In this document: piece after piece, positions 1 to 64,000 of the stretch
How the letters are laid out: each line of letters opens with the position of its first letter
How positions within the stretch are numbered: the first letter of the stretch is position 1
From: a virus
Strand: one strand, 5' to 3'
DNA length: 64,000 bases
IMG/VR virus record: IMGVR_UViG_3300005563_000030
Span: 61,102 to 125,101 of that record
Notes under the pieces: model-generated
Told to the model about the DNA's origin: nothing
What the model saw: the letters and a program-made list of their open reading frames with translations, nothing else
Database searches by the model: none
Position numbers and translations under genes: made by a program

Positions 1-823
1 AACGAGTTTCATTTAAGTAGACAATATCTCCAACGTTGGTAGCAGTAGCAGGATCGAGACTCCAAATAGTGCCAGTAACGTTATTAGCAGATATAAAATA
101 TACTCTTCCGCCATCTTCAAAGGAATAGGCAGGTTCAGGTAAGTTATTAATTGTCTTACTTTCAAGTAAGTCGAGGTCTTCTGATTGACATTCGTAAGTG
201 TCAGCTATCCAGATGTAGTTAATACAATTAGATACAAGATTACAGAAGGCATCACCATATTGGTCTCTTATTTTATCAAGTAATGCTTGAATATTTAATG
301 TAGGTACAGCTACTAACAATCCACCTTGATTCTCCATAGTCACAGAAACAATACCATCTGAACCACCAATAAGTTGTTCTTCAAGATAGTCTGGTGTATC
401 TGTTGCATCTACTTTTAAGAGATAGTTCTCGTTATAAGCTTTAGCATAAACTCCATTAGCTCTTATTTCCAATTGGTTAAGAGGATCAGGAGAAACTTTT
501 AAATCAGCTTTTATTGTGTGATTGGCAGTACCACTAGCTTGCATATCAATACTAGGAGTATCTACAGGAGTGATAGGAACGTTAGCACTATTACCAAGAA
601 AATCATCAATAGCCTCAAAGATCTGCTCGGCAGTAGATCCATTTGGCATTCCTAGATTTTCTAGTTTTGAAGGTTCTGTTGTTGGAAGTGGATGATAAGT
701 GACGCACTTTGAATTAACTTCATAATCACAAGGATTACCCTCTCCACATTGTTCGCAGAAGGGCTGCTGTGATTCGCAGTTGCATCTTAAATAATCATTA
801 CCACATACTCCGCAATTAGGCAT
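1..823 (-). CDS. Tail/fibre-type protein, paralogue family, cut at left edge
   Basis: The reading frame opens at an ATG at 823 and runs off the window, giving at least 274 residues without a stop. The N-terminus is Cys-rich (MPNCGVCGNDYLRCNC), followed by the segment TPSIDMQASGTANHTIKADL, which matches TQSVNLTASGSLSHTLQADV of the next gene upstream (837-1559), so the two are paralogues. It lies at the promoter-distal end of the leftward structural convoy, where a tail or fibre role is likely; that role is inferred from position, not from a recognised domain. Confidence 0.8.
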   Translation of the reverse strand, partial: MPNCGVCGNDYLRCNCESQQPFCEQCGEGNPCDYEVNSKCVTYHPLPTTEPSKLENLGMPNGSTAEQIFEAIDDFLGNSANVPITPVDTPSIDMQASGTANHTIKADLKVSPDPLNQLEIRANGVYAKAYNENYLLKVDATDTPDYLEEQLIGGSDGIVSVTMENQGGLLVAVPTLNIQALLDKIRDQYGDAFCNLVSNCINYIWIADTYECQSEDLDLLESKTINNLPEPAYSFEDGGRVYFISANNVTGTIWSLDPATATNVGDIVYLNETR

Positions 824-836
824 ATTCTAAATTTTA

Positions 837-1559
837 TTATGATGTTGTAATAGTACGAGTAGTACCGTTAAGTCTGATTTTCAGACCTGTTGCAAGGCCA
901 ATATCTGTTCTATACCAGTATTGACCATCTAATGGAGTAGTAGGATCAGAAGTTACATTTCCTAAGAATCCTGATACTGGAGAGAAGAGAGCAGCGACGT
1001 TCACTGTATTACTTCCTACAAGACCAATTGTTTTGGCATTATAGTCAACTGTGAGAACCATTGGAGAAGCGAAAAGACCATCAGATTGAATTGAAAGTCT
1101 ATTACCAGATCCAGCAGAAATCTTTACATCAGCTTGAAGTGTATGACTAAGTGAACCAGAAGCTGTTAGGTTAACTGATTGTGTATCTGTCACAGTGATT
1201 GGAGTAGTAACCTCTCCTGCAACTGTGTCTATATCTGATGATAATTGACAAAGTTGTGTGTCTACTGCTTCAGCAAACTCCTTCATGGAGTTGATTGTAT
1301 AGTCAGCTCTTAAGCAAGGAAGATTAAAGTTAGCTGCTTTTATTTGACCAATATAAGGATCTACAGCTTCAGCGAACTGATTAAGAGTAGCTCCGTTTGT
1401 AAGAGCTAAGTTAGTAAGGTTAGTTACCTCATTATTATCTTTGTGGTAGATAGAGCAGTCCCAATCAAGCTGAATAGGACATCCTGTATTTGTATTACAA
1501 GGGTCACAGATTGAAACTGACTGATAAACTGGTTGAGAACCGCATCCGCATTCTGCCAT
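837..1559 (-). CDS. Tail/fibre-type protein with Cys-rich N-terminus
   Basis: 240 residues starting MAECGCGSQ, with CDPCNTNTGC and a conserved CSIYH near residue 35. The middle carries the ASGSLSHTLQADVKIS segment shared with the partial gene at 1-823, and the C-terminus ends in a GQYWYRTDIGLATGLKIRL segment that resembles the end of many phage fibre or baseplate subunits. Separated from its neighbours by 13-18 nt. Virion protein by context; exact role unknown. Confidence 0.8.
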   Translation of the reverse strand: MAECGCGSQPVYQSVSICDPCNTNTGCPIQLDWDCSIYHKDNNEVTNLTNLALTNGATLNQFAEAVDPYIGQIKAANFNLPCLRADYTINSMKEFAEAVDTQLCQLSSDIDTVAGEVTTPITVTDTQSVNLTASGSLSHTLQADVKISAGSGNRLSIQSDGLFASPMVLTVDYNAKTIGLVGSNTVNVAALFSPVSGFLGNVTSDPTTPLDGQYWYRTDIGLATGLKIRLNGTTRTITTS

Positions 1560-1577
1560 TGTTATAAATTTTTATTG

Positions 1578-2036
1578 TTATATTCCTAGTTCTGTCTTAA
1601 TCGCACATATCTCATTCTTGAATAATGTAAGGATAGATATAAGCGAGTAGGTGTTTGTACCTTGCTGACATGGAGCAGCGGAAGGAGCCAAACATCCTAA
1701 ATCAATTGTTATTAATTCGTTAGCTACATTAAGACTATTTAATTGTGTCTGAAGTGCTGTTACTGTTGCACTCAATGCACAGATCTTATCAGCATGAGCT
1801 TGAAGTATTGTCTTTACTGTTTTTGTAGTTGGTAAAGTACCACAAGTTAATGTTTGTGTAGCCATGTCTGTAGCTTGATTAAGATTATCTATTGCTATAG
1901 CAATCTTATCAAATACATCATTTATATCAGCGTCACATGCTGGTTGCTCATCTACTGATAAGAACTTTAAGTCTTTACCAGTAAACGGTATACAAGAAGA
2001 AGGTAAGATATTACCACATGAATATTTTCCAGGCAT
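1578..2036 (-). CDS. Small structural protein, third member of the Cys-rich family
   Basis: 152 residues starting MPGKYSCGN. It shares the N-terminal layout of the two genes after it (early Cys, then a region predicting IDNLNQATD-like helix) and contains heptad-like stretches (LSATVTALQTQLNSLNV) compatible with a trimeric coiled coil. Probably a fibre or adaptor paralogue. No enzymatic motif. Confidence 0.75.
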   Translation of the reverse strand: MPGKYSCGNILPSSCIPFTGKDLKFLSVDEQPACDADINDVFDKIAIAIDNLNQATDMATQTLTCGTLPTTKTVKTILQAHADKICALSATVTALQTQLNSLNVANELITIDLGCLAPSAAPCQQGTNTYSLISILTLFKNEICAIKTELGI

Positions 2037-2038
2037 GA

Positions 2039-2203
2039 TTATTTTTGTTTTTTATAAAGAATCTTACAGATTTTCTTTATATTATTTTGATCGTTTATAA
2101 ACTTCGCTTTCAAGAATTCTTCAGCTTTAAACCTACAATCATCTATCTCATACAAGTACTTACCTCGTATTCTTTCAGCGAAAGTGATTAGTTGTTGTTG
2201 CAT
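2039..2203 (-). CDS. Small hypothetical protein, 54 aa
   Basis: ATG at 2203 overlaps the end of the 2188-2520 gene by 16 nt, and the TAA at 2039 lies 2 nt before the next start. Lysine-rich, mostly helical (begins MQQQLITFAERIRGKY). The tight packing and shared strand support a real gene; function unknown. Confidence 0.65.
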   Translation of the reverse strand: MQQQLITFAERIRGKYLYEIDDCRFKAEEFLKAKFINDQNNIKKICKILYKKQK

Positions 2204-2520
2204 AAGTTTAGTGCTGTAATTACGGTTATAAAGCTTTCGATTTCTTCTAGTTCTTTTTCAAAGTAGCAAGGTTTACTTGCATAGTTCTTGGCAGAAAGGA
2301 GATAGCTTACGTAGCTATTTATTTGTCTTGTTGTTATATTAGGTATTTGTGTGTAGAGCCCTTGAGTTCTAATGCAATTTACTTTATCTAACCACAAGTC
2401 AACCTGCTCCATTGTATACGGACATTCTGAATTTACTTGTATACTTAAAGTAGTCTGTATTGTTGGAGTTACTGTTCTAGCTAACCTAGTACTACTTCTT
2501 CCACATGTTGAGCATCCCAT
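2188..2520 (-). CDS. Small structural-region protein with N-terminal CxxC
   Basis: 110 residues beginning MGCSTCGRSS. Its start overlaps the stop of the upstream gene by one base (2520), suggesting translational coupling. Short N-terminal CxxC proteins of this type are common in the tail region of crAss-like phages. Function not recognised. Confidence 0.75.
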   Translation of the reverse strand: MGCSTCGRSSTRLARTVTPTIQTTLSIQVNSECPYTMEQVDLWLDKVNCIRTQGLYTQIPNITTRQINSYVSYLLSAKNYASKPCYFEKELEEIESFITVITALNLCNNN

Positions 2521-3071
2521 TATTTACAATTTTTATTGCAAATGCCTTCTTTTAATTCATTGATTAGCCTTTGCGCGGTTTGATAGAAGGAGTTAGCTTT
2601 CTTCTCATCTTTCTCTACCACAGCTTGAGCCCCAGTGATACAAGTATGTATTTCTACTAAGCTATACGATTTTATTCTATCTTCTTTGGTACTACAATCA
2701 GTGCTTTCTAATTGTAAGTAAAGATCATTTAGCTCCTTCTCTATCAGAGTGGTTCTAAAGTATTTCTTTACTATATAAGCATTTTCGTATGGACAGATTT
2801 TGTACTTGAAAGTATAAACACCATCTGGAAGATCAACTAGATATTCTTTATTCAGAATTTCTGTAAGTCCAATAGTATTAGAATTAAATGTATTTACTTT
2901 TCTAGCTACAACATTTACCAAGAAGTACTTATTGTAACCGGGAAGGGTAACTTCAAGAAGAGGCTTTTCAGGCTCTCTAAAATAATCAGATGAATCAATA
3001 AAGACAAGAGTTTTTGGATTCCCCGTAGGGATTATTTCAAAATCCAATATATGTTGTCTAAATCCCTTCAT
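2520..3071 (-). CDS. Conserved structural-region protein, 183 aa
   Basis: Starts MKGFRQHILDFEI; an N-terminal beta-rich part (EVTLPGYNKYFLVNVVARKV) precedes a helical C-terminal half with several Cys. It follows a hairpin at 3081-3112, so it may belong to a transcript partly separated from the head genes. Probably a tail or connector protein by position. Confidence 0.75.
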   Translation of the reverse strand: MKGFRQHILDFEIIPTGNPKTLVFIDSSDYFREPEKPLLEVTLPGYNKYFLVNVVARKVNTFNSNTIGLTEILNKEYLVDLPDGVYTFKYKICPYENAYIVKKYFRTTLIEKELNDLYLQLESTDCSTKEDRIKSYSLVEIHTCITGAQAVVEKDEKKANSFYQTAQRLINELKEGICNKNCK

Positions 3072-3080
3072 AAAAAGTTA

Positions 3081-3112
3081 ATGGCAGGCAGGTATTAGCA
3101 CCCACCTGCCAT
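3081..3112 (-). terminator. Inverted repeat between structural genes, weak terminator
   Basis: An 8-bp stem (ATGGCAGG / CCTGCCAT) between the 628-aa gene and the 183-aa gene. On the minus strand the T-run (TTTTT) comes 4 nt after the stem; on the plus strand a TTTTATT follows directly. It may be a partial terminator or an RNA processing site. Confidence 0.5.
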
Positions 3113-3135
3113 TTTATTAAAGATGAATAATGGTA

Positions 3136-5022
3136 TTAGTCTAAGTCTATCTCTACATCATTACCAACACTTTCAGCGTAAGTAACAAGAGCTTGTTGTA
3201 AAGCTCCACCAGAACCTTCTGGTACGTAGATAGCCCAATGATAAGAGTCAGTGTAAGTTTGTGACCATCCACCTACCTTATAAGAGAAGTCAAACTCAAT
3301 AGTAAACTGATCGTAGTAAGTTTGAGGGTTAGTTTGAAGAGCATAACCTTCAGCTTCACGTACAGCAGGATCTACTGATCTTTCTTCTAAGAAGTAGGAT
3401 AGAGATTTCTTTTCTTCATCACGAACACGAGCACCAACACCTTGAGGATATTTAACACTCTGTATTTCGCTTACTGGCCATCTATTCTCACAAGGACTAG
3501 CGTTGTAGTCAGCGTTGTATTCAGAAACTTGTAAGTGAATAGTATCAGCTTCATAAGGGAAATAGTCATAAGTACAATCTCCAGTGATACGATTTACAAA
3601 TGCTGTTTCGATTAACACACCAGCTTGGATATTTGTAGCAGGAGTTACTGCTGCTTCAACCCATTGAGCATTTCCAAAAGAAGGAATTGGTGCATAAACC
3701 AGTTCATCTACAGCACAATCTACAGCAGCAGGAGCAGAAAGGATTGTAGTAGTGTATTGGTGAATACAATCTACTGGACCATCAGCTTCTTGTGTAATTG
3801 TAAGATCAGGATAGTAAGCCTGTAATTCGGCAAGACGAGAAGTACCACAAACTGTATCTTGTAGAGTGATATGATATGTTTTAGGGAAAGCAAACAGATC
3901 ACCTACGTCAGACCATGCAGTAGTAGTTGGAGTAGTTAATACACAACGACCTTTAGCAGCACCTAAGAATTGAATACTATCATTAGCACCTATTGCAGCT
4001 TGGTTAGCAGTATTAGATATTAAGATGTAAGTTGATAAACCATTAGGAGCATCACGTAATACACGAGTTGTACTTTCACCAGCAGCAGAGATACCGTAGG
4101 CAGTGCTCACAGCGGTTAAGGCAGTACCATCACCTGCGTCAGCACGTACCAGTACGTAAATATAACCAGCAGCATTAGAAGTGTAACCAGCAGGACAAGT
4201 ACCGCAATCATTGATTACGAACAATCCGGCATTAGTGAAGTTAGCAGGAGCACCACCAGTTTTGATAATCTGATAAGTACTGATGATACCATCACGAGAA
4301 ATACGTGTTACACTTTGTCCAACATACTGTACTTGTACAGCAGCCAGAGAAGCATCGTCACCGTTGTCAGCGATAGCTAAGTTGTAAACGTTGTAAGTAG
4401 TAGCACCAGAAGTGTCCAGAGCTGAACTTAACACCTTACGAGCACGGAATAGTTGACCACCACCAGCGCTCCATTTAGGATCGTTGTTGATCTTCTCAAC
4501 CAGAATGTCAGCCAGAACTGAAGGATCTACGTCTGCACAAGAATCTCCACCACACTCATCGCAGCAACCTGTGTCGATACGATATTGACGGATGAAACCT
4601 TGATTGTTATAAAGTTTGTCAATTGGGTTACCTGTTGCTTTAACATACACTGTACGAACTTCACCGCAACGAGCAGATAAAGTTTTAGTTGTGTCAATAC
4701 CATCGAAACCTACAGCTACAACTTGGTTCTGACCACGAGAAGCTGATTTACGACGGATTTTCTTCAACAGTTTACCTTTAACCAACTTAGAAAGTTGATT
4801 AGTTTGTGGGATTCCAGCCATTAAAGGCAAGTGACTTACATCGGGCATCCCTTGACCGATGTAGAGTGCTTTGTTATTCGCATAAGTGGGAGCTGAAGTA
4901 GCTGCGTAGGTATTTCCATCGAAAATACCAACTTGGCCTACTGCGAGATCCACGGTTGTACCTGATGCGAGTAAGACAGGAGTGTTTGTTACAAACACGC
5001 GTCTAAACGATTGATTCTGCAT
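3136..5022 (-). CDS. Large structural protein, 628 aa
   Basis: Ala/Thr-rich protein beginning MQNQSFRRVFVTNTP; a basic patch (KLLKKIRRKSASRG) near residue 85 and a CCDECGGDSC cluster near residue 150. The C-terminus ends in acidic VEIDLD. It lies three genes after the major capsid protein, where crAss-like phages encode abundant head or tail proteins; which one cannot be decided from sequence alone. Confidence 0.75.
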   Translation of the reverse strand: MQNQSFRRVFVTNTPVLLASGTTVDLAVGQVGIFDGNTYAATSAPTYANNKALYIGQGMPDVSHLPLMAGIPQTNQLSKLVKGKLLKKIRRKSASRGQNQVVAVGFDGIDTTKTLSARCGEVRTVYVKATGNPIDKLYNNQGFIRQYRIDTGCCDECGGDSCADVDPSVLADILVEKINNDPKWSAGGGQLFRARKVLSSALDTSGATTYNVYNLAIADNGDDASLAAVQVQYVGQSVTRISRDGIISTYQIIKTGGAPANFTNAGLFVINDCGTCPAGYTSNAAGYIYVLVRADAGDGTALTAVSTAYGISAAGESTTRVLRDAPNGLSTYILISNTANQAAIGANDSIQFLGAAKGRCVLTTPTTTAWSDVGDLFAFPKTYHITLQDTVCGTSRLAELQAYYPDLTITQEADGPVDCIHQYTTTILSAPAAVDCAVDELVYAPIPSFGNAQWVEAAVTPATNIQAGVLIETAFVNRITGDCTYDYFPYEADTIHLQVSEYNADYNASPCENRWPVSEIQSVKYPQGVGARVRDEEKKSLSYFLEERSVDPAVREAEGYALQTNPQTYYDQFTIEFDFSYKVGGWSQTYTDSYHWAIYVPEGSGGALQQALVTYAESVGNDVEIDLD

Positions 5023-5045
5023 CTGTTGTTATTGTTTTAAAATTA

Positions 5046-5720
5046 TTATTTTTTTTCTGCTAATATACGATCTTGAGCGAGTTGAAATCCTTCAGGATTT
5101 TCATATCTTCTTATAACTTCTCTTACGCAACGGTTTAAGATTTCATCAACATAAGTATCTGAAAGATCAGGATTCTTATTAGAAGAAGGTGTACCATCGA
5201 GTTTGATATATCCTTCGATGTCAATATCACCTACTGCTCTATAGTAAGATGCGAATACCTTATCTATATTAAAATCTTTTTTGTATACAAAGAGCTTATT
5301 ATCAGACAAATCTACGATAGTTTCTTCAAAGTCTAAAGAGGGCTGAGTATTAGTGCTCTCTAATAGCATATTTTCATTCTTAGGCTTAAATGGAATATTC
5401 CTAATTATGATACTTGGGCAATTAGTGCTAGAGCAGTAAGAATAAGAACTTATATAGTTGAAGAAATTATCAGGTAGGGCGAAAACATCAAACTCTACGT
5501 CGCTATATAAACGTTCTAATTCTTTACGTTTAATTTGTACCTCTTGAAGATCTTGGACATTATCTGAAGATTGATATTTTTCTATCTTTTCTTTAAGCCA
5601 CGCATCCTTCTGTTCACGATATAGAAGTACAAATTCACCTTTGTTAATATCAACGTCGGTGTTTGTATCATTCTTATTTACCTTGAGCTGAAAAGATTTG
5701 AAAGCTTCAATAGATGTCAT
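5046..5720 (-). CDS. Head-tail region structural protein, 224 aa
   Basis: Helical N-terminus (LLYREQKDAWLKEKIEKY), middle beta-rich segment. 23 nt from the next gene and 11 nt from the previous one. Likely a head-completion or connector (ring) protein by position between the MCP side and the tail proteins; no family recognised. Confidence 0.7.
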   Translation of the reverse strand: MTSIEAFKSFQLKVNKNDTNTDVDINKGEFVLLYREQKDAWLKEKIEKYQSSDNVQDLQEVQIKRKELERLYSDVEFDVFALPDNFFNYISSYSYCSSTNCPSIIIRNIPFKPKNENMLLESTNTQPSLDFEETIVDLSDNKLFVYKKDFNIDKVFASYYRAVGDIDIEGYIKLDGTPSSNKNPDLSDTYVDEILNRCVREVIRRYENPEGFQLAQDRILAEKK

Positions 5721-5731
5721 TCTTTATTATT

Positions 5732-6619
5732 TTATCCGAACATACGCTTCTCTTCCAGTTCTTCCTTAATAGAAGCGAATTCGTTGGCATTTTCTGGAGA
5801 ACTTAAGAACTTGATTACGTCCTTCATATTCTTACCATAAGTAGCATTACCACGTTGGTAATAGTTATCTCTAATACGGATTACGTGTTTAGCTACAGCT
5901 TCATCAATGATTAATTTGTATTGCAGTTCTTCAATTGTCTTAGAAGTCGCTTCATTGAATCTACGTAGAATAGTACCTTCCTTATCATTAGTAAGACTTT
6001 CTCTGAGTATATTATAAATGGCGTCAGCACTCATTGAGTCTTTCACCTTGGTACCATGGACATATTTACCAATTACTACCAGTTTATTTTTATTCTCAGC
6101 CATGTTGTACAATGCTGCAATAGCCTTGTCACGTTCCTTACTCTTAATCGCTTTTGAGCCTTCTTCTGTTTCAGATCTGTGAACATAGAACTTAGTATTA
6201 GCAAGATCAGGATTATTACGTGCATCCAGTTCAGGAGCAGCATAATCGTTAGCTAATAAAACGTAGTACTTTATACGATCTGTAGCAAGGTCAAAATTAA
6301 GACCAAGTTTATCTATAATCTTTATGTAGTATGTGTCCCAGTACTTGGAAGTAGCAGAAAGGTCTAAGTTTGTCAGACGTTCCAACTCTTGTCTAAGTTC
6401 AAGAATTTCTTCTTTACGTTCAGCACGTAATACTGGATCATTAATACGATTTACTGAGAGAGCATTTTCATCAAGACCTGTAACCCATCTACCATCAGGG
6501 GTACGACCGGGTTGCATGATTTCAAATGTAGTAGGAAATTTACTCCTATTATATTTATCCAATCCTATTGATTGGGCGCTTTGGTCAGGAGTTTGTTTCA
6601 CTTCAATTAATGTACTCAT
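5732..6619 (-). CDS. Structural protein downstream of the MCP, 295 aa
   Basis: First gene after the capsid terminator at 6654-6682. Contains FEIMQPGRTPDGRWVTGLD near residue 33 and long charged helices. It occupies the slot held by a conserved uncharacterised virion protein in crAss-like phages. Leader is A-rich with no Shine-Dalgarno sequence. Confidence 0.7.
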   Translation of the reverse strand: MSTLIEVKQTPDQSAQSIGLDKYNRSKFPTTFEIMQPGRTPDGRWVTGLDENALSVNRINDPVLRAERKEEILELRQELERLTNLDLSATSKYWDTYYIKIIDKLGLNFDLATDRIKYYVLLANDYAAPELDARNNPDLANTKFYVHRSETEEGSKAIKSKERDKAIAALYNMAENKNKLVVIGKYVHGTKVKDSMSADAIYNILRESLTNDKEGTILRRFNEATSKTIEELQYKLIIDEAVAKHVIRIRDNYYQRGNATYGKNMKDVIKFLSSPENANEFASIKEELEEKRMFG

Positions 6620-6653
6620 TATTTGTTTGGTTTTGAGGCATTACGCCAATAAG

Positions 6654-6682
6654 TTAAAAGAGAGTTGTTAGGCACAACTCTC
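6654..6682 (-). terminator. Intrinsic terminator after the major capsid gene
   Basis: A perfect 9-bp stem (GAGAGTTGT / ACAACTCTC) with a 5-nt loop, followed on the minus strand by TTTTAACTT. It would reduce transcription from the capsid gene into the tail genes. Confidence 0.75.
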
Positions 6683-6705
6683 AAAGCCAGTAATTATAAT
6701 CAAGA

Positions 6706-8334
6706 TTAAGACAACGTTCTTTTCTTCTCGATGATTACAGAACGAGTAGCGTCCTTCAGCCAGATAGAACTCATGTTCTTCATCCAGATGGCATAACCAT
6801 CACGTTGAGAGCTAGAGTAGATTGGACCTTTAGTACCCAGCGGAGAGTGTGTACCCAGTTCGTAACCCCAGATAGTATCTGAGTAACCTTCTGTTTTAAT
6901 CATCACCAAGTTAGAAGCGCTGTTAAAGCCATCTTCTACACGGTAATCAACTTCACGGATTTTACCAGCAGCGTTTGAAGTACCACCATCAGTAATATCT
7001 AAGATCATCAGAGTGTAAGACTCGATTGGGAATTCACCAATCAAACCGTCTTGAACACGATTGTAGTGGTTATCAAGAGCAGGGTTATACTCGAAAACAA
7101 CTTCACCAGCTACAGGGAAACGCTTAGATGTGAATCTGAATCCATAGCCCAGATTCATAGAGTTACCATATAAGTAACCTTTAACATCACCAGCAGTAAC
7201 CAAGAACGGATTTTGGTGTTTGAAGTCGTCAGCCAGTAATTTGCTGATCTCAATCATGGCACCAGTACCAACCATGATTTTAGTTCTACGTTGTTCAAAT
7301 GGAACACCTGAATTGTAGAATAAGTTAGAAAGAGTTTCTTCGATGAGAGCCAGTGTAAGGTTTGTGTATTGTACACGGTTACCATTTCTCATTTGCTCAT
7401 ATAAACCAGTGTTTACACGAACAGAACGATTACCAGAACCAGTTACGATACCACCTTTGTTCCACATCAAGTCTTTTTCTTCCATCATTTTCATCTCAGC
7501 CCACAACATAGCTTCAACACGGTTCATCCATTTAGTAGAACCTGGAATACGATTACCATATTGGTCTTTGTTGAAGAATACAAGAGTAGAGTTGTTTCTA
7601 CGAAGGTCAGAGTATTGGTTCAGATAACCATAACGTGGATCACCACCGTCAACCTTCAGCATGTCAGCGTAAGCAGTAATCCAGTGGTAAACTGAACGTC
7701 CGCCTCCAAGTTGCATTTCGAGGTCCAAAGAACCTTGACGCAGCCAGATGCTAGATTTTTGAGTGTCGTTCTCACCGTTTACGTTAGTGATCTTACAGAA
7801 CTCTGTACCGGGTTGTAAGAAACGTTTAGGGAAAGACTTAGTCTTGTTAGAAGTAGGTATTGTTACTGTGTATACCCAACCGTCACTTTCTTCATAAATT
7901 TCGTCTTCTGTAACGTAGAGGGTAACACCATCACGATAGTCGTAGGTAATAATGTCTGTATTAGTGAAACAGTTCTCACTAAGTTTGATCTTGAACTTCT
8001 GTCCGTCGATACCGGGACGTTCTACGTCACCAGTCATATCCTCTACTACATAGGGCATACCTAAGTCGTAAGGAATGCTATAACGGAATTTACCTTCAGC
8101 ACCATTTACATAGGTTACAGAGTTGTTCATCTCAGTAAGAGAGATCAACGGAGTGTTCATCAGTTTACGCTGATTCCACAGATAGATCATACCCTTGTAA
8201 GTAGTGAAAGAATCTTTCTTGTACAGGCTATAAAGACTGTTCAAGTCGGTAAACTTGTTCACATCAAACTTAGTCTGGCCCACAACTACGGAGTTGTTAA
8301 AACCTGTCAGACTTGGTGTTTGAATCTTTGGCAT
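6706..8334 (-). CDS. Major capsid protein, crAss-like HK97 fold
   Basis: 542 residues, the usual size for crAss-like MCPs, starting MPKIQTPSLTGFNNS. It follows portal and scaffold-like genes, as in this virus group. Segments such as YLWNQRKLMNTPLISLTEMN and the RQGSLDLEMQLGGGRSVYHW stretch look like this family. Self-assembles into the icosahedral shell (family knowledge). A terminator follows. Confidence 0.85.
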   Translation of the reverse strand: MPKIQTPSLTGFNNSVVVGQTKFDVNKFTDLNSLYSLYKKDSFTTYKGMIYLWNQRKLMNTPLISLTEMNNSVTYVNGAEGKFRYSIPYDLGMPYVVEDMTGDVERPGIDGQKFKIKLSENCFTNTDIITYDYRDGVTLYVTEDEIYEESDGWVYTVTIPTSNKTKSFPKRFLQPGTEFCKITNVNGENDTQKSSIWLRQGSLDLEMQLGGGRSVYHWITAYADMLKVDGGDPRYGYLNQYSDLRRNNSTLVFFNKDQYGNRIPGSTKWMNRVEAMLWAEMKMMEEKDLMWNKGGIVTGSGNRSVRVNTGLYEQMRNGNRVQYTNLTLALIEETLSNLFYNSGVPFEQRRTKIMVGTGAMIEISKLLADDFKHQNPFLVTAGDVKGYLYGNSMNLGYGFRFTSKRFPVAGEVVFEYNPALDNHYNRVQDGLIGEFPIESYTLMILDITDGGTSNAAGKIREVDYRVEDGFNSASNLVMIKTEGYSDTIWGYELGTHSPLGTKGPIYSSSQRDGYAIWMKNMSSIWLKDATRSVIIEKKRTLS

Positions 8335-8357
8335 TGTTTAAATTTTAATTTTTAGGT

Positions 8358-9641
8358 TTAAATATTTCTCTTTGGAACGCCAAAGTCAAAACCTGTGACC
8401 TTGTCATTCTTTCTTATTTGTTCGTAAGATGAACCTTTTTTGTTGCTTACTGCGCCATTACCTTTAATGAAATTGTAAGCGTTTGCTGTAGCTTTATTTT
8501 TTTCTCTAGTTGCTACACGTTCGTTGTATTTAGCTTTGTCATTTACAAACATTACTAACTCAATATAGTCAGCAGGATTAGTTTGCATCTTAGCAAAGTT
8601 TACGTAGAACTTATTTACTAGATTACCATTTGGTAATTTCTGATCGTAACGTAAAAGTTGATCTTCTACCATTTTCTTTTCAGTAGGAGTAAGATCTTTA
8701 CGTTCCTTAATAGCAGAGCGAATGTTTGTTTCAAATGCTTGTTCTGCTTCTTTTTGACGTTGAACGTGATCTTCACGCTCTTTACTTAAACGACTTACTT
8801 CTTTTTGATAGTAAGCATTAAAGTGATCTTTTACTTCTTTAGCTTCGTCTTCAAGTTCATTTGAAAGAACTAAGTTAGAAATGAATTTATCAGCCTTCTC
8901 AGGTTTCCATCCCATTACTTCTGTGTAATAGTGTTTGATAATTCCTTTCTGACCGTCGATATTATCAATATCAATTGAATTCAATTGTTTCTGTTCTTTG
9001 AAGAGGTCGATTACTTCGTCTGGATTTCCACCATTCTTAGCAAACTCAATGATAGCTTTACCATAAGGTCCAGTACTATCTACCATCTCCTCGAACATAC
9101 TTTGTAGACGACGAGTATCTTGTTCAAGAACTAATTTAGCGTAGGTTTCTTCATCCAATTCGAGCTCTTCGCGACCTTCAAAGTCTTCCCAAGCTCCTTG
9201 CTGGATTAGGTAATCCATAGTGTTTTTTAGAACTGAGAGAACTCCTGTTTTTTCTTCCTGAGCCTGCTCTTGTTTTTCAGCACGCTTAGATTTTTTAGGC
9301 TTGTCTTCATCTTCAACTTCTTCATCCTCATCTACCTCAGCTTCTTCGTTCTCGTTGTAGTCATCAAATTCTTCAATATCTGTATCGGCAAATTCATCTT
9401 CAATGACATCTTCTTGTCTAGCTTTAGGTTGTTTAGGTACAGCCTCTTTCTTTTTCTTTTGAACTGGTACTTCTTCTTCAAATTCTTCATCATCTTCTAC
9501 TTCAGATTGAGCCTGTTTAGAAGGTTGACGCTTACTTCCAAGAAGTGTCTCAGCGTTTACTGTTTTATCTGGAGTTTCGTCAAACAATTGATCTAACGCG
9601 TCTTCCGAGATGTCAACAATTCTTGTTTCTAGTCCATCCAT
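8358..9641 (-). CDS. Acidic scaffold-like protein preceding the MCP
   Basis: 427 residues. Residues about 40-135 are extremely acidic (DDEEFEEEVP, EEAEVDEDEEVEDED), followed by long charged helices with coiled-coil character. Position directly before the MCP and composition fit a scaffolding or core protein; a cargo-protein role is also possible. Its ATG lies 31 nt downstream of a host-type promoter (9673-9704), unlike the other promoter-proximal genes here, which have nearly no leader. Confidence 0.7.
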   Translation of the reverse strand: MDGLETRIVDISEDALDQLFDETPDKTVNAETLLGSKRQPSKQAQSEVEDDEEFEEEVPVQKKKKEAVPKQPKARQEDVIEDEFADTDIEEFDDYNENEEAEVDEDEEVEDEDKPKKSKRAEKQEQAQEEKTGVLSVLKNTMDYLIQQGAWEDFEGREELELDEETYAKLVLEQDTRRLQSMFEEMVDSTGPYGKAIIEFAKNGGNPDEVIDLFKEQKQLNSIDIDNIDGQKGIIKHYYTEVMGWKPEKADKFISNLVLSNELEDEAKEVKDHFNAYYQKEVSRLSKEREDHVQRQKEAEQAFETNIRSAIKERKDLTPTEKKMVEDQLLRYDQKLPNGNLVNKFYVNFAKMQTNPADYIELVMFVNDKAKYNERVATREKNKATANAYNFIKGNGAVSNKKGSSYEQIRKNDKVTGFDFGVPKRNI

Positions 9642-9672
9642 TGTATTAATTGGTTTTATAAATTACAGAATG

Positions 9673-9704
9673 CAAACTTAGATAATTATTTATGATTACA
9701 CAAA
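9673..9704 (-). promoter_or_regulatory. Host-type promoter for the scaffold/capsid genes
   Basis: Minus strand TTTG (9704-9701), 20-nt spacer, TAAGTTTG (9680-9673). This fits the Bacteroidetes primary sigma consensus TTTG / TAnnTTTG. It lies in the gap between the portal stop and the scaffold start and would boost capsid gene expression. Confidence 0.7.
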
Positions 9705-9738
9705 TCACGACACCATACTCACTAATACATAGCATTTC

Positions 9739-12423
9739 TTACTTTTTCTTCTTCGCAGGTGTCTTCTTATCGTATTTGTTTTTGTTTATTTTGGCTACTT
9801 TTACTTTTTCATTCTCTATTTTTTCACGTACAGCTAGCTCTTGTTGCTTCAAATTTAACTCACGAAGTTTGGTTTGATTGTCAAGAATTGCCTTCTCTCT
9901 TTCAAATTGTTGCTTCTCTCTTTGAAGCTGAACTTGAGATTGTTGAGCATCTACTTGTACTGAAAGTTTATCATATTCTAATAAGTCAGGTATTCCATCA
10001 CCATCCTCGTCAGCGTTGTTATCTTTCTGACGAGAGAAGCTATTGATGTAAGCAATCTGAACTTTGTTTTCTCTATCAAGCTGTTTCTGTTCAGCCTCGA
10101 ATTCCATTTTAGCTTGCTCGATTTGTTTCTCTGTATCAATCTTCTGCTGTTCCATTTGCATTTGTTGTTGATACTTCTCTTCATTCTTAGCCATTGCTGT
10201 TTCAAGTTGAATCCTAATTTCAGCAGGACTATTAGAAGTGATAACAGTAGCAAGGTCTAATGGAGTGGCTCCTACATTATTATTAGTCATGAATAATTGA
10301 CGTAACATTTCAAGTTGACGAACATCTTCTTGAGAGTTTGATACATAAACATGCAGGTCTGCTAATAATAGGTCAATTCCATTCATCTTTATCCAAGCTC
10401 TGCTCATATCACTTTTAGCATAAGTGATGGTGATGTCTTGTTCTTTAGATTGAACGTATTGAGCTATATCCAGATTCATCTTAAGAGTACGTTTCTTATA
10501 CTCAGCAAATCTAGTGAAGTAAGATTCTGTTTGAGCAAAAGACTGTGTTACAGCTTGCTGAGTACCTGTTGCTGTTTCAGAAGCAGCTACATTACCTAAC
10601 CTTTGCGGAGTAATACCTACTTGAGATAACGCACGTTGCTCAAAGAACTCCATTAATTTAGCTCTTGACATCATACGTGCAGACTCATCTAAGTCTACTT
10701 CTCTAGGCATTGTATTGGAGATGTTAGCTCCTTTAAGATTCTGGGGAGAAGTGTCAACAAAGGTCATACCAAGACTCTTGGCTACTAATAAGAACTTCTC
10801 ATAACTATTCTCTCCACCCCAATCTTTCATACCAGTAAGCATGTTCACATCCATAATAAGGAATCTACCTACTTCACGTTGCATGATCTGATAGAGCTGG
10901 TTAGCAGCTACATTAAAGCCAATCTGCCATGGTTTCATCAAGTCCACTAAGGACATTGATTGAGCGTTACGATTATTAAATATCTGACCGCAAACTGGAA
11001 GTTTACAGTAGTAAGGATTATTATCTCCTTTAAACTGAAATGGAAGTGGAGCTACATCAAAGAATAAGTCATCTTCCATCTGAGTTCCATGCTTACATAT
11101 CTTTTTACCTTTCCATGTTTCATTTACCCATGTCCAGCAAACAGTATTTACAGCATTGTCATTATCGTAAAATGAAGAACTAACTTCTTTAAATCCTTCT
11201 GGTAAAACAAATGTTTCATCTACAAGCCCCTTAGTCATCATTCCAGTTTCAGGGTCAACGTAGCATATTTGTCCCACCATTCTTTGGGATTTCCAATAAG
11301 CCTCTACTACTTTTAAATAACCTCTAGTGTTTAAGTAGAAAGGATTATGTTCTGACATTTCTGTTAAGAAGGTGTCATCAAGAGTTGGAATTGGAGCAGC
11401 AGGATTAAATCCAAAAGCATCGGTCATTATCTTACCATCAGGATAGTTTTGATATGGAACAATTGATCCATAAGGAATTCCATATCCATCGCGTCCTACT
11501 TCTTTACCAATAACATCACGTTCTTTCTCAAGTTTCTTGAGTTGTTTCTTTGTAAGAAGATGTCCGTAGCGATCAACAATATCTGAGGTAGTAAGGAAAA
11601 GAATACGTCCAACATAGTCTCCATTTTCAACTTCTGGAATTTCAGGAGACTTGTGGAAGAAAGTATTAACTGGGTTCCAAGTTTCTTGGTTATACCCATT
11701 TGAAGTAAGGTAGTAGTGTCTGAAGCATCTATCAGCGACAAGCATATCCTCAAACTCCACTCTCTCCTTTTCAGGAATATTAAAGCGATGTCTGTCAAGC
11801 TCAATTTGGTGTTCACCCCAAATCTCAGCAGCATCTTGCCACTTATACTTCATATATTTCTCAATCTCTGGTGGAGTGAGAGCTTGACGTTGTTGTTGAA
11901 CTTCTTGTTGGTATTGTTGTGCTTCTTCAGGAGATTGAAAGTCTTGCTTGTTAGGGTCATATCCCATTTCTGATAAGCGAAGATCTATCTCCTTTTGAAT
12001 ATCTTGTGCGACATACTCAGTAAGTAATCGCGATTTTTCACGTATATAGTTATTTGAGGTATTTTCATCAAACCCTTTGACACGGAAATTATCTGGACGC
12101 TTTTGAAATTCACCTGATAAGGTGTTGATTACCTGCGAGATAATATCATAATGACGTAAATAGTTTGGAATCTCAAACTCCCTTGATAATTGGTGTACCA
12201 TATCAGCATACTCATCTTGTTCAAGATAGTGTCTGAATATGAATCTACCTTTTATCATCTCATAGTTCTCTATTAAATAGAGATTATGAAGATATTGAAA
12301 GCTTCCTATGTTCTCTAAAGCATTTAGAGTGTCTTCCTTCCACGCATCTGTTTTCTTCGACAGAGGAATCATCTGTTGCGGAAGGCTTACATTAGGGTTT
12401 ATATTAGCAAATGAACTTACCAT
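9739..12423 (-). CDS. Portal protein
   Basis: 894 residues, the large size typical of crAss-like portals. An N-terminal portal body (RHYLEQDEYADMVHQLSREF) is followed by a C-terminal Gln-rich helical region of about 150 residues (EAEQKQLDRENKVQ) and a basic tail KKTPAKKKK. Also contains an NADEDGDGIPDLLEYD segment that resembles a calcium-binding loop. Lies between terminase and capsid genes. Forms the dodecameric DNA channel at one vertex (family knowledge). Confidence 0.85.
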   Translation of the reverse strand: MVSSFANINPNVSLPQQMIPLSKKTDAWKEDTLNALENIGSFQYLHNLYLIENYEMIKGRFIFRHYLEQDEYADMVHQLSREFEIPNYLRHYDIISQVINTLSGEFQKRPDNFRVKGFDENTSNNYIREKSRLLTEYVAQDIQKEIDLRLSEMGYDPNKQDFQSPEEAQQYQQEVQQQRQALTPPEIEKYMKYKWQDAAEIWGEHQIELDRHRFNIPEKERVEFEDMLVADRCFRHYYLTSNGYNQETWNPVNTFFHKSPEIPEVENGDYVGRILFLTTSDIVDRYGHLLTKKQLKKLEKERDVIGKEVGRDGYGIPYGSIVPYQNYPDGKIMTDAFGFNPAAPIPTLDDTFLTEMSEHNPFYLNTRGYLKVVEAYWKSQRMVGQICYVDPETGMMTKGLVDETFVLPEGFKEVSSSFYDNDNAVNTVCWTWVNETWKGKKICKHGTQMEDDLFFDVAPLPFQFKGDNNPYYCKLPVCGQIFNNRNAQSMSLVDLMKPWQIGFNVAANQLYQIMQREVGRFLIMDVNMLTGMKDWGGENSYEKFLLVAKSLGMTFVDTSPQNLKGANISNTMPREVDLDESARMMSRAKLMEFFEQRALSQVGITPQRLGNVAASETATGTQQAVTQSFAQTESYFTRFAEYKKRTLKMNLDIAQYVQSKEQDITITYAKSDMSRAWIKMNGIDLLLADLHVYVSNSQEDVRQLEMLRQLFMTNNNVGATPLDLATVITSNSPAEIRIQLETAMAKNEEKYQQQMQMEQQKIDTEKQIEQAKMEFEAEQKQLDRENKVQIAYINSFSRQKDNNADEDGDGIPDLLEYDKLSVQVDAQQSQVQLQREKQQFEREKAILDNQTKLRELNLKQQELAVREKIENEKVKVAKINKNKYDKKTPAKKKK

Positions 12424-12498
12424 ATTTAGTATTAAACCAGCAAATATAAGAAATAATTACATCTTATTTTTTTATGTAATCAAAATAATACATTACTA

Positions 12499-14586
12499 TT
12501 ACATTCTTGTTCCTAATGTGCGCATAGCATGTTGACTAGCTGCAAAAGGACTAGTTGATTTAGCAAATCCTGACATTGTCATAGCAAACGGAGAACTTAA
12601 GATTGGATTCTTTCTTTGATTGTCAGGTTTCTCAGGTTCTTTAATATTTATTATCGGATAATATTTATCAAGATGTCTAGCATAAGCCAGAGCGTGGCGG
12701 AAAGCCACAATGCGGTCGTAGTTACCTTCTTCAGGGTTGTATTTTATAATTTCTTGAAGTAATACAGGATCAAGAATACGAGTTACACCTAATTTATATA
12801 TAGGTTCTCTTGTATCAGGGTGTGTACCCACTTGAATCTGTTCTTTACAATACTCAATCATTAGCGACATACAGTAGTTAATGTTTGGTAGTGTTGGAGA
12901 TAATCCATATATTTTACCACCTTGGTTAGCTCTGGTGTTTGGATTAATCTCTTTTGCAATGTTAAATCCTTGACCTAACATGTGTCCTTTATTCTTACGC
13001 TCAAAGTATTGAATAAATGTACCCGCAGCGTTCTCTGGAAAGCAGACGGCATTATAATATTCTAGTAGCATTTCTACTTGTTCATGCCAATCATTCATTG
13101 AGTTTGGACGTGAAGCTAGCGCAGCAACAGGCATGTCTTGATAGGTTTCTCCAGCCACATCTGTCATACGTTTCCATAGAACAACTGTACCTAAAGAGTC
13201 TGACCAGTCGGAAATGTCATTGTTGTAAGGGTCAGCTCCCGCAATATACAAACCTCGTGGTGCATTTGAGATAGGCTCTTCCCATATAACCACTGGACAA
13301 TCTTTTCCGAGATTCCCTTTGGTTGGAAATTCACTGATGGGTCTGTCATGAGATACTGCATAACTAGTTCTAACTTTTCCAGCCGAATCTCTGAAGAATC
13401 TAACATATCTACCTGTAATATTATTTGCGTTTAAATAATCTAAGTGACTTCTAGCTGCTTCTATTGGGAATGGATTAATTGCATTAGATAAGAAACATTC
13501 TGCTGGAGTAAGTGGATAATACATTATCAACTTTTGGTACTCCACTTTATCAGGGTCTTTAGATTTCTCTTCGCGTTCTTTTAGAATGAGAGCCTTAGCT
13601 TTCTCCTTATCAGAAACCATCATAGGGATCTGATCTAAGTTAGGAGTAGCCCAGTCTATCTTCCCTTCTTTTCTGAGATAATCACCAAGTGTAGTGAGAT
13701 ATTTACAGTCAATACGATATAATCCTGACATGAAAATAGCTGTCTCTCGTCCTGTCTCAGGATCAGTTACAGCTAATAAGTTGTTTGCACTAGGATTAAA
13801 GAAGAAACGTTCAGCATCAGCTCCTTTATCAAAGCTACCACCGGTTCCGAAAAGAAGAGGTACACATCTCCATCCGAACTTGGACTTAAATGCTGGTTTA
13901 GCAGCTTCAAATGATTGAGCAAAAGCAAATTTACCAACTTCATCGGTAGCATAGGCTTTCGCAGTAACACCCGCTGGACCTTCTGTTTTGTTACCTTCTG
14001 ATACGTTACGAACAATTAAGTAAGACCAAACATGGTCATCACCACCTTTAGCTTTGAACCCTAAGCGGGTCATGTTCTTCTTAGTATCTTTATCTAGCTT
14101 TGGAATTTGTAATCCTTTCCAAAGATTCTTAATACCAAAATCAATCTTATCACGGATAAGTTGTAAGTCATCATCATTACCACCCACCACTACATTCTGT
14201 GTGTGTTCAAAGAGTTCAGCATGATAGCCCATATAAGAAGCCATAATCTCACTCTTTCCAAACTGACGCACTCCAATGTGCATATATCCTTTCTTCTCAA
14301 CACGACATTGTTCAAGATATTGACCTACTTCCCACTCATTATCTCTACAGGAAGCGAGCATTTTCTTTCTCTGTATATTACCATACTCATCCTCAACGTC
14401 ATCACGAATATTCCAATGGTTTAAATGCCAATAGAGCCACCCCGATATATCTACATTATCGAGAGTGACTCCACCCATACACTTGTCTATTTCCCATTGA
14501 ACTAGTTCTTCAAATTCAGGAGTACCTTCTACCGGAAGACTTTCCATCCTTGAAAAGAAGTCATTAATAGAATTAATCTTCAGCAT
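12499..14586 (-). CDS. terL: Terminase large subunit
   Basis: 695 residues. Deviant Walker A GVRQFGKSE (about residues 103-112), Walker B-like AYATDEVGKF, and C-terminal nuclease-type acidic segments (GADPYNNDISDWSDS; CFPENAAGTF). Packages DNA into proheads as an ATP-driven motor and cuts concatemers. Its start overlaps the end of 14573-14899 by 14 nt; the portal gene begins 75 nt downstream. Confidence 0.9.
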   Translation of the reverse strand: MLKINSINDFFSRMESLPVEGTPEFEELVQWEIDKCMGGVTLDNVDISGWLYWHLNHWNIRDDVEDEYGNIQRKKMLASCRDNEWEVGQYLEQCRVEKKGYMHIGVRQFGKSEIMASYMGYHAELFEHTQNVVVGGNDDDLQLIRDKIDFGIKNLWKGLQIPKLDKDTKKNMTRLGFKAKGGDDHVWSYLIVRNVSEGNKTEGPAGVTAKAYATDEVGKFAFAQSFEAAKPAFKSKFGWRCVPLLFGTGGSFDKGADAERFFFNPSANNLLAVTDPETGRETAIFMSGLYRIDCKYLTTLGDYLRKEGKIDWATPNLDQIPMMVSDKEKAKALILKEREEKSKDPDKVEYQKLIMYYPLTPAECFLSNAINPFPIEAARSHLDYLNANNITGRYVRFFRDSAGKVRTSYAVSHDRPISEFPTKGNLGKDCPVVIWEEPISNAPRGLYIAGADPYNNDISDWSDSLGTVVLWKRMTDVAGETYQDMPVAALASRPNSMNDWHEQVEMLLEYYNAVCFPENAAGTFIQYFERKNKGHMLGQGFNIAKEINPNTRANQGGKIYGLSPTLPNINYCMSLMIEYCKEQIQVGTHPDTREPIYKLGVTRILDPVLLQEIIKYNPEEGNYDRIVAFRHALAYARHLDKYYPIINIKEPEKPDNQRKNPILSSPFAMTMSGFAKSTSPFAASQHAMRTLGTRM

Positions 14587-14899
14587 TATTTCTCATTCTA
14601 TGAGGCACATCTCCACCACCACGTACTTCTTTTATGGCAGCAGCTTCTTTCTCACGAAGTTTTTCTACTACCTCGCACATAGCAAGGTATTCCTTCATGG
14701 TTTCACGTAGTGATTTTTGAATAGCCTCTTTAGTTTGTACTACAGCGTAATAAGCTCCACCATTTTTAGTTTTCATTAATTCCTTACGATCCTCTACTTC
14801 ATTGTAGGGGTTATCTAGTAAGTATTGTTTCCAGCGAGCTAATTGTTCTTCTGCAAGTTCTAGCTCTGCTGATATGTATAAGTTTTTCTTAACAGCCAT
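14573..14899 (-). CDS. Possible small terminase subunit or packaging accessory
   Basis: 108 residues, helical and charged (AELELAEEQLARWKQYLL), overlapping the terL start by 14 nt. Position and coiled-coil-like composition suggest a small terminase subunit, but no helix-turn-helix is obvious. Function inferred only. Confidence 0.55.
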   Translation of the reverse strand: MAVKKNLYISAELELAEEQLARWKQYLLDNPYNEVEDRKELMKTKNGGAYYAVVQTKEAIQKSLRETMKEYLAMCEVVEKLREKEAAAIKEVRGGGDVPHRMRNNAED

Positions 14900-15215
14900 A
14901 TGGTTTTACTTCAGTTACGCGATAATATTTAGTATTAAATTTCCTTACTTTGACTATTTTTCCATTATAGTAGTAGTCTTCTACCCAGTTTTTATTTTTC
15001 ACAAAAAGTGGATCTGGTTGTTTTGGGAAGATTTGATAGTCTGTATTGATTTCATCTTTTTCAATTTCCATATCTTCTATATCTGAATAGAAGGAAGGAT
15101 CTTCAAGACGCATATCGTATTCGATAGCAAACTTCCCAATAGCCATCATAAACCCAGCATAGATAAAGTCATTATCCGTATAACTAGGTTTACACATTTC
15201 ATGTATCTCTTCCAT
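14889..15215 (-). CDS. Hypothetical protein, 108 aa
   Basis: Begins MEEIHEMCKPSYTDN; acidic, no recognised domain. Its end overlaps the next start by 11 nt, suggesting coupling with the terminase genes. Confidence 0.65.
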   Translation of the reverse strand: MEEIHEMCKPSYTDNDFIYAGFMMAIGKFAIEYDMRLEDPSFYSDIEDMEIEKDEINTDYQIFPKQPDPLFVKNKNWVEDYYYNGKIVKVRKFNTKYYRVTEVKPYGC

Positions 15216-15228
15216 TGGTTTTTATTTG

Positions 15229-15301
15229 AGCACATAGGAAGAATCGAACTTCCGCATAACTGTTTTGCAGACAGCGACCTTACCACTTGGCTATACGTGC
15301 T
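15229..15301 (-). tRNA. tRNA-Cys (GCA)
   Basis: Acceptor AGCACGT / ATGTGCT, anticodon loop CTGCAAA, T-loop TTCGATT. Overlaps the last 11 nt of the 15291-15659 gene. No 3' CCA encoded. Confidence 0.9.
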
Positions 15302-15659
15302 TATTTACGAATAGCTTTTTCTTAATAACATAATCGAATATCTTCTCATTTATAAATCCTGATAAGAAGGCTCTAGCTTCTCCATCATTTACATCCTTAT
15401 CTTCTAATATGTAATCTACTAAATGAGAAATTTCATGAGTTATTATATTTACATTTAAACTCTCTTCTGAAAAGAAGACATAGTAGGTATGAAAATTATT
15501 TGGATTTATAGCCATTCCATGAAGATCATGGTCATCTTCTATATTAAATTCCCATTTCTCTCGCTTACTATATGAGTTTATCTTCTTACGAATGTCTTTG
15601 TCTATTATGACAATACACTTAAGTTGATAAACTTCTATCGGAATCACTAGTCTGAGCAT
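15291..15659 (-). CDS. Predicted zinc metallopeptidase-like protein
   Basis: 122 residues with THEISHLVDY (H75, E76, H79) and a downstream GEARAFLSGF whose Glu94 could be the third zinc ligand, as in many gluzincin-like phage proteins. No signal peptide. Its 3' end overlaps tRNA-Cys by 11 nt and its start overlaps the upstream gene by 41 nt. Substrate unknown. Confidence 0.7.
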   Translation of the reverse strand: MLRLVIPIEVYQLKCIVIIDKDIRKKINSYSKREKWEFNIEDDHDLHGMAINPNNFHTYYVFFSEESLNVNIITHEISHLVDYILEDKDVNDGEARAFLSGFINEKIFDYVIKKKLFVNKHV

Positions 15660-15813
15660 CTTCTGATAAGTCTAAGATCATGAATTTATAACTTTCCAAA
15701 GGATACTTTGATTCTTCTTTAGGTTCACCAAATATAGCCTTTCTTGATTCAGGACTCATAAGTTCATAGAATAACCCCATAATTGCAGCCTGATCGTATA
15801 TCTCTTCTTCCAT
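15619..15813 (-). CDS. Hypothetical protein, 64 aa
   Basis: Acidic protein starting MEEEIYDQAAIMGLF. Sits between tRNA-Met (15828) and the metallopeptidase gene, overlapping the latter. Function unknown. Confidence 0.6.
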   Translation of the reverse strand: MEEEIYDQAAIMGLFYELMSPESRKAIFGEPKEESKYPLESYKFMILDLSEDAQTSDSDRSLST

Positions 15814-15827
15814 GTAATTAGTTAAGT

Positions 15828-15900
15828 TGCGGGAGCGGGGATCGAACCCGCGTCATTTAGCTTATGAGACTAAGCTGGAACCTCTCCAGTCCACCCCGCA
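15828..15900 (-). tRNA. tRNA-Met (CAT), first copy
   Basis: Acceptor TGCGGGG / TCCCGCA (closing G-T pair), anticodon stem TTAGT / GCTAA, loop CTCATAA, T-loop TTCGATC. Elongator, initiator or Ile (lysidine) identity cannot be settled by anticodon alone. Confidence 0.9.
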
Positions 15901-15904
15901 ATTT

Positions 15905-16117
15905 TTAATCTTCTAAATATTCTCTCCAAGTCTTCGGTTTGTATCTATCTATTGCTTCATCATTACGTTTCTTGAACTCCTCAGCAGAAATAATACCTAG
16001 CCGAAATCCCCATTCAACATTAGTGAGATACATATCTCTCATTAACATCTTCTCTTTGTTCTTTATGTGTGCTTGGGTCATCATAAAGAGTATATCGTAC
16101 TCCACTTTCTTTTCCAA
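15905..16117 (-). CDS. Hypothetical protein, 70 aa
   Basis: Ends in KPKTWREYLED. The longest frame starts at 16117, but an in-frame ATG near 16080 would lower the 98-nt overlap with the preceding gene. Function unknown. Confidence 0.5.
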   Translation of the reverse strand: MEKKVEYDILFMMTQAHIKNKEKMLMRDMYLTNVEWGFRLGIISAEEFKKRNDEAIDRYKPKTWREYLED

Positions 16118-16262
16118 TTTCTTCTTGTAACATCATTTCTAAGAACCTCATTGCGTCATTGTACCTCGCAGTGAGTTGTTCAATAATATAATTCTCAGAC
16201 ATACCTAAAGCTCTCCAATTATCAATTTCGTCTTGTAGGTAGTGGTTAACAATATTATTCAT
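16020..16262 (-). CDS. Hypothetical protein, 80 aa
   Basis: Starts MNNIVNHYLQDEIDNW, helical. Overlaps the upstream gene by 8 nt and the downstream one in another frame. Unknown function. Confidence 0.6.
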   Translation of the reverse strand: MNNIVNHYLQDEIDNWRALGMSENYIIEQLTARYNDAMRFLEMMLQEEIGKESGVRYTLYDDPSTHKEQREDVNERYVSH

Positions 16263-16476
16263 CTTCCTTAATATTATCTACTAACTCGTTCTCTAATTCA
16301 TCGCGATATTTCTCAAACTTCCTCAAAAGCTCTGTATCACTCCAGCCGTAACATCCTGTTTGTGGGCGAAGAATATGTACCATATGTTGCGCAATGGTAT
16401 ACTGAGGAAACAATTCCACGATCTCTGCAAAGTTATGGAATATCTGTGACTTTGTCTGAATCTGTTTGTTGCTCAT
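16255..16476 (-). CDS. Hypothetical protein, 73 aa
   Basis: Starts MSNKQIQTKSQIF; contains PQTGCYGWSDTELLRKFEKY, a pattern seen in small phage proteins with a helical C-terminus. Overlaps its neighbours by 8 and 44 nt. Function unknown. Confidence 0.6.
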   Translation of the reverse strand: MSNKQIQTKSQIFHNFAEIVELFPQYTIAQHMVHILRPQTGCYGWSDTELLRKFEKYRDELENELVDNIKEDE

Positions 16477-16888
16477 TTTCTTGGTTTTTAAATGCGAACC
16501 ATTTAGGTTCCAGTGTTATATTGTTTTTTGTGTTGTACTCTTTTACGTTTGGTTTTGCACATCCGCATTCTGTTCCCGGATTGCAACATGATAATCCACA
16601 ATCTGATGATAATGATGATGTTTTTCTATTAATTGAACATCCACACATAACGCAATGCTCATCAATTCTGTTTGTTATATACCCATCACTAACTGCATTC
16701 GAGCTGCTGAACGGGCACGTCGAGCATATCAGTCTTCTCCTCACTATCTCCTGTTGTTCTTCCTCTGGTAACATCCCCAACTCGTTCTTCACTTGTGTTA
16801 TTGTCGCTTCCAAGATTGCTGGTGCGTTGCTCACTATTGTCGGCAGCAACGTCACGTACTCTACTAATCCTTTTAGTGTAATTTTCAT
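16433..16888 (-). CDS. Cys-rich zinc-binding protein, 151 aa
   Basis: Residues 50-60 RRLICSTCPFSS, then HCVMCGCSINRK and a further Cys cluster: eight or more Cys that fit a zinc ribbon-like fold. Related proteins occur near the head genes of Bacteroidetes phages. If the full N-terminus is used it overlaps the preceding gene by 200 nt in another frame; an internal Met at 16774 would cut this to 86 nt. Confidence 0.65.
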   Translation of the reverse strand: MKITLKGLVEYVTLLPTIVSNAPAILEATITQVKNELGMLPEEEQQEIVRRRLICSTCPFSSSNAVSDGYITNRIDEHCVMCGCSINRKTSSLSSDCGLSCCNPGTECGCAKPNVKEYNTKNNITLEPKWFAFKNQENEQQTDSDKVTDIP

Positions 16889-17222
16889 AGAACTGTTTAG
16901 CTAATATATTTCTTTGTTTAAGAGCTTTTCTTAGCTTATCATAGTTTAATTCCAGAAGCAATTCAGTTGTTGATTGCTTATATCTGGTAGATTTTCGGAT
17001 ATTCCTTATCTTTCTAATAAGAGTAATAATCATCTGGTCTACTTTACGCTTAGAAACTGTTATAGTTCCAATATGCTTAATAGAAACAGATGTATAGTCC
17101 ATAGATGATAGAGCAGCTCTCACGCCAACCTTCCAGAAAAAAGCATTTACATCTTCTACAAGGTCAGGATCAAGGTTATTCTCTCTAGCTACCAACTTAG
17201 AAACTATATGAATATCCTTCAT
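16689..17222 (-). CDS. Possible HU/IHF-like DNA-binding protein
   Basis: 177 residues. The N-terminal 60 residues (KLVARENNLDPDLVEDVNAF, then IKHIGTITVSKRKV) resemble the helical half and beta-arm start of IHF/HU subunits, which crAss-like phages often encode near the head genes. The C-terminal 60 residues are low-complexity Ser/Asp/Arg and overlap the next gene in another frame. The match is from pattern only. Confidence 0.5.
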   Translation of the reverse strand: MKDIHIVSKLVARENNLDPDLVEDVNAFFWKVGVRAALSSMDYTSVSIKHIGTITVSKRKVDQMIITLIRKIRNIRKSTRYKQSTTELLLELNYDKLRKALKQRNILAKQFYENYTKRISRVRDVAADNSEQRTSNLGSDNNTSEERVGDVTRGRTTGDSEEKTDMLDVPVQQLECS

Positions 17223-17563
17223 TAATTATTATCAATTTTAATAAGAACTCCCATAGTTGGAGTAAGCCCAAAGTCTAACTCTTTTCTAAGTGAGTATTCT
17301 TTACTGTCTACATTTCTAATCAGCATTCCAAATTTCTTCAACTTAGATAGAGTATTTTTAAGACTATCATCAGACTTTAGTATACCTGCATTTAGTATAA
17401 GGTCTTTAGTTTTTCTATTGATCTTATAAACCATAAAATATGCAAGTACTGTTAACTCTGTGTCTGAGAGCTTAACATTCATAAGTAAACAGAAGATATT
17501 AATTAATACCTTAGCTTGTTCTACTTTACTATTGGTTTTCTTTTTTATCTTTACTAGTTGCAT
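17222..17563 (-). CDS. Small predicted DNA-binding or regulatory protein, 113 aa
   Basis: Start placed at ATG 17563 (MQLVKIKKKTNSK) because a host-type promoter lies just upstream (17572-17603); longer upstream frames would be cut by it. Basic N-terminus, then helical segments (SDTELTVLAYFMVYKINRK), compatible with a helix-turn-helix fold. The last base overlaps the next start. Function not proven. Confidence 0.65.
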   Translation of the reverse strand: MQLVKIKKKTNSKVEQAKVLINIFCLLMNVKLSDTELTVLAYFMVYKINRKTKDLILNAGILKSDDSLKNTLSKLKKFGMLIRNVDSKEYSLRKELDFGLTPTMGVLIKIDNN

Positions 17564-17571
17564 ATTCAGTA

Positions 17572-17603
17572 CAAATATAGAGATATTATTGCAATTTACC
17601 AAA
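17572..17603 (-). promoter_or_regulatory. Host-type promoter, gene 17222-17563
   Basis: Minus strand TTTG (17603-17600), 20-nt spacer, TATATTTG (17579-17572). The ATG at 17563 lies 8 nt beyond the box, leaving almost no leader. Confidence 0.75.
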
Positions 17604-17773
17604 TTTATTTTATCTCCATCCCTTCTTCTCCAGAACTTTCTATTAGCTGCTCTCGCGAACAACGAATAGTAGGTGAGTCACTGAGCGTTACACTTCTGCT
17701 GCTCCGCGAAGTACGAAGCTACGAAAAATTTCTGACATTTTCATCAATTTCGTAAACTATTTTTTAAAATAAA

Positions 17774-17797
17774 TAAAAAAGCCCCAATTAAGGGGCT
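17774..17797 (-). terminator. Terminator at the end of the tRNA array
   Basis: Stem AGCCCC / GGGGCT with a 6-nt loop followed by TTTTTT on the minus strand, 6 nt after the tRNA-Trp 3' end. Ends tRNA block 1. Confidence 0.85.
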
Positions 17798-17802
17798 ATT
17801 GC

Positions 17803-17873
17803 ACGGGATGATGGTCTCGAACCACCGACACAGGTTTTGGAGACTAGCATTTTACCAACTAAACTAATCCCGT
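17803..17873 (-). tRNA. tRNA-Trp (CCA)
   Basis: Acceptor ACGGGAT / ATCCCGT perfect, loop CTCCAAA, T-stem GGTGG / CCATC. The anticodon stem has two mismatches. No CCA tail encoded. Confidence 0.85.
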
Positions 17874-17973
17874 AGGTAGCCTGCGTAATAAGATACTTTT
17901 CGCGTAGTCCCAGGTTTACGCTTGAAGGGTCAGGTAAATCCCACATATCTCCTATACTATTCTCAGGCTCTGG

Positions 17974-18041
17974 GTGAAGTGCAGGATCGAACTGCTTCTC
18001 CAGCTTCACATGCTAGCGCTTTTCCAGTAAGCTATCTTCAC
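17974..18041 (-). tRNA. tRNA-His (GTG)
   Basis: Acceptor GTGAAG / CTTCAC with an extra 5' G as expected for His, D-stem GCTT / AAGC, anticodon stem CTAGC / GCTGG, loop ATGTGAA. The acceptor/T-stem junction has an A-A mismatch. The 100 nt between this tRNA and tRNA-Trp show no tRNA. Confidence 0.8.
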
Positions 18042-18044
18042 AGA

Positions 18045-18114
18045 TGCTCGTGATCGAATCGGACGACCTTCTCCGAGGTCAAAACTCGGTGTGATACCAA
18101 TATACCAACGAGCA
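18045..18114 (-). tRNA. tRNA-Gln (TTG)
   Basis: Acceptor TGCTCGT / ACGAGCA, anticodon stem CCGAG / CTCGG, loop TTTTGAC (anticodon TTG). 3 nt from tRNA-His. Confidence 0.85.
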
Positions 18115-18123
18115 TTATATAGT

Positions 18124-18195
18124 GGGGTTCTCTGGTTACGATCCAGATCCTCCAGTTTTTCAGACTGGTGCTTCTACCAAGTTAGCTTGAACTCC
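18124..18195 (-). tRNA. tRNA-Phe (GAA)
   Basis: Anticodon stem CCAGT / ACTGG, loop CTGAAAA. T-stem TCTGG / CCAGA closes an unusual loop ATCGTAA, in which position 54 is A and position 58 is T. One A-C mismatch in the acceptor. Confidence 0.85.
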
Positions 18196-18201
18196 AAATG
18201 A

Positions 18202-18274
18202 GCCTGTGGTCGGAGTTGAACCGACAACCTTTCCCTTACAAGGGGACTGCTCCGCCAATTGAGCTACAGCAGGC
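18202..18274 (-). tRNA. tRNA-Thr (TGT)
   Basis: Anticodon loop CTTGTAA, stem TCCC / GGGA, T-stem GTCGG / CCGAC with loop TTCAACT. The acceptor pairs as GCCTG-TG / CACAGGC only if one C is bulged. Confidence 0.8.
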
Positions 18275-18281
18275 ATTGTGC

Positions 18282-18375
18282 TAATGGGGTACGACTTGAA
18301 CGACAAGCGGAGGTTAATCCCTGATTCCGCGCCGGATAGACAATCCGGTATGTCTGCCAATTTCACCACCCATTA
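18282..18375 (-). tRNA. Class II tRNA with GTC anticodon, odd identity
   Basis: 94 nt. Acceptor TAATGGG / CCCATTA, a D-arm of tRNA-Leu type (GTGAAATTGGCAGACAT), anticodon stem CCGGA / TCCGG with loop TTGTCTA, and a long variable arm (stem GCGGA / TCCGC). The anticodon reads GTC (Asp), unexpected for a Leu-type body; discriminator base is G. The T-stem needs a bulged T. It may be degenerate. Confidence 0.6.
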
Positions 18376-18381
18376 GTGTGC

Positions 18382-18452
18382 GGGAACGGAAGGGGTCGAA
18401 CCTTCAACCTACCGGTTAACAGCCGGTTGCTCTACCATTGAGCTACATTCCC
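18382..18452 (-). tRNA. tRNA-Asn (GTT)
   Basis: Acceptor GGGAATG / CGTTCCC, anticodon stem ACCGG / CCGGT, loop CTGTTAA, T-loop TTCGACC. Standard cloverleaf. Confidence 0.92.
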
Positions 18453-18505
18453 TGGTCGGCTCCGATTTTTTATACAGAACGTTGCCGAAGTAAACTGTTG
18501 ATCGC

Positions 18506-18580
18506 CGACTATCACGGATTTGAACCGAGGATCTCCTCTTAGACAGAGAGGCAGGGACGACCAGACTCCCCTAATAGTCG
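18506..18580 (-). tRNA. tRNA-Asp (GTC)
   Basis: Acceptor CGACTAT / ATAGTCG, anticodon stem CCTCT / AGAGG, loop CTGTCTA, T-loop TTCAAAT. The D-arm is unusual (GGGGAGTCTGGTCGTCCC). Confidence 0.87.
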
Positions 18581-18622
18581 AGGTGAAGGTTCCTTCCTGG
18601 AGTATACCTACAACTATGCAGT

Positions 18623-18696
18623 CAGGGTAGCTGGATTTGAACCAGCGAACACGTGCTTCCAAGGCACGCCCATATAGCCATCTGTGGAACACCCTG
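18623..18696 (-). tRNA. tRNA-Pro (TGG)
   Basis: Acceptor CAGGGTG / TACCCTG, anticodon stem CGTGC / GCACG, loop CTTGGAA, T-loop TTCAAAT. First tRNA after terminator 18702-18727. Confidence 0.9.
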
Positions 18697-18701
18697 ATAA
18701 T

Positions 18702-18727
18702 AAAAAACCCCCGGTGAAAACCGAGGG
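18702..18727 (-). terminator. Intrinsic terminator before tRNA block 1
   Basis: Minus strand CCCTCGGT / ACCGGGGG (8 bp, one G-T pair), loop TTTC, followed by TTTTTT. It lies about 140 nt after the promoter 18849-18880 and only 6 nt before tRNA-Pro, so the block downstream needs read-through. Confidence 0.85.
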
Positions 18728-18757
18728 AAACTTTCAATTATGACAAATTTTCTTGAA

Positions 18758-18844
18758 TTACTTATTTTGGCATAATGTTCCCTCATCGAGATCTTGTTGA
18801 TCCGGTGTGAAATTATTAAACGTATTATGCCAATTGTTAATCAT
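18758..18844 (-). CDS. Leader mini-ORF, 28 aa
   Basis: ATG at 18844 is 4 nt from the promoter box; the frame (starts MINNWHNTFNN, ends EGTLCQNK) stops at 18758, upstream of the terminator. DNA around it also forms a 10-bp stem TTGGCATAAT / ATTATGCCAA. It may be a small protein or a leader peptide; no relative is recognised. Confidence 0.5.
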   Translation of the reverse strand: MINNWHNTFNNFTPDQQDLDEGTLCQNK

Positions 18845-18848
18845 AAAA

Positions 18849-18880
18849 CAAAGATAAGTAAAATATTTGAAACTACCAAA
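18849..18880 (-). promoter_or_regulatory. Host-type promoter P1, tRNA block 1
   Basis: Minus strand TTTG (18880-18877), 20-nt spacer, TATCTTTG (18856-18849), located just after tRNA-Tyr. The mini-ORF ATG starts 4 nt past the box. Confidence 0.8.
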
Positions 18881-18896
18881 TATTCTTAAAAGAAGT

Positions 18897-18979
18897 CGAT
18901 GCAGAGAGATTTGAACTCCCATAGCCGAATGGCGACAGTTTTACAGACTGCTGATTTCAACCCACTTACCATTACATCG
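18897..18979 (-). tRNA. tRNA-Tyr (GTA)
   Basis: 83 nt, class II. Acceptor CGATGTA / TGCATCG, loop CTGTAAA, long variable arm, T-stem GGGAG / CTCTC. Last tRNA of block 2. Confidence 0.88.
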
Positions 18980-19049
18980 AGATAGCTGTCTATTCCAGCT
19001 TGTCAAACCCTTTTTATTTCATACTACGTCGCCGAGATACACGACCTGC

Positions 19050-19137
19050 GGAAAGAAGAGGAACCGACCCCCACCCGATTTAACGAGACCTAGTTTTCAA
19101 GACTAGTCGGCGCTCCAATGCACCTGCTTTTCTTTCC
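19050..19137 (-). tRNA. tRNA-Ser (TGA)
   Basis: 88 nt, class II. Acceptor GGAAAGA / TCTTTCC, anticodon stem CTAGT / ACTAG, loop CTTGAAA, long variable arm. The 70 nt between this gene and tRNA-Tyr show nothing recognisable. Confidence 0.88.
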
Positions 19138-19142
19138 AGAGC

Positions 19143-19227
19143 GGAGAACAGTGGCCCTGATCCACATACGTTCGATGACGTACCACCTCTTTAGCAGAGA
19201 GGGCATACCCTAGTATGTCTATTCTCC
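19143..19227 (-). tRNA. tRNA-Ser (GCT)
   Basis: 85 nt, class II. Acceptor GGAGAAT / GTTCTCC, anticodon stem CCTCT / AGAGG, loop CTGCTAA, T-stem GTGG / CCAC with loop ATCAGGG (A at position 54 instead of T). Confidence 0.82.
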
Positions 19228-19233
19228 AAATGT

Positions 19234-19306
19234 ACTCCTAGTCAGATTTGAACTGACACTTGACAGATTTTAAGTCTGTTGACTCTCCCTGTTGGTCTAT
19301 AGGAGC
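19234..19306 (-). tRNA. tRNA with Leu anticodon TAA, short variable arm
   Basis: Acceptor GCTCCTA / TAGGAGT, anticodon stem ACAGA / TCTGT, loop CTTAAAA, T-stem GTCAG / CTGAC. The variable loop is only 5 nt (CAAGT), unlike bacterial class II tRNA-Leu. Confidence 0.85.
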
Positions 19307-19382
19307 TGGTAGCTACGGTGAGATTTGAACTCACACTAAATAGTTTCTAAGACTATTGCCTCTCCCATTGGGCTACGTAGCC
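19307..19382 (-). tRNA. tRNA with Leu anticodon TAG, short variable arm
   Basis: Acceptor GGCTACG / CGTAGCT, anticodon stem ATAGT / ACTAT, loop CTTAGAA, T-stem GTGAG / CTCAC, discriminator A and an encoded CCA. Variable loop 5 nt (class I). Begins immediately after terminator 19390-19420. Confidence 0.87.
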
Positions 19383-19389
19383 ATAAAAT

Positions 19390-19420
19390 AAAAAACCCCC
19401 ACTTATGAATAAGCAGGGGG
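19390..19420 (-). terminator. Intrinsic terminator before tRNA block 2
   Basis: Minus strand CCCCC..CTTA / TAAG..GGGGG hairpin followed by TTTTTTATTTT, abutting the TAG-anticodon tRNA. Same placement as the terminators before blocks 1 and 3. Confidence 0.8.
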
Positions 19421-19446
19421 TAAACTAAAAACGGAAAAAAGTATCT

Positions 19447-19530
19447 TTATATTCCGACAATAAGCCCCCCTGCCACAGGATAACTGAGACTAGATAAATA
19501 GGAGAGTAAATATTGCTTCACGAATTTCAT
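19447..19530 (-). CDS. Leader mini-ORF, 27 aa, hydrophobic C-terminus
   Basis: ATG at 19530 is 4 nt past the promoter box. The frame starts MKFVKQYLLSYLSS and ends AGGLIVGI before the terminator at 19420. Hydrophobic enough to be a small membrane peptide, or else a leader peptide. Confidence 0.5.
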   Translation of the reverse strand: MKFVKQYLLSYLSSLSYPVAGGLIVGI

Positions 19531-19534
19531 AACA

Positions 19535-19566
19535 CGAAGATAGGAAAACTTTTTCAATTTTCCAAA
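19535..19566 (-). promoter_or_regulatory. Host-type promoter P2, tRNA block 2
   Basis: Minus strand TTTG (19566-19563), 20-nt spacer, TATCTTCG (19542-19535), one mismatch to TAnnTTTG. It overlaps the 3' end of the zinc-ribbon gene 19554-19700. Confidence 0.65.
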
Positions 19567-19700
19567 TTTTCATTTATTGAATAAGTACGATCACATAAAT
19601 CGCAGTAATAAACTGGTCCTAGATTTTCTCCGAACACTCCAATCTCATCTATAATTATGAATTGTTCATTACATTCAGGACATCTGTTTTCTGATTTCAT
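19554..19700 (-). CDS. Small zinc-ribbon protein, 48 aa
   Basis: ATG at 19700, 3 nt after the end of tRNA-Ala. Two CxxC knuckles (CPECNEQF and YYCDLCDRTY) define a mini zinc ribbon, a fold seen in RNA polymerase- or tRNA-interacting proteins. The longer upstream frame runs through tRNA-Ala and is rejected. The only protein gene of normal type inside the array; function unknown. Confidence 0.65.
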   Translation of the reverse strand: MKSENRCPECNEQFIIIDEIGVFGENLGPVYYCDLCDRTYSINENLEN

Positions 19701-19703
19701 AGT

Positions 19704-19772
19704 GGACACAGTGGGAATCGAACCCAAAAGTTCTCCTTGCAAGGGAGACTGCCTACCGTTGGCATCTGGCCC
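19704..19772 (-). tRNA. tRNA-Ala (TGC)
   Basis: Anticodon stem TCTCC / GGAGA, loop CTTGCAA, T-loop TTCGATT. Acceptor GGGCCAG pairs with CTG-GTCC if one T is bulged. Confidence 0.85.
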
Positions 19773-19778
19773 AGAAGT

Positions 19779-19850
19779 AGGAAGTCTGAGAATCGAACTC
19801 AGGAGTCCACTTTGTAAGAGTGGCATATTAAACCTCTGTATGAACTTCCT
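19779..19850 (-). tRNA. tRNA-Val (TAC)
   Basis: Acceptor AGGAAGT / ACTTCCT, anticodon stem CCACT / AGTGG, loop CTTACAA. Confidence 0.92.
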
Positions 19851-19854
19851 ATGT

Positions 19855-19926
19855 CGCTGAGGGAAGAGTCGAACTTCCAGTCTTACACGTATCAGGCGTC
19901 TGCGTTAACCATTACGCTACTCAGCG
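19855..19926 (-). tRNA. tRNA-Ile (GAT)
   Basis: Acceptor CGCTGAG / CTCAGCG, D-stem GCGT / ACGC, loop CTGATAC (anticodon GAT), T-loop TTCGACT. Confidence 0.9.
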
Positions 19927-19930
19927 GGTT

Positions 19931-19999
19931 GGCTCTAAGGGGGTTGAACCCTTATCCTTCTCGTTATGAGCGAGCTGCTCCACCTTTGAGCTAAGAGCC
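19931..19999 (-). tRNA. tRNA-Met (CAT), second copy
   Basis: Acceptor GGCTCT / AGAGCC, anticodon stem CTCG / CGAG, loop CTCATAA. Together with the copy at 15828 the phage has two CAT tRNAs; one could be an Ile tRNA read after lysidine modification. Confidence 0.88.
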
Positions 20000-20007
20000 G
20001 ATATGTA

Positions 20008-20076
20008 CTCTCGAAGGGTTTCGATCCCTCTTCTACACCTTGAAAGGGTGTCATCCTAGCCACTAGACGACGAGAG
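20008..20076 (-). tRNA. tRNA-Glu (TTC)
   Basis: Acceptor CTCTCG / CGAGAG, anticodon stem ACACC / GGTGT, loop CTTTCAA. T-loop ATCGAAA has A at position 54. Confidence 0.9.
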
Positions 20077-20126
20077 CTGGTGTACAGACTATCACTGACC
20101 TTGGTAACTGACTTTCACAGATTTTG

Positions 20127-20198
20127 TGCGCTACTGGGGAGTCGAACCCCACCCCTCTGATTGGAAGTCAGATAGACTACCGAAATCCTTGTAACGCA
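20127..20198 (-). tRNA. tRNA-Gly (TCC)
   Basis: Acceptor TGCGTTA / TAGCGCA, anticodon stem TCTGA / TCAGA, loop CTTCCAA, T-stem GGGG / CCCC. A 50-nt gap without a tRNA separates it from tRNA-Glu. Confidence 0.92.
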
Positions 20199-20205
20199 TA
20201 TAAGA

Positions 20206-20277
20206 AGAGCTGGAGGGATTCAAACCCCCGACGTTCTGTTTAGAAAACAGACATTCTGTTCCCTGAATTACAGCTCT
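20206..20277 (-). tRNA. tRNA-Arg (TCT)
   Basis: Acceptor AGAGCTG / CAGCTCT, anticodon stem TCTGT / ACAGA, loop TTTCTAA. Reads AGA/AGG, codons common in AT-rich phage genes. Confidence 0.92.
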
Positions 20278-20279
20278 GA

Positions 20280-20352
20280 GGACTAGGAGCGAGTCGAACG
20301 CTCATGTTCCCGCTTCGTAGGCGGGAGCTCTATCCAGTTAAGCTACCAGTCC
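20280..20352 (-). tRNA. tRNA-Arg (ACG)
   Basis: Acceptor GGACTGG / CTAGTCC, anticodon stem CCCGC / GCGGG, loop CTACGAA. Second Arg tRNA, for CGN codons if A34 is deaminated by the host. Confidence 0.92.
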
Positions 20353-20362
20353 TTATTTATGT

Positions 20363-20432
20363 ACCCCCGCACGGTAACGATCCGTGTTCTACTGGTTAAA
20401 AGCCAGTAGCTTCACCTTAAAGCTTCGAGGGT
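20363..20432 (-). tRNA. tRNA-Lys (TTT)
   Basis: Acceptor ACCCTCG / CGGGGGT, anticodon stem ACTGG / CCAGT, loop CTTTTAA. T-stem CACGG / CCGTG closes loop ATCGTTA, with A54 and T58 exchanged relative to normal. First tRNA of block 3. Confidence 0.88.
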
Positions 20433-20435
20433 ATA

Positions 20436-20472
20436 AAAACCAAAACCCCCAAGCTTCTTTAAGGCTCAGGGG
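20436..20472 (-). terminator. Intrinsic terminator before tRNA block 3
   Basis: Minus strand CCCCTGAGC-C-TT / AA-GCTTGGGGG stem (11 bp, one bulge) with loop AAAG, then TTTTGGTTTTT, 4 nt before tRNA-Lys. Confidence 0.8.
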
Positions 20473-20498
20473 TTCGATGTTATGACACACATTAATTA

Positions 20499-20570
20499 AG
20501 TCATTAGCAAATAGAACCACCTGAGCCACATTTGACAATGCGCTCTGCTCCTCTACCCGCTATAATGACT
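20499..20570 (-). ncRNA. tRNA-like structured leader RNA
   Basis: 72 nt with a perfect 8-bp outer stem AGTCATTA / TAATGACT and a long inner hairpin GAGCGCATT / AATGT-GGCTC with loop GTCA, plus a GGTTC near the 3' side. Size and acceptor-like stem recall a tRNA, but D- and T-stems do not pair. It lies between promoter 20599-20630 and terminator 20436-20472. Probably a degenerate tRNA or regulatory leader. Confidence 0.45.
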
Positions 20571-20581
20571 AATAAACTCAT
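20504..20581 (-). CDS. Leader mini-ORF, 25 aa
   Basis: ATG at 20581 (MSLLVIIAGRGAER), TAA at 20504, 17 nt past the promoter box. It overlaps the tRNA-like RNA, so it may be fortuitous; listed because the other two tRNA blocks have leader mini-ORFs in the same place. Confidence 0.35.
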   Translation of the reverse strand: MSLLVIIAGRGAERIVKCGSGGSIC

Positions 20582-20598
20582 TTCTTTAAATTATAATA

Positions 20599-20630
20599 CA
20601 AATATACGAAAACTTTTTTACAATTCCAAA
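20599..20630 (-). promoter_or_regulatory. Host-type promoter P3, tRNA block 3
   Basis: Minus strand TTTG (20630-20627), 20-nt spacer, TATATTTG (20606-20599). It overlaps the 3' end of the gene 20618-21016 and points into the tRNA array. Confidence 0.8.
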
Positions 20631-21016
20631 TCTTCTTCATCACCTTCTATACTTTCGTCTTCAGGAATGTCATCTTCATAATCCAAAGGTGTGCAATCCA
20701 TAATCTGTACACCCATTTGTTCCATATACAATTCCATGAAATCTGAGAAACCTGCTTTTACTATTAAAGAACTCTCAGCCTTTCTGAAATGAATTGTGAC
20801 ATGATCCTTTTCTTTAGCTCTATTAAAGTGATGAATATCTTTTAAATCAAATACTACAGGACCATATTCATGCACAATATCCATCATAATCATGCTATCT
20901 TCTGGACCTTCATCTCCATTAATGAGACGGTTTAATTCTGCTTCTTCCCGGTTAGCTTGACTATTACGAGGAGCAAGCTCCGACCATCTCGCTAACATTT
21001 TTACAATTGTACTCAT
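20618..21016 (-). CDS. Acidic hypothetical protein, 132 aa
   Basis: Begins MSTIVKMLARWSELAPRNSQ; the C-terminus is very acidic (DIPEDESIEGDEEDLEL). The start overlaps the upstream stop by 4 nt. No domain recognised. Confidence 0.7.
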   Translation of the reverse strand: MSTIVKMLARWSELAPRNSQANREEAELNRLINGDEGPEDSMIMMDIVHEYGPVVFDLKDIHHFNRAKEKDHVTIHFRKAESSLIVKAGFSDFMELYMEQMGVQIMDCTPLDYEDDIPEDESIEGDEEDLEL

Positions 21017-21276
21017 TTTTCTAAGTTTAATATTTTTGAAAGATCACCATCTGTTTTCTCTATAATCTCAATTAATGTATTAATATTTGATGAAGAAATA
21101 GGCTCTTTCTTTCCATTAAAGTAATCGAGGTAATCCTCTCTAGTAAACGCACACCATTTATGGGTGTATATATTATAGTGGAATAACCACTTATAAAGGT
21201 TTGTATTATTCATATTTTGCTTATTCATATGATATTCAAGTAGTTCTAAAGACTTTCTATAAATATTGTAATTCAT
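21013..21276 (-). CDS. Small protein, 87 aa, from a leaderless promoter
   Basis: Start placed at ATG 21276 (MNYNIYRKSLELLEYH), 3 nt after a promoter box; the longer upstream frame would include promoter and terminator DNA. C-terminal half (SSSNINTLIEIIEKTDGDLSK) resembles a helix-turn-helix-like segment. Possibly a small regulator. Confidence 0.65.
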   Translation of the reverse strand: MNYNIYRKSLELLEYHMNKQNMNNTNLYKWLFHYNIYTHKWCAFTREDYLDYFNGKKEPISSSNINTLIEIIEKTDGDLSKILNLEK

Positions 21277-21279
21277 ATA

Positions 21280-21311
21280 CAAATGTACACAGAATAGTTG
21301 AAAACTCCAAA
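21280..21311 (-). promoter_or_regulatory. Host-type promoter, gene 21013-21276
   Basis: Minus strand TTTG (21311-21308), 20-nt spacer, TACATTTG (21287-21280). ATG begins 3 nt after the box, predicting a leaderless mRNA. Confidence 0.8.
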
Positions 21312-21337
21312 TAAAAAAGGAAGTATTTCTACTTCCT
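21312..21337 (-). terminator. Intrinsic terminator
   Basis: Minus strand AGGAAGTA / TACTTCCT with tetraloop GAAA followed by TTTTTT. It includes the stop of 21336-21515 and directly abuts the next promoter, insulating the two units. Confidence 0.85.
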
Positions 21338-21515
21338 ACTGTACTATTAATAAATACATATCTTTTACACACTGTTCAGTGAGGGTGAATGGGTGGCAAT
21401 CCCCCACTCTAGTAAGTCTAAATAGCTTTCTCTCTTTGTCATAATCCTGTATTAGATAGTGTGTGTAATTGTCATCAATTACTACATCATTAATTCCTGC
21501 CTTTAGTTCATTCAT
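21336..21515 (-). CDS. Hypothetical protein, 59 aa
   Basis: Starts MNELKAGINDVVIDDNY; the ATGA at 21515-21512 overlaps the stop of the previous gene, a sign of translational coupling. The stop lies in the terminator stem. Function unknown. Confidence 0.65.
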   Translation of the reverse strand: MNELKAGINDVVIDDNYTHYLIQDYDKERKLFRLTRVGDCHPFTLTEQCVKDMYLLIVQ

Positions 21516-21979
21516 ACTCCCACTAGTTTACAAATCGTTCTAAATGTGTTAATATCAGGACATTTTCCACAGAATAGTCGTTCTCCATCTAGGTTATAAA
21601 TAAATAATTGCTTATCGTATGGTCTATATGAAAGATCATAGTGTCCAGATACTACGAGCATATCATCCAGAAAGTACTCTCCATCTCTTTTTACTACTCT
21701 AGGATGTTCTCTATAGAACCCATTTTTTAAATACTTTGTCCATCCTTCAGCAACTATTTGCTCTTCTGATAAGAAAGGACAGCGTATTTCAGCACATCTA
21801 TCCCAAATAGCTAATGAAAGCACATCATCTATATTACAGTTCCATCCATCTCTAGCTTCTGCGTCAGGATAGAGGATAGTAATAGGTGTATATGTATCTT
21901 CATATCCTAGATTCCAGTTGATTTCTCCTTCCCATCCTACTCTTATTTCTTCTTTTGTAGGGTAATGATACTCAGCCAC
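21512..21979 (-). CDS. Hypothetical protein, 155 aa
   Basis: Begins MAEYHYPTKEEIRVGWEGEI. Aromatic and acidic; contains CGKCPDINTFRTICKLVG at the C-terminus. No family recognised. Coupled to the next gene by a 4-nt overlap. Confidence 0.7.
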   Translation of the reverse strand: MAEYHYPTKEEIRVGWEGEINWNLGYEDTYTPITILYPDAEARDGWNCNIDDVLSLAIWDRCAEIRCPFLSEEQIVAEGWTKYLKNGFYREHPRVVKRDGEYFLDDMLVVSGHYDLSYRPYDKQLFIYNLDGERLFCGKCPDINTFRTICKLVGV

Positions 21980-21999
21980 TGCTTAAAATTTTTTCATTA

Positions 22000-22323
22000 T
22001 TAATTACCAAAAGGAATACAAAATCTAAACTTACCTATTTCTGTATTATTAATATAGAAGGGTTTAGATGCTATTTCATCCATTCTGGATAGAAGAGGGG
22101 TAGTGTTGAAGTGCGTTTGCCTGTACAGGCGCCACTTCACCTCGTCGAAATACAGCCCCTTTATTGATTTGCTATAGTAGGCGCGATCTCTCTCCAGCCA
22201 CTGTTTTAACACCTTATAGGGCTCTCTACGAATGGTTATGTGAGTCTCAGGTGCATTGTCAATTTCATCATATCTACTCGCCCAGTCGTTCACGCTCTCT
22301 GCGCTATTCTTCTCTCCTGTCAT
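22000..22323 (-). CDS. Hypothetical protein, 107 aa
   Basis: Starts MTGEKNSAESVNDWASRY; charged, ends FRFCIPFGN. Overlaps the upstream gene by 20 nt. Function unknown. Confidence 0.65.
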   Translation of the reverse strand: MTGEKNSAESVNDWASRYDEIDNAPETHITIRREPYKVLKQWLERDRAYYSKSIKGLYFDEVKWRLYRQTHFNTTPLLSRMDEIASKPFYINNTEIGKFRFCIPFGN

Positions 22324-22489
22324 AACTTTCTAGTTCGTTTTTACATTTTAATACAACATCCTTTATGCTCTGGAATGTTACGTCCTTTAATTCCATTAGC
22401 TCAAATATTGCTACTTTATAAGAAGGATGCGAGTATTGCATCTCCATGTAAATCTTTAGCTTAGGCGCTTGTTCTGGTGTCTCCTTCAT
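22304..22489 (-). CDS. Hypothetical protein, about 61 aa
   Basis: Start taken at Met 22489 (MKETPEQAPKLKIYMEM) to limit overlap with the preceding gene; a longer frame begins at 22546. Helical, ends NELESYDRREE. Function unknown. Confidence 0.55.
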   Translation of the reverse strand: MKETPEQAPKLKIYMEMQYSHPSYKVAIFELMELKDVTFQSIKDVVLKCKNELESYDRREE

Positions 22490-22664
22490 TCTTATATGGG
22501 ATTGAATAGAACCACTTTTCAGCTTCAGCGTTTTGCTCAAACTCACCAGCAGTTCCGGTGATTAATAAGTTGTTTTTAAACTCTGGACTTATAGCTGGAA
22601 AACACATAGCCATTATTGCTGCTAAGAGCCTCTTTTCCGTATCTGATAATATTATTTCCTCCAT
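22461..22664 (-). CDS. Hypothetical protein, 67 aa
   Basis: Starts MEEIILSDTEKRLLAAIMAM. Overlaps the neighbours on both sides; part of the chain of compact overlapping genes. Function unknown. Confidence 0.55.
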   Translation of the reverse strand: MEEIILSDTEKRLLAAIMAMCFPAISPEFKNNLLITGTAGEFEQNAEAEKWFYSIPYKNEGDTRTSA

Positions 22665-22896
22665 ATCTCTTATATAATTTACCTGTTATTGATTTTCTTA
22701 GTTTTAAGAACCTAAGTGCTTTTTTCACATAAATCCTTTCATATCCAAGTTCTCTCTCCATAGCTTCATCTAGTAATTCATATCCACCTACTCCTGTGTA
22801 GAGTCTTATTTTACGTTGTGGTGGTTCCTTCTGAAACATCTCTTCCAGTGCCTGTCTCATCCATTCCAAGCTTATATTCTCCATCTGTTTTTTCAT
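22576..22896 (-). CDS. Hypothetical protein, 106 aa
   Basis: Contains RKIRLYTGVGGYELLDEAM near residue 28, a segment resembling small proteins of other Bacteroidetes phages (from memory of the pattern). Overlaps both neighbours by more than 80 nt; an internal start is possible. Function unknown. Confidence 0.6.
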   Translation of the reverse strand: MKKQMENISLEWMRQALEEMFQKEPPQRKIRLYTGVGGYELLDEAMERELGYERIYVKKALRFLKLRKSITGKLYKRYGGNNIIRYGKEALSSNNGYVFSSYKSRV

Positions 22897-23134
22897 CTAG
22901 TTGTCTTAATAATTCCCAAAGTTCATTCATCGGAATACCGCTAGGCTCTCCTTCTATATGCTCTATTTCCACTATATAAGGAACTCTCATATCTGGTGGT
23001 ATTTCCCACCCCCATCTTTCAACCTCATCTTTATTAATATATAATGTATGTGTAATAGAATCTGAATTCCTAATTCTTTCTCCTATTTCATTACATCTAC
23101 AAGGTGTGTAGTCACAATACGAACAGTGTGTCAT
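22811..23134 (-). CDS. Small Cys-rich protein, 107 aa
   Basis: N-terminal HCSYCDYTPCRC could bind a metal. Overlaps the upstream gene by 4 nt. Function unknown. Confidence 0.6.
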   Translation of the reverse strand: MTHCSYCDYTPCRCNEIGERIRNSDSITHTLYINKDEVERWGWEIPPDMRVPYIVEIEHIEGEPSGIPMNELWELLRQLDEKTDGEYKLGMDETGTGRDVSEGTTTT

Positions 23135-23466
23135 GGTAACGGTTTTCCTACTTTTAAATTAATATAAGCTTCATAGAGCATTTCTTCTGTCATGCTATTT
23201 AATCTTACTTGATTCCATCTCCATTTCTCGTTAGGAAATCCGTCTAACTGACCATATCCTTTCTTATAAGCAACTTCACAGTCCTGATAAGAAGAAGGAC
23301 TTCTTGAACTTAACAAATGAATAAGATCGTCCTTGTCTAAATTTACTGTTAACATTTTTGGTGTGCGTTTAAACGCTTGAAACACTCCACCAGAAGTACG
23401 CTGGTCTATCTTATTCCAAGCATCAATTGTTCTGTTAATAAAATCCTCAGTTTCTTGGTTTGTCAT
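23131..23466 (-). CDS. Hypothetical protein, 111 aa
   Basis: Starts MTNQETEDFINRTIDAW; contains DCEVAYKKGYGQLDGFPNEK. Start overlaps the previous gene by 20 nt. No domain recognised. Confidence 0.65.
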   Translation of the reverse strand: MTNQETEDFINRTIDAWNKIDQRTSGGVFQAFKRTPKMLTVNLDKDDLIHLLSSRSPSSYQDCEVAYKKGYGQLDGFPNEKWRWNQVRLNSMTEEMLYEAYINLKVGKPLP

Positions 23467-23623
23467 TTTTCTTTAACTTTGGCGCTTTTTCAAAAGCTTC
23501 ATTAAAAGCTAGCATTCCTCCTTTCGTACCATAAGACCTATAATCTCCTTGATCTATCCTATACGTATGAGGCGCTATTTTAACTACTCTCATATCAACA
23601 AACATTTGTTTTCTACTTTTCAT
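23447..23623 (-). CDS. Hypothetical protein, 58 aa
   Basis: Starts MKSRKQMFVDMRVVKIAPHT, very basic, ends EKAPKLKKNDKPRN. Fits between 23466 and 23696 in the same direction. The 72 nt upstream hold no clear gene. Confidence 0.55.
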   Translation of the reverse strand: MKSRKQMFVDMRVVKIAPHTYRIDQGDYRSYGTKGGMLAFNEAFEKAPKLKKNDKPRN

Positions 23624-23695
23624 TTTATCAATTTTAATAGTGAATCTAATTCTTCTAAATTATCTAATACTATTATAAGAAGTTTAATTCATTTA

Positions 23696-23812
23696 CTAAA
23701 TCCATATTATCTCAATTTTATCATAACCCTTAGGAAGAACAATTCGCTTTAGCGCTTCTACAAAGAGCCAACTTCCAGTGCGGTATTTCATCCTTACATA
23801 AAGTGTTTTCAT
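23696..23812 (-). CDS. Small basic protein, 38 aa, leaderless
   Basis: ATG at 23812 is 4 nt after a promoter box; starts MKTLYVRMKYRTGSW, ends KIEIIWI. The promoter-ATG geometry matches the other units and supports the gene. Confidence 0.6.
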   Translation of the reverse strand: MKTLYVRMKYRTGSWLFVEALKRIVLPKGYDKIEIIWI

Positions 23813-23816
23813 ACAA

Positions 23817-23848
23817 CAAATTTACAATATTTCCTAGAATTTATCAAA
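23817..23848 (-). promoter_or_regulatory. Host-type promoter for the 21.3-23.8 kb gene string
   Basis: Minus strand TTTG (23848-23845), 20-nt spacer, TAAATTTG (23824-23817), inside the 3' end of the endonuclease VII-like gene. Confidence 0.78.
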
Positions 23849-24358
23849 TTTATTTTCTTCTAAATATTTAATAGCTTCTTGCATAAGTATTATATTATCT
23901 TTAAATTTACCGAGCCCTCCATTACAATCTGTACATAGTAAGCCTCTTACTTTACCAGTAGTATGACAATGATCTACATCTAATAGCTGTCTTGTTACTT
24001 GTAAATAATGAGTACCACATATTTTACAACACTCATTCTGTTCTTTTAAGAGATTATCATAACCTTCTAAAGTAAGTCCGTACTTTCTAAGTGTGTGTTT
24101 TCTGCTTATAATTTTTCTAGCTTCAAGGTTTTTCTTAGACCAGTTATTACTTCTTTCTCTCATACGAGTTATTCTCTGAGAATTTCCCGAATAACCTCTT
24201 ACTTTTCGTCTTGCATCCTTCGCTTTATTGTCACACCTCTTACAAGTAGATCTATAAAAATAACTTCTTGTACCATCCTTTAATATATTAAAACTTCTCA
24301 CCATTTTATCAAGCTCTTTCTCTTCACCACATTTGGCGCATAATTTTTTTTCGCACAT
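23834..24358 (-). CDS. Endonuclease VII-like HNH nuclease
   Basis: Start set at Met 24358 (MCEKKLCAKCGEEK); a longer frame begins at 24430. N-terminal zinc knuckle, then CKRCDNKAKDARR, then the endonuclease VII core: CKICGTH, DVDHCHTTGKVRGLLC and CTDCNGGLGKFKDN. Family members resolve DNA branches or act as homing endonucleases. First gene of the leftward convoy. Confidence 0.85.
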   Translation of the reverse strand: MCEKKLCAKCGEEKELDKMVRSFNILKDGTRSYFYRSTCKRCDNKAKDARRKVRGYSGNSQRITRMRERSNNWSKKNLEARKIISRKHTLRKYGLTLEGYDNLLKEQNECCKICGTHYLQVTRQLLDVDHCHTTGKVRGLLCTDCNGGLGKFKDNIILMQEAIKYLEENKFDKF

Positions 24359-24449
24359 TTTTATTTTTTTGTTTTTTAAAAATACTACTAATTTTTTATA
24401 TTTCCAAGCCGGGGAGGTAATTTTTTTCATTTTTTTTATATATACCCCC

Positions 24450-24529
24450 TCTTAGGCCCAGTAACAACCACTCCCCGCCTTAAATCTAGCGGTGCGATAG
24501 GGCCCCGTAGACTTAAAAAACTCTACTTT
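24450..24529. other. Divergence spacer with nested GC-rich stems
   Basis: The switch point between leftward and rightward genes. GGCCC (24455-24459) can pair with GGGCC (24500-24504), enclosing CCGC (24475-24478) / GCGG (24489-24492). Unusually GC-rich for this genome. No clear TTTG/TAnnTTTG promoter for the rightward gene was seen. Confidence 0.45.
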
Positions 24530-24883
24530 ATGAAATTACAATTCACAATTGAGAACATCACTGAATCAAATGGTGGAAAGACATTAGTTTTAAAGCTTAC
24601 TCAGAAGATTGCAATGTTTGGAATTGCAGATGCTAAAAAGCAGACATTCTATCTGGGTGGTGTTAACATTGCTGCCAAGGATAAGATTGCAGTTGGACAG
24701 GTTGTTGAGGAAGACCTCACGAGGTTTTGGATTGTTGAGCGTGAGACTATGCTAATTGAAGAGAATGGTAAAGGCACCTTCATGACTCTTGAAGAAGCTG
24801 AGAAGTCTGGTAAGAAAGGCATTGTCATGAAAATGAAATGGCTGCATGATAAAATGATGTACCCTGAAAAGCCTGCTGCATAA
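24530..24883 (+). CDS. First rightward gene, 117 aa, unknown
   Basis: Starts MKLQFTIENITESNGGKTLV; beta-rich, with FGIADAKKQTFYLGGVNIAA and a basic C-terminus (KSGKKGIVMKMKWLHDK). Composition could fit a small nucleic-acid-binding fold, but no family is recognised. Followed by two hairpins with T-runs. Confidence 0.75.
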   Translation: MKLQFTIENITESNGGKTLVLKLTQKIAMFGIADAKKQTFYLGGVNIAAKDKIAVGQVVEEDLTRFWIVERETMLIEENGKGTFMTLEEAEKSGKKGIVMKMKWLHDKMMYPEKPAA

Positions 24884-24897
24884 GCAGCTTTTCTTTT
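24875..24897 (+). terminator. Small hairpin over a stop codon
   Basis: GCTGC / GCAGC stem with ATAA loop (contains the TAA stop) and TTTTCTTTT after it. Short stem, so weak. Confidence 0.5.
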
Positions 24898-24907
24898 AAT
24901 TCATATT

Positions 24908-24937
24908 GGACAGTTGCAGACTAGTGACTGTCCTTTT
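24908..24937 (+). terminator. Terminator-like hairpin
   Basis: GGACAGT / ACTGTCC (7 bp) with a 12-nt loop followed by TTTTATTCTT. Confidence 0.65.
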
Positions 24938-25073
24938 ATTCTTAAAGTCGAGTCGCAGAGTACACATTCTATGTTGTAGTGAATGTGTGCGTCTGTATTA
25001 TTAATCAACAAATTGCTTGTTATGAACAAAGATATTATGCTTGAGAATGACTTATATGAGCATTCAGCAGAAT

Positions 25074-25123
25074 AATTAGAAATTATCTAATTTAGGTCGG
25101 CACCTAATTAGAAATTATCTAAT
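25074..25123. repeat. Two 18-nt iteron-like repeats flanking a palindrome
   Basis: AATTAGAAATTATCTAAT occurs at 25074-25091 and 25106-25123, spaced 32 nt start to start (about three helical turns). Each copy is itself palindromic (ATTAGA / TCTAAT), and TTAGGT-CGGC-ACCTAA lies between them. Fits binding sites for a dimeric initiator or repressor. Confidence 0.7.
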
Positions 25124-25277
25124 ATAAACGCATTCAATTGGACGGTTTCTAACCAAATGGTTTATTTCGGGAGAAAAATGAGAGTGATAACACATGAAAG
25201 AAGTCCTATTCTTAGGCTAGTGAGATGTGTTATCCTCTTTATTCTTTACTATTCTTATAAGAAACAAACAGATTAAT

Positions 25278-25373
25278 ATGAAAGTATTAGCTATTTGGCT
25301 GACTATTATTGCAATTGTGTTCATATTTAGTTGGTTAATCATGAGAAAGGTGAAGAATGATGATGACGAATAA
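25278..25373 (+). CDS. Single-pass membrane micropeptide, 31 aa
   Basis: Starts MKVLAIWLTIIAIVFIFSW, a single hydrophobic helix, then RKVKNDDDE. Typical of small phage membrane proteins. Follows the repeat-rich region. Confidence 0.6.
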   Translation: MKVLAIWLTIIAIVFIFSWLIMRKVKNDDDE

Positions 25374-25479
25374 GTTTTTGTGGGTGTGGAGTGGTTGAGA
25401 CTGAGTAAAACACACTCTAATAGACATATTTCTACCTGTGTAGGAATAAGCACTAACAATAATTAATTCTATTGCATTT

Positions 25480-25671
25480 ATGAAACATATTTGTTATAAA
25501 TCCAGAAAACAATTAGTCTCTATATACGGAGAGAGTATTGGTAATATATTACATAAAGTAATAGTTAATAGGAGAGAAAGAAATAGAATATCTGGTGTAG
25601 TAGAGAATTGGTTTAGTTTCAGTCTCTATCCTGAGTCAGGACATTTACTATTGGCTTCATTCTGTAAATAA
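25480..25671 (+). CDS. Small basic protein, 63 aa
   Basis: Starts MKHICYKSRKQLVSIYGESI; lysine/arginine-rich N-terminal half. No domain recognised. Confidence 0.6.
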   Translation: MKHICYKSRKQLVSIYGESIGNILHKVIVNRRERNRISGVVENWFSFSLYPESGHLLLASFCK

Positions 25672-25715
25672 TTAGAGAGCTATTAATTTAGCTCTCTTTA
25701 AATACTATTAAATAT

Positions 25716-25877
25716 ATGTTTATACACACTAAAAGTGGAGAAGTTTACAAGACAGGTGAAATATTTATTAATATAGAAGATAATTCTATTTCATTTGAGG
25801 ATTATTATAGTGAAGTGGCTCCTCAGAAGAATATAGCGCTTGTAAACATCGAGAAAATCATTGATCACACAGTCTAA
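25716..25877 (+). CDS. Hypothetical protein, 53 aa
   Basis: Starts MFIHTKSGEVYKTGEIF, acidic, ends NIEKIIDHTV. Evenly spaced between small genes on the same strand. Confidence 0.6.
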   Translation: MFIHTKSGEVYKTGEIFINIEDNSISFEDYYSEVAPQKNIALVNIEKIIDHTV

Positions 25878-25889
25878 ATTGTCTCCTAT

Positions 25890-26054
25890 ATGAAGAAATG
25901 GATTCCTATTTATGGGCTCTATAAGTATGTTCATTTAGAGCATTCTAATCTCAGAGGCCCATTTATTTCCTATCATTTACTCTGTTTTGCACTGTTAGTT
26001 GTAGCGATATTTGCAGGCATTCAGGTATGGGTGTATTATTTAACTCACCACTAA
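25890..26054 (+). CDS. Small membrane protein, 54 aa
   Basis: Starts MKKWIPIYGLYKYVHLEH, followed by a hydrophobic helix HLLCFALLVVAIFAGIQ. 12 nt after the previous stop. Confidence 0.6.
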   Translation: MKKWIPIYGLYKYVHLEHSNLRGPFISYHLLCFALLVVAIFAGIQVWVYYLTHH

Positions 26055-26065
26055 TCTCTTCTATT

Positions 26066-26455
26066 ATGGACTTTAACAGAATAGGTATTAATGACACACA
26101 TATATATGGTAGTTTGTTCATTAATACTCGAATGGTCATAGATATGAATAATATGATTGTTCATTCTATTGAATGTGAAGTTTATGATAATGAGGGGCAT
26201 AAGGTGGTATTTAATGGTACATACGAAGAGTGTTATAACTATATTCTCAATCTTAATAAAGGGGTTGAGAATGTGGTTAATGCTATAGCACGAGGCCCAG
26301 TAACGCCGTATGAATTCGGGTTTGAAGCTGGGCTTAATCAAAGTAACGATCCCAATCCTTGGCAGGTTGATACAATTGAATGGGATGATTGGAATATGGG
26401 ATATAAAGACGGATTACATGAACACGAAAGCGAGGACAATCCAAGAGAGGATTAA
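26066..26455 (+). CDS. Hypothetical acidic protein, 129 aa
   Basis: Start taken at ATG 26066 (MDFNRIGINDTHIYG), 11 nt after the previous stop; 26027 and 26144 are alternatives. The C-terminus is Trp/Asp-rich (WDDWNMGYKDGLHEHE). Overlaps the next start by 38 nt. Confidence 0.6.
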   Translation: MDFNRIGINDTHIYGSLFINTRMVIDMNNMIVHSIECEVYDNEGHKVVFNGTYEECYNYILNLNKGVENVVNAIARGPVTPYEFGFEAGLNQSNDPNPWQVDTIEWDDWNMGYKDGLHEHESEDNPRED

Positions 26456-26672
26456 ACAATTGCTAGAACGCAATAACATATCCTACTCTCGCCATACAGC
26501 AGATATTGGGGAGTATTATATGGTGATAGGATCAATAAGAGGCAGGGATTCACGGATTCCTGCTTCTATTGTACAAGAACTATTACATATGACTGTTCAT
26601 TCTGCTGTTAAGATTGGGGCTGTAATAGACCCAATTGACAAAACACGTGCTAATATAGCAATTTATTTCTAA
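26418..26672 (+). CDS. Hypothetical protein, 84 aa
   Basis: Start at ATG 26418 (MNTKARTIQERIKQLLERNN). The body (YYMVIGSIRGRDSRIPASIV) looks like a compact alpha/beta domain. Function unknown. Confidence 0.6.
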   Translation: MNTKARTIQERIKQLLERNNISYSRHTADIGEYYMVIGSIRGRDSRIPASIVQELLHMTVHSAVKIGAVIDPIDKTRANIAIYF

Positions 26673-26682
26673 ATTATGTATT

Positions 26683-26850
26683 ATGTACGAATTGACATTA
26701 GAGGAGATTAATTTCCTCAGATGGCTATTGGATAGAAACCAATCAGCTAGTAGTGAGTTAGATGTGGAAATTAAAGTTCTACTGTCTGATTATCAAGCAG
26801 AGCTGTTGGCTTCTATCCAGAACAAGTTAAAATGGTTATCATCTTATTAA
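26683..26850 (+). CDS. Hypothetical protein, 55 aa
   Basis: Starts MYELTLEEINFLRWLLDRN, predicted helical hairpin. Function unknown. Confidence 0.55.
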   Translation: MYELTLEEINFLRWLLDRNQSASSELDVEIKVLLSDYQAELLASIQNKLKWLSSY

Positions 26851-26891
26851 TCAAAAGCCACTAGGAATGGTGGATAAACTATTCAACTCTC

Positions 26892-27254
26892 ATGAATCTC
26901 GATACTATTTTACGGATTCTCTATGCTAATAACATGACAGAAGTTATTGTATTAGCTACAAAGATTGACAACAATGTTACTAGTCCAGAAGATAAAATGG
27001 CTGGTCAAACTGTTAGTGTTCGCGTTAATAAGGAGGATCTTGCTAAATTAGGTTTGAAACCAAAAGACCCTAATAGCAGAGAACATTGGTTCAATGTTGA
27101 ATTTCCTGTTCTTGCAGTTAATCAATACGCTCTGAAAGAGAAGTATTTGGTTGAAGTGTTGGGAAAGGCCAAGTGGGTAAGTGATGAAGAGATTGGATAT
27201 GGTGTTGCTGAACCTGTTGAAGAATACGCCGCTAATATTGCACCAATTAATTAA
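26892..27254 (+). CDS. Hypothetical protein, 120 aa
   Basis: Starts MNLDTILRILYANNMTEVIV; a KMAGQTVSVRVNKEDLAKLG segment suggests a small beta domain. Followed by the hairpin at 27264-27299. Function unknown. Confidence 0.65.
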   Translation: MNLDTILRILYANNMTEVIVLATKIDNNVTSPEDKMAGQTVSVRVNKEDLAKLGLKPKDPNSREHWFNVEFPVLAVNQYALKEKYLVEVLGKAKWVSDEEIGYGVAEPVEEYAANIAPIN

Positions 27255-27263
27255 TATTCTTTT

Positions 27264-27299
27264 GATTAACCCAATATCCAGAAATGGTGAGGGTTAATC
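27264..27299 (+). repeat. Inverted repeat in a leader
   Basis: A perfect 9-bp stem GATTAACCC / GGGTTAATC, 11 nt before the ATG at 27311. No T-run, so more likely a translational or RNA-stability element than a terminator. Confidence 0.5.
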
Positions 27300-27310
27300 T
27301 CCCTATTATT

Positions 27311-27511
27311 ATGGAAACACAAAAAGATATTATTAGTTATCTCAATAAGAATGGAATAATATATAATGAAGCTAGACACACTCAGCGTGCATTATTATTA
27401 TCTGTTGACACAATAAATCGTTCTAGGACTAAGAAATTATTAGACCTTGGCGTTACTGAATTCACGGCAGTATCAGACCGTGGAGTTATCAAGATTTGTA
27501 TAACATTTTAA
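27311..27511 (+). CDS. Hypothetical protein, 66 aa
   Basis: Start at ATG 27311 (METQKDIISYLNKNGII), since the upstream frame from 27284 lies inside the hairpin. Resembles in layout the 84-aa protein at 26418. Function unknown. Confidence 0.6.
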   Translation: METQKDIISYLNKNGIIYNEARHTQRALLLSVDTINRSRTKKLLDLGVTEFTAVSDRGVIKICITF

Positions 27512-27521
27512 CAGAAATGCT

Positions 27522-27773
27522 ATGTTAGACAATAAAGACGATAATATTGAAACTCGTTCAGTTTCTGAATTAGTAGGATATGAAAATCTACCAGAAGCCA
27601 ATTATGGTAGTTACAGTGACATATCGGACATTCAAGGACGTATTTGTGAGATTGATGATATGTTGAATGATTTACACATTCAGTATGATTATGAGTATAA
27701 TACTGAAATAGGTGAACAAATTCAAAAGTTAGAAGCTGAACGTAGGGAACTCGTTGCAAAGACATTAAGATAA
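27522..27773 (+). CDS. Acidic hypothetical protein, 83 aa
   Basis: Starts MLDNKDDNIETRSVSEL, ends in a helical EIGEQIQKLEAERRELVAKT likely to form a coiled coil. Followed by a terminator. Confidence 0.65.
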   Translation: MLDNKDDNIETRSVSELVGYENLPEANYGSYSDISDIQGRICEIDDMLNDLHIQYDYEYNTEIGEQIQKLEAERRELVAKTLR

Positions 27774-27805
27774 TAAAGAATTTTTCATATGGCAAGCAAT
27801 CGTTG

Positions 27806-27840
27806 AGTCCCGGTGTGTCTACATTGGGGCTATTTCTTTT
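27806..27840 (+). terminator. Terminator hairpin
   Basis: AGTCCCGGTGT / ACATTGGGGCT (11 bp with G-T pairs), loop GTCT, then ATTTCTTTT. Ends the small-gene transcript. Confidence 0.7.
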
Positions 27841-27858
27841 AAGCTTGTTAAAACTAAT

Positions 27859-27939
27859 TGCGGTGGCGAACTACTAGTATTCCTGTGTAAACCTGTCCAA
27901 CATAGAGAGTATTGATTAGATAGGCTGCCGCATTTTTTT
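27859..27939 (+). ncRNA. Structured RNA candidate with terminal T-run
   Basis: TGCGGTGGC (27859-27867) pairs with GCTGCCGCA (27924-27932), enclosing 56 nt, and TTTTTTT follows. Lies between a terminator and the next gene and has no good ORF. Could be a small RNA ending in its own terminator or a 5' regulatory element of 27954. Confidence 0.5.
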
Positions 27940-27953
27940 CTTTTAATCCTCAA

Positions 27954-28286
27954 ATGTACATTATGTACCTTATAACTCCCGATCAGAAAAACTTCTTACG
28001 CGTGTTCGACAGAGAAATAGCTGAAAGACTCGCGGATAATATTGGTGGTACGATAATGACTACCATTAAGCCTACTGAAATAACTGTCATTAGTTATAAT
28101 GGCGAGGATATTCATTTGGCTATTTTTAAGCGTGATGAAGGTGTTACCTATGCACATATGAATAAATTAGAGTACACCACTAACTTCGGAGAGACAATTG
28201 ATGGTAAATACTATCACTTCGGAGAAAAAGTCGTGCTAAGAGTGAACAAAACTGATTTTCCTGAAATTAAGCGTAAAAATAGTTAG
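27954..28286 (+). CDS. Hypothetical protein, 110 aa
   Basis: Starts MYIMYLITPDQKNFLRVF (an ATG at 27963 is an alternative). Mixed alpha/beta. Function unknown. Confidence 0.65.
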   Translation: MYIMYLITPDQKNFLRVFDREIAERLADNIGGTIMTTIKPTEITVISYNGEDIHLAIFKRDEGVTYAHMNKLEYTTNFGETIDGKYYHFGEKVVLRVNKTDFPEIKRKNS

Positions 28287-28287
28287 T

Positions 28288-28611
28288 ATGAAAGATTTAA
28301 TAATCAGCGCATTAGCTTGTGTATTTGTAATGTCTTTGGCTTTTATTATGGGACAAGCATGGACAAATCAGCAATGGAAAGAACGCATTTACCAATGGGA
28401 TTGTAATGATCTCAACAACTTCTATTCAAATAGTTCATGGAAATATCAGGAGGGACATAAATTAGATCTTCCTGAAGAAATATCTCAATTAGAAGTTTAC
28501 GATTGTGATAGTGTAGATCTCATGGCATCATTTATTGATGACGTTGGAGATATACGTTTTTTATATACTGGGAAGAAATATCCTAGTGATTCCTTACTTT
28601 TAACCCGTTAA
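28288..28611 (+). CDS. Membrane-anchored protein, 107 aa
   Basis: N-terminal helix IISALACVFVMSLAFIMG is a signal anchor; the rest (QQWKERIYQWDCNDL) would face outward. One nt after the previous stop. Function unknown. Confidence 0.65.
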   Translation: MKDLIISALACVFVMSLAFIMGQAWTNQQWKERIYQWDCNDLNNFYSNSSWKYQEGHKLDLPEEISQLEVYDCDSVDLMASFIDDVGDIRFLYTGKKYPSDSLLLTR

Positions 28612-28614
28612 GTT

Positions 28615-28809
28615 ATGTATGTAGTATTCGACGATGGCACAGTCCATGAAACAGATGATTTGAAATTGGATCATAAAGAAAATATTGCTGCGTATACCGC
28701 AAAGCATGATAATGATCCAAGACAGGTGGATATTGGTAGAATTGAGTCGTTCTCAAATATCTACGTTGCACCTGTTCGCAAGATAGATCCTGATCTTGTG
28801 CATGGTTAA
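28615..28809 (+). CDS. Hypothetical protein, 64 aa
   Basis: Starts MYVVFDDGTVHETDDLKL; short beta-rich acidic protein. 3 nt after the previous gene. Confidence 0.6.
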   Translation: MYVVFDDGTVHETDDLKLDHKENIAAYTAKHDNDPRQVDIGRIESFSNIYVAPVRKIDPDLVHG

Positions 28810-28939
28810 GTCTTTAAGTAATTCATAAAGTATATATTGTAGGGGAGCCATTTCTATGGTTCCCATCTGTATGTGGACTATTGTTCACACTGATGATGGC
28901 GTAATTGAGCGCCGAAACAGAAATATTCAAACCATTAAG

Positions 28940-29326
28940 ATGAAAAAGCTATTGTTGCTTTTAACTATGTTTATCTCTTTAGTAGTTATTGCTAAACCAT
29001 TACCACAGAACAAGCATGTAGCATTCAAAACGCGGGAAGTACCAACGGTAGACGTGTGGTATGAAACAAGTGAACGTCGTGTTGATATAACAGTCAGACG
29101 CGCATTCGCATACACTACATGTGAGTATACAACAGTTCAGGTAAGGTTGTATACTAGTTTTAAGTATGGGTGGCCAAGACAAACTTATTGGACGTGGCTT
29201 TGGTGTTCATGTTCTGTCACTATTCCTGCTGGTTCAGACACAGGTTATTTCTCGTTCTATTTAAAGGATGGGGAACAAATTGATGTCAATCAGTACATGG
29301 TAGATCCATTACAGTATTGTTACTAA
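28940..29326 (+). CDS. Secreted protein, 128 aa
   Basis: Start set at ATG 28940 (MKKLLLLLTMFISLVVIAKP), a clear signal peptide; the frame extends to 28856 but that part lacks sense. The mature part is Tyr/Trp-rich with a pair of Cys (WLWCSCSV). Exported function unknown. Confidence 0.65.
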   Translation: MKKLLLLLTMFISLVVIAKPLPQNKHVAFKTREVPTVDVWYETSERRVDITVRRAFAYTTCEYTTVQVRLYTSFKYGWPRQTYWTWLWCSCSVTIPAGSDTGYFSFYLKDGEQIDVNQYMVDPLQYCY

Positions 29327-29377
29327 CTTGGTAAGAGGTATGATATAGTTCTTAAAAAATCCATCAATCAATAATCA

Positions 29378-29470
29378 ATGACAAGCAACGGTACATTAGC
29401 GGTTTCCTTGTATTTCTTGATAGCAGCCGTACTACTGGCTGTTGTGTTAAGAATTTCGAGGAAAAAATGA
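29378..29470 (+). CDS. Membrane micropeptide, 30 aa
   Basis: Starts MTSNGTLAVSLYFLIAAVLL, ends RISRKK: one helix with a positive tail. Its TGA overlaps the next ATG (ATGA), indicating coupling. Confidence 0.6.
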   Translation: MTSNGTLAVSLYFLIAAVLLAVVLRISRKK

Positions 29471-29544
29471 AAAACAACCTAATAGGCTACATTTTGATAG
29501 CTATTGCCATCGTAATTTATTCAATCCTGATTTGTAATTTCTAA
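29467..29544 (+). CDS. Membrane micropeptide, 25 aa
   Basis: Starts MKNNLIGYILIAIAIVIYS; a single hydrophobic helix. Coupled to the 30-aa peptide by a 4-nt overlap, so the two may act as a pair, like holin/antiholin or spanin-type small proteins; this is speculation. Confidence 0.55.
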   Translation: MKNNLIGYILIAIAIVIYSILICNF

Positions 29545-29558
29545 ACCCATTATAAACA

Positions 29559-30272
29559 ATGAGAAAGATTCTTTTAATCCTAGCCCTTATAGTATCTATT
29601 GCTTCTTGTAAGAAGAGCATGGATTCTACACCTAAAGATCATCAGCGAGCTGCATACTTTGTGGGAGCTATTGGATCTGGTGGTGATACTGTATTTACCC
29701 CCGGAATGTGGGCTCGTGTCGAAACTGTAGGCTTAGTTGTAGCTGAAGACAGCAAGTTGAGAGCTGAACTGATGTCCTATCAAAATATCGGTGGGATTGC
29801 TTATTACACAGTTAGAATGACTAATAAGCAACCATATCAAGTAATCTTGAGATGGGGATGGGATAACATTAATCCTACTAGCATTCAACCGAATGATAGT
29901 ACTGCTAATACAGATCAAAGTGATGTACTGAAACCAAGTCAGGTTAAAGTATATACTGTGATTGGATTACCTAAGATTGGTAGAATTAAGGTACAGGCTC
30001 AACATATTAATAATGATGGAGCTAACTCAAGTACCTTGATAGTAGAGATCACAGCGGCTGTATTACCTGTCACATATTTAGCTCATAAAGCTTCATATGA
30101 TGATGTATTACACATTGTAACATTATCATTTACAGTGGATGATCCAACTCAGGCGGACACATATGTCATTCAAAGACAAACAAACGGTCCACGTGAGGTG
30201 ATATATCAATTCACTTCTGATAAGAAAACTAAATCTTACAACATTCCCATTTTCACAGATGAAAACAATTAA
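29559..30272 (+). CDS. Lipoprotein with beta-rich domain, 237 aa
   Basis: Signal peptide with lipobox IVSIASC (Cys17) followed by KKSMDST. The mature part is beta-sandwich-like, with WARVETVGLVV and AVLPVTYLAHKASYDDVLHI segments. Probably sits in the host membrane facing the periplasm. Overlaps the next start by 14 nt. Confidence 0.75.
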   Translation: MRKILLILALIVSIASCKKSMDSTPKDHQRAAYFVGAIGSGGDTVFTPGMWARVETVGLVVAEDSKLRAELMSYQNIGGIAYYTVRMTNKQPYQVILRWGWDNINPTSIQPNDSTANTDQSDVLKPSQVKVYTVIGLPKIGRIKVQAQHINNDGANSSTLIVEITAAVLPVTYLAHKASYDDVLHIVTLSFTVDDPTQADTYVIQRQTNGPREVIYQFTSDKKTKSYNIPIFTDENN

Positions 30273-30378
30273 AATTATTATTGCAGCTACATTGCTGTTG
30301 ATCGGTATGTCCTGTTTTATTTCTTGTACTGGTGCCCGTCACGGGTGTTACGCAACGAGACATTTCTCAGGATATTAA
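30259..30378 (+). CDS. Small secreted/lipoprotein-like peptide, 39 aa
   Basis: Starts MKTIKIIIAATLLLIGMSC with a second Cys in CFISC that could be the lipobox. The ATG lies inside the end of the previous gene. Small lysis or entry-blocking lipoproteins have this form. Confidence 0.55.
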   Translation: MKTIKIIIAATLLLIGMSCFISCTGARHGCYATRHFSGY

Positions 30379-30383
30379 CTAAT

Positions 30384-30449
30384 GATGGATGCCACAATAA
30401 CGCTAAGACCAGTTCATGTGTACATATGGAGTGGCATCCATCTTTCTTT
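30384..30449 (+). terminator. Long-armed hairpin with T-run
   Basis: Perfect 12-bp stem GATGGATGCCAC (30384-30395) / GTGGCATCCATC (30431-30442), 35-nt loop, then TTTCTTT. It ends the lipoprotein transcript or controls 30462. Confidence 0.65.
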
Positions 30450-30461
30450 AATCTTAAAGTT

Positions 30462-30695
30462 ATGCCTCAAATTCAAAAGTATTTGGTAACTTATACAAGT
30501 TCTAAGCCAAACGAGCCTGCTATCAAAACTTATGGTATTTTCGCCAAAAAGTATAATCAGGCTATCAGTGAAGTACGTGTTTATATTAATAAGCATGGCT
30601 TACACAATTCCACTACTCACACATTTAATCTTGAAGCAGCTCCTTCTAATAAGAAAGCTGATGTAGAGATTGAAGATATTTCGGAAGAGGAATAG
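30462..30695 (+). CDS. Hypothetical protein, 77 aa
   Basis: Start at ATG 30462 (MPQIQKYLVTYTSSKPNEPA), directly after the hairpin; the upstream frame is the hairpin itself. Ends in acidic DVEIEDISEEE. Function unknown. Confidence 0.65.
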   Translation: MPQIQKYLVTYTSSKPNEPAIKTYGIFAKKYNQAISEVRVYINKHGLHNSTTHTFNLEAAPSNKKADVEIEDISEEE

Positions 30696-30698
30696 TTT

Positions 30699-30824
30699 AT
30701 GTGCATACAGGAAACACTCAGAGAGGTTCCCTGTAGGTCTATGTATAGAGCAATAGCTGAGACACTTTACGGAGAGTGTCAAGGCTATTGTTCTTTATGT
30801 AGGTTTAGGTCTATACGACGCTGA
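30699..30824 (+). CDS. Possible small Cys-rich peptide, 41 aa
   Basis: Starts MCIQETLREVPCRSMYRAIA, contains YCSLC. The DNA also forms a 12-bp hairpin (around 30747-30793), so this may be RNA rather than protein coding. Confidence 0.35.
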   Translation: MCIQETLREVPCRSMYRAIAETLYGECQGYCSLCRFRSIRR

Positions 30825-30843
30825 AACATAAACCTGTTTAATT

Positions 30844-31086
30844 ATGAAGAGACTCTTGTTGATCTGCGGAGTCTTTTTGTTCTGCACTGCTATAGCGCAG
30901 GATAAAAAGCCGTTGCCTAGCAATCACTGTCTAGGTCTTACGAAAAAGGGTGATTCTTGTCGAACTGTACCCAAAGAAGGCAAGTATTGCAAATGGCATG
31001 ACCCAAATGCAATGCGATGTGCTAAACAGGGCTGTCATATGCTAGTGTCCCACAAAGGAGACTATTGCATATATCACTTAAAATGA
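30844..31086 (+). CDS. Secreted Cys/His-rich protein, DUF5763-like
   Basis: Signal peptide (MKRLLLICGVFLFCTAIAQ), then two repeats of a metal-site pattern: CLGLTKKGDSC..YCKWHDP and CAKQGCHMLVSHKGDYCIYH. The C-x3-GxPTKxGxxC...YCxxH pattern is the DUF5763 type, found in phage and plasmid proteins. Export plus zinc-like sites suggest a periplasmic role. Confidence 0.7.
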   Translation: MKRLLLICGVFLFCTAIAQDKKPLPSNHCLGLTKKGDSCRTVPKEGKYCKWHDPNAMRCAKQGCHMLVSHKGDYCIYHLK

Positions 31087-31092
31087 GTAGCT

Positions 31093-31290
31093 ATGAGTAT
31101 AGTTGTTGACGACCACTATGCTATATTTATTCATTGTGATACCACAAATATTCAAATACCCATCGTCACTAAAGTTAATTCTGCACTCCATAAGTTCCTT
31201 GAACAGATGGGGAAACAGTACCTCGTAGGCTCATTAGAAGACTGCGAGAGGTTAGCCAATGATATTATAGCTGATGAGAAAGGAGAGTAA
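31093..31290 (+). CDS. Hypothetical protein, 65 aa
   Basis: Starts MSIVVDDHYAIFIHCDTTNI. Its stop lies in the loop of a strong terminator. Function unknown. Confidence 0.65.
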   Translation: MSIVVDDHYAIFIHCDTTNIQIPIVTKVNSALHKFLEQMGKQYLVGSLEDCERLANDIIADEKGE

Positions 31291-31304
31291 TCTCCTTTCT
31301 CTTT
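31276..31304 (+). terminator. Strong terminator over a stop codon
   Basis: Perfect 11-bp stem GAGAAAGGAGA / TCTCCTTTCTC, loop GTAA (holds the stop), followed by TTT. A further hairpin TTGCTTA-GAGA-TAAGCAA sits at 31351-31368 in the next leader. Confidence 0.75.
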
Positions 31305-31400
31305 AATGTTAATAGAACTAAAAGCCTGACAAGTAGAGAAAGAAATTGCTTAGAGATAAGCAAGTATGTTCTATTTATTAACATTAAAAACAGTTCAGTT

Positions 31401-31976
31401 ATGATTAAAGTGTTAAGACACGGGAATGTTATTTCCGTACAGAATCCAATCACGGGCGAGTACAACGAAATGATTAATGTCACATTTGTTGAAGAAGGAA
31501 GAGCTGGTGCAGATAAGGGGATGTTTGAAACATCTGCTTTCTTATCAGCTTTGACTGGAGAACAGGTAGGGCTTAGTCAATTAAGAACGCACACACATCC
31601 TGTGCTTTCTACTAAGATAGGATTATTTCCTGTCGGTCAGGAATTCCCTGGTCATATCAATCGTGGTATGTACAGTACACCGCAGATTCGTCAGCAACTT
31701 GACAAAGATGCTCGACTTATTGATGGTAGACCTACGTACTTCAAGACATGGATTTCTGAAAGAGCTGAGGATGATGTAGACATGCGTATGGATAATAATA
31801 TATTTGTGCAAGCAAACTCAAATGCATTATTTACTGCGAATGTTGGAGCCGCCAATGTGAATGTGGTTAAAGCAAACCGGCCTGAGGGTGGAAATCCGAG
31901 CAATACGGATGTAGAAGGTGCTAATTATGGACCTGCTAACGTGCTCGGAGATGCATTACAGAAAGGTCAACAATAA
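31401..31976 (+). CDS. Conserved hypothetical protein, 191 aa
   Basis: Begins MIKVLRHGNVISVQNPITGE; middle part SQLRTHTHPVLSTKIGLFPV. A repetitive Asn/Ala region follows (NSNALFTANVGAANVNVVKA). No family recognised. Flanked by terminators on both sides, so it is its own transcription unit. Confidence 0.7.
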   Translation: MIKVLRHGNVISVQNPITGEYNEMINVTFVEEGRAGADKGMFETSAFLSALTGEQVGLSQLRTHTHPVLSTKIGLFPVGQEFPGHINRGMYSTPQIRQQLDKDARLIDGRPTYFKTWISERAEDDVDMRMDNNIFVQANSNALFTANVGAANVNVVKANRPEGGNPSNTDVEGANYGPANVLGDALQKGQQ

Positions 31977-31982
31977 CCCGCA

Positions 31983-32022
31983 GTAGAGGGAGAGTTTTTA
32001 AGTCCTCTCCCTCTACATTTTT
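31983..32022 (+). terminator. Strong intrinsic terminator
   Basis: GTAGAGGGAGAG / CTCTCCCTCTAC (12 bp), 10-nt loop, then ATTTTT. Confidence 0.85.
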
Positions 32023-32034
32023 AAACCAAAACCA

Positions 32035-32196
32035 ATGATCTGGTACTATCTGATTGAAACACTATCAGAGGAGGAACTTCGTCGATGTTCGATAGAGCTT
32101 ATATATAATAAATATAACTCTTCAGCATGGATGCAAGCTTTGATAGAGGGATCTGCTATTATGAAACGTGAATCTTTTCCATTCAATCCCAATTAA
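32035..32196 (+). CDS. Hypothetical protein, 53 aa
   Basis: Starts MIWYYLIETLSEEELRRCS; helical. 12 nt after the terminator. Function unknown. Confidence 0.55.
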   Translation: MIWYYLIETLSEEELRRCSIELIYNKYNSSAWMQALIEGSAIMKRESFPFNPN

Positions 32197-32224
32197 CTAC
32201 CTGATTCTATTTTTTTCGCACCTA

Positions 32225-32497
32225 ATGTTTTCTAAAACATCCATTATGATAAGCAAAACAAACAGAGTAGCGTTATTCTCTGATATTGGAAAGACCAATA
32301 TGTTTGTTTCTTCTAAGCCTCTGCATACCCGTGAAAACTGTCCGCTATGGAAAGACCCGGCACCAAAGGAAGAAGAGCACATCTATCAAAAGATTGGCCC
32401 TAATAAAGCTATTACTTTTGATAAGCGAACCGTAGTTCATTTTCTCGCAAACGAAGAGGTTATTCCTTGCGTAATTGAAAACAATGTAGCGTTATAA
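32225..32497 (+). CDS. Hypothetical protein, 90 aa
   Basis: Start at ATG 32225 (MFSKTSIMISKTNRVALF); another in-frame ATG lies at 32246. Ends VHFLANEEVIPCVIENNVAL. Function unknown. Confidence 0.6.
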   Translation: MFSKTSIMISKTNRVALFSDIGKTNMFVSSKPLHTRENCPLWKDPAPKEEEHIYQKIGPNKAITFDKRTVVHFLANEEVIPCVIENNVAL

Positions 32498-32520
32498 TCA
32501 TTTTAATCAATTTTAATTCT

Positions 32521-33000
32521 ATGGAACTAAAACGAAGCATTTGGCTTGCTTCTACTAAGAGTATTGGCTCATATAGAAAGTTTAAGTTACACCACATTCC
32601 GAAAGATGTGAAGTTGGAACTAGCTCGCTATTCAACATTTGATGGCATTCCAAGAGCTGTTTTAGAAGACAGGATATTGAAAACCATTAAGCAGTCTTTA
32701 CGAGTACGTGGAATTAATTGGTTAGCGAAGATGCGCACTAGTTTTCTTAAGTATGAGAGTAAACTCACTCAACAAATTCGTGCCTTGGAAGGAGAGGTAA
32801 TACGAACCAAGAACATTTTGAAGGACCACTGGCCTAGTCTGGAAGATCCTAATACAAGTGTTGAAAGTGTTATCAGATATTACAAGTTGCGCGAAGATTA
32901 CCTAAAAGCTAAGATAAAACTGGAAAGTTTTGTTGAACATCGTAAGAATATCAAAAAGCGTTTAGAAACCGATGCTGATGGTATCTTACTGGAAAAGTAA
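32521..33000 (+). CDS. Coiled-coil protein, 159 aa
   Basis: Starts MELKRSIWLASTKSIGSYRK; residues 85-150 form a long helix (KYESKLTQQIRALEGEVIRT, KAKIKLESFVEHRKNIKKRL) likely to form a coiled coil. Basic overall. Function unknown. Confidence 0.65.
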   Translation: MELKRSIWLASTKSIGSYRKFKLHHIPKDVKLELARYSTFDGIPRAVLEDRILKTIKQSLRVRGINWLAKMRTSFLKYESKLTQQIRALEGEVIRTKNILKDHWPSLEDPNTSVESVIRYYKLREDYLKAKIKLESFVEHRKNIKKRLETDADGILLEK

Positions 33001-33023
33001 TACTAACCAGTTTAATCTATGTC

Positions 33024-33224
33024 ATGCAGTTCCACACTCCACAAAAAATAATGCGAGTAGAAGTTCCGACATTCGCCAAGAAAGGCGATGAAATCGTATG
33101 TCCTGAAAAGATATTCACAAAAGAAGAATATCCCCATTTAAAAAATGATCTGGTAAAAATTACAGGTCAGAATGGTCAGAAGATATATGTTAATCGGAAA
33201 AAGATTAGCGCTATGGATGTGTAA
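33024..33224 (+). CDS. Hypothetical protein, 66 aa
   Basis: Starts MQFHTPQKIMRVEVPTFAKK; small beta-rich basic protein. Function unknown. Confidence 0.6.
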   Translation: MQFHTPQKIMRVEVPTFAKKGDEIVCPEKIFTKEEYPHLKNDLVKITGQNGQKIYVNRKKISAMDV

Positions 33225-33254
33225 TTCTTTTTAAATTTTATTCAATTGTCAATT

Positions 33255-33860
33255 ATGAATCTGAATTCCTTTATTGGATCTAAGAGTCCTGTTATTCTCG
33301 TAGCAAATGATACCCTCGAAGGTAAACCACTGATTACGCCATTTAAAGATGCCCAAGGTAACCCCAAAACTGATAACAATGGTAACCCTATCGGTAGCAT
33401 CCGTTTGGAACAGAGCCAGAACACGCTCAATGGTGGCTTCCTGAATGCTAGTACTCGTGTTGCATTCCTTGGTGCTTCTATCAAGGTTCTTGAAAAAATT
33501 ATCAACGATAACAAGCTTAAAGCTGGTTCACAAGTACCCGGTAAAATTGTGATTGAAGAGGCTTTGGAACCATTCCATCCCAATCAAAAGCCCAAAATCA
33601 ATCCACAGTCTGGTATGATAATCCAGATTGAAGTTGATGGTAAGCTGCACGACATTTATATGCGTATGCGCTATACAGATAAAGAAACTGAAACTGATTC
33701 ATTACTGCGTACAGCAGGAGCTGTGCGAAACGTGTTAAACGCTAGTGTGGTCAACAAAGCAGTAAATGAGATTCAGAATAAACCCGTCCCTGAACAAGCT
33801 GGCATTCCTGGGAATGACAAACCTGCTGAAGCTCCAGCAATGGAGAAAGTAGGTGGTTAA
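33255..33860 (+). CDS. Conserved hypothetical protein, 201 aa
   Basis: Starts at ATG 33255 (MNLNSFIGSKSPVILVAND); an in-frame TTG at 33246 belongs to the leader. Beta-rich core (GSIRLEQSQNTLNGGFLNAS) and a Pro-rich tail (PVPEQAGIPGNDKPAEAP). Its leader TTGTCAATTATG is identical to that of the class II amidotransferase gene at 57469. No family recognised. Confidence 0.7.
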   Translation: MNLNSFIGSKSPVILVANDTLEGKPLITPFKDAQGNPKTDNNGNPIGSIRLEQSQNTLNGGFLNASTRVAFLGASIKVLEKIINDNKLKAGSQVPGKIVIEEALEPFHPNQKPKINPQSGMIIQIEVDGKLHDIYMRMRYTDKETETDSLLRTAGAVRNVLNASVVNKAVNEIQNKPVPEQAGIPGNDKPAEAPAMEKVGG

Positions 33861-33900
33861 TCCGCCTGATATAACAAATATTTATTAACAAGTTGTGGTG

Positions 33901-33937
33901 TATAAGCTGGTACTGAATGCTACCAGCTTATATTTTT
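33901..33937 (+). terminator. Strong intrinsic terminator
   Basis: Perfect 12-bp stem TATAAGCTGGTA / TACCAGCTTATA, 8-nt loop, then TTTTT. Confidence 0.85.
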
Positions 33938-33961
33938 CCATCAAATTTCAATGCAAATGTT

Positions 33962-34189
33962 ATGTTAGTATTTGTAAGAAAAGATAAGAAGAAAGCTAGT
34001 AGATTTTACAGCTTTACACAAATAAGTAATTATCTCCGCGACGAGATATTAACTAAACAAGAGCAGGATGAATTAGCTAGACGAGCCTTAAAACTCCTAG
34101 ATGCTTCTCATCTGGAATTTGATTTGATTGAATATTACAAGAATATATTTAATCACTACTTAAATTGTGAAGCATGTTCAAATTCCTAG
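33962..34189 (+). CDS. Hypothetical protein, 75 aa
   Basis: Start at ATG 33962 (MLVFVRKDKKKASRFYSF); the longer frame from 33917 overlaps the terminator. Ends YLNCEACSNS. Overlaps the next small gene by 16 nt. Confidence 0.6.
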   Translation: MLVFVRKDKKKASRFYSFTQISNYLRDEILTKQEQDELARRALKLLDASHLEFDLIEYYKNIFNHYLNCEACSNS

Positions 34190-34341
34190 CAATGATATTA
34201 GTTACTACACTGGTAGCTTATGGTGTTGCTTATGCAATTGTTCTTATAACTATGGGGTTGTTGGGATGTATTGTGGGATTGATATTAGTGGCATTAGCAC
34301 TAGCCTTCTTCATATTCATAACGAACAAACTTAAACCTTAA
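34174..34341 (+). CDS. Small two-helix membrane protein, 55 aa
   Basis: Starts MFKFLAMILVTTLVAYGVAY, followed by MGLLGCIVGLILVALALAFF: two transmembrane helices with a short turn, then TNKLKP. Could be a holin-like or superinfection-type protein; unproven. Confidence 0.6.
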   Translation: MFKFLAMILVTTLVAYGVAYAIVLITMGLLGCIVGLILVALALAFFIFITNKLKP

Positions 34342-34387
34342 CCCTTTTTTTTAACAGAAATTGTTTTAATCTCAAACATTAATAAAC

Positions 34388-35380
34388 ATGAAAAAGTTAA
34401 TCCCTGTATTAATTATCCTCTTTATTTTAGGTCTTGGTGGCTATAAGTACTATTCTTTTAAGCATCCGCAACCCGTAGAAATGAACACCATAACTGTTCC
34501 TGCTACGGATGGTACTAAAGTGAATACTACAGCTCTTACCGGTGGCGATATTGCTAAAGCCAATGCTTCCAGCCTGAATATTCAGATGGACCCTGTCATG
34601 AATGGTACCTATAAAGGTGTCGTTGAAGTAGGTGCCAGTGGGTTCAACGCCTTCGTTGTAAATATTGACAAAGACAAGAATTGGGAACTCGTGTCAAAAG
34701 AATTTGGTTCTTCTCTCGCATGGGAAGGCTTTGCTAATACGTCTGATATTTACACACAGTTGAAAACATACATTGGCTCCATTGCAAATAAAGGTGTAGC
34801 TGGTCGTAATATCCAGTTTGTAGTGTCATCTGGTGCCCTGAAGGTAAAGAATATTGAAATGGTGATGAAAGCTATTGAAGAGAAGGGATTTGTGGTAAAT
34901 CGCGTTACAGCCGATCAGGAAGGTAAGTTTGCTGCTAAAGCATCTATTCCAAAAACCTATCGTAATAACTCGTTTAGTATGGATATGGGCTCTGGTAATA
35001 CCAAATTAAGCTGGTTTGAAAATGGAACCTTGCATTCTATTGAATGTTCTGGTGCCAAATATTACGCAGCAGTTCCACCCAAAACAGATCAAGAAGTATA
35101 TAATGAAATTGTTACAGCTTGCAACAAAATTCCTAGCGCTTTGCGGAGCAATTGCTTCATTATTGGAGGCGTGCCTTCTACTTTGGCAAAGGAGTCCCGT
35201 AGCGGGAACGATAGGTTTACTCCTCTCAATTCCCCTGATAATTATAGTGCTGGTGATGATGTTAAGAAAAGATGTGGAATAAACATCTATCGTGCTGTTT
35301 GTGAAACTACTAAGTGCCAAAACTATATCTTTGACTGGGATGCCAATTTTACTATTGGTTATCTCTTATCAATGAATTAA
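34388..35380 (+). CDS. Membrane-anchored Ppx/GppA-like (ASKHA fold) protein
   Basis: 330 residues. An N-terminal anchor (LIPVLIILFILGLGGYKYY) is followed by an exopolyphosphatase/GppA-like layout: VEVGASGFNAF (about 79-89, phosphate-1 loop, usual Asp replaced by Glu), FVVSSGALKVKN (144-155; compare xxTSAxRxAxN of Ppx), DMGSGNTKLSW (199-209, phosphate-2 loop) and FIIGGVPSTLA. Known relatives hydrolyse polyphosphate or pppGpp. The anchor would place the domain outside the cytoplasm unless topology is inverted. The assignment is from motif order only. Confidence 0.55.
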   Translation: MKKLIPVLIILFILGLGGYKYYSFKHPQPVEMNTITVPATDGTKVNTTALTGGDIAKANASSLNIQMDPVMNGTYKGVVEVGASGFNAFVVNIDKDKNWELVSKEFGSSLAWEGFANTSDIYTQLKTYIGSIANKGVAGRNIQFVVSSGALKVKNIEMVMKAIEEKGFVVNRVTADQEGKFAAKASIPKTYRNNSFSMDMGSGNTKLSWFENGTLHSIECSGAKYYAAVPPKTDQEVYNEIVTACNKIPSALRSNCFIIGGVPSTLAKESRSGNDRFTPLNSPDNYSAGDDVKKRCGINIYRAVCETTKCQNYIFDWDANFTIGYLLSMN

Positions 35381-35408
35381 GCCCCGTTTTAACTCCAATA
35401 TACTCTTT

Positions 35409-35451
35409 ACATATCCTCTATTTCTTATAAGTAGAGGATATGTTCATTTTT
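35409..35451 (+). terminator. Strong intrinsic terminator
   Basis: Perfect 12-bp stem ACATATCCTCTA / TAGAGGATATGT, 11-nt loop, then TCATTTTT. Confidence 0.85.
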
Positions 35452-35462
35452 AAAACAATTGT

Positions 35463-35699
35463 ATGTGGATATTGTTTTGGATATTAGGTGCCTTATGTAG
35501 TTATTTATGCTGGTCAAGATTTCTTATTTATCATGATGACTATACAGTAAGAACTCGTGCTAAATTAATATTGTGGTCAATAGCAACATCATGGGCATGT
35601 GCCGCAGGATTATTATTCACACTCTGTATTTTAGGCATAATGCACATTAGTGATTATATTATTGATGAAGTTGACTGGGATAAAGATGTCAGATGGTAA
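35463..35699 (+). CDS. Two-helix membrane protein, 78 aa
   Basis: Starts MWILFWILGALCSYLCW, second helix SWACAAGLLFTLCILGIMH, acidic end DEVDWDKDVRW. Leader ends ACAATTGTATG, one of the AATTGT leaders of this arm. Confidence 0.65.
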   Translation: MWILFWILGALCSYLCWSRFLIYHDDYTVRTRAKLILWSIATSWACAAGLLFTLCILGIMHISDYIIDEVDWDKDVRW

Positions 35700-35737
35700 C
35701 CCCTTTTTAACCCCCTTTTTTACTATCAAATTGTTTT

Positions 35738-36604
35738 ATGGTTAATATTAAATCCGCAGATCTTACTAGCTCTGGTCAGAAAGCCATAGCTGGTATTGTA
35801 TTAGTGCTTGTTTTAGTGATCCTTTACTTTGTATTACCCCCATTAATTACTATTCTTACTAATCTGTGGATTGCCGCTATCATTGGTATTCCTTTAGGAT
35901 TCTTCATCTACAACTACCAGATTATCTGGAGTATATTTAAGAAACTATCATGGGAAATGACCAAGAAGATTATTAGCGCTGATCCTCTGTGGCATATGTA
36001 TCAATACTATTACTACATGCAGAACAAGCTTAAAGAGTTACAAGCTAGTATTGTAGAAGTAGGTGGTATATATACCAAAACAGAGCGTTCTATCGCTGAT
36101 ATGGCTAAACAGCTTAAAGATCTACAAGAAGAAGCTATCCAGCATGAGAAGAGAGGCTCATCTGCTTCTATTATCAAATTAGTAGGTGGTAAGGTAGGTC
36201 TTTTACAAAAGCAAATAGACAATTTCCTACCAAAGCTGGAATTTATCAAAACGCAGAAGAAAGCCTTAACAGAGCTTTATGATGCTTGGAGTGTTGATAC
36301 AGAGTTATTGAAAGATACTCTGGATAGCAAAGCCCAAGAATATGAGCTTATGAAGACGCTTAATAAAGCGAACACTTCTGCTATGGCTTTCTTACAAAAA
36401 GATTCTCCTGAACTCAGAGAATATAAACAATCTCTGATTGAAATTGAGAATCAAGTATCTGATTATACTGCTAATATGGAAAACTTCCAACGTGAGGTTG
36501 CTCCACAATTAAGTCGTATGGCAGTTACTTCTTCGATTAACGAAGCCGACGGTGCTGCTATTATTGAGCAGTACAAACAGAAAAGGTTAACAGAGAAATT
36601 ATAA
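35738..36604 (+). CDS. Membrane coiled-coil protein, 288 aa
   Basis: Two N-terminal transmembrane helices (IVLVLVLVILYFVLPPLI; NLWIAAIIGIPLGFFIY), then about 200 residues of cytosolic helices with heptads (KLKELQASIVEVGG, ERSIADMAKQLKDLQEEAIQ). Layout resembles PspA-type or other membrane-stress coiled-coil proteins; no direct match claimed. Leader CAAATTGTTTTATG. Confidence 0.65.
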   Translation: MVNIKSADLTSSGQKAIAGIVLVLVLVILYFVLPPLITILTNLWIAAIIGIPLGFFIYNYQIIWSIFKKLSWEMTKKIISADPLWHMYQYYYYMQNKLKELQASIVEVGGIYTKTERSIADMAKQLKDLQEEAIQHEKRGSSASIIKLVGGKVGLLQKQIDNFLPKLEFIKTQKKALTELYDAWSVDTELLKDTLDSKAQEYELMKTLNKANTSAMAFLQKDSPELREYKQSLIEIENQVSDYTANMENFQREVAPQLSRMAVTSSINEADGAAIIEQYKQKRLTEKL

Positions 36605-36609
36605 CTAAT

Positions 36610-36641
36610 AAAAGCCTTATTTTTTGATAAGTAAGGCTTTT
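36610..36641. terminator. Bidirectional terminator
   Basis: AAAAGCCTTA / TAAGGCTTTT (10 bp), with A- and T-runs in both arms. Confidence 0.75.
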
Positions 36642-36659
36642 ATTCTAAACTATTTTGTT

Positions 36660-36833
36660 ATGGATGCTAGCGTACTTATGCAAATCCTCGATCAGTGGCA
36701 GAATCGTAAAATAGATTTTCCCACAGCTTCTTTAAAATTAATTAATGCTGGATGTAGTGCTGCGGAAGTTAAGGCTTTGATGGAGCAATACCCTCAAAAT
36801 CCAATCGAACAGCCCGCAGAACAGAAAGCCTAA
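36660..36833 (+). CDS. Hypothetical protein, 57 aa
   Basis: ATG at 36660 (MDASVLMQILDQWQNRKI) just after TATTTTGTT; an upstream frame from 36624 covers the terminator and is rejected. Short helical protein with Pro-rich end. Confidence 0.6.
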   Translation: MDASVLMQILDQWQNRKIDFPTASLKLINAGCSAAEVKALMEQYPQNPIEQPAEQKA

Positions 36834-36850
36834 CCTTTTAAATTAAAATC

Positions 36851-37072
36851 ATGGGGGAGTCAAACTTAGATCCCGAATATGTAAGATTTGTTGATGAGGG
36901 TAACAATGTTAATGACCTTGTACAAGCCGTTATAGATAGAGTACAATATTCGCAAGGTTTCTTAGCAAAATTACAAGACCTCATTGCCAAACACGAAGCA
37001 CCGTTTGACGATACGAATCATGTGCGGGAATTCAAGGGATCACCAGCAATTGAAGAAATTATAAATGAATAA
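36851..37072 (+). CDS. Acidic hypothetical protein, 73 aa
   Basis: Starts MGESNLDPEYVRFVDEGNNV; helical, acidic. Function unknown. Confidence 0.6.
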   Translation: MGESNLDPEYVRFVDEGNNVNDLVQAVIDRVQYSQGFLAKLQDLIAKHEAPFDDTNHVREFKGSPAIEEIINE

Positions 37073-37074
37073 TT

Positions 37075-37266
37075 ATGTTCCAGTACAAACTACGCATTGT
37101 CATAATTGCTGTACTATCCGCAAGTGGTAGTATTTTCTGCATGATTAACGAGCATTGGGGGCTTGGTATCTATTTACTAAGTTTTCTCTTGATTGCCGTA
37201 TATCATGAAGTTAGAATAATTCTTGTAAACGATATTCGTTATATCAATTACAGAATTGGAGAATAA
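37075..37266 (+). CDS. Two-helix membrane protein, 63 aa
   Basis: Helices IVIIAVLSASGSIFCMI and WGLGIYLLSFLLIAVYH. 2 nt after the previous stop. Function unknown. Confidence 0.6.
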   Translation: MFQYKLRIVIIAVLSASGSIFCMINEHWGLGIYLLSFLLIAVYHEVRIILVNDIRYINYRIGE

Positions 37267-37299
37267 TCAGAGTTCCTATCTATAACAAAAGAGGGGTTT

Positions 37300-37373
37300 G
37301 GGCGGATAGTGTTAATTGGAAGCATACCGGCCTTTAGAGAACGGAGATATGTGGTTCGACTCCCATTCTGTCC
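37300..37373 (+). tRNA. tRNA-like element on the opposite strand to the array
   Basis: 74 nt: acceptor GGGCGGA / TCTGTCC (two G-T pairs), T8-A9, D-loop with GG, T-loop TTCGACT with a T-stem that pairs if one T is bulged (ATG-GG / CCCAT). The anticodon stem (CCG / CGG only) is poor, so the anticodon cannot be read. Likely a degenerate tRNA. Confidence 0.45.
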
Positions 37374-37399
37374 TTACTTCTTTTTTTAAACAAAATTGT

Positions 37400-37591
37400 A
37401 TGTTGAACAGACATGGTGTAAAAGCTATCGTTGTTATAAACAATGAAGTTATTACCCGTGCTGATGTAGCTGAAGATCTTGCCGAATTAATAGGTGTCAA
37501 TAACACAGAGATTAGAATGGCTAACATCCACGAGATTAAAAGATACCTAAAAACTGAAGAAGATACATCTACTGATGCTGTCGAAGCTTAA
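37400..37591 (+). CDS. Hypothetical protein, 63 aa
   Basis: ATG at 37400 (MLNRHGVKAIVVINNEVITR) after leader AAACAAAATTGT; the longer frame from 37316 runs through the tRNA-like element. Function unknown. Confidence 0.65.
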   Translation: MLNRHGVKAIVVINNEVITRADVAEDLAELIGVNNTEIRMANIHEIKRYLKTEEDTSTDAVEA

Positions 37592-37602
37592 AACCATTTT
37601 TT

Positions 37603-38376
37603 ATGCTTAATATTTTTTCTAAAAAGAAAGAAGTAGTAAAAGAGGTTGTACAGGAAGCTCCTGTAAAGCCTGCTAAACAACGTAGCTCAGTAGTCACTGC
37701 TGAGGTTATCAAAGAAATACATAACGCCTTTGATGTTGCTGGTGATGAAGCTCTAGCTACTTCTGATAAGATCCTTGATGAAAATCAGGTGTCTGCTGAA
37801 GATAGAGAAGAAGCTAAATTACTTGAAAAGCTTGGTTTTAAAAGAGTAGCCAAATTAAGCGAAGTAAATCGCGAGTTAGCTACTATTAACATTGCTACAA
37901 GGCGAGCTGAAATTGTAAGAAAGTTCAAAATTAAATACCCTCAATATAAGTTCATATTTGAGGATCAGGTAACAGCTATCTGCAAGAAGTATGGTCTTGT
38001 ATGTGGTGAGGTATGGCGCTACAAAGGCACGGTTCCAAGAAAGAATCTTCTGGAAATAGCTAACTTCAAAGTAAATCTTGAAGATCAGTATGTAGAAGAA
38101 CTTAACTGGCAATTCGATAGCCTACGTAGATTGAATAAATCTACCGAAAAAGTGCAAGATTATCGAATTCATCGTAAGGACGTACCATTCTACATTTGTG
38201 CTCCTACTTCTGAAATGGAAATGACCAGTAGAACAGTAAAGGATGGTGTATTCTTAAAAGAAAGAGAAGTGCCTGATCCTATTGTAATGCACTGGATGCC
38301 TGAAGGCTTTCTTATTGCTTCTAAATGGGGACTTGAAGGACAAGATCCCAAATTACTTAACGAAACAATGAACTAA
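37603..38376 (+). CDS. Conserved hypothetical protein, 257 aa
   Basis: Starts MLNIFSKKKEVVKEVVQEA, a charged N-terminus, then KIKYPQYKFIFEDQVTAICK and a C-terminal part EVPDPIVMHWMPEGFLIASK. No family recognised. One nt before the next gene. Confidence 0.65.
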   Translation: MLNIFSKKKEVVKEVVQEAPVKPAKQRSSVVTAEVIKEIHNAFDVAGDEALATSDKILDENQVSAEDREEAKLLEKLGFKRVAKLSEVNRELATINIATRRAEIVRKFKIKYPQYKFIFEDQVTAICKKYGLVCGEVWRYKGTVPRKNLLEIANFKVNLEDQYVEELNWQFDSLRRLNKSTEKVQDYRIHRKDVPFYICAPTSEMEMTSRTVKDGVFLKEREVPDPIVMHWMPEGFLIASKWGLEGQDPKLLNETMN

Positions 38377-38377
38377 T

Positions 38378-38815
38378 ATGGGTTGGGCTTTATTATTCAT
38401 AGCCACAGTTGCTATTGCTCTATTTCTTTCTCGTAAGAGAGTTAAGCATTTGTCACTTAGTGATTATTTGGTACCGCCTGATGCAGACTTTGAAATTCAA
38501 TTACGGTTTGTTAAAGTGAACGGTAGATACGATCAATACGAAGTTCAATTCTGGAATCCCTTGAAAGGTGAATGGTGGACACTCCCTGACAGAGATGCTG
38601 CTATTCATCAGCCATGGGCCCTGGAAAGAAAAGGATCGTATGGTGCATACGATCTTTACACAATGCAAGTTCCTGAAGGTAGTATTGAATTCGTTAAAAT
38701 GCGTTATAAAACGCTTGGAAATGTACAGTCATATTTTGACGAGCTCAATAGACGTTTTAGAATATATCAGGAACGTCAGAGAGCTGAAGAACAGAAGCCT
38801 CGTATTATTTACTAA
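38378..38815 (+). CDS. Membrane-anchored hypothetical protein, 145 aa
   Basis: N-terminal helix GWALLFIATVAIALFL, then a soluble acidic domain (RFVKVNGRYDQYEVQFW). Overlaps the next gene by one base. Confidence 0.65.
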   Translation: MGWALLFIATVAIALFLSRKRVKHLSLSDYLVPPDADFEIQLRFVKVNGRYDQYEVQFWNPLKGEWWTLPDRDAAIHQPWALERKGSYGAYDLYTMQVPEGSIEFVKMRYKTLGNVQSYFDELNRRFRIYQERQRAEEQKPRIIY

Positions 38816-39216
38816 TGCCCAAAATCTGTAAACATGAAGGATGTAGAAATCCTGTGTTTTCTGGTGAGTATTGTCGTAATCATCAGTATTACCGCACTAA
38901 GAGTAGCGATAAGAAATCAGCAAATCCTAAACGAAATAAGAGACCTAATGCGGTCTCGAAAAGAAAAGCAGAGCAAAACAAAGAGTACGGACATCTCCGA
39001 GTTATCTTCTTGGAGAACCGACCAATTTGTGAAGCCCGTCTCGATTTCATCTGTACAGGACCAGCTACCGAAGTTCATCACAAGCAAGGACGAGGGAAGC
39101 ACCTATTAGATGTAGATACATGGTTAGCAGTTTGTCCTAGCTGCCATCATTGGATTACTGAGCATAGTAAAGAAGCTATTGCTCTAGGACTAAGTACATC
39201 ACGGTTAAAAGAGTAA
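38815..39216 (+). CDS. HNH-type nuclease with N-terminal zinc knuckle
   Basis: 133 residues: N-terminal CKHEGCRNPVFSGEYCRNH, linker, then TEVHHKQGRGKHLLDVDTW and AVCPSCHHWITEH, which form a ββα-metal HNH core. Related phage proteins are usually called NinG/Rap-like or HNH. May act in recomb- or packaging-linked cutting. Confidence 0.75.
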   Translation: MPKICKHEGCRNPVFSGEYCRNHQYYRTKSSDKKSANPKRNKRPNAVSKRKAEQNKEYGHLRVIFLENRPICEARLDFICTGPATEVHHKQGRGKHLLDVDTWLAVCPSCHHWITEHSKEAIALGLSTSRLKE

Positions 39217-39218
39217 TA

Positions 39219-39506
39219 ATGAAGATTATCAAAGAAAAGCAATATATCTATAGTCATAATGATGTAAAACACGTACGAATAATATTCACTGATAATACAG
39301 TTCGATGGGCAACTAATGTTGGAACGCTATATGATAAGCGCACAAGTAGTAGTTTTGAGGAAGAATATCAGGGAATATTTAAGAGTCCTTCAAAAACAGA
39401 ACTAGAACAGTTTAAAGAGAAAATTAAAGATCATCTTGAAGAGTGGTATAGTTCTAAAATTACTATGGGTACTTTTATTGAAAAAATAGAAAAACTAGTA
39501 AAATAA
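39219..39506 (+). CDS. Hypothetical protein, 95 aa
   Basis: Starts MKIIKEKQYIYSHNDVKHVR; helical C-terminus. 2 nt after the HNH gene. Confidence 0.6.
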   Translation: MKIIKEKQYIYSHNDVKHVRIIFTDNTVRWATNVGTLYDKRTSSSFEEEYQGIFKSPSKTELEQFKEKIKDHLEEWYSSKITMGTFIEKIEKLVK

Positions 39507-39534
39507 CATTTTTTAAACACAAAATTGTTTTATC

Positions 39535-40146
39535 ATGCGTGGTTATCAATGTCACTTCTATCATCTTAACGTTCAAAACAAACTGGAAAAGAATAACAAT
39601 GATGCTTGCTGGGCAGGCATTAATGGTCCTTTGGGAAAAGGCTGGGGTTTTAATATAAAGATGGACAAAGAGAACGAAAAGTTTATCTTTGTTGATCGCT
39701 TTGTTGAGAAAGAAACCCAAGCCTACATTCCTCTTCTTATCAGAATTCTTAACAAGGTAACTCCAACCGAGCTTGTTGAGATTGATGGTAAACAGTATAT
39801 CAAGACTAAGCTATTAGGTACATATGACCAAAGCTTGATTATATTGAACTTTCTGCGTAATCTATGGTCTTGTCCTACTGTTTTTAATGGTACTCAAGCA
39901 AGGTTCAAGGATTATATTCCCACCTTCTTTGAGACATTAAAAACTGCAAGGAAGTACAAAGATCCTCTGAAACGCTTGTTATGGGCTAACAAAATAGCTT
40001 GTGAAAAAGCTGGTTGTGTCAGTATGGGTCACTCCAACATCCATTCCCATGACAAACTTCAAATAAGACCTATGGAAGAGCTGATCGCCTATAATGGGCA
40101 TAGCACTATGGAGTTCTTAACCGGCGGTATGGCAAAAGCCTGGTAG
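39535..40146 (+). CDS. Conserved hypothetical protein, 203 aa
   Basis: Starts MRGYQCHFYHLNVQNKLEKN after leader AAAATTGTTTTATC. Helical C-terminal part (FFETLKTARKYKDPLKRLLW). Not recognised. Confidence 0.65.
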   Translation: MRGYQCHFYHLNVQNKLEKNNNDACWAGINGPLGKGWGFNIKMDKENEKFIFVDRFVEKETQAYIPLLIRILNKVTPTELVEIDGKQYIKTKLLGTYDQSLIILNFLRNLWSCPTVFNGTQARFKDYIPTFFETLKTARKYKDPLKRLLWANKIACEKAGCVSMGHSNIHSHDKLQIRPMEELIAYNGHSTMEFLTGGMAKAW

Positions 40147-40180
40147 TATTTTTTTTCAAAATCTTCACAAAAATATTTGT

Positions 40181-40573
40181 ATGTGTTTGACTTGTGCGTT
40201 TCAAAAGCAAACTAAAGAGGAAAAAGCAAAGTTACTTGGAGATTCATACGTTGTACTAAACACACCTGATAATAAAAGAATAAACCTCTCAACTGAACAA
40301 ATAGAAGAAATAATTGAGAATGCGTTATTTGTTTTATGTACAGGAGTAGATTGTACATGTGACATCTGGGCAATTCAATGGGAGAGGGATTATAGCCCTA
40401 AAACCATAAAGTACACAATACTACCAGATCAGAAAACCATTATTAGATACGCAGAGGAAGCATTAGAAGAAGAGCTTTCTATACTAGACACTACAGGTCA
40501 AGCATATCGTAAAACATTTCGTCCTCTTTGGTTAAAATTCCTTGAAAGTATAGGAGTAGACCCTTGTAGTTAA
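40181..40573 (+). CDS. Cys-rich hypothetical protein, 130 aa
   Basis: Starts MCLTCAFQKQTKEEKAKLLG; another Cys pair at CTGVDCTC. The same MCLTxx start recurs at 57064. Function unknown. Confidence 0.6.
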   Translation: MCLTCAFQKQTKEEKAKLLGDSYVVLNTPDNKRINLSTEQIEEIIENALFVLCTGVDCTCDIWAIQWERDYSPKTIKYTILPDQKTIIRYAEEALEEELSILDTTGQAYRKTFRPLWLKFLESIGVDPCS

Positions 40574-40592
40574 TCCTTTAACACTAATCCGT

Positions 40593-40823
40593 ATGCTTAC
40601 GCACATTTATTTAACGGGAGTCCTGATAAGTTTCCTGATTGTAGCTATCACCTTCTTATCAAAATTACGCAAGATACATAAAACCAATAAGGTTTTTCCT
40701 GTATCGGTAGGTGATCTATTTTTTGCAGCAGTATGTATTTCTGCTTCATGGTCTACCGTAATTGTGTTTTTGTTAATGTGCTTGAAAACAGACCTTGAAC
40801 ATAAAATTATCCGCAAATTCTAA
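40593..40823 (+). CDS. Two-helix membrane protein, 76 aa
   Basis: Helices YLTGVLISFLIVAITFL and GDLFFAAVCISASWSTVIVF. Ends KIIRKF. Function unknown. Confidence 0.65.
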   Translation: MLTHIYLTGVLISFLIVAITFLSKLRKIHKTNKVFPVSVGDLFFAAVCISASWSTVIVFLLMCLKTDLEHKIIRKF

Positions 40824-40828
40824 TTTGT

Positions 40829-41185
40829 ATGTTAACAACTTACAGTATAATCAAAAAAGAAGCTCAAACTCATGAGCAAGCTAAACAGAAAGTGAACAAA
40901 ATGTTTGACTTTCTGAAATCTGGATCGTATCTTGTCACGATGCAACACATCGACCCCAAAGCCGATGAGAAAACATATCGTGGCCTCTATTTTACTAAGG
41001 TACAGTCCTTAGCAGAAGAAACAGGTCATGGTAAGAAAGAGATGCACGCCATTATTAAAGAGCATTGCTTACAACCTGTGCTTGGTAAAAATAGCACTAG
41101 AAACCTCTCGCCTGAAGAATGGCTTGGTTTTGTTAAAGCTCTCGAATTGTGGGCTTATCAAACCTATCAGGTATTTTTGGATTAA
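40829..41185 (+). CDS. Hypothetical protein, 118 aa
   Basis: Starts MLTTYSIIKKEAQTHEQAKQ; helical, with GKKEMHAIIKEHCLQPVLGK. Its last codons carry the TTTG of the polymerase promoter. Confidence 0.65.
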   Translation: MLTTYSIIKKEAQTHEQAKQKVNKMFDFLKSGSYLVTMQHIDPKADEKTYRGLYFTKVQSLAEETGHGKKEMHAIIKEHCLQPVLGKNSTRNLSPEEWLGFVKALELWAYQTYQVFLD

Positions 41186-41207
41186 ATTCCACTTTATTGT
41201 ATTTTTG
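41176..41207 (+). promoter_or_regulatory. Host-type promoter for the replication block
   Basis: TTTG (41176-41179), 20-nt spacer, TATTTTTG (41200-41207). The polymerase ATG lies 4 nt beyond the box. Confidence 0.8.
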
Positions 41208-41211
41208 CTAG

Positions 41212-43296
41212 ATGATAATAGGAAATTACGTATTAGTAGACATTGAGTGCTACCCCAACTATTTTGAATTGGGTATAAAAGACTATGTTTCCAAAGAGAC
41301 ACAGCACTATGAAATTAGTAAGTTTCTCGATCACCGAAAAGAAATGTATCGTTTCTTAACGGAGTATAAAGGATATATGGTTACTTTTAATGGAGTGTTT
41401 TATGATAATGTCGTCCTAGCTTATTTCGTAAAAGAATACAAAAGATTCATTAATCTAAGTCCTCTTGAGCTCTGTGCTAAACTCAAAGAGTTTTCCAACA
41501 GTGTGATTGAGGATGACCATGAAAAAACCAAATGGTACAAATGGTATAAACATCCTTGGATAAATATTGACCTGTTCCTTTACTGGGCTAAATCTCTTCG
41601 TATATCCAAGAAGATTAGCTTAAAATCATTAGGAATACAGCTCAATCATACGAGGGTACAGGAGCTTCCCTATCCACACAACTCTCTTCTTACAAGGCAG
41701 CAAATGGAACATGTTCTTGATTATAACTTGAGCAATGACCTTGTTATCCTTGATTCGCTCACTGATCGAATGAAAGAAGAGATAAAACTTCGTAAGTATA
41801 TTTACGAGGAATATGGTATACAGTGTTGGAGCATGGATGCACCAAAGATTTGTAGCGAGTACATGTTAGAAGTATTCTGTAAGAAAACTTATAACAATCA
41901 GTACCCTACCTATGAAGAATACAAACGTGAGGTTAAGAATAGCCGATATATACCCAAACCCAATTGGAAGCTCGGTGAGTTTCTTCCTCACGTTCAATTC
42001 AAAACAAAGTTTTTTCAAAACCTTTACGAGGAGATTAAGGCGTCTGGATCAGAATTTAGTAAGGAATTCTTGTACCAAAATCGAAATACTAAGGTGCATG
42101 TTAGTATGGGAATTGGGGGAATTCACATTATTAATGACAATGAATTTTATGAGTCCACAAAGGCACATAAGATTATAGATCAGGACGTTACTTCTCTATA
42201 TCCTACCTTACTTGAAAACTATCGCTTTATTCGTAAGGAACTAGAAATAGTACTTGATGAATACTTACAACTTAAACTCGATCGTGTAGAAGCGAAGAGA
42301 CTTGGTATAAAGATTAAGGACACATTCCTTAAGCTTATGCTAAACGGATTTACTGGTATCGTAGATCAGGATGTATCATGGCTTTACAGTCCAGAACAAA
42401 TGACAGCGTTACGAGTATTCGGTCAGTTAATTCAGCTACGCATATTAGAAGAGCTATCAGAAATAGGTATTCAGGTAATATCTAACAACACAGATGGTAC
42501 TACCAGTATTGTTCCTATAGATAAGATAGACGCTTATCATAGGATTAGTCAGGAAGTATCCAATGAGTTCAAAATAGGCTGGGAATTTACTAACATTAAC
42601 AAAATTGTATATACAAATGTTAATAATTACATCGCTTTCCCTGCTAGTACTTACATGCTGGACGGTCTTTGTAATATGGTGTCTGTCAAGGAAGATACCA
42701 AACCCAAGCGTAAAGGACTTTATAAGTACGGAAAAGACATACCGCTTGGGGACTCTGTTAATGAACAAGTCATCCCCAGAGCTATCGAGTTGTTTTGGAA
42801 AGATGGAATCCCTCTCAAAGAGTCTATCAGTAACCCCGAAAAATATGGATTTCACATATATGATTACTGTAGAAGTAATCGTATCTCCAAAGACTTCGAG
42901 GTCTTCTATAACTACAAGAGAGTCCAAAATCTAAATAGGTATTATTTTCAAACTAAGGGAAATTATCTCTTAAAACGAAAACGAAACCAAGTTTTGTATA
43001 GCGAAGCAGATAGATTACAACTAGAACAAGAACTTCAGTCTAAAAAGGGTGACCATGGTATGGGCTATGCTCCTGATTTTAAACCATATACTCAAGAAGA
43101 GCTTGATAAACTAGTTGATGATATTATCTTCAAAGGCGGTAAATTCCAACATATAAATGTTGGAGAAGGTGTATGCTTATTTAATGACTATGTAGAGAAA
43201 ACTTTTGAAGAGTACGATGTAAATTATACTCACTACATTGAGAAAGCGTATACTATTGTAACAGAAATTCTTAACAGACAATTAACTCTTTTCTAA
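41212..43296 (+). CDS. Family B DNA polymerase
   Basis: 694 residues. Exonuclease motif VLVDIECYPNYF (Asp10, Glu12); polymerase motif A DQDVTSLYPTLL (about 324-335); motif B KLMLNGFTG (about 374-382); motif C reads SNNTDGTTSIV near 425-432, with Asn replacing the first Asp of the usual DTD. Shorter than most family B enzymes. It replicates the phage genome and proofreads via the N-terminal exonuclease (family knowledge). Confidence 0.85.
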   Translation: MIIGNYVLVDIECYPNYFELGIKDYVSKETQHYEISKFLDHRKEMYRFLTEYKGYMVTFNGVFYDNVVLAYFVKEYKRFINLSPLELCAKLKEFSNSVIEDDHEKTKWYKWYKHPWINIDLFLYWAKSLRISKKISLKSLGIQLNHTRVQELPYPHNSLLTRQQMEHVLDYNLSNDLVILDSLTDRMKEEIKLRKYIYEEYGIQCWSMDAPKICSEYMLEVFCKKTYNNQYPTYEEYKREVKNSRYIPKPNWKLGEFLPHVQFKTKFFQNLYEEIKASGSEFSKEFLYQNRNTKVHVSMGIGGIHIINDNEFYESTKAHKIIDQDVTSLYPTLLENYRFIRKELEIVLDEYLQLKLDRVEAKRLGIKIKDTFLKLMLNGFTGIVDQDVSWLYSPEQMTALRVFGQLIQLRILEELSEIGIQVISNNTDGTTSIVPIDKIDAYHRISQEVSNEFKIGWEFTNINKIVYTNVNNYIAFPASTYMLDGLCNMVSVKEDTKPKRKGLYKYGKDIPLGDSVNEQVIPRAIELFWKDGIPLKESISNPEKYGFHIYDYCRSNRISKDFEVFYNYKRVQNLNRYYFQTKGNYLLKRKRNQVLYSEADRLQLEQELQSKKGDHGMGYAPDFKPYTQEELDKLVDDIIFKGGKFQHINVGEGVCLFNDYVEKTFEEYDVNYTHYIEKAYTIVTEILNRQLTLF

Positions 43297-43397
43297 TGTA
43301 TTTAACGTTTAGAGAACTTGGAGAGGTTGTCATCATTGTATTCTGCGTAGGCTTTGTACTTGGTGGTGCCTTCATAAAGTGGATCAAAGAAGAGTGA
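43296..43397 (+). CDS. Membrane micropeptide, 33 aa, between polymerase and helicase
   Basis: TAATG overlap with the polymerase stop; starts MYLTFRELGEVVIIVFCVGF, ends IKWIKEE. One transmembrane helix. The helicase start overlaps its stop (GTGA). Could tether replication to the membrane; speculative. Confidence 0.55.
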   Translation: MYLTFRELGEVVIIVFCVGFVLGGAFIKWIKEE

Positions 43398-44542
43398 TAA
43401 ATAGAGAGAAAGAGAAAATACAGAGTGAAGCATATGAAGCCCTTGAGAAGAATAACTTCAAGGGTATTGTTATTCTTCCTACTGGTACCGGTAAAACCCT
43501 TGTTTTAATAAATTGTTTAAAGCGGCTGTACGAGCCGGGAATGCGAATTCTATACACATGCGATTCTCAGGATTTAAGAGATTCTGGTTTCGATGAAGAG
43601 CTTGTTAAATGGGATGCTAAACAGTATTGTGACATCATTGAGAAATGTTGTTATAAAACAGCTTATAAGAAGAAGGATGAAGAATATGACATTCTTCTAG
43701 CGGATGAAGGAGATTTTGCACTTACACCACAATATTCAAAATTATTTTTGAATAATAAGTTTAAGTATATTATCTTTGTAAGCGCTACTCTTGATAAGAA
43801 GAAGCAACCATTAGCTGATAAAATCTTACCTGTTGTATATCAGAAAGAGGTGAAGGAAATAGAAGATAGAAAGGTAATAAACAAAGCCAACTTCATCTTC
43901 GTTCCCTATACTCTTTCTAATAAGGAAAATGCAAGATATTTGAACTTCAGTGAGAGATTTAAGGAATTACTCAATGCTAAACCTAGTCCATTTCTTGATC
44001 TTAAACAGACCAAGGCTTGGATGGATAAACGACAAAGAGACCTTGACTTTCTTACATTTCAAAGATTACATTTTCTTGAAAGTTTGGATTCTTCTGTGTA
44101 TATTTGCAGAAAGCTGTTTGAATACATACATAAACAAGACCCGAAAGCACGGGTGGTCGCGTTCTGTGGACAAACATCTCAAGCAGATAAGATATGTAGA
44201 TATTCATATCACGAGAAGAATGCTAATGAAAATAACCTGAAAAGGTTTGATGACGGTGAGATTAATTATCTATCTGTATGTGGTAAAATAGACAGGGGTA
44301 AGAACCTAAAAGGTGTAAATAGAATAGTGTTAGAAAACTACAATAGGAGTGAAACCAAACTCGTTCAAAGAACGGGTAGAGGTCGAAGACTTAAGGTAGA
44401 TGAACTACTGGACATATACATCTTAGTTCCTCATTACAAGAGGGAGAATGGTAAAAGCTATCCTACTATTATGTACGATTGGATATTAGAAGCTGGTAAG
44501 AAGCTAGGTATAGAAGACGCAAAAACAATTTATCTAAAATAG
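43394..44542 (+). CDS. Superfamily 2 DNA helicase
   Basis: Start set at GTG 43394 (MINREKEKIQSEAYEAL), overlapping the previous stop; GTG 43379 is an alternative. Motif I LPTGTGKT (about 28-35), motif II LLADEGDFAL, motif III FVSATLD, motif VI VQRTGRGRR. Resembles the SF2 helicase of the crAss-like replication module. Confidence 0.85.
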   Translation: MINREKEKIQSEAYEALEKNNFKGIVILPTGTGKTLVLINCLKRLYEPGMRILYTCDSQDLRDSGFDEELVKWDAKQYCDIIEKCCYKTAYKKKDEEYDILLADEGDFALTPQYSKLFLNNKFKYIIFVSATLDKKKQPLADKILPVVYQKEVKEIEDRKVINKANFIFVPYTLSNKENARYLNFSERFKELLNAKPSPFLDLKQTKAWMDKRQRDLDFLTFQRLHFLESLDSSVYICRKLFEYIHKQDPKARVVAFCGQTSQADKICRYSYHEKNANENNLKRFDDGEINYLSVCGKIDRGKNLKGVNRIVLENYNRSETKLVQRTGRGRRLKVDELLDIYILVPHYKRENGKSYPTIMYDWILEAGKKLGIEDAKTIYLK

Positions 44543-44552
44543 GAGGGTATTA

Positions 44553-45239
44553 ATGCAAAGTATCGAAATTCAGTTTAACAAGAAGATTATAGAAAAGATA
44601 AAGTCTTACAACTTCCAAGTTGACCAATTAGGCTCTATACTTTTCATATTGTTTGCACTTTATGAAAATAAGATAGAACTACTTGATGAATTTGATGATT
44701 CTAATAAGCAAAAGCGTGCATTGTTCCTCTATAAAGAGTTACAACTTCGCGAGCTTGTTAAACAATCTGATAATAAGACTTTGTTTATTCTAACACAGAA
44801 GGGAACGGAATTGATTGAATCTATTAAAAACAGTACTGGCGAAGCAACAACAGAAAAAATAGCTGTACTAGGAGTAGAACAGCTTAAAGACGAGATTCAG
44901 AAAGATGAGGTGGATGGATGGATTGATGAATGGCTCGATATATTTCCTAGAGGAATACGTACTGGTGGTAAGCTTATTAGAAGTGATAGAGAAGGATGTC
45001 TCAATAAAATGAGAAAGTTCCTTGTCGATTACAAGTATGATAAGGACACCATTATGAAAGCGACAAGAGCTTATATTGACGCCAAAGCACAGGAAGGATA
45101 TATGTACACCAGATGTGCAGTATACTTCATCTATCGTATAGAGCCATCAAAAGAAAGAATCTCCGATTTAGCTGATTGGTGCGGTCAAGTAAAAGACGAA
45201 GGAACAGCCCCAACAGCATCATTTGAAATACTAGTTTAA
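44553..45239 (+). CDS. Replication-block protein, 228 aa
   Basis: Starts MQSIEIQFNKKIIEKIKSYN; a winged-helix-like N-terminal half (LFLYKELQLRELVKQSDNKT) and C-terminal DREGCLNKMRKFLVDYKYDK. By position between helicases, possibly a helicase loader or primosome protein. The stop overlaps the next start. Confidence 0.6.
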   Translation: MQSIEIQFNKKIIEKIKSYNFQVDQLGSILFILFALYENKIELLDEFDDSNKQKRALFLYKELQLRELVKQSDNKTLFILTQKGTELIESIKNSTGEATTEKIAVLGVEQLKDEIQKDEVDGWIDEWLDIFPRGIRTGGKLIRSDREGCLNKMRKFLVDYKYDKDTIMKATRAYIDAKAQEGYMYTRCAVYFIYRIEPSKERISDLADWCGQVKDEGTAPTASFEILV

Positions 45240-46345
45240 TGAGTCTTTATCTAAGAGCGTTTAATAATATTAAACACAAAGCAGAGAATAAGAAAGCAGG
45301 AAGATTTGATGGAATACCATTTCCATATCCCAGATTTTCCCAATTCATTCCCAGCATAGATAAGGAACAAGTAATTGGTGTAACTTCTTATAGTGGTGCT
45401 GGAAAGAGTAAATTCTCTCGTCATACGTTTATAACCCATCCCTACGAATTCTCTCTACAGAATAACTATCCTGTTGAGATAGATTATTATTGTTTAGAGG
45501 ATAGTGCAGAACGTACTTTCAAGTATATTCTGTGTAACTACCTATACATGAAATGTGGTGAAAGAGTATCTGTTTATGACCTTGACTCAAAGTATAGGGA
45601 ACTCGCTCCCAATATAATGAAACACATTATAGATGGAGAAAAATATTTAGCAGATTTTTGCAATAAGGTCAGAATCAAAGACACTTTCACTAGAGCTTCG
45701 GATATAAGAAGAGATATTCTTACCAGAGCTAATAAAACAGGAACACTCTTAGTAAATGACAAAAAGGATATTGTTGGATATGAGCCTAAAGCCAATGTAC
45801 ATTGGATCGCTCTATTTGATAACCTGAATAACATTGAAAAAGAGCCAGAACATCGCGATCAGAAACAGTCAATGGACCACTTTGTCCAGAGTGATTGCAG
45901 ATTGCTTTATTCTAAAATCTTAAAGATGACTCCTGTAATAGTTCATCAGCAAGCATTAGAAGCTGAAAAACAACAGTTTACTAATACTGGTGGATTAATT
46001 CTGGATAAGAATAAGCCTTCATTAGCAAATTTAGGCGGCACCAAAGAGGTAACTAGATCTTACCATATGGTGATGTCTTTATTTGATCCAAGCAGATTTA
46101 AAGTCCTTTCTTATAAGGGCTATGATATAGGAAAGTTAAAAAACAACTTTAGAGAACTAGAAATTCTCAAATCAAACGACGGCGGTGGCGACGGAACAAT
46201 TGTAGCTCCATTATATTTTGATGGTGCTGCTGAAATATTCCGTGAGCTTCCAAACTCTGACAAACAAAAAGACGAACTAGATCGTTTTTACAAGTGGCAT
46301 GAGCAAGAAAAGCTCAAGCAACAAAACAGACATTTACTATTCTAA
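45239..46345 (+). CDS. DnaB/RecA-like replicative ATPase
   Basis: 368 residues. Walker A TSYSGAGKSKF (about 49-59), then YYCLEDSAERTFKYI and WIALFDNLNNIE (Walker B-like), and a GGTKEVTRSYHMVM segment near residue 262. This is the RecA-type core without an N-terminal primase-binding domain, as in compact phage helicases. Confidence 0.75.
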   Translation: MSLYLRAFNNIKHKAENKKAGRFDGIPFPYPRFSQFIPSIDKEQVIGVTSYSGAGKSKFSRHTFITHPYEFSLQNNYPVEIDYYCLEDSAERTFKYILCNYLYMKCGERVSVYDLDSKYRELAPNIMKHIIDGEKYLADFCNKVRIKDTFTRASDIRRDILTRANKTGTLLVNDKKDIVGYEPKANVHWIALFDNLNNIEKEPEHRDQKQSMDHFVQSDCRLLYSKILKMTPVIVHQQALEAEKQQFTNTGGLILDKNKPSLANLGGTKEVTRSYHMVMSLFDPSRFKVLSYKGYDIGKLKNNFRELEILKSNDGGGDGTIVAPLYFDGAAEIFRELPNSDKQKDELDRFYKWHEQEKLKQQNRHLLF

Positions 46346-46354
46346 AAAGAAGTC

Positions 46355-46846
46355 ATGCAAAAGAAAACGAATAAGCTATATTTTGCTTACGGTTCAAATA
46401 TGAATCAGGAACGTCTTGAAGGTCGCGTAGGTCCGGTAATAAAAATCGGAAAACACGTTCTCAGACGTTGGAAGCTCGCGTTCAATTGCGGGTATGCTAA
46501 CAATAGATTCGCTAACATTATTATGGGTGCAGAAGGCGCTGTAGAATATGTAGAGGGCGTCCTATATGAACTGACACCCAGACAAATGCGAATGTTAGAT
46601 AACTTTGAAGGCTACCCACTGTACTATCAAAAGATGGTATTCCCTCTGAATGAAAGTGCAATAGGTAATAGCAAAGAAGTTATGTACGCTTATGTTTGCT
46701 TCAACCCGAATTACGTACCCAATCCAAAAGTAAAGCCTACGGAAGAGTACATAAATCACATATTAAAAGGTGTTGCGGATAACGAATTGACAACAACCTT
46801 GTGGCAACTCAGACGTATGCGTTATAAAGGTGAAATTCAATTTTAA
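46355..46846 (+). CDS. Gamma-glutamylcyclotransferase-like (AIG2/GGCT) protein 1
   Basis: 163 residues. LYFAYGSNMNQERL (8-21) is the GGCT signature loop; MLDNFEGYPLYYQK holds the catalytic Glu and following Tyr. Family members release 5-oxoproline from gamma-glutamyl amines or peptides. A second homologue lies at 54527, in the amidoligase cluster; this one is separated from it by 8 kb. Confidence 0.8.
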   Translation: MQKKTNKLYFAYGSNMNQERLEGRVGPVIKIGKHVLRRWKLAFNCGYANNRFANIIMGAEGAVEYVEGVLYELTPRQMRMLDNFEGYPLYYQKMVFPLNESAIGNSKEVMYAYVCFNPNYVPNPKVKPTEEYINHILKGVADNELTTTLWQLRRMRYKGEIQF

Positions 46847-46867
46847 CCGCTTTTTTTCGACAATTTT

Positions 46868-46899
46868 GTTGTTTGTTTGCAGAATACTTCGTATCTTTG
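46868..46899 (+). promoter_or_regulatory. Host-type promoter, recombination genes
   Basis: GTTG (46868-46871, one mismatch to TTTG), 20-nt spacer, TATCTTTG (46892-46899), 21 nt before the start of the Sak4-like gene. Confidence 0.65.
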
Positions 46900-46920
46900 T
46901 AGTAACAAAACAATCAAAAT

Positions 46921-47622
46921 TTGAGTAAAGTAGCAATGATTATGGGCGAGTCTGGATCTGGTAAGAGTTCCGGAGTTCGCACACTTCCCCCTAAGGAAAC
47001 ATTCGTGTTTAACACTTTAGGTAAGGATCTTCCATTTAGAGGTAGTGGTAAGTTGTATACAATTTGGAATAAGGAAACTAATCCAAATGGTAATATGCTT
47101 AAAACTAGTAACTCTCAAGTGGTTATGCAATGGCTTGATTATATTGATAAGAAAATGCCGCAGATCAAGTATGTTGTCATTGACGATAACACTCACCAAT
47201 CCTCATTGGAATATATGAGACGTTTGGGTGAGAAGACGTTTGACAAGTTCAACGATATTGCGGACAATATGATTAACATTGCGCAAAAAGCAGCATCGTT
47301 ACGTGATGATCTTACCGTATTTATTTTACATCACGTTACGGAAACAGGTGATGGCATCTTGGAAGAAAAGAAGCTGAAGGCCCAGACTGTGGGTAAACTA
47401 GTGAACAATTTGTTAGGTTCTTATGAAGCTTTCTTTACTGTAATTTTACTGGCAACTAAGGTGAAAGGAGAAAATGGCGAACCAGAGTATTATTATCTTA
47501 CTCGCGACGCTAATAGTACCATCAAAACACCAATGGGAATGTTCGATGAATCGAAAGTTCCAAACGATCTACTTCTTTTAAGCAGTACAATACGTGCTTA
47601 TTACGAAGCAGAAGTTCAGTAA
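46921..47622 (+). CDS. Sak4-like recombination ATPase
   Basis: 233 residues from a TTG (SKVAMIMGESGSGKSSG); the strand before the Walker A loop argues for this start over ATG 46936. Walker A GESGSGKS (9-16), Walker B YVVIDD near 84, VFILHHVTETGDG. Sak4-like ATPases aid single-strand annealing or replication; an SSB gene follows, the usual partner. Confidence 0.75.
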   Translation: MSKVAMIMGESGSGKSSGVRTLPPKETFVFNTLGKDLPFRGSGKLYTIWNKETNPNGNMLKTSNSQVVMQWLDYIDKKMPQIKYVVIDDNTHQSSLEYMRRLGEKTFDKFNDIADNMINIAQKAASLRDDLTVFILHHVTETGDGILEEKKLKAQTVGKLVNNLLGSYEAFFTVILLATKVKGENGEPEYYYLTRDANSTIKTPMGMFDESKVPNDLLLLSSTIRAYYEAEVQ

Positions 47623-47665
47623 AAATTAATAGTATAGAAACTCATAAAAACTTATAATTTACACT

Positions 47666-48256
47666 ATGTCAGAAAACACAGTTATTAATTTCGGCCAAGT
47701 GCCAACCGCAACATCTAGCTCTTATTTGGAACCCGGTATGTATCGTTTGAAAGTCGATCCCGCTGGTACCAAGGTAGTAAAGAACCCAGGTAAGACAACT
47801 TACTTGGCAGTTAAATTCGTAGCCGACAACGGTGGTAATTTAACTGAAAAGTTCTTCATCACTGCCAAATCTCTGCCTCGTCTTCAGTATTTGCATGAAG
47901 CATGGTTCAATAAAAAATTGGACAAGCAGTTTGCAACTTATGATGATGTAGCAGATTACTTTCAGAAAGCTCTTACAATTAAACCTGAGGTATCTCGTCC
48001 AATGATTACTGGTGGTAAAGTCACAGCAGATGGTAAATTCTATGCTGGTCTTCCCTACACTGGTTTCGTAGTGGCAGATGAAGGTCAGTTTGAAGAAGGT
48101 CCGTTTGATCCGACAAGCGCTCGTTATAAAAACGTTGTTACACTGGAGAAGCCAAATCCTGCTGTAGCAAACACTAATGCAGCTCTTTTACCCGGAACTG
48201 ATGATAGTCCAAACACTGGCTATCGTCCATTAAACGATAACGAGAATCCTTGGTAA
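47666..48256 (+). CDS. SSB-like protein, 196 aa
   Basis: Starts MSENTVINFGQVPTATSSSY; beta-rich central region (YLAVKFVADNGGNLTEKFFI) and an acidic, Pro/Asn-rich C-terminus (TGYRPLNDNENPW) as in single-strand binding proteins. Directly after the Sak4-like gene and followed by a terminator. Confidence 0.7.
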   Translation: MSENTVINFGQVPTATSSSYLEPGMYRLKVDPAGTKVVKNPGKTTYLAVKFVADNGGNLTEKFFITAKSLPRLQYLHEAWFNKKLDKQFATYDDVADYFQKALTIKPEVSRPMITGGKVTADGKFYAGLPYTGFVVADEGQFEEGPFDPTSARYKNVVTLEKPNPAVANTNAALLPGTDDSPNTGYRPLNDNENPW

Positions 48257-48285
48257 TTCTAGTTTTATTTTAGTTTTTAGGTACA

Positions 48286-48314
48286 GCCTCTGGTTTCTAC
48301 TAGAGGCTTTTTTT
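48286..48314 (+). terminator. Intrinsic terminator after SSB
   Basis: GCCTCT / AGAGGC stem, 10-nt loop, TTTTTTT. Confidence 0.85.
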
Positions 48315-48331
48315 AACTCTATTTTTGTTTT

Positions 48332-48598
48332 ATGAAAAGTAAACTAACGGATCGAGGATTAAAGAATTATATTCTTGATATAGCTCTTCCTGAACTTTTC
48401 ACTTTGGATGATATAATCGAAAAAATGCGAAAGCATCAACATAATTATATCTATTCTTATAAGTATAGGTTAAGAACTGTCCTCACAGAAATGGTACAGA
48501 AAAAGCTTCTCACTGAGGAAATAGGTTCAACAAAGAAAGTCGATGGAAGTATTACAGACATCTATTATAAAAAAGTATGGAAAGATGACAACAATTAA
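48332..48598 (+). CDS. Hypothetical protein, 88 aa
   Basis: Starts MKSKLTDRGLKNYILDIALP; basic, resembles a winged-helix layout (YRLRTVLTEMVQKKLLTEEI). ATG lies 4 nt past a TATTTTTG box (48320-48327), but no TTTG is present at the right distance. Confidence 0.65.
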   Translation: MKSKLTDRGLKNYILDIALPELFTLDDIIEKMRKHQHNYIYSYKYRLRTVLTEMVQKKLLTEEIGSTKKVDGSITDIYYKKVWKDDNN

Positions 48599-48860
48599 AT
48601 CTTTTGTCGAAAGACTAGCCAAGATAGGAATAGAAGTAGAATTGAGTGCGAACTATCCTTGGATATACCTAGAAAAAGTAAATGGACACAATATTCATGA
48701 AAGATTCTACAGTAATTATGGATTCACTGTCTTTTTCTCTCCAGTAAGAGTAGGACAGGTAGAAAGAATAACAGATATTTCAAAAGTATTTAACAAAATT
48801 AGGGAAGTTATTACATTTGATGGGGAACTTCCAGAACTCCTAGAAGACGATTACGAATGA
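48585..48860 (+). CDS. Hypothetical protein, 91 aa
   Basis: Start at ATG 48585 (MTTIKSFVERLAKIGIEVEL), overlapping the previous gene by 14 nt. Function unknown. Confidence 0.65.
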   Translation: MTTIKSFVERLAKIGIEVELSANYPWIYLEKVNGHNIHERFYSNYGFTVFFSPVRVGQVERITDISKVFNKIREVITFDGELPELLEDDYE

Positions 48861-49090
48861 TAACAGCAGAACAAATAGTTAGGAAATGGTCTTTAGATGA
48901 CGGCGACATCTTGAAAGAAGGTGCAGAGGCCGCAGCAAGAGAGTACGCAAGAATCAAAGTAAAAGAAGTAGTAAGAGCTATGACAAAAGCTCAGTTAGGA
49001 GAGCATATAAATGATGATCTTGCTTACTTAGAAGAATTTGTAAATTATGTATTAGATAAAGATTATCCATTAGATGAAAACATTGTCTGA
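48857..49090 (+). CDS. Hypothetical protein, 77 aa
   Basis: Starts MITAEQIVRKWSLDDGDILK; overlaps both neighbours (4 and 17 nt). Layout resembles the following 86-aa protein (helices ending before YPLD/YPLE), suggesting an internal duplication. Confidence 0.6.
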   Translation: MITAEQIVRKWSLDDGDILKEGAEAAAREYARIKVKEVVRAMTKAQLGEHINDDLAYLEEFVNYVLDKDYPLDENIV

Positions 49091-49334
49091 TAACGAAGCA
49101 TTTGTAGCACCAGCTAAACGATGGGCTGAACTTCACCTTGAAGTTGCAGCTTACGTAGATAAAAAACCATTATATATGGCTTCTACTGAGCAGATAGAAT
49201 TTGTGTTAAAGAAGTTTGCTCAAGCGCATGTACAAAAAGCGCTTAAAGAAGCTTCAGTATATGGCTGCCTAAGAGAAGACACTTTTGGACCAGAAGACAT
49301 CTTAAATTGTTATCCACTAGAAGATATTAAATGA
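49074..49334 (+). CDS. Hypothetical protein, 86 aa
   Basis: Starts MKTLSDNEAFVAPAKRWAEL; ends NCYPLEDIK. Overlaps the primase start by 4 nt. Function unknown. Confidence 0.6.
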   Translation: MKTLSDNEAFVAPAKRWAELHLEVAAYVDKKPLYMASTEQIEFVLKKFAQAHVQKALKEASVYGCLREDTFGPEDILNCYPLEDIK

Positions 49335-50344
49335 TCGACTTTGGCTCAGTCATACCAACACACGACATTACCACTGAATTCATCTTATCTAAACTAGATG
49401 AAAGTCATATATTTTCATATTACTTCGGGTATTTTGAGCTTAACAAATTATATCCTTCTAAATTAAGAGCTGATAAACATCCCTCTACCTCTTTCTTCAT
49501 CAGTACCAAAACTGGTTCTATTCTATATAAGGACTTTGCAAACAATAAAGTATACAACTGCTTTAATTTCGTTGCAGCACTATTTAATACTTCCTTTATA
49601 GAAGCTATGAATATTATTGCTAGAGACTTTGGTCTAAGCAATATTAATACAGCAAAACCAGAAGCTATTGATGTCCTCAAGAATGTCGATTTCGACAAAC
49701 AAATTAAAGCTCAAACAATTATTCAAGTAATTCCCAGTGTGTGGGAATCGCATCACATTCAATATTGGAAAGAATATCACCTAGACATTCAGAAACTCAA
49801 AGCTAACAACGTCTATCCTGTCAAGAAGTTATTTGTGAATAAGAGAGAGTTTGTAATAGATCCTCTCTGTTTTGCATATCTTGTAAGAAGCGATGATGAT
49901 GGCTATCATGAGTATCTGAAAATATATCAACCGTTAAGAACAACAACCACTGGAAAGTGGATAAACAATGTTCCCATTACGGTGCCATTCGGCTTATATG
50001 AACTTAAACCTAGCAACCACATTGTTGTAGGTAAAGCTAAGAAAGACGAAATGGTATTACAACATTTTTTCACATCTACAATTGGAACTCAAAATGAGAG
50101 TGAGGCTGCTCTATCTGATGTATTGGTTTCTCGATTTCATAACGAATTTCCTCGACGAACGATCATCTGGGATGCCGATAGTGCAGGAGTTGAGAGCTGT
50201 AAAAAATTCAATGATCGTGGTTTTGGCTACTTTAACACTCCTGCTTATCTGGTTGATAGAGGAATAAAAGATGTGTCCGATTACGTAAAAGCATTCGGGA
50301 TGAAAGCTCTCGAAAGATTACTAAAATCAAAAGGTATAATATGA
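49331..50344 (+). CDS. TOPRIM primase (DnaG-type)
   Basis: 337 residues. N-terminal region (KLYPSKLRADKHPSTSFFIS, TGSILYKDF) matches the DnaG start after its zinc finger; TOPRIM part near residues 233-285 includes HIVVGKAKKDEM and IIWDADSAGVESC (DxD). A separate zinc finger was not seen. Makes RNA primers for replication (family knowledge). Overlaps neighbours by 4 nt. Confidence 0.8.
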   Translation: MIDFGSVIPTHDITTEFILSKLDESHIFSYYFGYFELNKLYPSKLRADKHPSTSFFISTKTGSILYKDFANNKVYNCFNFVAALFNTSFIEAMNIIARDFGLSNINTAKPEAIDVLKNVDFDKQIKAQTIIQVIPSVWESHHIQYWKEYHLDIQKLKANNVYPVKKLFVNKREFVIDPLCFAYLVRSDDDGYHEYLKIYQPLRTTTTGKWINNVPITVPFGLYELKPSNHIVVGKAKKDEMVLQHFFTSTIGTQNESEAALSDVLVSRFHNEFPRRTIIWDADSAGVESCKKFNDRGFGYFNTPAYLVDRGIKDVSDYVKAFGMKALERLLKSKGII

Positions 50345-50589
50345 GTGAAAGACAATCAACTGAAGGTAAGCCAATGTTTGTAGAATCTCTCATGACAAAA
50401 GATGAGTGGAATAGAAATATGAAAGCTTATCCTCAGACATGTACCAGAAAATGGGACGATACTAATCTCCACAAAACAAATGATGTTAAATGGAGATTTG
50501 GTATGGGATCTACTCTCTCTGGTGCTGAAATAGGTAATATAAACAAGAATCTTGATTATTTACTCAAAAAAGTTAAAGAAAAAGCATGA
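50341..50589 (+). CDS. Hypothetical protein, 82 aa
   Basis: Starts MSERQSTEGKPMFVESLMTK. Overlaps the primase and the lipoprotein gene by 4 nt each. Function unknown. Confidence 0.65.
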   Translation: MSERQSTEGKPMFVESLMTKDEWNRNMKAYPQTCTRKWDDTNLHKTNDVKWRFGMGSTLSGAEIGNINKNLDYLLKKVKEKA

Positions 50590-50825
50590 AAAAACTAATT
50601 CTCATTTTTTTACTAGCTCTTGCCTTTTCTTGCAAGCGACCATACCCAAGCGATCCTATTAAACCAACAGGAACTATTGTTGCTATATCAAAAATAGAAA
50701 GCAGTGTCTATATTCTTGTTGAGTTCAGGGGAGAAACACTTCGTGAAGGTGGAGATCCTGTCTATCAACTTTGGGTGCTTGGTTCAGACACTTGTAAAGT
50801 AGGCCAAGTAGTGAATCTAAAATAA
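50586..50825 (+). CDS. Small lipoprotein, 79 aa
   Basis: Signal peptide with lipobox LALAFSC (Cys16), then KRPYPSDPIKP; mature part is beta-rich. Located among replication genes, an odd place for an envelope protein. Confidence 0.65.
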   Translation: MKKLILIFLLALAFSCKRPYPSDPIKPTGTIVAISKIESSVYILVEFRGETLREGGDPVYQLWVLGSDTCKVGQVVNLK

Positions 50826-50831
50826 GCTCAT

Positions 50832-51017
50832 ATGGAAGGAAAAACTATATCTGAAGTAATTAGTGGAATAGTACGATTTTCAGGTAAATCTTTAATCCTA
50901 AGAATGACTGATAATACCATGTATATTTTAGAATCTTATGTACCAAGTCATAGTGATCTTGGAGGATTAGAAATACGTGAAATAAAAGAAATTCCCAAGA
51001 GCTTCAAAAAGATTTAA
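50832..51017 (+). CDS. Hypothetical protein, 61 aa
   Basis: Starts MEGKTISEVISGIVRFSGKS; small beta-rich protein. Unknown. Confidence 0.6.
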   Translation: MEGKTISEVISGIVRFSGKSLILRMTDNTMYILESYVPSHSDLGGLEIREIKEIPKSFKKI

Positions 51018-51019
51018 CT

Positions 51020-51817
51020 ATGCTACGAAACAAACAGGAAGAAAAACAAAAGGCTCTCAGAAGATTACGCATAAGACAGGACGAATTGGACTGGAAGGGT
51101 GTGGAATATGTTCCTGTTGAAAAACCATTCTTTATGGGATGGGATGTTTATGTTGATCTATCTGAGAGTGGTAAGAGAAGGAGAGACGCTCCTGACCTTA
51201 TGCAAGTACTTCACTTAATAGAAGCTACTAAGAAGAGATTTACAAAGTGTGTGAAGTATATTCGTTACTTACGCAAGAATGGGTATTCTTATGAAGTAAC
51301 TGAAAATAGTGTTTTTGATTACAGAACATGGACTGCTCACAAACAACATGAATATCTTCCATACTATCATCAAACCTTAAGAACATTATACATCACTGAG
51401 AGTGAATTTGAGCATGTCAAAGGACCAATCAGAAAGTACTTCTACCGAACCAATAGATATTGGTGGCGTACATATGATGACAAAGTATACAAAGTAGATG
51501 AAAGTGTATTTCCTACATACGAACTTGTATACAAAGTAGAAAAAGCCTATGCTAATGCAAGAGGTATTCCAAAAGGAGAAGAGTGGGGTGAATATGAACG
51601 CATTCGAGATATTCTTTATAATAGTAACTATTATTCTAGTAGACATGGATATAATAGAGGCTATGAAGGATATTCTGCTTATCTATCTAATATACGAATT
51701 CGTAAGCGTTGGAAACAGCTTTTGACAAAGCTCAAACAAACTGACTTCTCTTATGAAGCAGAAGAATATGAATCTCGGTATTTAAAAGACAAGAAATTCA
51801 AAATGGATTTCTCATAA
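51020..51817 (+). CDS. Basic hypothetical protein, 265 aa
   Basis: Starts MLRNKQEEKQKALRRLRIRQ; very rich in Arg, Lys and Tyr (YRTNRYWWRTYDDKVYK). Possibly RNA- or DNA-binding. 2 nt after the previous gene. Not recognised. Confidence 0.65.
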   Translation: MLRNKQEEKQKALRRLRIRQDELDWKGVEYVPVEKPFFMGWDVYVDLSESGKRRRDAPDLMQVLHLIEATKKRFTKCVKYIRYLRKNGYSYEVTENSVFDYRTWTAHKQHEYLPYYHQTLRTLYITESEFEHVKGPIRKYFYRTNRYWWRTYDDKVYKVDESVFPTYELVYKVEKAYANARGIPKGEEWGEYERIRDILYNSNYYSSRHGYNRGYEGYSAYLSNIRIRKRWKQLLTKLKQTDFSYEAEEYESRYLKDKKFKMDFS

Positions 51818-51827
51818 AAATTCAATT

Positions 51828-52061
51828 ATGAAATTTGCTGACCAATTAAGAAACTCTGTAAAAGCATATCATGAGGGCATAGATGAAGATGCAATAGCTT
51901 CTATTAAAGAAAACTGCGCAGAATCAGCTAAGAAAGGAGAAAGTTATGACTACACTAAACTCCCGCTGACTGAAGCTACGATAAAAACTCTTGAAACTAG
52001 AGAAGGCTTAAAAGTAACGAAGGTTACAACAAGTTACTTCTCTTATAGAATAGAATGGTAA
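51828..52061 (+). CDS. Hypothetical protein, 77 aa
   Basis: Starts MKFADQLRNSVKAYHEGIDE; acidic and helical. Unknown. Confidence 0.6.
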   Translation: MKFADQLRNSVKAYHEGIDEDAIASIKENCAESAKKGESYDYTKLPLTEATIKTLETREGLKVTKVTTSYFSYRIEW

Positions 52062-52076
52062 TAAATCAAATCAAAT

Positions 52077-52283
52077 ATGGCATCTGAAAAAGCTAAGTTA
52101 AAGAAAGCGTACATTAAAGGATTAATCGCCGCTGGCGACAAGCGTAGCTACAATGAAATTCAGGCTGATCTTGAATTAATGTTGTGGAAAGAACGTTGGG
52201 AGAGTATTTTTAGTGCTGAACCAGTAATCGCACCTGAAAATCCCGCTGCTCTGGAAGCTGAAGTTGTTGAAGAACCAAAATAA
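52077..52283 (+). CDS. Hypothetical protein, 68 aa
   Basis: Starts MASEKAKLKKAYIKGLIAAG, helical, with acidic Ala/Glu-rich tail. 3 nt before the UDG gene. Confidence 0.6.
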   Translation: MASEKAKLKKAYIKGLIAAGDKRSYNEIQADLELMLWKERWESIFSAEPVIAPENPAALEAEVVEEPK

Positions 52284-52286
52284 CCT

Positions 52287-52997
52287 ATGATCGAGAAACT
52301 TAAATCGTGCTTTGAAGAAGGATGGTGGCAGAAATTGTCACCATTTTTTGTTAATGGAGGTTTTGACAATATAGCTCGGACCCTTAATGCTCAGAAGAAT
52401 ACTGGGCTTGAAGTAACTCCCGGATTTGATAAAGTTTTTAGAGCATTCAAAGAATGTCCTTATGACAAACTCAAAGTGGTAATGATGGGACAAGACCCAT
52501 ATTATCAAAAAGGAGTGGCTGATGGTCTTGCGTTCAGTGCTAAGAACCACGTGTTTGATCCACCTGCTTCTTTTAAGCTTATGTCTAATGCTATCGAACG
52601 AGAAGTTTACGATGGCTTTGCGATAGGCTATAACGAAGAATATGCGTATGCTGATCTTACTCGATGGGCTAATCAAGGAGTGTTGTTAATAAATTGTGCT
52701 CTCACTACAATAGTAGGAAAGACACAACAACACATGGATTTATGGGCTCCTTTCATGCGTCATTTGTTTAATACCCTCAGAAACGACAATACAGGCATTA
52801 TTTACATTCTCTTAGGAAAGGACGCTAAACAATGGAAAGTGTTAATTAACCCTGTCCGTAACCACCTCTTTACAGTAACCCATCCTGCTTCTGTAGCTTA
52901 TACAGGAAGGAATGTATGGGATTCTGAAGGAGTTTTTTTAAACACAAATAAGCTTTTGGAACAAATGAATGGTCCTGAAGCAAAAATTCTTTGGTAA
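52287..52997 (+). CDS. ung: Uracil-DNA glycosylase (family 1 type)
   Basis: 236 residues. Active-site loop MGQDPYYQKG (residues 67-76; Asp70), and a late HPAS loop at about 199 in place of the usual HPSP. Removes uracil from DNA. crAss-like phages commonly encode one. Its stop overlaps the next start (TAATG). Confidence 0.9.
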   Translation: MIEKLKSCFEEGWWQKLSPFFVNGGFDNIARTLNAQKNTGLEVTPGFDKVFRAFKECPYDKLKVVMMGQDPYYQKGVADGLAFSAKNHVFDPPASFKLMSNAIEREVYDGFAIGYNEEYAYADLTRWANQGVLLINCALTTIVGKTQQHMDLWAPFMRHLFNTLRNDNTGIIYILLGKDAKQWKVLINPVRNHLFTVTHPASVAYTGRNVWDSEGVFLNTNKLLEQMNGPEAKILW

Positions 52998-53629
52998 TGA
53001 AAAGGAAAATTTATGTTGTAGGTGGCTCTAATGAGTATGCCAACTGGATGCAAGGTGAAATCGTCCATAATATGGAAGATGCTGATCTTGTATTATTTAC
53101 TGGTGGAGAAGATGTAACACCTTTATTATATGGTGACCCTAAGCATCCTTTCACAGGTAACAACTATGACCGCGATCTACGCGAAACAGAAAAGTTTAAG
53201 AAAGCCCAAGAACTAGGTAAACACGTTATTGGTATCTGCCGTGGTAGTCAGTTTACCTGTGCTATGAGTGGTGGTCGATTAGTTCAACATCAGGAAAACC
53301 CACATCTCTATCATCAAATTCGTACATCTGACGGTAAGCAGATAACCATTAGCTCAACTCACCACCAAGCAATGTTCCCTTATGACATGAACAAGGAAGA
53401 TTATAAAATCCTTGCATGGACAAAGGATATGCTACGCTATCATCAGGATGGAAATGGTCAGGAAATGATTAACAACCGTGATCTTGGTGAAGTAGAAATC
53501 TGCTATTTCCCTAAGACCAAAGTGTTAGGTATTCAGGGTCATCCTGAGTTCATGGACAAAAAACGTTATCCTGATACCTTTGATTATTTGACAAACCTGT
53601 TAGATAATCATATGGAAGACAAGCTTTAA
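52997..53629 (+). CDS. Class I glutamine amidotransferase / gamma-glutamyl hydrolase-like
   Basis: 210 residues, start at ATG 52997. Nucleophile motif VIGICRGSQ (Cys81) and a late GIQGHPEF (catalytic His), with LFTGGEDVTP near 33-42. This matches the C26-type GATase 1 that hydrolyses gamma-glutamyl amides. First gene of the amide-chemistry cluster. Confidence 0.85.
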   Translation: MKRKIYVVGGSNEYANWMQGEIVHNMEDADLVLFTGGEDVTPLLYGDPKHPFTGNNYDRDLRETEKFKKAQELGKHVIGICRGSQFTCAMSGGRLVQHQENPHLYHQIRTSDGKQITISSTHHQAMFPYDMNKEDYKILAWTKDMLRYHQDGNGQEMINNRDLGEVEICYFPKTKVLGIQGHPEFMDKKRYPDTFDYLTNLLDNHMEDKL

Positions 53630-53640
53630 AAACCATTATT

Positions 53641-53901
53641 ATGCTTGAAAGAATAATAAGAATCCTTGTTGTGATATTCGCAACATGGGGATTCATGGGT
53701 TTTTTAAATCTTGGTCTTGAAGGTCAATATTTCTACAGCATCACATTACCTACTGGTGGATTTATTGGCTGTTGTATTCTCTTTAGTGTTATAATTGCTA
53801 ATGACGCTAGGAAAAATGAAGAAAAAAAGTCTGTGGATTATCCACAAGTTCCTAAAGGTGAAGACCAAATTGGGGGAAGAGATAATAACCCATCAAACTA
53901 A
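53641..53901 (+). CDS. Two-helix membrane protein, 86 aa
   Basis: Helices IIRILVVIFATWGFMGF and GGFIGCCILFSVIIA, then a charged tail. Overlaps the next gene by 86 nt. Confidence 0.65.
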   Translation: MLERIIRILVVIFATWGFMGFLNLGLEGQYFYSITLPTGGFIGCCILFSVIIANDARKNEEKKSVDYPQVPKGEDQIGGRDNNPSN

Positions 53902-54085
53902 AAGTACATCTGATATTGGCTTTTACTGGAGAGGGGTTATATCTGAAGATGTTATTAAAGAAATCTTAAGTAACAAACAATTCCAAAAATGGAAGCGTGG
54001 TGAACAAACAGAATTCATCAAACATTTTTCTATTCAGGAAAGGAAAGATATTTTAAAACATAATAATAAAAAGAAAAATGGCTAA
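53816..54085 (+). CDS. Basic hypothetical protein, 89 aa
   Basis: Start at ATG 53816 (MKKKSLWIIHKFLKVKTKLG), overlapping the previous membrane gene; end overlaps the next by 8 nt. Contains GFYWRGVISEDVIKEILSN. Function unknown. Confidence 0.6.
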   Translation: MKKKSLWIIHKFLKVKTKLGEEIITHQTKSTSDIGFYWRGVISEDVIKEILSNKQFQKWKRGEQTEFIKHFSIQERKDILKHNNKKKNG

Positions 54086-54497
54086 TTTAAAACAATACCG
54101 CCATAAAAGATCAGCAATAATTGCTGTATACGACTCTCGTAATTTCTATCAGCATTCAACAAATCCTGATATGAAGATTCCTGTTGTAGTAGTAGAAGGT
54201 TCTACTGAATGGGAAGAGATTGTGCCACCAAAACCTGTTATTGACTTTTATGGTACTGAACTTGATGCTAAATTATTGCATTATAAAGTTCTATTACTTA
54301 AAGACAATACTACTATGGTATCTAACGGTTTAGGTAATGGGCCTGAAGAATCTAAAGTTCTTACAGCTTTTAAAGATTACGATGAAGCCTGCGAGTTTCA
54401 AAGAATATACGTATTCTTGAAGAAGCAGAAAGAGCTTCTAACTACTGCTGGTGGTAACGCATCACAATACCTGAAAAACCTACTGAAAACTCTGTAA
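54078..54497 (+). CDS. Hypothetical protein, 139 aa
   Basis: Starts MANLKQYRHKRSAIIAVYDS; beta-rich middle (IPVVVVEGSTEWEEI). Not recognised. Confidence 0.65.
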   Translation: MANLKQYRHKRSAIIAVYDSRNFYQHSTNPDMKIPVVVVEGSTEWEEIVPPKPVIDFYGTELDAKLLHYKVLLLKDNTTMVSNGLGNGPEESKVLTAFKDYDEACEFQRIYVFLKKQKELLTTAGGNASQYLKNLLKTL

Positions 54498-54526
54498 TTA
54501 ATTTAAAACTATCTTAATTTTTAGAT

Positions 54527-54922
54527 ATGGAAAAACAATTTGAAGGCAAATTATACGCCGTGTATGGAACTCTTCGTAAAGGTCTTGGTAATTACAAACG
54601 TTATCTTGATAACGATGATTGTAAATACTTAGGTACTCAGAAATTGAGAATACCTTATAAAATGGTAAGCTTGGGTGGATTCCCCGGTCTTGTCTGGACA
54701 AATCCCTATCACTCACAAATCACCATTGAAGTATTCAATGTTACTAGTCCTGATATTGAGAAGCAACTCGATATGCTCGAAGGTTATCCAGACTTCTATG
54801 AGAAAACCACAATTAATACCCAGTGGGGTGAAGCAACTATTTACTACCTTCACTCTGAGCGGTATGCAAATTATCCTGTTGTCGAAAGTGGCGATTGGGT
54901 AAACCGAGTAAAACAAGTTTAA
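54527..54922 (+). CDS. Gamma-glutamylcyclotransferase-like (AIG2/GGCT) protein 2
   Basis: 131 residues. LYAVYGTLRKGLGN (9-22) and MLEGYPDFYEK (Glu in the active site). This is the compact YtfP-type. Directly before a COOH-NH2 ligase, so it may open or recycle gamma-glutamyl products. Confidence 0.85.
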   Translation: MEKQFEGKLYAVYGTLRKGLGNYKRYLDNDDCKYLGTQKLRIPYKMVSLGGFPGLVWTNPYHSQITIEVFNVTSPDIEKQLDMLEGYPDFYEKTTINTQWGEATIYYLHSERYANYPVVESGDWVNRVKQV

Positions 54923-54932
54923 ATAACAAACA

Positions 54933-55742
54933 ATGAAAAAGAAGTTAATTTCAAAACCGACTATTGGCGCAGATATTGAAGTGTTCTTAAAAAACAAAAG
55001 AACTAATAAGGTAGTATCTGCTGAAGGAATCATCAAAGGTAGCAAACACGACCCATTTAAGTTCATGGACGGTAATCCATATTTTGCTACATCTCTTGAT
55101 AATGTAATGGCTGAATTCTGCATTGAGCCAGCCACTACTAAGAAGAAATTCCGTGCCGGTATTGAGGTTGCTTTGAATTACATTACAGACAGCATTCCAA
55201 AAGAACTAAGCATCTATGCTTTCCCTTCTGCTAAGATTGATGGAAAGTACCTGCAAACTGCAAATGCTCAATTGTTTGGATGTGATCCGGATTATAATGC
55301 ATGGCTGGACGGTGTTATGAATGCTGCTCCTGCTGCTAACGGATCTGTAATTCGTAGTTGTGGTGGTCATATCCACGTAGGATATAACAAACCTGATGAA
55401 GAAATAAGCATGAAATTAATTAAAGCCATGGACATCTTCATTGGTCTGCCTTCTGTTCTACAAGAACCAGATAATGACCGCAAAAAGCTTTATGGTAAAG
55501 CTGGTGCATTTCGTTTCAAAAACTATGGCGTAGAATATCGCACTGTTTCCAATTATTATGTAAATTCTGCGGAACTCAGCCACTGGGCCTTTGATAATAC
55601 ATTAGCCGCTATCAACTTTGTTAATGACCAAAATCAGATAAGCAAAGATGAAGCTAATGGTATTCAAATGGCTATTAACACCGCTGACAAGAAGTTAGCG
55701 AAAACAATGTGTAAATACTTCGGCGTTCAATTAGCCGCATAA
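54933..55742 (+). CDS. COOH-NH2 ligase, phiEco32 type (amidoligase 1)
   Basis: 269 residues. IGADIEVF (11-18), CGGHIHVGY (143-151), LYGKAGAFRFKNYGVEYRTV (186-205) and SNYY. This is the glutamine synthetase-like fold predicted to join a carboxyl and an amino group with ATP (family COOH-NH2 ligase type 2). Substrate unknown. Confidence 0.85.
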   Translation: MKKKLISKPTIGADIEVFLKNKRTNKVVSAEGIIKGSKHDPFKFMDGNPYFATSLDNVMAEFCIEPATTKKKFRAGIEVALNYITDSIPKELSIYAFPSAKIDGKYLQTANAQLFGCDPDYNAWLDGVMNAAPAANGSVIRSCGGHIHVGYNKPDEEISMKLIKAMDIFIGLPSVLQEPDNDRKKLYGKAGAFRFKNYGVEYRTVSNYYVNSAELSHWAFDNTLAAINFVNDQNQISKDEANGIQMAINTADKKLAKTMCKYFGVQLAA

Positions 55743-55771
55743 CCTAATTTTCAACCTATTAACTAGATTTT

Positions 55772-56101
55772 ATGTCAGTATCATCAACAAAAAAGAAGAA
55801 AGCCAAGATAATGAAGTTCCCAACTGATTGTTGCGCCTTGTGTCAGCTTTCTATCCAGAACTCTCACACCAAAGAAGAAATTAAACAAGCCTTAAAAATC
55901 CTACGCGATCAGTCTACTATGCAGGACTGGTGGGGAACAGGTAAACAGTATGGTCAGAAAGCTATATTCGTTATTACTACTCCCAATGAAGCAGAACTGG
56001 CTGATAACCTGAAAGCTGTAGGTTTCCGTCCTACTTTCAACTTTGAAAGACGCAAAGGTTATCCTGGCGGTCAGTTAACAATGTGGTGCATTAATCTGTA
56101 A
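55772..56101 (+). CDS. Hypothetical protein in the amide cluster, 109 aa
   Basis: Starts MSVSSTKKKKAKIMKFPTDC; CCALCQLSIQNSH and WGTGKQYGQKAIFVITTPNE. Could be a small carrier or substrate for the ligases; no support beyond position. Confidence 0.6.
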   Translation: MSVSSTKKKKAKIMKFPTDCCALCQLSIQNSHTKEEIKQALKILRDQSTMQDWWGTGKQYGQKAIFVITTPNEAELADNLKAVGFRPTFNFERRKGYPGGQLTMWCINL

Positions 56102-56117
56102 AATTCAACTAACAACA

Positions 56118-57083
56118 ATGGGTATTACAATTCTGGTAGGAAAAGATGGTCGTCCATCAATGAAGAAAGTATTCGCTTTTATGAAAGGCAACGATAACAA
56201 GCTTGTCATAAGACGTAAGATTCTTAAAAGCGGTAAACAATGGTTACGCAGCTACGAGGGAAATAATTCTGATAAATTTGTAAAACGTCCAATCAATGAG
56301 TTATCTTTGGCAGATAAAAAGGTTATACGGTGGGGAAACCGAATTGAGGCTGAAACAAATAAGGGTACGATCGTCTACAATAAGTCTGAAGCTATTGAAC
56401 GAGCTACCAACAAAAAACTCTCTCGTGAAATCTTCGCCAAAGAAAAAGTCAGAACTCCAAAAGCTGTAACACCAGAAAACATTACAGATGCAGACTACCC
56501 AGTTATCGCTCGCCCTAGCACGCATGCAAAGGGCAAGAACTTTATCATCCTTAAAACCAAAGAAGAATTTCAACAGCATTACGCGGCGAATGAGAAGAAT
56601 GGATGGTATTATTCTGCTTTTGTCAACAAGACAAGAGAGTTCCGAGTGCATTGTGCTCACGGGAAAATACTTGGCGTCATGGAAAAGGCTAAAGGAAAAG
56701 ATAAAATCGCTTGGAACCGAGCCGTTACTGGAGAACCTTTTATCCGAGTGGAACAGGAAAAATATCCATTCTCTGTCTGCTTCCAAGCACTCAAAGCTGT
56801 TAAAGCAATTGGCCTCGATTTTAGCGGAGTGGACGTAATGGAGATCATCGAGAATGGTAAGCCTCAGGGTTATGTTCTCGAAGTTAACACCAGTCCAACC
56901 CTTAATAGTTCTGAGTATATCTCTGAACAATATGCAAAGTATTTTGATTGGCTTGGTCGTTCTGATAAGAGACGCGATCATTGGGACTTTACGAAGTTCG
57001 AGAAAGCTGAATCTTTTGCATGGAAACAGTTCCAACTATTAGAAATACAAAATCCCGGTAAAAATGTGCCTAACCAAGGTTAA
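56118..57083 (+). CDS. ATP-grasp ligase, RimK-like
   Basis: 321 residues. Central ARPSTHAKGKNFIIL, REFRVHC and C-terminal YVLEVNTSPTL (about 251-261), with GVDVME before it: the ATP-grasp pattern of RimK-type ligases, which add Glu or other amino acids to carboxylates. Overlaps the next gene by 20 nt. Confidence 0.85.
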   Translation: MGITILVGKDGRPSMKKVFAFMKGNDNKLVIRRKILKSGKQWLRSYEGNNSDKFVKRPINELSLADKKVIRWGNRIEAETNKGTIVYNKSEAIERATNKKLSREIFAKEKVRTPKAVTPENITDADYPVIARPSTHAKGKNFIILKTKEEFQQHYAANEKNGWYYSAFVNKTREFRVHCAHGKILGVMEKAKGKDKIAWNRAVTGEPFIRVEQEKYPFSVCFQALKAVKAIGLDFSGVDVMEIIENGKPQGYVLEVNTSPTLNSSEYISEQYAKYFDWLGRSDKRRDHWDFTKFEKAESFAWKQFQLLEIQNPGKNVPNQG

Positions 57084-57459
57084 TGCCAAGGTTGCAGATA
57101 GAAGTATTTACGTGCTCAAGAGCTCCTATGGTGGAGCTTTTGGGCGCGTATTCATAAGTTCTCTGCAAGCCTTCTGTTATCTAAATGGTAACACTTATAA
57201 GAAGAAGTGGTATGATAAATTCGTTGCTTATTTCAGAAAAAATTTGGAGTGGCAAGTGTTTCATGCCCATGATATAGAAACATCAAAGAGTTATGTCAAA
57301 CAATTTAGTCAGCTTAGTTCAGAAGTTCAATTTGGTATTTTCGTAATACCGCAAGGTACAAAATATTACGAAGGTAATAACGATGACCTTGGCTCTTTTG
57401 CTATAAGGTATTACGGTCCGTTACACCTTGGAAACAAACATTTAATTTTAAATCAATAA
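57064..57459 (+). CDS. Hypothetical protein in the amide cluster, 131 aa
   Basis: Starts MCLTKVNAKVADRSIYVLKS; overlaps the ATP-grasp gene. IPQGTKYYEGNNDDLGSFAI. Fixed position between ligase and amidotransferase suggests an accessory or target role. Confidence 0.6.
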   Translation: MCLTKVNAKVADRSIYVLKSSYGGAFGRVFISSLQAFCYLNGNTYKKKWYDKFVAYFRKNLEWQVFHAHDIETSKSYVKQFSQLSSEVQFGIFVIPQGTKYYEGNNDDLGSFAIRYYGPLHLGNKHLILNQ

Positions 57460-57468
57460 TTGTCAATT

Positions 57469-59973
57469 ATGTGTGGAATATTCGGTTTCAGTGCTAATCC
57501 CGCCATCATGAATAGAACGATGGCTAAGTTAGTTTTAAATAAGATAAAAATTCTTGGTATGTATAACATTGACAGGGGTAAACACTCTTGCGGTTTATAC
57601 ATTAATGACCAAATCATCAAAGGCGTTGATGACTTAAAAATCTTCTCTGATTTTATTGCAAAGAAATGGCTGCCTGATGCTACCAAGAGTGGAAATTACA
57701 CTATCATGGGCCATACTAGAGCTGCTACCGTTGGTTCTCACACTGCTGCAAATGCTCACCCGTTCCTAGTAGATGATCGCTTTGTACTTGCCCACAATGG
57801 TGGTATAAAGAATATCTGGGAGCTATGCGATAAACACGGCGTTGATTATACCAACATCGACGTAGACAGCCATGCACTTGCCCACCTTATATATAAGAAA
57901 GGATTTAAAGTTCTTGAGGAATATAAAGGTTTTGCTGCACTGCTTATGGCTTATCGTGATAATCCTAATATTCTGCACTTCTATCGTGGTTCTTCTAAAA
58001 GATACCAGATGGCTCAAGCAATTGAAGAAGAAAGACCCCTATATTATTTACAAGCGAATGAAGGTGTCTATCTTAGCTCAATTGAAAAGAGCTTAATGGC
58101 TATTTCTGACGAAGAAGCCGATGAGATTCAGATTGTACCTGCTAGTACAGTGTTTACAATCGAAAACGGTCAAGTAAACGAAGATTGTGTTTATATTGAT
58201 CGTGGTGTATCAAACTATGGTATTTATCAAAATACAACTACTTGCGACCCAAAGCGGGTAGGGGTCATAAAAGCTACGAATTCTACCCCAGCGACTGGGA
58301 TAGGTGGAACGATTGGGACTAGCCTTTCTGACTCCAGAAATAACCTCGAAAAAATTGTTCCTGTTATCTGGCATGAAGGCTTACCTAGCCGTATTTCTCG
58401 CTGGAAGTTCAATGAAGGTATAATCTATCATCTAGGGCGTTTCTGGATCGTTGATAATCAAAATATTCGTCCTGCTAATGGCGCTTATTATGCTAACAAT
58501 AAAGGTCGTATAACACCTGACCGTAAACCCAACCGGTTCTTCCTTGACGGAGTTATGATGAAAAACCAGAAGGCTTATGAAATGGCTAAAGTAGATCCTA
58601 ATATAGCCAATCCTAACTGGAACTATATGATGTTCATGAGTAAATATTCTGAATATCCTATATGTGCGACACGTATGGACATTAATAATAAATGTAAAGA
58701 CGTGCCACCTCATTCTAAATATCGTTGGTATGAGAATGAAGCTCAAGTAGGTAATAAGTCCTTCACCCCAATGTTCTCTGATCGCCATTATGCTATTAAG
58801 GAAGGTCTTTTAGATAAGATTATAGCCTCGAAAACAATAGAGAAAGAAGTTCTGATTAATCAGGAATCTCTCGCTGCCGAACGTAAGGCTGTTGAAGACC
58901 TAAAAGCTAAATCTTCTTTAGTAGTTGTTCATGGCCCAAAGTCAGACCTGAAAGAAGAAGGGGAGGCTCGTTTGAACGTTGGTTCTGTTGTTGATGATGT
59001 TTTGGTTAACACCGTTAAACTCTCTGAGTTTATCAAAAAGAACAACTTCAACAACGAACTGCCATTCAAAGATGAGAAAATAAAAATCTTCAAAGGAGAT
59101 GATCTGGATGTAACAACCTTTCACATGAAGTTTGAAAGTGTAGATCAGGCTCTTGAGACATTCACTCGTGAAGAGCAACGTGCTATTCGTTACTTCATAG
59201 CTGATGTAATGACCAGTGATGGCGTATGCAAAGTGTATAACGTGTATGAAGACACAGTGGACATGCAATTCAAAATGTTCTTACAGCTTTGTATAGATAA
59301 TGATGCAACTGTTGTGGATAATTGGAATCAGGATGAGTTCAATGATATTCCACACTATTTAGTCACCGCCAAAAACAATGTAGATGGTTCTTATATTGAT
59401 TATGTTGATAACGAAGAAGTTGAAGATCAATCTTCCTCTTGCTGCTATGTTCCCCCTAAACCTGAAAAGAAGGTAATGGGTGTTCAGCAGGGATGGTTTG
59501 TTATGGACACTGATGAGGCTGAATTGTTAAATGCAGCTAAAGCTAGTGACGATGAAGAACCACCTTTTATTGATCTTGTTTACGAAAGAGAAAAACGTAA
59601 GTTCACAGAGTATATGGGTATTCAAGTATTGGAAGATAATACCGACTCTCAGGAGGTAGATGAGGAAGAACATGGCTTTCGTCTCCAAGAAACGTTCAAG
59701 CCTGTTGCAGACATCTCAAACACTTTTGATGACGATGAAGAAGAGAAGTCAATTGCTTTTGAAGAAACTGTGGATTCACTCTTAAAAGCAAGGGATGAGG
59801 CTGATGCGTTCCAAGCTTTAGTAAATGATGATTTCAGTCAGGAAATCGCTTATACTTTGTATCGCGGTATTGATCCAATTCTACAGGAATTGCAGAATGT
59901 TGCCGAAAAGTACAAAGAAAAGAAGTCAGAAGATTACATTAAACGTAACATTAAAGAAAGAGTTAACTCATGA
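57469..59973 (+). CDS. Class II glutamine amidotransferase with long extension, 834 aa
   Basis: The start is ATG 57469 because it exposes Cys2 (MCGIFGFSANP), the Ntn nucleophile; the in-frame TTG at 57460 would bury it. GHTRAATVG and LAHNGGIKN are the glutaminase loops (within about residues 75-115). After about residue 250 come some 580 residues not of GlmS or GltB type, with acidic tracts (EEVEDQSSSCC, DDDEEEK). Leader TTGTCAATTATG as at 33255. Overlaps amidoligase 2 by 4 nt. Confidence 0.85.
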   Translation: MCGIFGFSANPAIMNRTMAKLVLNKIKILGMYNIDRGKHSCGLYINDQIIKGVDDLKIFSDFIAKKWLPDATKSGNYTIMGHTRAATVGSHTAANAHPFLVDDRFVLAHNGGIKNIWELCDKHGVDYTNIDVDSHALAHLIYKKGFKVLEEYKGFAALLMAYRDNPNILHFYRGSSKRYQMAQAIEEERPLYYLQANEGVYLSSIEKSLMAISDEEADEIQIVPASTVFTIENGQVNEDCVYIDRGVSNYGIYQNTTTCDPKRVGVIKATNSTPATGIGGTIGTSLSDSRNNLEKIVPVIWHEGLPSRISRWKFNEGIIYHLGRFWIVDNQNIRPANGAYYANNKGRITPDRKPNRFFLDGVMMKNQKAYEMAKVDPNIANPNWNYMMFMSKYSEYPICATRMDINNKCKDVPPHSKYRWYENEAQVGNKSFTPMFSDRHYAIKEGLLDKIIASKTIEKEVLINQESLAAERKAVEDLKAKSSLVVVHGPKSDLKEEGEARLNVGSVVDDVLVNTVKLSEFIKKNNFNNELPFKDEKIKIFKGDDLDVTTFHMKFESVDQALETFTREEQRAIRYFIADVMTSDGVCKVYNVYEDTVDMQFKMFLQLCIDNDATVVDNWNQDEFNDIPHYLVTAKNNVDGSYIDYVDNEEVEDQSSSCCYVPPKPEKKVMGVQQGWFVMDTDEAELLNAAKASDDEEPPFIDLVYEREKRKFTEYMGIQVLEDNTDSQEVDEEEHGFRLQETFKPVADISNTFDDDEEEKSIAFEETVDSLLKARDEADAFQALVNDDFSQEIAYTLYRGIDPILQELQNVAEKYKEKKSEDYIKRNIKERVNS

Positions 59974-61484
59974 TCCGCTTTAAAGATAACCCAAATTTAG
60001 AGGACAGAAAAGTGAAAACTGTCCGGGGCTTGACAGAATATAGAAAGAATTGTCGCAACATTCGTGACAAATGGTATGTTAAGGATGAAGACTGTTTCCT
60101 GATAAACGGTAAATGGCATACATATACTTCTAAAGAGATCACGCTGGATCATGAAACAGGTAAGTATAAACCTATTAGTAAAGACCTAGTTTATGGAGTT
60201 GTTGGATTTAAAGAGTCCGACAGCTCTGCTATTCTTGGATATTTTACAGGGAATGTGTATAACAATCTCACTGTAACTATTCCTGAATATGGCAAGGTCA
60301 AAACTGTCAATGAATCTATTCTTCTCCAGAATGGATATATTGAAAGTATTAATAGCGGTGCGTGGCTTCTGAAGAAAAATCTGTCAGCTCGTGATCTTGA
60401 AAGGCTCGACAAGATTGATAGTCAGAAAGTGGCTACAAACAAAGGATATAATATTGAAGACAACAAAGAGGAATTCAAACAGAAAACCGAAGCCTTCAAT
60501 AAATATCCAGTGAAAATATCTGCCGCAGCAATGCGGTATGGTAAGATGCTGAGTGGTGTAACATTTGGCGCAGAAATTGAAACTACTAAAGGTATTGTTC
60601 CAGACCATATTCAAAACCGTACAGGTATTGTAGTATGCAGGGACGGTAGTATCAAAAATGCGGAATATGTCACCGTTCCTATGAACGGAGCCAAGGGTTT
60701 AGTTAATCTAAAATACCTGTCTAGCGAGTTGAGTAAACGAACCACGACAGGTATTGAGTGCAGTTTGCATTTCCATATTGGAAACCTGTCCAAAGACCGA
60801 CTGTTCATCGTGGCTCTGTATGCGCTTGCTTTGCGTATTCAGAATGAGATTTTTATGATGTTCCCATATTATAAAACTAAATGGGAAGGCATAAAACAAA
60901 AGGATTATAATCAGAAACTACGTAAACTCGGAATAGGCTTACTGAAACCCGGGATGAAGAAAGAGGAGTATCAGAAATATGTTGATGAAGCCTATTATCG
61001 AATCTTTACGTGGTTAAATGATGGTGTTCCGCCAGATGATAACTTCAATCGTGTGAACAATCATCACATGAAACAAAACAAGTGGGACAGAAAACAAAGA
61101 TATTTCTGGCTGAATTTCATGAATATGTTCTTTTCAGAACGTAGAACCATGGAATTCCGCCTGCATCACTGTACCTTAAATGGTCAGAAGATGGTGAATT
61201 GGTTGTTTATTTGTAACGCTGTTTGTCAGTATGCAGCTAACCATAGCGATGAAATTCTTTCTAGCGATAAAGCCATCACTCTTGATACGGTGCTGGAACA
61301 CTATAAAGAAACCTTCAAAACGCCACATGGTAAATTCCTTTCTGACTATCTGAAGGCTTATGTCAAAGATAGAAAGGATTATTTTGCTGCTGACGTGAAA
61401 CGTGGTGATTATGTTAGTCAGAAAGAAATGGATGACGACAAACAGTATGTATTCACGTATGAGGGCGTAAGCTGGCTATTCTAA
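59970..61484 (+). CDS. Amidoligase 2 (PF12224-type)
   Basis: 504 residues. The domain starts near residue 190: TFGAEIETTKG (198-208), DGSIKNAEYVTVP, CSLHFHIGN (263-271), MEFRLHHCTLNG (about 393-404). These match the putative amidoligase family related to glutamine synthetase. The N-terminal 190 residues are unknown. Overlaps the amidotransferase by 4 nt, so the two are probably made together. Confidence 0.85.
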   Translation: MIRFKDNPNLEDRKVKTVRGLTEYRKNCRNIRDKWYVKDEDCFLINGKWHTYTSKEITLDHETGKYKPISKDLVYGVVGFKESDSSAILGYFTGNVYNNLTVTIPEYGKVKTVNESILLQNGYIESINSGAWLLKKNLSARDLERLDKIDSQKVATNKGYNIEDNKEEFKQKTEAFNKYPVKISAAAMRYGKMLSGVTFGAEIETTKGIVPDHIQNRTGIVVCRDGSIKNAEYVTVPMNGAKGLVNLKYLSSELSKRTTTGIECSLHFHIGNLSKDRLFIVALYALALRIQNEIFMMFPYYKTKWEGIKQKDYNQKLRKLGIGLLKPGMKKEEYQKYVDEAYYRIFTWLNDGVPPDDNFNRVNNHHMKQNKWDRKQRYFWLNFMNMFFSERRTMEFRLHHCTLNGQKMVNWLFICNAVCQYAANHSDEILSSDKAITLDTVLEHYKETFKTPHGKFLSDYLKAYVKDRKDYFAADVKRGDYVSQKEMDDDKQYVFTYEGVSWLF

Positions 61485-61491
61485 TTTTTTA

Positions 61492-61523
61492 TTTGCAAAG
61501 GTAGGAAGTATTTCGTATCTTTG
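61492..61523 (+). promoter_or_regulatory. Host-type promoter for nuclease genes
   Basis: TTTG (61492-61495), 20-nt spacer, TATCTTTG (61516-61523). ATG 61527 begins 3 nt past the box, predicting a leaderless mRNA; the next in-frame ATG is 61572. Confidence 0.8.
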
Positions 61524-61526
61524 CTT

Positions 61527-61910
61527 ATGGCAAAGAAAGAAAGAGTACCAAAAACAAGATGTTCTGGAACAATGACAGAATCTGCTTTTTGGAGCTGGAT
61601 AAGATCAGCTCTGAGAAGAAGGACAGTCTATTGGAAACCTGTTTCAGAAGTAAAGAAAGACGCACGTAGAGATTACAAAGGCGAAAACAAGCGCCAGAAG
61701 TATGAATATCAGTGTACTTCTTGTCAGAATTGGTTTCCAGATAAAGAGGTCGAAGTAGACCATAAGATTCCCGCTGGGAGTCTTAGAAGTTCTGATGATT
61801 TAAAAGGATTTGTAGAACGTCTTTTTTGCGAAAAAGATGGATTACGAGTTCTTTGCAAAAATTGTCACCAAGAAATTACAAATAATCAAGATGCAGAAAC
61901 CAGAGTATAA
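61527..61910 (+). CDS. HNH nuclease
   Basis: 127 residues from ATG 61527 (MAKKERVPKTRCSGTM). CTSCQNWFP, VEVDHKIPAGSL, LCKNCHQEITNN form the HNH core. Overlaps the next gene by 20 nt. Directly preceded by a strong promoter. Confidence 0.85.
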   Translation: MAKKERVPKTRCSGTMTESAFWSWIRSALRRRTVYWKPVSEVKKDARRDYKGENKRQKYEYQCTSCQNWFPDKEVEVDHKIPAGSLRSSDDLKGFVERLFCEKDGLRVLCKNCHQEITNNQDAETRV

Positions 61911-62991
61911 GCAAGCGGCTGGTATTTCTCAAAGTGCTATCAAGAGATTTCGATCTATGCCCTTAATTAAGTTTAAGGAGCAGTTCATTGATCGAATAAG
62001 CTCTAAGGAGTCTGTCTCTGAAAGTCTTACTTTCGGATCATTAACAGACACGCTAGCTTTTGAACCTGAGTTGGTTAATGACCTATTCTACATACCCCCT
62101 TATGATGTTGAGTTCCCCGGCGATAAGCTAAAAGCTGTTATGGATGCTTCTTATGAGAAGATAGCAGAAATAGTGAACAATAAGCGTCTTTTAAATAATC
62201 AAGGTATGCTCCCAGAAGAGATATACATACCTGATATTTATGAGATGGGTGAGTTCAAAAACACCTTTGTAGACGTCGCTAGAGAGCTTAAATACGGTGG
62301 TGGTAAATGGAGTGCAAACACCATTTATGATAACTGTGCAGGAGCCTATCGCTATTACAGTACGCTTGTAGAAGCTGCCGGTAGAGAAGTTGTTTCATTC
62401 GTGGATAGTGCAAATGCTAATCAGATGGTGAATAATCTGAAGACAAATCCAAGCACAATATCATACTTCGTACAACAACCGGGGGAAACCCTGATATTCC
62501 AACAGGAAATATACGAAGAATATGACTATGAAGGAATCAAAGTCCCACTAAAGTGTGCAGTAGACATCATTAGACTCGTTCATAAGGAGAAGACGGTGTA
62601 TATACCTGATCTTAAAACTACCTACGATGTTAGAGAGTTCAGAGATCAAGCAATTAAGTATGGATATTTAGACCAAGTATCTTTCTATCGTTATATGGTA
62701 GGAAAGTGGTTACAAACATTTAAAGGGGGTGCTTATAAAGACTATGTCATAGCAAACCTTTTTGATATTGTAATTGATCCTATTGTTAAAGTACCGTATA
62801 TCTTCGAGTTCGATGCTGAAGATTTGGACATTATCGAGCATGGTTCAAAGGTCAAAAACATCAAGGGTTGGAGAAATACATTAGACGAGATATGCTGGCA
62901 TATTAAGAATAATGTGTGGACTATACCTAAGGAGTTATTCGAGAACGGTAAAATTAAATTAAAATTCTTCCATGACCAAGAACGAGGTTAA
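61891..62991 (+). CDS. PD-(D/E)XK exonuclease (RecE/Cas4-like)
   Basis: 366 residues, start at ATG 61891 (MQKPEYKQAAGISQSAIKRF). KCAVDIIRL and IPDLKTTYD (Asp/Lys at about 239-241) form the PD-(D/E)XK active site, GSLTDTLAF is near the N-terminus as in RecE/YqaJ-type nucleases. Likely supplies single-strand ends for the Sak4/SSB pathway. Confidence 0.75.
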   Translation: MQKPEYKQAAGISQSAIKRFRSMPLIKFKEQFIDRISSKESVSESLTFGSLTDTLAFEPELVNDLFYIPPYDVEFPGDKLKAVMDASYEKIAEIVNNKRLLNNQGMLPEEIYIPDIYEMGEFKNTFVDVARELKYGGGKWSANTIYDNCAGAYRYYSTLVEAAGREVVSFVDSANANQMVNNLKTNPSTISYFVQQPGETLIFQQEIYEEYDYEGIKVPLKCAVDIIRLVHKEKTVYIPDLKTTYDVREFRDQAIKYGYLDQVSFYRYMVGKWLQTFKGGAYKDYVIANLFDIVIDPIVKVPYIFEFDAEDLDIIEHGSKVKNIKGWRNTLDEICWHIKNNVWTIPKELFENGKIKLKFFHDQERG

Positions 62992-63610
62992 CATTGAAGA
63001 ACTTTTAAGACAAGACTATAAGGTGCCAGAGAGTGTGTTTGACCGGAAACGGACTAAAACAACACACTTTCTGCTCCCTACAGTTTTTCCAAATAGTTCT
63101 TTAACTGGTTCGGAGTTTTTTGTGAATGCTTTTGTTGATGATAACGGCTTCAAACACACACTTGATAGGGTGTTATTCTGCTTGTTCAAAGTTGATGTCC
63201 GGAATCCTAAATGGGTATCATTATCTCAAAAGCTTAAAGCCAAAGGAGAGTTCTTATTAGATTATTTCTGTGGTATACAAGACGGAAGACATCTAATAAT
63301 GATGATATTCAAAATCCCGGACAAGCACCTTAACGAGTATATCCTGTTCTTAGAAGGAAAGTACTCTAAGTTTAGTGAAGATTACAAGAAGCTTTTCCCA
63401 AGAAAAGTGTATAATGAAAATGGCGCTACAATTGATAGTACAATATGGAGTGTCCTTTACAAAACACCGGAGCTGAAGGAGAAGCTAGAGTCATTCTTCA
63501 CTATTAATCCAAATGGAGCTAATCCTACAAGGTTTGATCCTGACGATGAGCTTTGGGGAATTCCTGAACCTAAATTTGAAGTTTATAGACATGCCGAAGG
63601 AAGTGTATAA
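62972..63610 (+). CDS. Hypothetical protein, 212 aa
   Basis: Starts MTKNEVNIEELLRQDYKVPE; overlaps neighbours by 20 nt each. LFKVDVRNPKWVSLSQKLKA. No family recognised; linked to the nuclease by overlap. Confidence 0.65.
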   Translation: MTKNEVNIEELLRQDYKVPESVFDRKRTKTTHFLLPTVFPNSSLTGSEFFVNAFVDDNGFKHTLDRVLFCLFKVDVRNPKWVSLSQKLKAKGEFLLDYFCGIQDGRHLIMMIFKIPDKHLNEYILFLEGKYSKFSEDYKKLFPRKVYNENGATIDSTIWSVLYKTPELKEKLESFFTINPNGANPTRFDPDDELWGIPEPKFEVYRHAEGSV

Positions 63611-64000
63611 TGAAGATTTAATTGCTGAAAGAGTAGCTCAAGAAGCTGCTTTAGAGGATGCAACAGTAAAGCCAAAGACAGGGCTACGTTATGATGCAGA
63701 TAAAGTGCGTCATGATTTGCTTCCTCCCAACGCAATCAATGAACTTGCAAAAGTTCTTACCTTTGGAGCTAAGAAATATGCTCCAAACAACTGGATGAAG
63801 GGTATGGCGTGGAGTCGTATAATTGGTCCATTGAAACGTCACTTGAATGCTATTGAGCGAGGAGAAGATTATGATCCTGAAACAGGACTACTTCACTCAG
63901 CTCACGTCATGTGTAATGCTGCCTTTTTGACAGAGTATTACAAGATTTTCCCACAAGGAGATGACAGACCGACGTTTATGAATAAGAAGTTGCGTATTGG
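63591..64000 (+). CDS. dATP/dGTP diphosphohydrolase-like (DUF5664), cut at right edge
   Basis: At least 136 residues from ATG 63591. GLRYDADKVRHDLLPPNAIN, FGAKKYAPNNWMKG and HSAHVMCNAAFL match the all-alpha phage family annotated as dATP/dGTP diphosphohydrolase. It could shift the dNTP pools. Runs off the window. Confidence 0.8.
   Translation, partial: MPKEVYNEDLIAERVAQEAALEDATVKPKTGLRYDADKVRHDLLPPNAINELAKVLTFGAKKYAPNNWMKGMAWSRIIGPLKRHLNAIERGEDYDPETGLLHSAHVMCNAAFLTEYYKIFPQGDDRPTFMNKKLRI

What the first reader, a model, noticed from the sequence alone, without database searches (positions are those of the whole stretch)
52997..61484. Dense glutamyl/amide-bond chemistry cluster in a crAss-like phage
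Within 8.5 kb lie a class I glutamine amidotransferase-like hydrolase, a GGCT, a COOH-NH2 ligase (phiEco32 type), an ATP-grasp ligase, a class II amidotransferase and a second, unrelated amidoligase, with several small unknown genes between them. A further GGCT sits at 46355. Motifs are visible in each. Comparative work on amidoligases (Iyer, Aravind and colleagues) links such genes to predicted peptide or cell-wall modification, but no product is known. Two ligases, an ATP-grasp and two amidotransferase types together suggest a full make-and-remove pathway: ligases add glutamyl or amide groups, GGCT and GATase remove them. Targets could be peptidoglycan, a virion protein, or DNA bases.
Basis: partly seen in the sequence, partly recalled or inferred. 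Interest (0 to 1): 0.85.

Follow-up and report, generated by a model that had tools for sequence, protein, structure and literature searches.

The report
Known phage amidoligase cassette, crAss-like version
This crAss-like phage carries an intact version of a gene cassette, already known from several other phage groups, that links and removes glutamate-type (gamma-glutamyl/amide) bonds; the cassette is real and strictly conserved, but what it modifies has never been shown.

Summary
Six enzymes lie within 8.5 kb on one strand: a class I GATase (C26/PuuD type), GGCT, COOH-NH2 ligase, RimK-type ATP-grasp, class II GATase and Amidoligase_2. All have intact catalytic residues. A second GGCT lies at 46355.

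The association is not chance. All 33 loci fetched by the COOH-NH2 ligase alone with at least 5 kb on both sides also carry ATP-grasp, GATase II and Amidoligase_2 within 6.5 kb on the same strand. Among 12 crAss-like or related records, five have all four genes and seven have none. GGCT and GATase I are accessory.

It is not a new system. The same cassette is in PaP3, phiEco32 and others, published as a "peptidoglycan modification cassette" with a proposed, untested role in superinfection exclusion. New here are its conserved placement in crAss-like phages (between the primase and exonuclease genes) and structural support: the COOH-NH2 ligase folds like gamma-glutamyl ligases and glutamine synthetase, and the class II protein is a glutaminase domain without a recognisable synthase domain.

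Most likely it performs cytosolic gamma-glutamyl/amide ligation with editing. The best guess at the target is a peptidoglycan precursor; DNA bases are least likely.

The parts
52997..53629 (+). Class I glutamine amidotransferase-like hydrolase (Peptidase C26 / PuuD-like gamma-glutamyl hydrolase), 210 aa; accessory member; overlaps the end of UDG by one base
   Evidence: Pfam PF07722 1.6e-15, PHROG 7218 4.9e-39; C81, H182, E184 invariant in 33 relatives
54527..54922 (+). Gamma-glutamyl(amine) cyclotransferase (GGACT/AIG2 family), 131 aa; accessory member
   Evidence: Pfam PF06094 1.5e-17; catalytic Glu85 invariant
54933..55742 (+). Core: phiEco32-type COOH-NH2 ligase (type 2), glutamine-synthetase/gamma-GCS fold, 269 aa
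   Evidence: Pfam PF14395 1.4e-14, PHROG 3815 4.1e-65; AlphaFold pLDDT 95; Foldseek best PDB hits are glutamate-cysteine ligases, YbdK, glutamine synthetase
56118..57083 (+). Core: ATP-grasp ligase, RimK-type, 321 aa
   Evidence: Pfam RimK 5.1e-06, PHROG 2599 6.3e-25; profile A4 hits alpha-L-glutamate ligase, RimK, cyanophycin synthetase; K99, E174, R176, K190, D239, E255, N257 invariant
57469..59973 (+). Core: class II glutamine amidotransferase (Ntn hydrolase, Cys2), 834 aa; glutaminase domain about 1-243, remainder mostly low-confidence and without a recognisable synthase domain
   Evidence: GATase_6 2.6e-12; PDB profile hits PurF/GlmS; AlphaFold and Foldseek GlmS/PurF/EgtC; C2, R84, N110, G111, D133 present
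59970..61484 (+). Core: Amidoligase_2 ligase, 504 aa, start overlaps the stop of the class II GATase
   Evidence: Pfam PF12224 8.2e-06, PHROG 2443 7.1e-23; G200, E202, E204, D225, S227, E232, H267, H269, E395, R397 invariant
46355..46846 (+). Second, divergent GGCT paralogue, 163 aa, outside the cassette but conserved in the nearest relatives
   Evidence: Pfam 1.8e-10; orthologues in close relatives
52287..52997 (+). Flank: uracil-DNA glycosylase
   Evidence: Pfam UDG 4.4e-10; UDG adjoins the cassette in phi14:2 and cr108_1
49331..50344 (+). Flank: DNA primase; left border of the replication block that holds the cassette
   Evidence: PHROG 12622 2.7e-35
61837..62991 (+). Flank: exonuclease (exonuclease VIII-type PHROG), right border
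   Evidence: PHROG 412 6.5e-16; same position in phi14:2, cr108_1 and L087
55772..56101 (+). Lineage-specific small ORF (109 aa) between the COOH-NH2 ligase and ATP-grasp genes, not a conserved member
   Evidence: no relatives in any fetched locus
57064..57459 (+). Lineage-specific small ORF (131 aa), not a conserved member
   Evidence: no relatives in any fetched locus

Best explanation
This is the crAss-like form of the phage amidoligase cassette known from the phiEco32, LUZ24/PaP3 and RIO-1 groups. The core is four enzymes: COOH-NH2 ligase, Amidoligase_2, RimK-type ATP-grasp and class II GATase; GGCT and the C26-type GATase are accessory. Proposed working: the class II GATase hydrolyses glutamine. 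The ammonia or glutamate, or another amine, is joined by the glutamine-synthetase-fold ligases through a gamma-carboxyl phosphate. The ATP-grasp enzyme adds a further alpha-linked residue. GGCT and the C26 hydrolase cleave gamma-glutamyl bonds, as editing or recycling. The related known enzymes are cytosolic, so the acceptor should be cytosolic. I rank peptidoglycan precursor peptides first (about 0.4; the published proposal, with altered cell wall or superinfection exclusion as the benefit), then host or phage proteins and a soluble gamma-glutamyl metabolite (about 0.25 each), and DNA bases last (below 0.1). Shown here: the module, its conservation, intact active sites and folds. Inferred: the reaction order, the direction of each step and the target. 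That it belongs to the known cassette is about 0.95 certain; the confidence below is for the whole statement with a peptidoglycan-precursor target.
For: Core set in 33 of 33 complete-flank loci fetched by one gene only, all on one strand. All-or-none presence in 12 crAss-like or related records, including G008, which was picked by TerL. Correlated divergence of the core genes (Mantel r 0.52-0.90, no permutation of 2000 reaches it). Active sites invariant. COOH-NH2 ligase model matches gamma-glutamylcysteine ligases, YbdK, glutamine synthetase, PafA/Dop. Class II protein is a glutaminase domain of GlmS/PurF/EgtC type. ATP-grasp closest to glutamate ligases. Same set in PaP3 and phiEco32. Published as a peptidoglycan modification cassette (PMC5498523).
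Against: No substrate has been identified in any paper read here. No Mur ligase or cell-wall gene was seen beside the cassette. It sits among replication genes, not lysis or envelope genes. Loci are partly from related phages and so are not independent; the Mantel correlation also reflects shared phage ancestry. The ATP-grasp gene is the least co-inherited (r 0.52-0.61) and is a divergent one in L006.
Confidence: 0.42

Rival explanations
1. The cassette makes a soluble gamma-glutamyl peptide or amide (for instance a protected amine, a polyamine conjugate or an anti-defence or redox metabolite) and the gamma-glutamyl group is removed later by GGCT or GATase, as in ergothioneine (EgtA/EgtC) or butirosin (BtrJ/BtrG) synthesis.
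For: Fold matches to glutamate-cysteine ligases and EgtC among the class II matches; GGCT/GGACT and C26 enzymes act on small gamma-glutamyl compounds (established knowledge). The broad host range fits a self-contained small-molecule pathway.
Against: No carrier protein, oxidase or transporter is conserved with the core. GGCT and GATase I are often missing. EgtC is not the best match; GlmS and PurF are.
Confidence: 0.24
2. The ligases attach glutamyl or other amino-acid tags to a host or phage protein (RimK-like or Pup-like tagging).
For: ATP-grasp profile matches RimK, which glutamylates ribosomal protein S6; PafA/Dop are among the fold matches; the podovirus-type cassettes carry a conserved unknown 200-aa protein right after the COOH-NH2 ligase.
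Against: That protein is not found in the crAss-like cassettes; no Pup-like tag found; no target known.
Confidence: 0.22
3. DNA base hypermodification with glutamyl or amide groups.
For: The cassette lies inside the replication gene block in crAss-like phages, PaP3 and phiEco32. A P-loop kinase is encoded elsewhere in the genome.
Against: DNA of phage tf, which carries the cassette, is cut by RsaI, HpaI, EcoRV, SmaI and HaeIII (PMC3517423). The phage encodes an ordinary ThyX-type thymidylate synthase. No PurZ. No known modification-pathway gene co-occurs with the core.
Confidence: 0.06
4. A nitrogen-metabolism auxiliary set that simply mobilises glutamine/glutamate nitrogen for the host or phage (as proposed for Phage-ZRK32).
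For: Growth effect with NH4+ reported for a phage carrying such genes (PMC10945688).
Against: The gene set is more elaborate than needed; two ligases plus ATP-grasp are always kept together; the cited effect was not tied to these genes.
Confidence: 0.05

Closest known systems
Phage amidoligase / 'peptidoglycan modification cassette' (RIO-1, phiEco32, 7-11, PA11, tf, LUZ24, PaP3, CW02; PMC5498523; predicted by Iyer et al. 2009 and Hardies et al. 2013, neither of which could be read here)
   Same: Same four core enzymes plus GGCT, same strand, inside the replication block, near primase
   Different: Gene order differs (here COOH-NH2 - ATP-grasp - GATase II - Amidoligase_2; in PaP3 COOH-NH2 - unknown - Amidoligase_2 - GATase II - ATP-grasp - GGCT); class II protein and Amidoligase_2 are longer; no 200-aa unknown protein; a C26 GATase is present
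Cassettes of Cellulophaga phage phi14:2, cr108_1 (Steigviridae) and Leptolyngbya phage Lbo-JY46
   Same: Same core set; in Lbo-JY46 the order is the same as here (GATase I - GGCT - COOH-NH2 - ATP-grasp - GATase II - Amidoligase_2); UDG and exonuclease flank it in phi14:2 and cr108_1
   Different: Position of ATP-grasp differs in phi14:2 and cr108_1; Lbo-JY46 has a second C26 protein and neighbouring pncB and prsA
Ergothioneine EgtA/EgtC and butirosin BtrJ/BtrG gamma-glutamyl add-and-remove chemistry
   Same: GS/GCS-fold or ATP-grasp gamma-glutamyl ligase paired with a class II hydrolase or a cyclotransferase
   Different: No oxidase, carrier protein or product genes; works-like analogy only (recalled from memory, not tested as membership)

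Membership tests
Phage amidoligase ('peptidoglycan modification') cassette | COOH-NH2 ligase, Amidoligase_2, ATP-grasp and class II GATase encoded together on one strand | tested here: met
Phage amidoligase ('peptidoglycan modification') cassette | GGCT and a glutamine amidotransferase-type hydrolase in the same cluster | tested here: met
   GGCT 54527 and C26 GATase 52997; accessory elsewhere
Phage amidoligase ('peptidoglycan modification') cassette | Catalytic residues of all enzymes intact | tested here: met
Phage amidoligase ('peptidoglycan modification') cassette | Location in the replication block | tested here: met
   between primase 49331 and exonuclease 61837
Phage amidoligase ('peptidoglycan modification') cassette | Modifies peptidoglycan and blocks superinfection | not testable with these tools
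   hypothesis only in PMC5498523
COOH-NH2 ligase (glutamine synthetase / gamma-GCS fold) | GS-type fold and conserved Glu/His/Arg residues | tested here: met
   AlphaFold pLDDT 95, Foldseek to 2gwc, 3ln6, 4lnn, 1r8g; E16, E61, H146, H148, R203 invariant
RimK-type ATP-grasp | ATP-grasp Lys, Asp, Glu, Asn residues and profile match to RimK | tested here: met
Class II glutamine amidotransferase with its own synthase domain (GlmS, PurF, AsnB) | Recognisable C-terminal acceptor domain | tested here: inconclusive
   no Pfam or PDB match beyond the glutaminase domain; the remainder mostly low confidence
Crassvirales | TerL, portal and capsid related to crAss-like phages | tested here: met
   TerL hits Lbo-JY46 then crAss-like phages, including Crassvirales families; portal and head PHROGs; formal family not determined

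The most novel reading that the evidence does not exclude
The core four enzymes assemble a previously unseen gamma-glutamyl peptide or amide product (small molecule or protein tag) that acts inside the infected cell, for instance as an anti-defence or host-takeover modification, rather than changing peptidoglycan.
Probability: 0.3. Interest if true: 0.75.

Novelty: new member of a known kind. Interest (0 to 1): 0.4.

Why it matters
A cassette kept intact across unrelated phages (podoviruses of enterobacteria and pseudomonads, Vibrio phages, crAss-like phages), yet not functionally tested in any paper read here, must give a strong benefit. Finding its product would settle an old prediction. Kuravirus-type phages of laboratory E. 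coli (for example Bas92) carry it, so the question is directly testable.

Tried and rejected
Rejected: the small ORFs between the enzymes as cassette members (no relatives, or in the nearest relatives only). Rejected: a Z-base (2-aminoadenine) pathway, although a dATP/dGTP diphosphohydrolase lies at 63513; no PurZ in the record. The original Iyer 2009 and Hardies 2013 papers are not held. Searches for metabolomics of LUZ24 and for butirosin parallels found nothing. The primase scan found one relative only. The value (2e-9) is not used as a probability because four of the five positive records were chosen for having a cassette gene.

Full report
WHAT IS THERE. The window is bases 61102-125101 of a 125,101-base virus record. 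All lie on the + strand: C26-type class I GATase (52997-53629), GGCT (54527-54922), COOH-NH2 ligase (54933-55742), RimK-type ATP-grasp (56118-57083), class II GATase (57469-59973; the listed TTG start at 57460 is probably too early, since ATG at 57469 gives MCGIFG with the catalytic Cys2) and Amidoligase_2 (59970-61484). The class II stop and the Amidoligase_2 start overlap by four bases, and UDG and the class I GATase overlap by one. A second GGCT is at 46355. Active-site positions that are invariant or nearly so in 33 to 37 relatives are all present in the window, as is the catalytic Glu of both GGCTs.

IS IT A CRASS-LIKE PHAGE. The terminase matches Leptolyngbya phage Lbo-JY46 (45%) and then crAss-like phages, including named Crassvirales families; portal and capsid fall in head/packaging PHROGs. 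Its formal family was not determined.

IS THE ASSOCIATION REAL. A scan of IMG/VR with the COOH-NH2 ligase alone gave 46 loci. Over those, the public-phage loci and the MAG loci, the most frequent protein clusters by far are GATase II (61 loci), COOH-NH2 ligase, ATP-grasp and Amidoligase_2 (56 each) and GATase I (48); the next cluster is in 36. In 33 loci with at least 5 kb on both sides, all 33 hold the four core genes within 6.5 kb; all copies of the core genes are on the same strand as the ligase; GATase I is near in 24 and GGCT in 9 at BLAST sensitivity. Among 12 crAss-like or related records, the four core profiles hit the same five records and none of the other seven. Four of those five had been chosen for a cassette gene; the fifth, G008, was found by its terminase and has the same order of core genes with the same flanks. 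Core-gene divergence is correlated between genes (Mantel r 0.80-0.90 among COOH-NH2 ligase, GATase II and Amidoligase_2; 0.52-0.61 with ATP-grasp), which fits inheritance as a unit but also reflects phage ancestry. In a one-genome-per-species collection the ligase appears only on short MAG contigs of at most about 50 kb, which I read as phage sequence.

ACCESSORY AND LINEAGE-SPECIFIC GENES. GATase I was not detected in the nearest relatives (L006, L007, G008), and ATP-grasp in L006 is only about 23% identical. The small ORFs of 86, 109 and 131 aa have no relatives, and the 139-aa one only in near relatives. Podovirus-type cassettes have instead a conserved unknown protein of about 200 aa directly after the COOH-NH2 ligase (43 loci).

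FOLDS. The COOH-NH2 ligase model (pLDDT 95) matches plant glutamate-cysteine ligase, bifunctional glutathione synthetase, glutamine synthetase, YbdK and, weaker, the Pup ligase/depupylase; most of these activate a glutamate gamma-carboxylate (established knowledge). TM-scores are modest (0.4-0.6), so this is a fold assignment, not a substrate. The class II protein has a confident glutaminase domain (residues 1-243) matching GlmS, PurF, AsnB and EgtC; the rest is largely low confidence and matches no synthase domain. ATP-grasp is closest to alpha-L-glutamate ligase/RimK and cyanophycin synthetase. The two amidoligases are not detectably related by profile comparison apart from the HxH motif region.

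HOW IT MOST LIKELY WORKS. Shown: intact enzymes of these folds in a conserved module. Inferred: glutamine hydrolysis by GATase II feeds ammonia or glutamate to two ligases that form gamma-carboxyl amides; ATP-grasp adds an alpha-linked residue; GGCT and GATase I cleave gamma-glutamyl bonds. The target is open. The peptidoglycan-precursor proposal is the published one; protein tags and soluble metabolites are close rivals. DNA bases are unlikely: DNA of phage tf, which carries the cassette, was cut by five ordinary restriction enzymes (PMC3517423).

WHAT IS KNOWN. PMC5498523 describes a seven-gene 'peptidoglycan modification cassette' with the same enzymes in RIO-1-like phages and lists phiEco32, 7-11, PA11, tf, MR299-2, LUZ24, PaP3 and CW02, citing Iyer et al. 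and Hardies et al. 2013; those originals are not held. PMC3890496 and PMC10580990 list parts of it. Records of PaP3, phiEco32 and Bas92 show the same set ending next to primase/helicase. The search for amidoligase with crAss found no relevant paper, so description of the full cassette in crAss-like phages, with its place between primase and exonuclease, may be new, although phi14:2 and cr108_1 have several of the genes annotated singly. Named hosts seen are Gram-negative bacteria; the lists shown are samples, so this is only a lead.

VERDICT. A real, conserved and probably functional cassette, a new member of a known kind in a crAss-like phage; its substrate remains an open and testable question.

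Noticed in passing
window 15228-20432 (- strand): Array of about 23 tRNA genes covering most amino acids; the record also encodes a tRNA nucleotidyltransferase (L053:1756-2493).
   Followed up: no
window 63513-64000: dATP/dGTP diphosphohydrolase (PF18909, 3e-34), a family I associate with Z-base phages, but no PurZ homologue in the record.
   Followed up: partly
L002 (Leptolyngbya phage Lbo-JY46) 1464-5673: Nicotinate phosphoribosyltransferase (pncB) and PRPP synthase (prsA) lie directly upstream of the cassette, suggesting NAD salvage genes next to it. This cyanobacterial-host record has a crAss-like terminase.
   Followed up: no
window 46355-46846: Second GGCT paralogue conserved next to replication genes in the nearest relatives; only 21% identical to the cassette GGCT.
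   Followed up: partly
L050:3769-4371, L081:6303-6920, L005:8648-9226: Unknown protein of about 190-205 aa directly after the COOH-NH2 ligase in most podovirus-type cassettes (43 loci share the L050 family; the PaP3 and phiEco32 proteins in the same slot did not join it when used as queries).
   Followed up: partly
L004:7150-8139 and 8149-9051; L002:3142-3885 and 3889-4647: Tandem paralogous unknown proteins of about 250-330 aa inside or beside the crAss-like cassettes.
   Followed up: no
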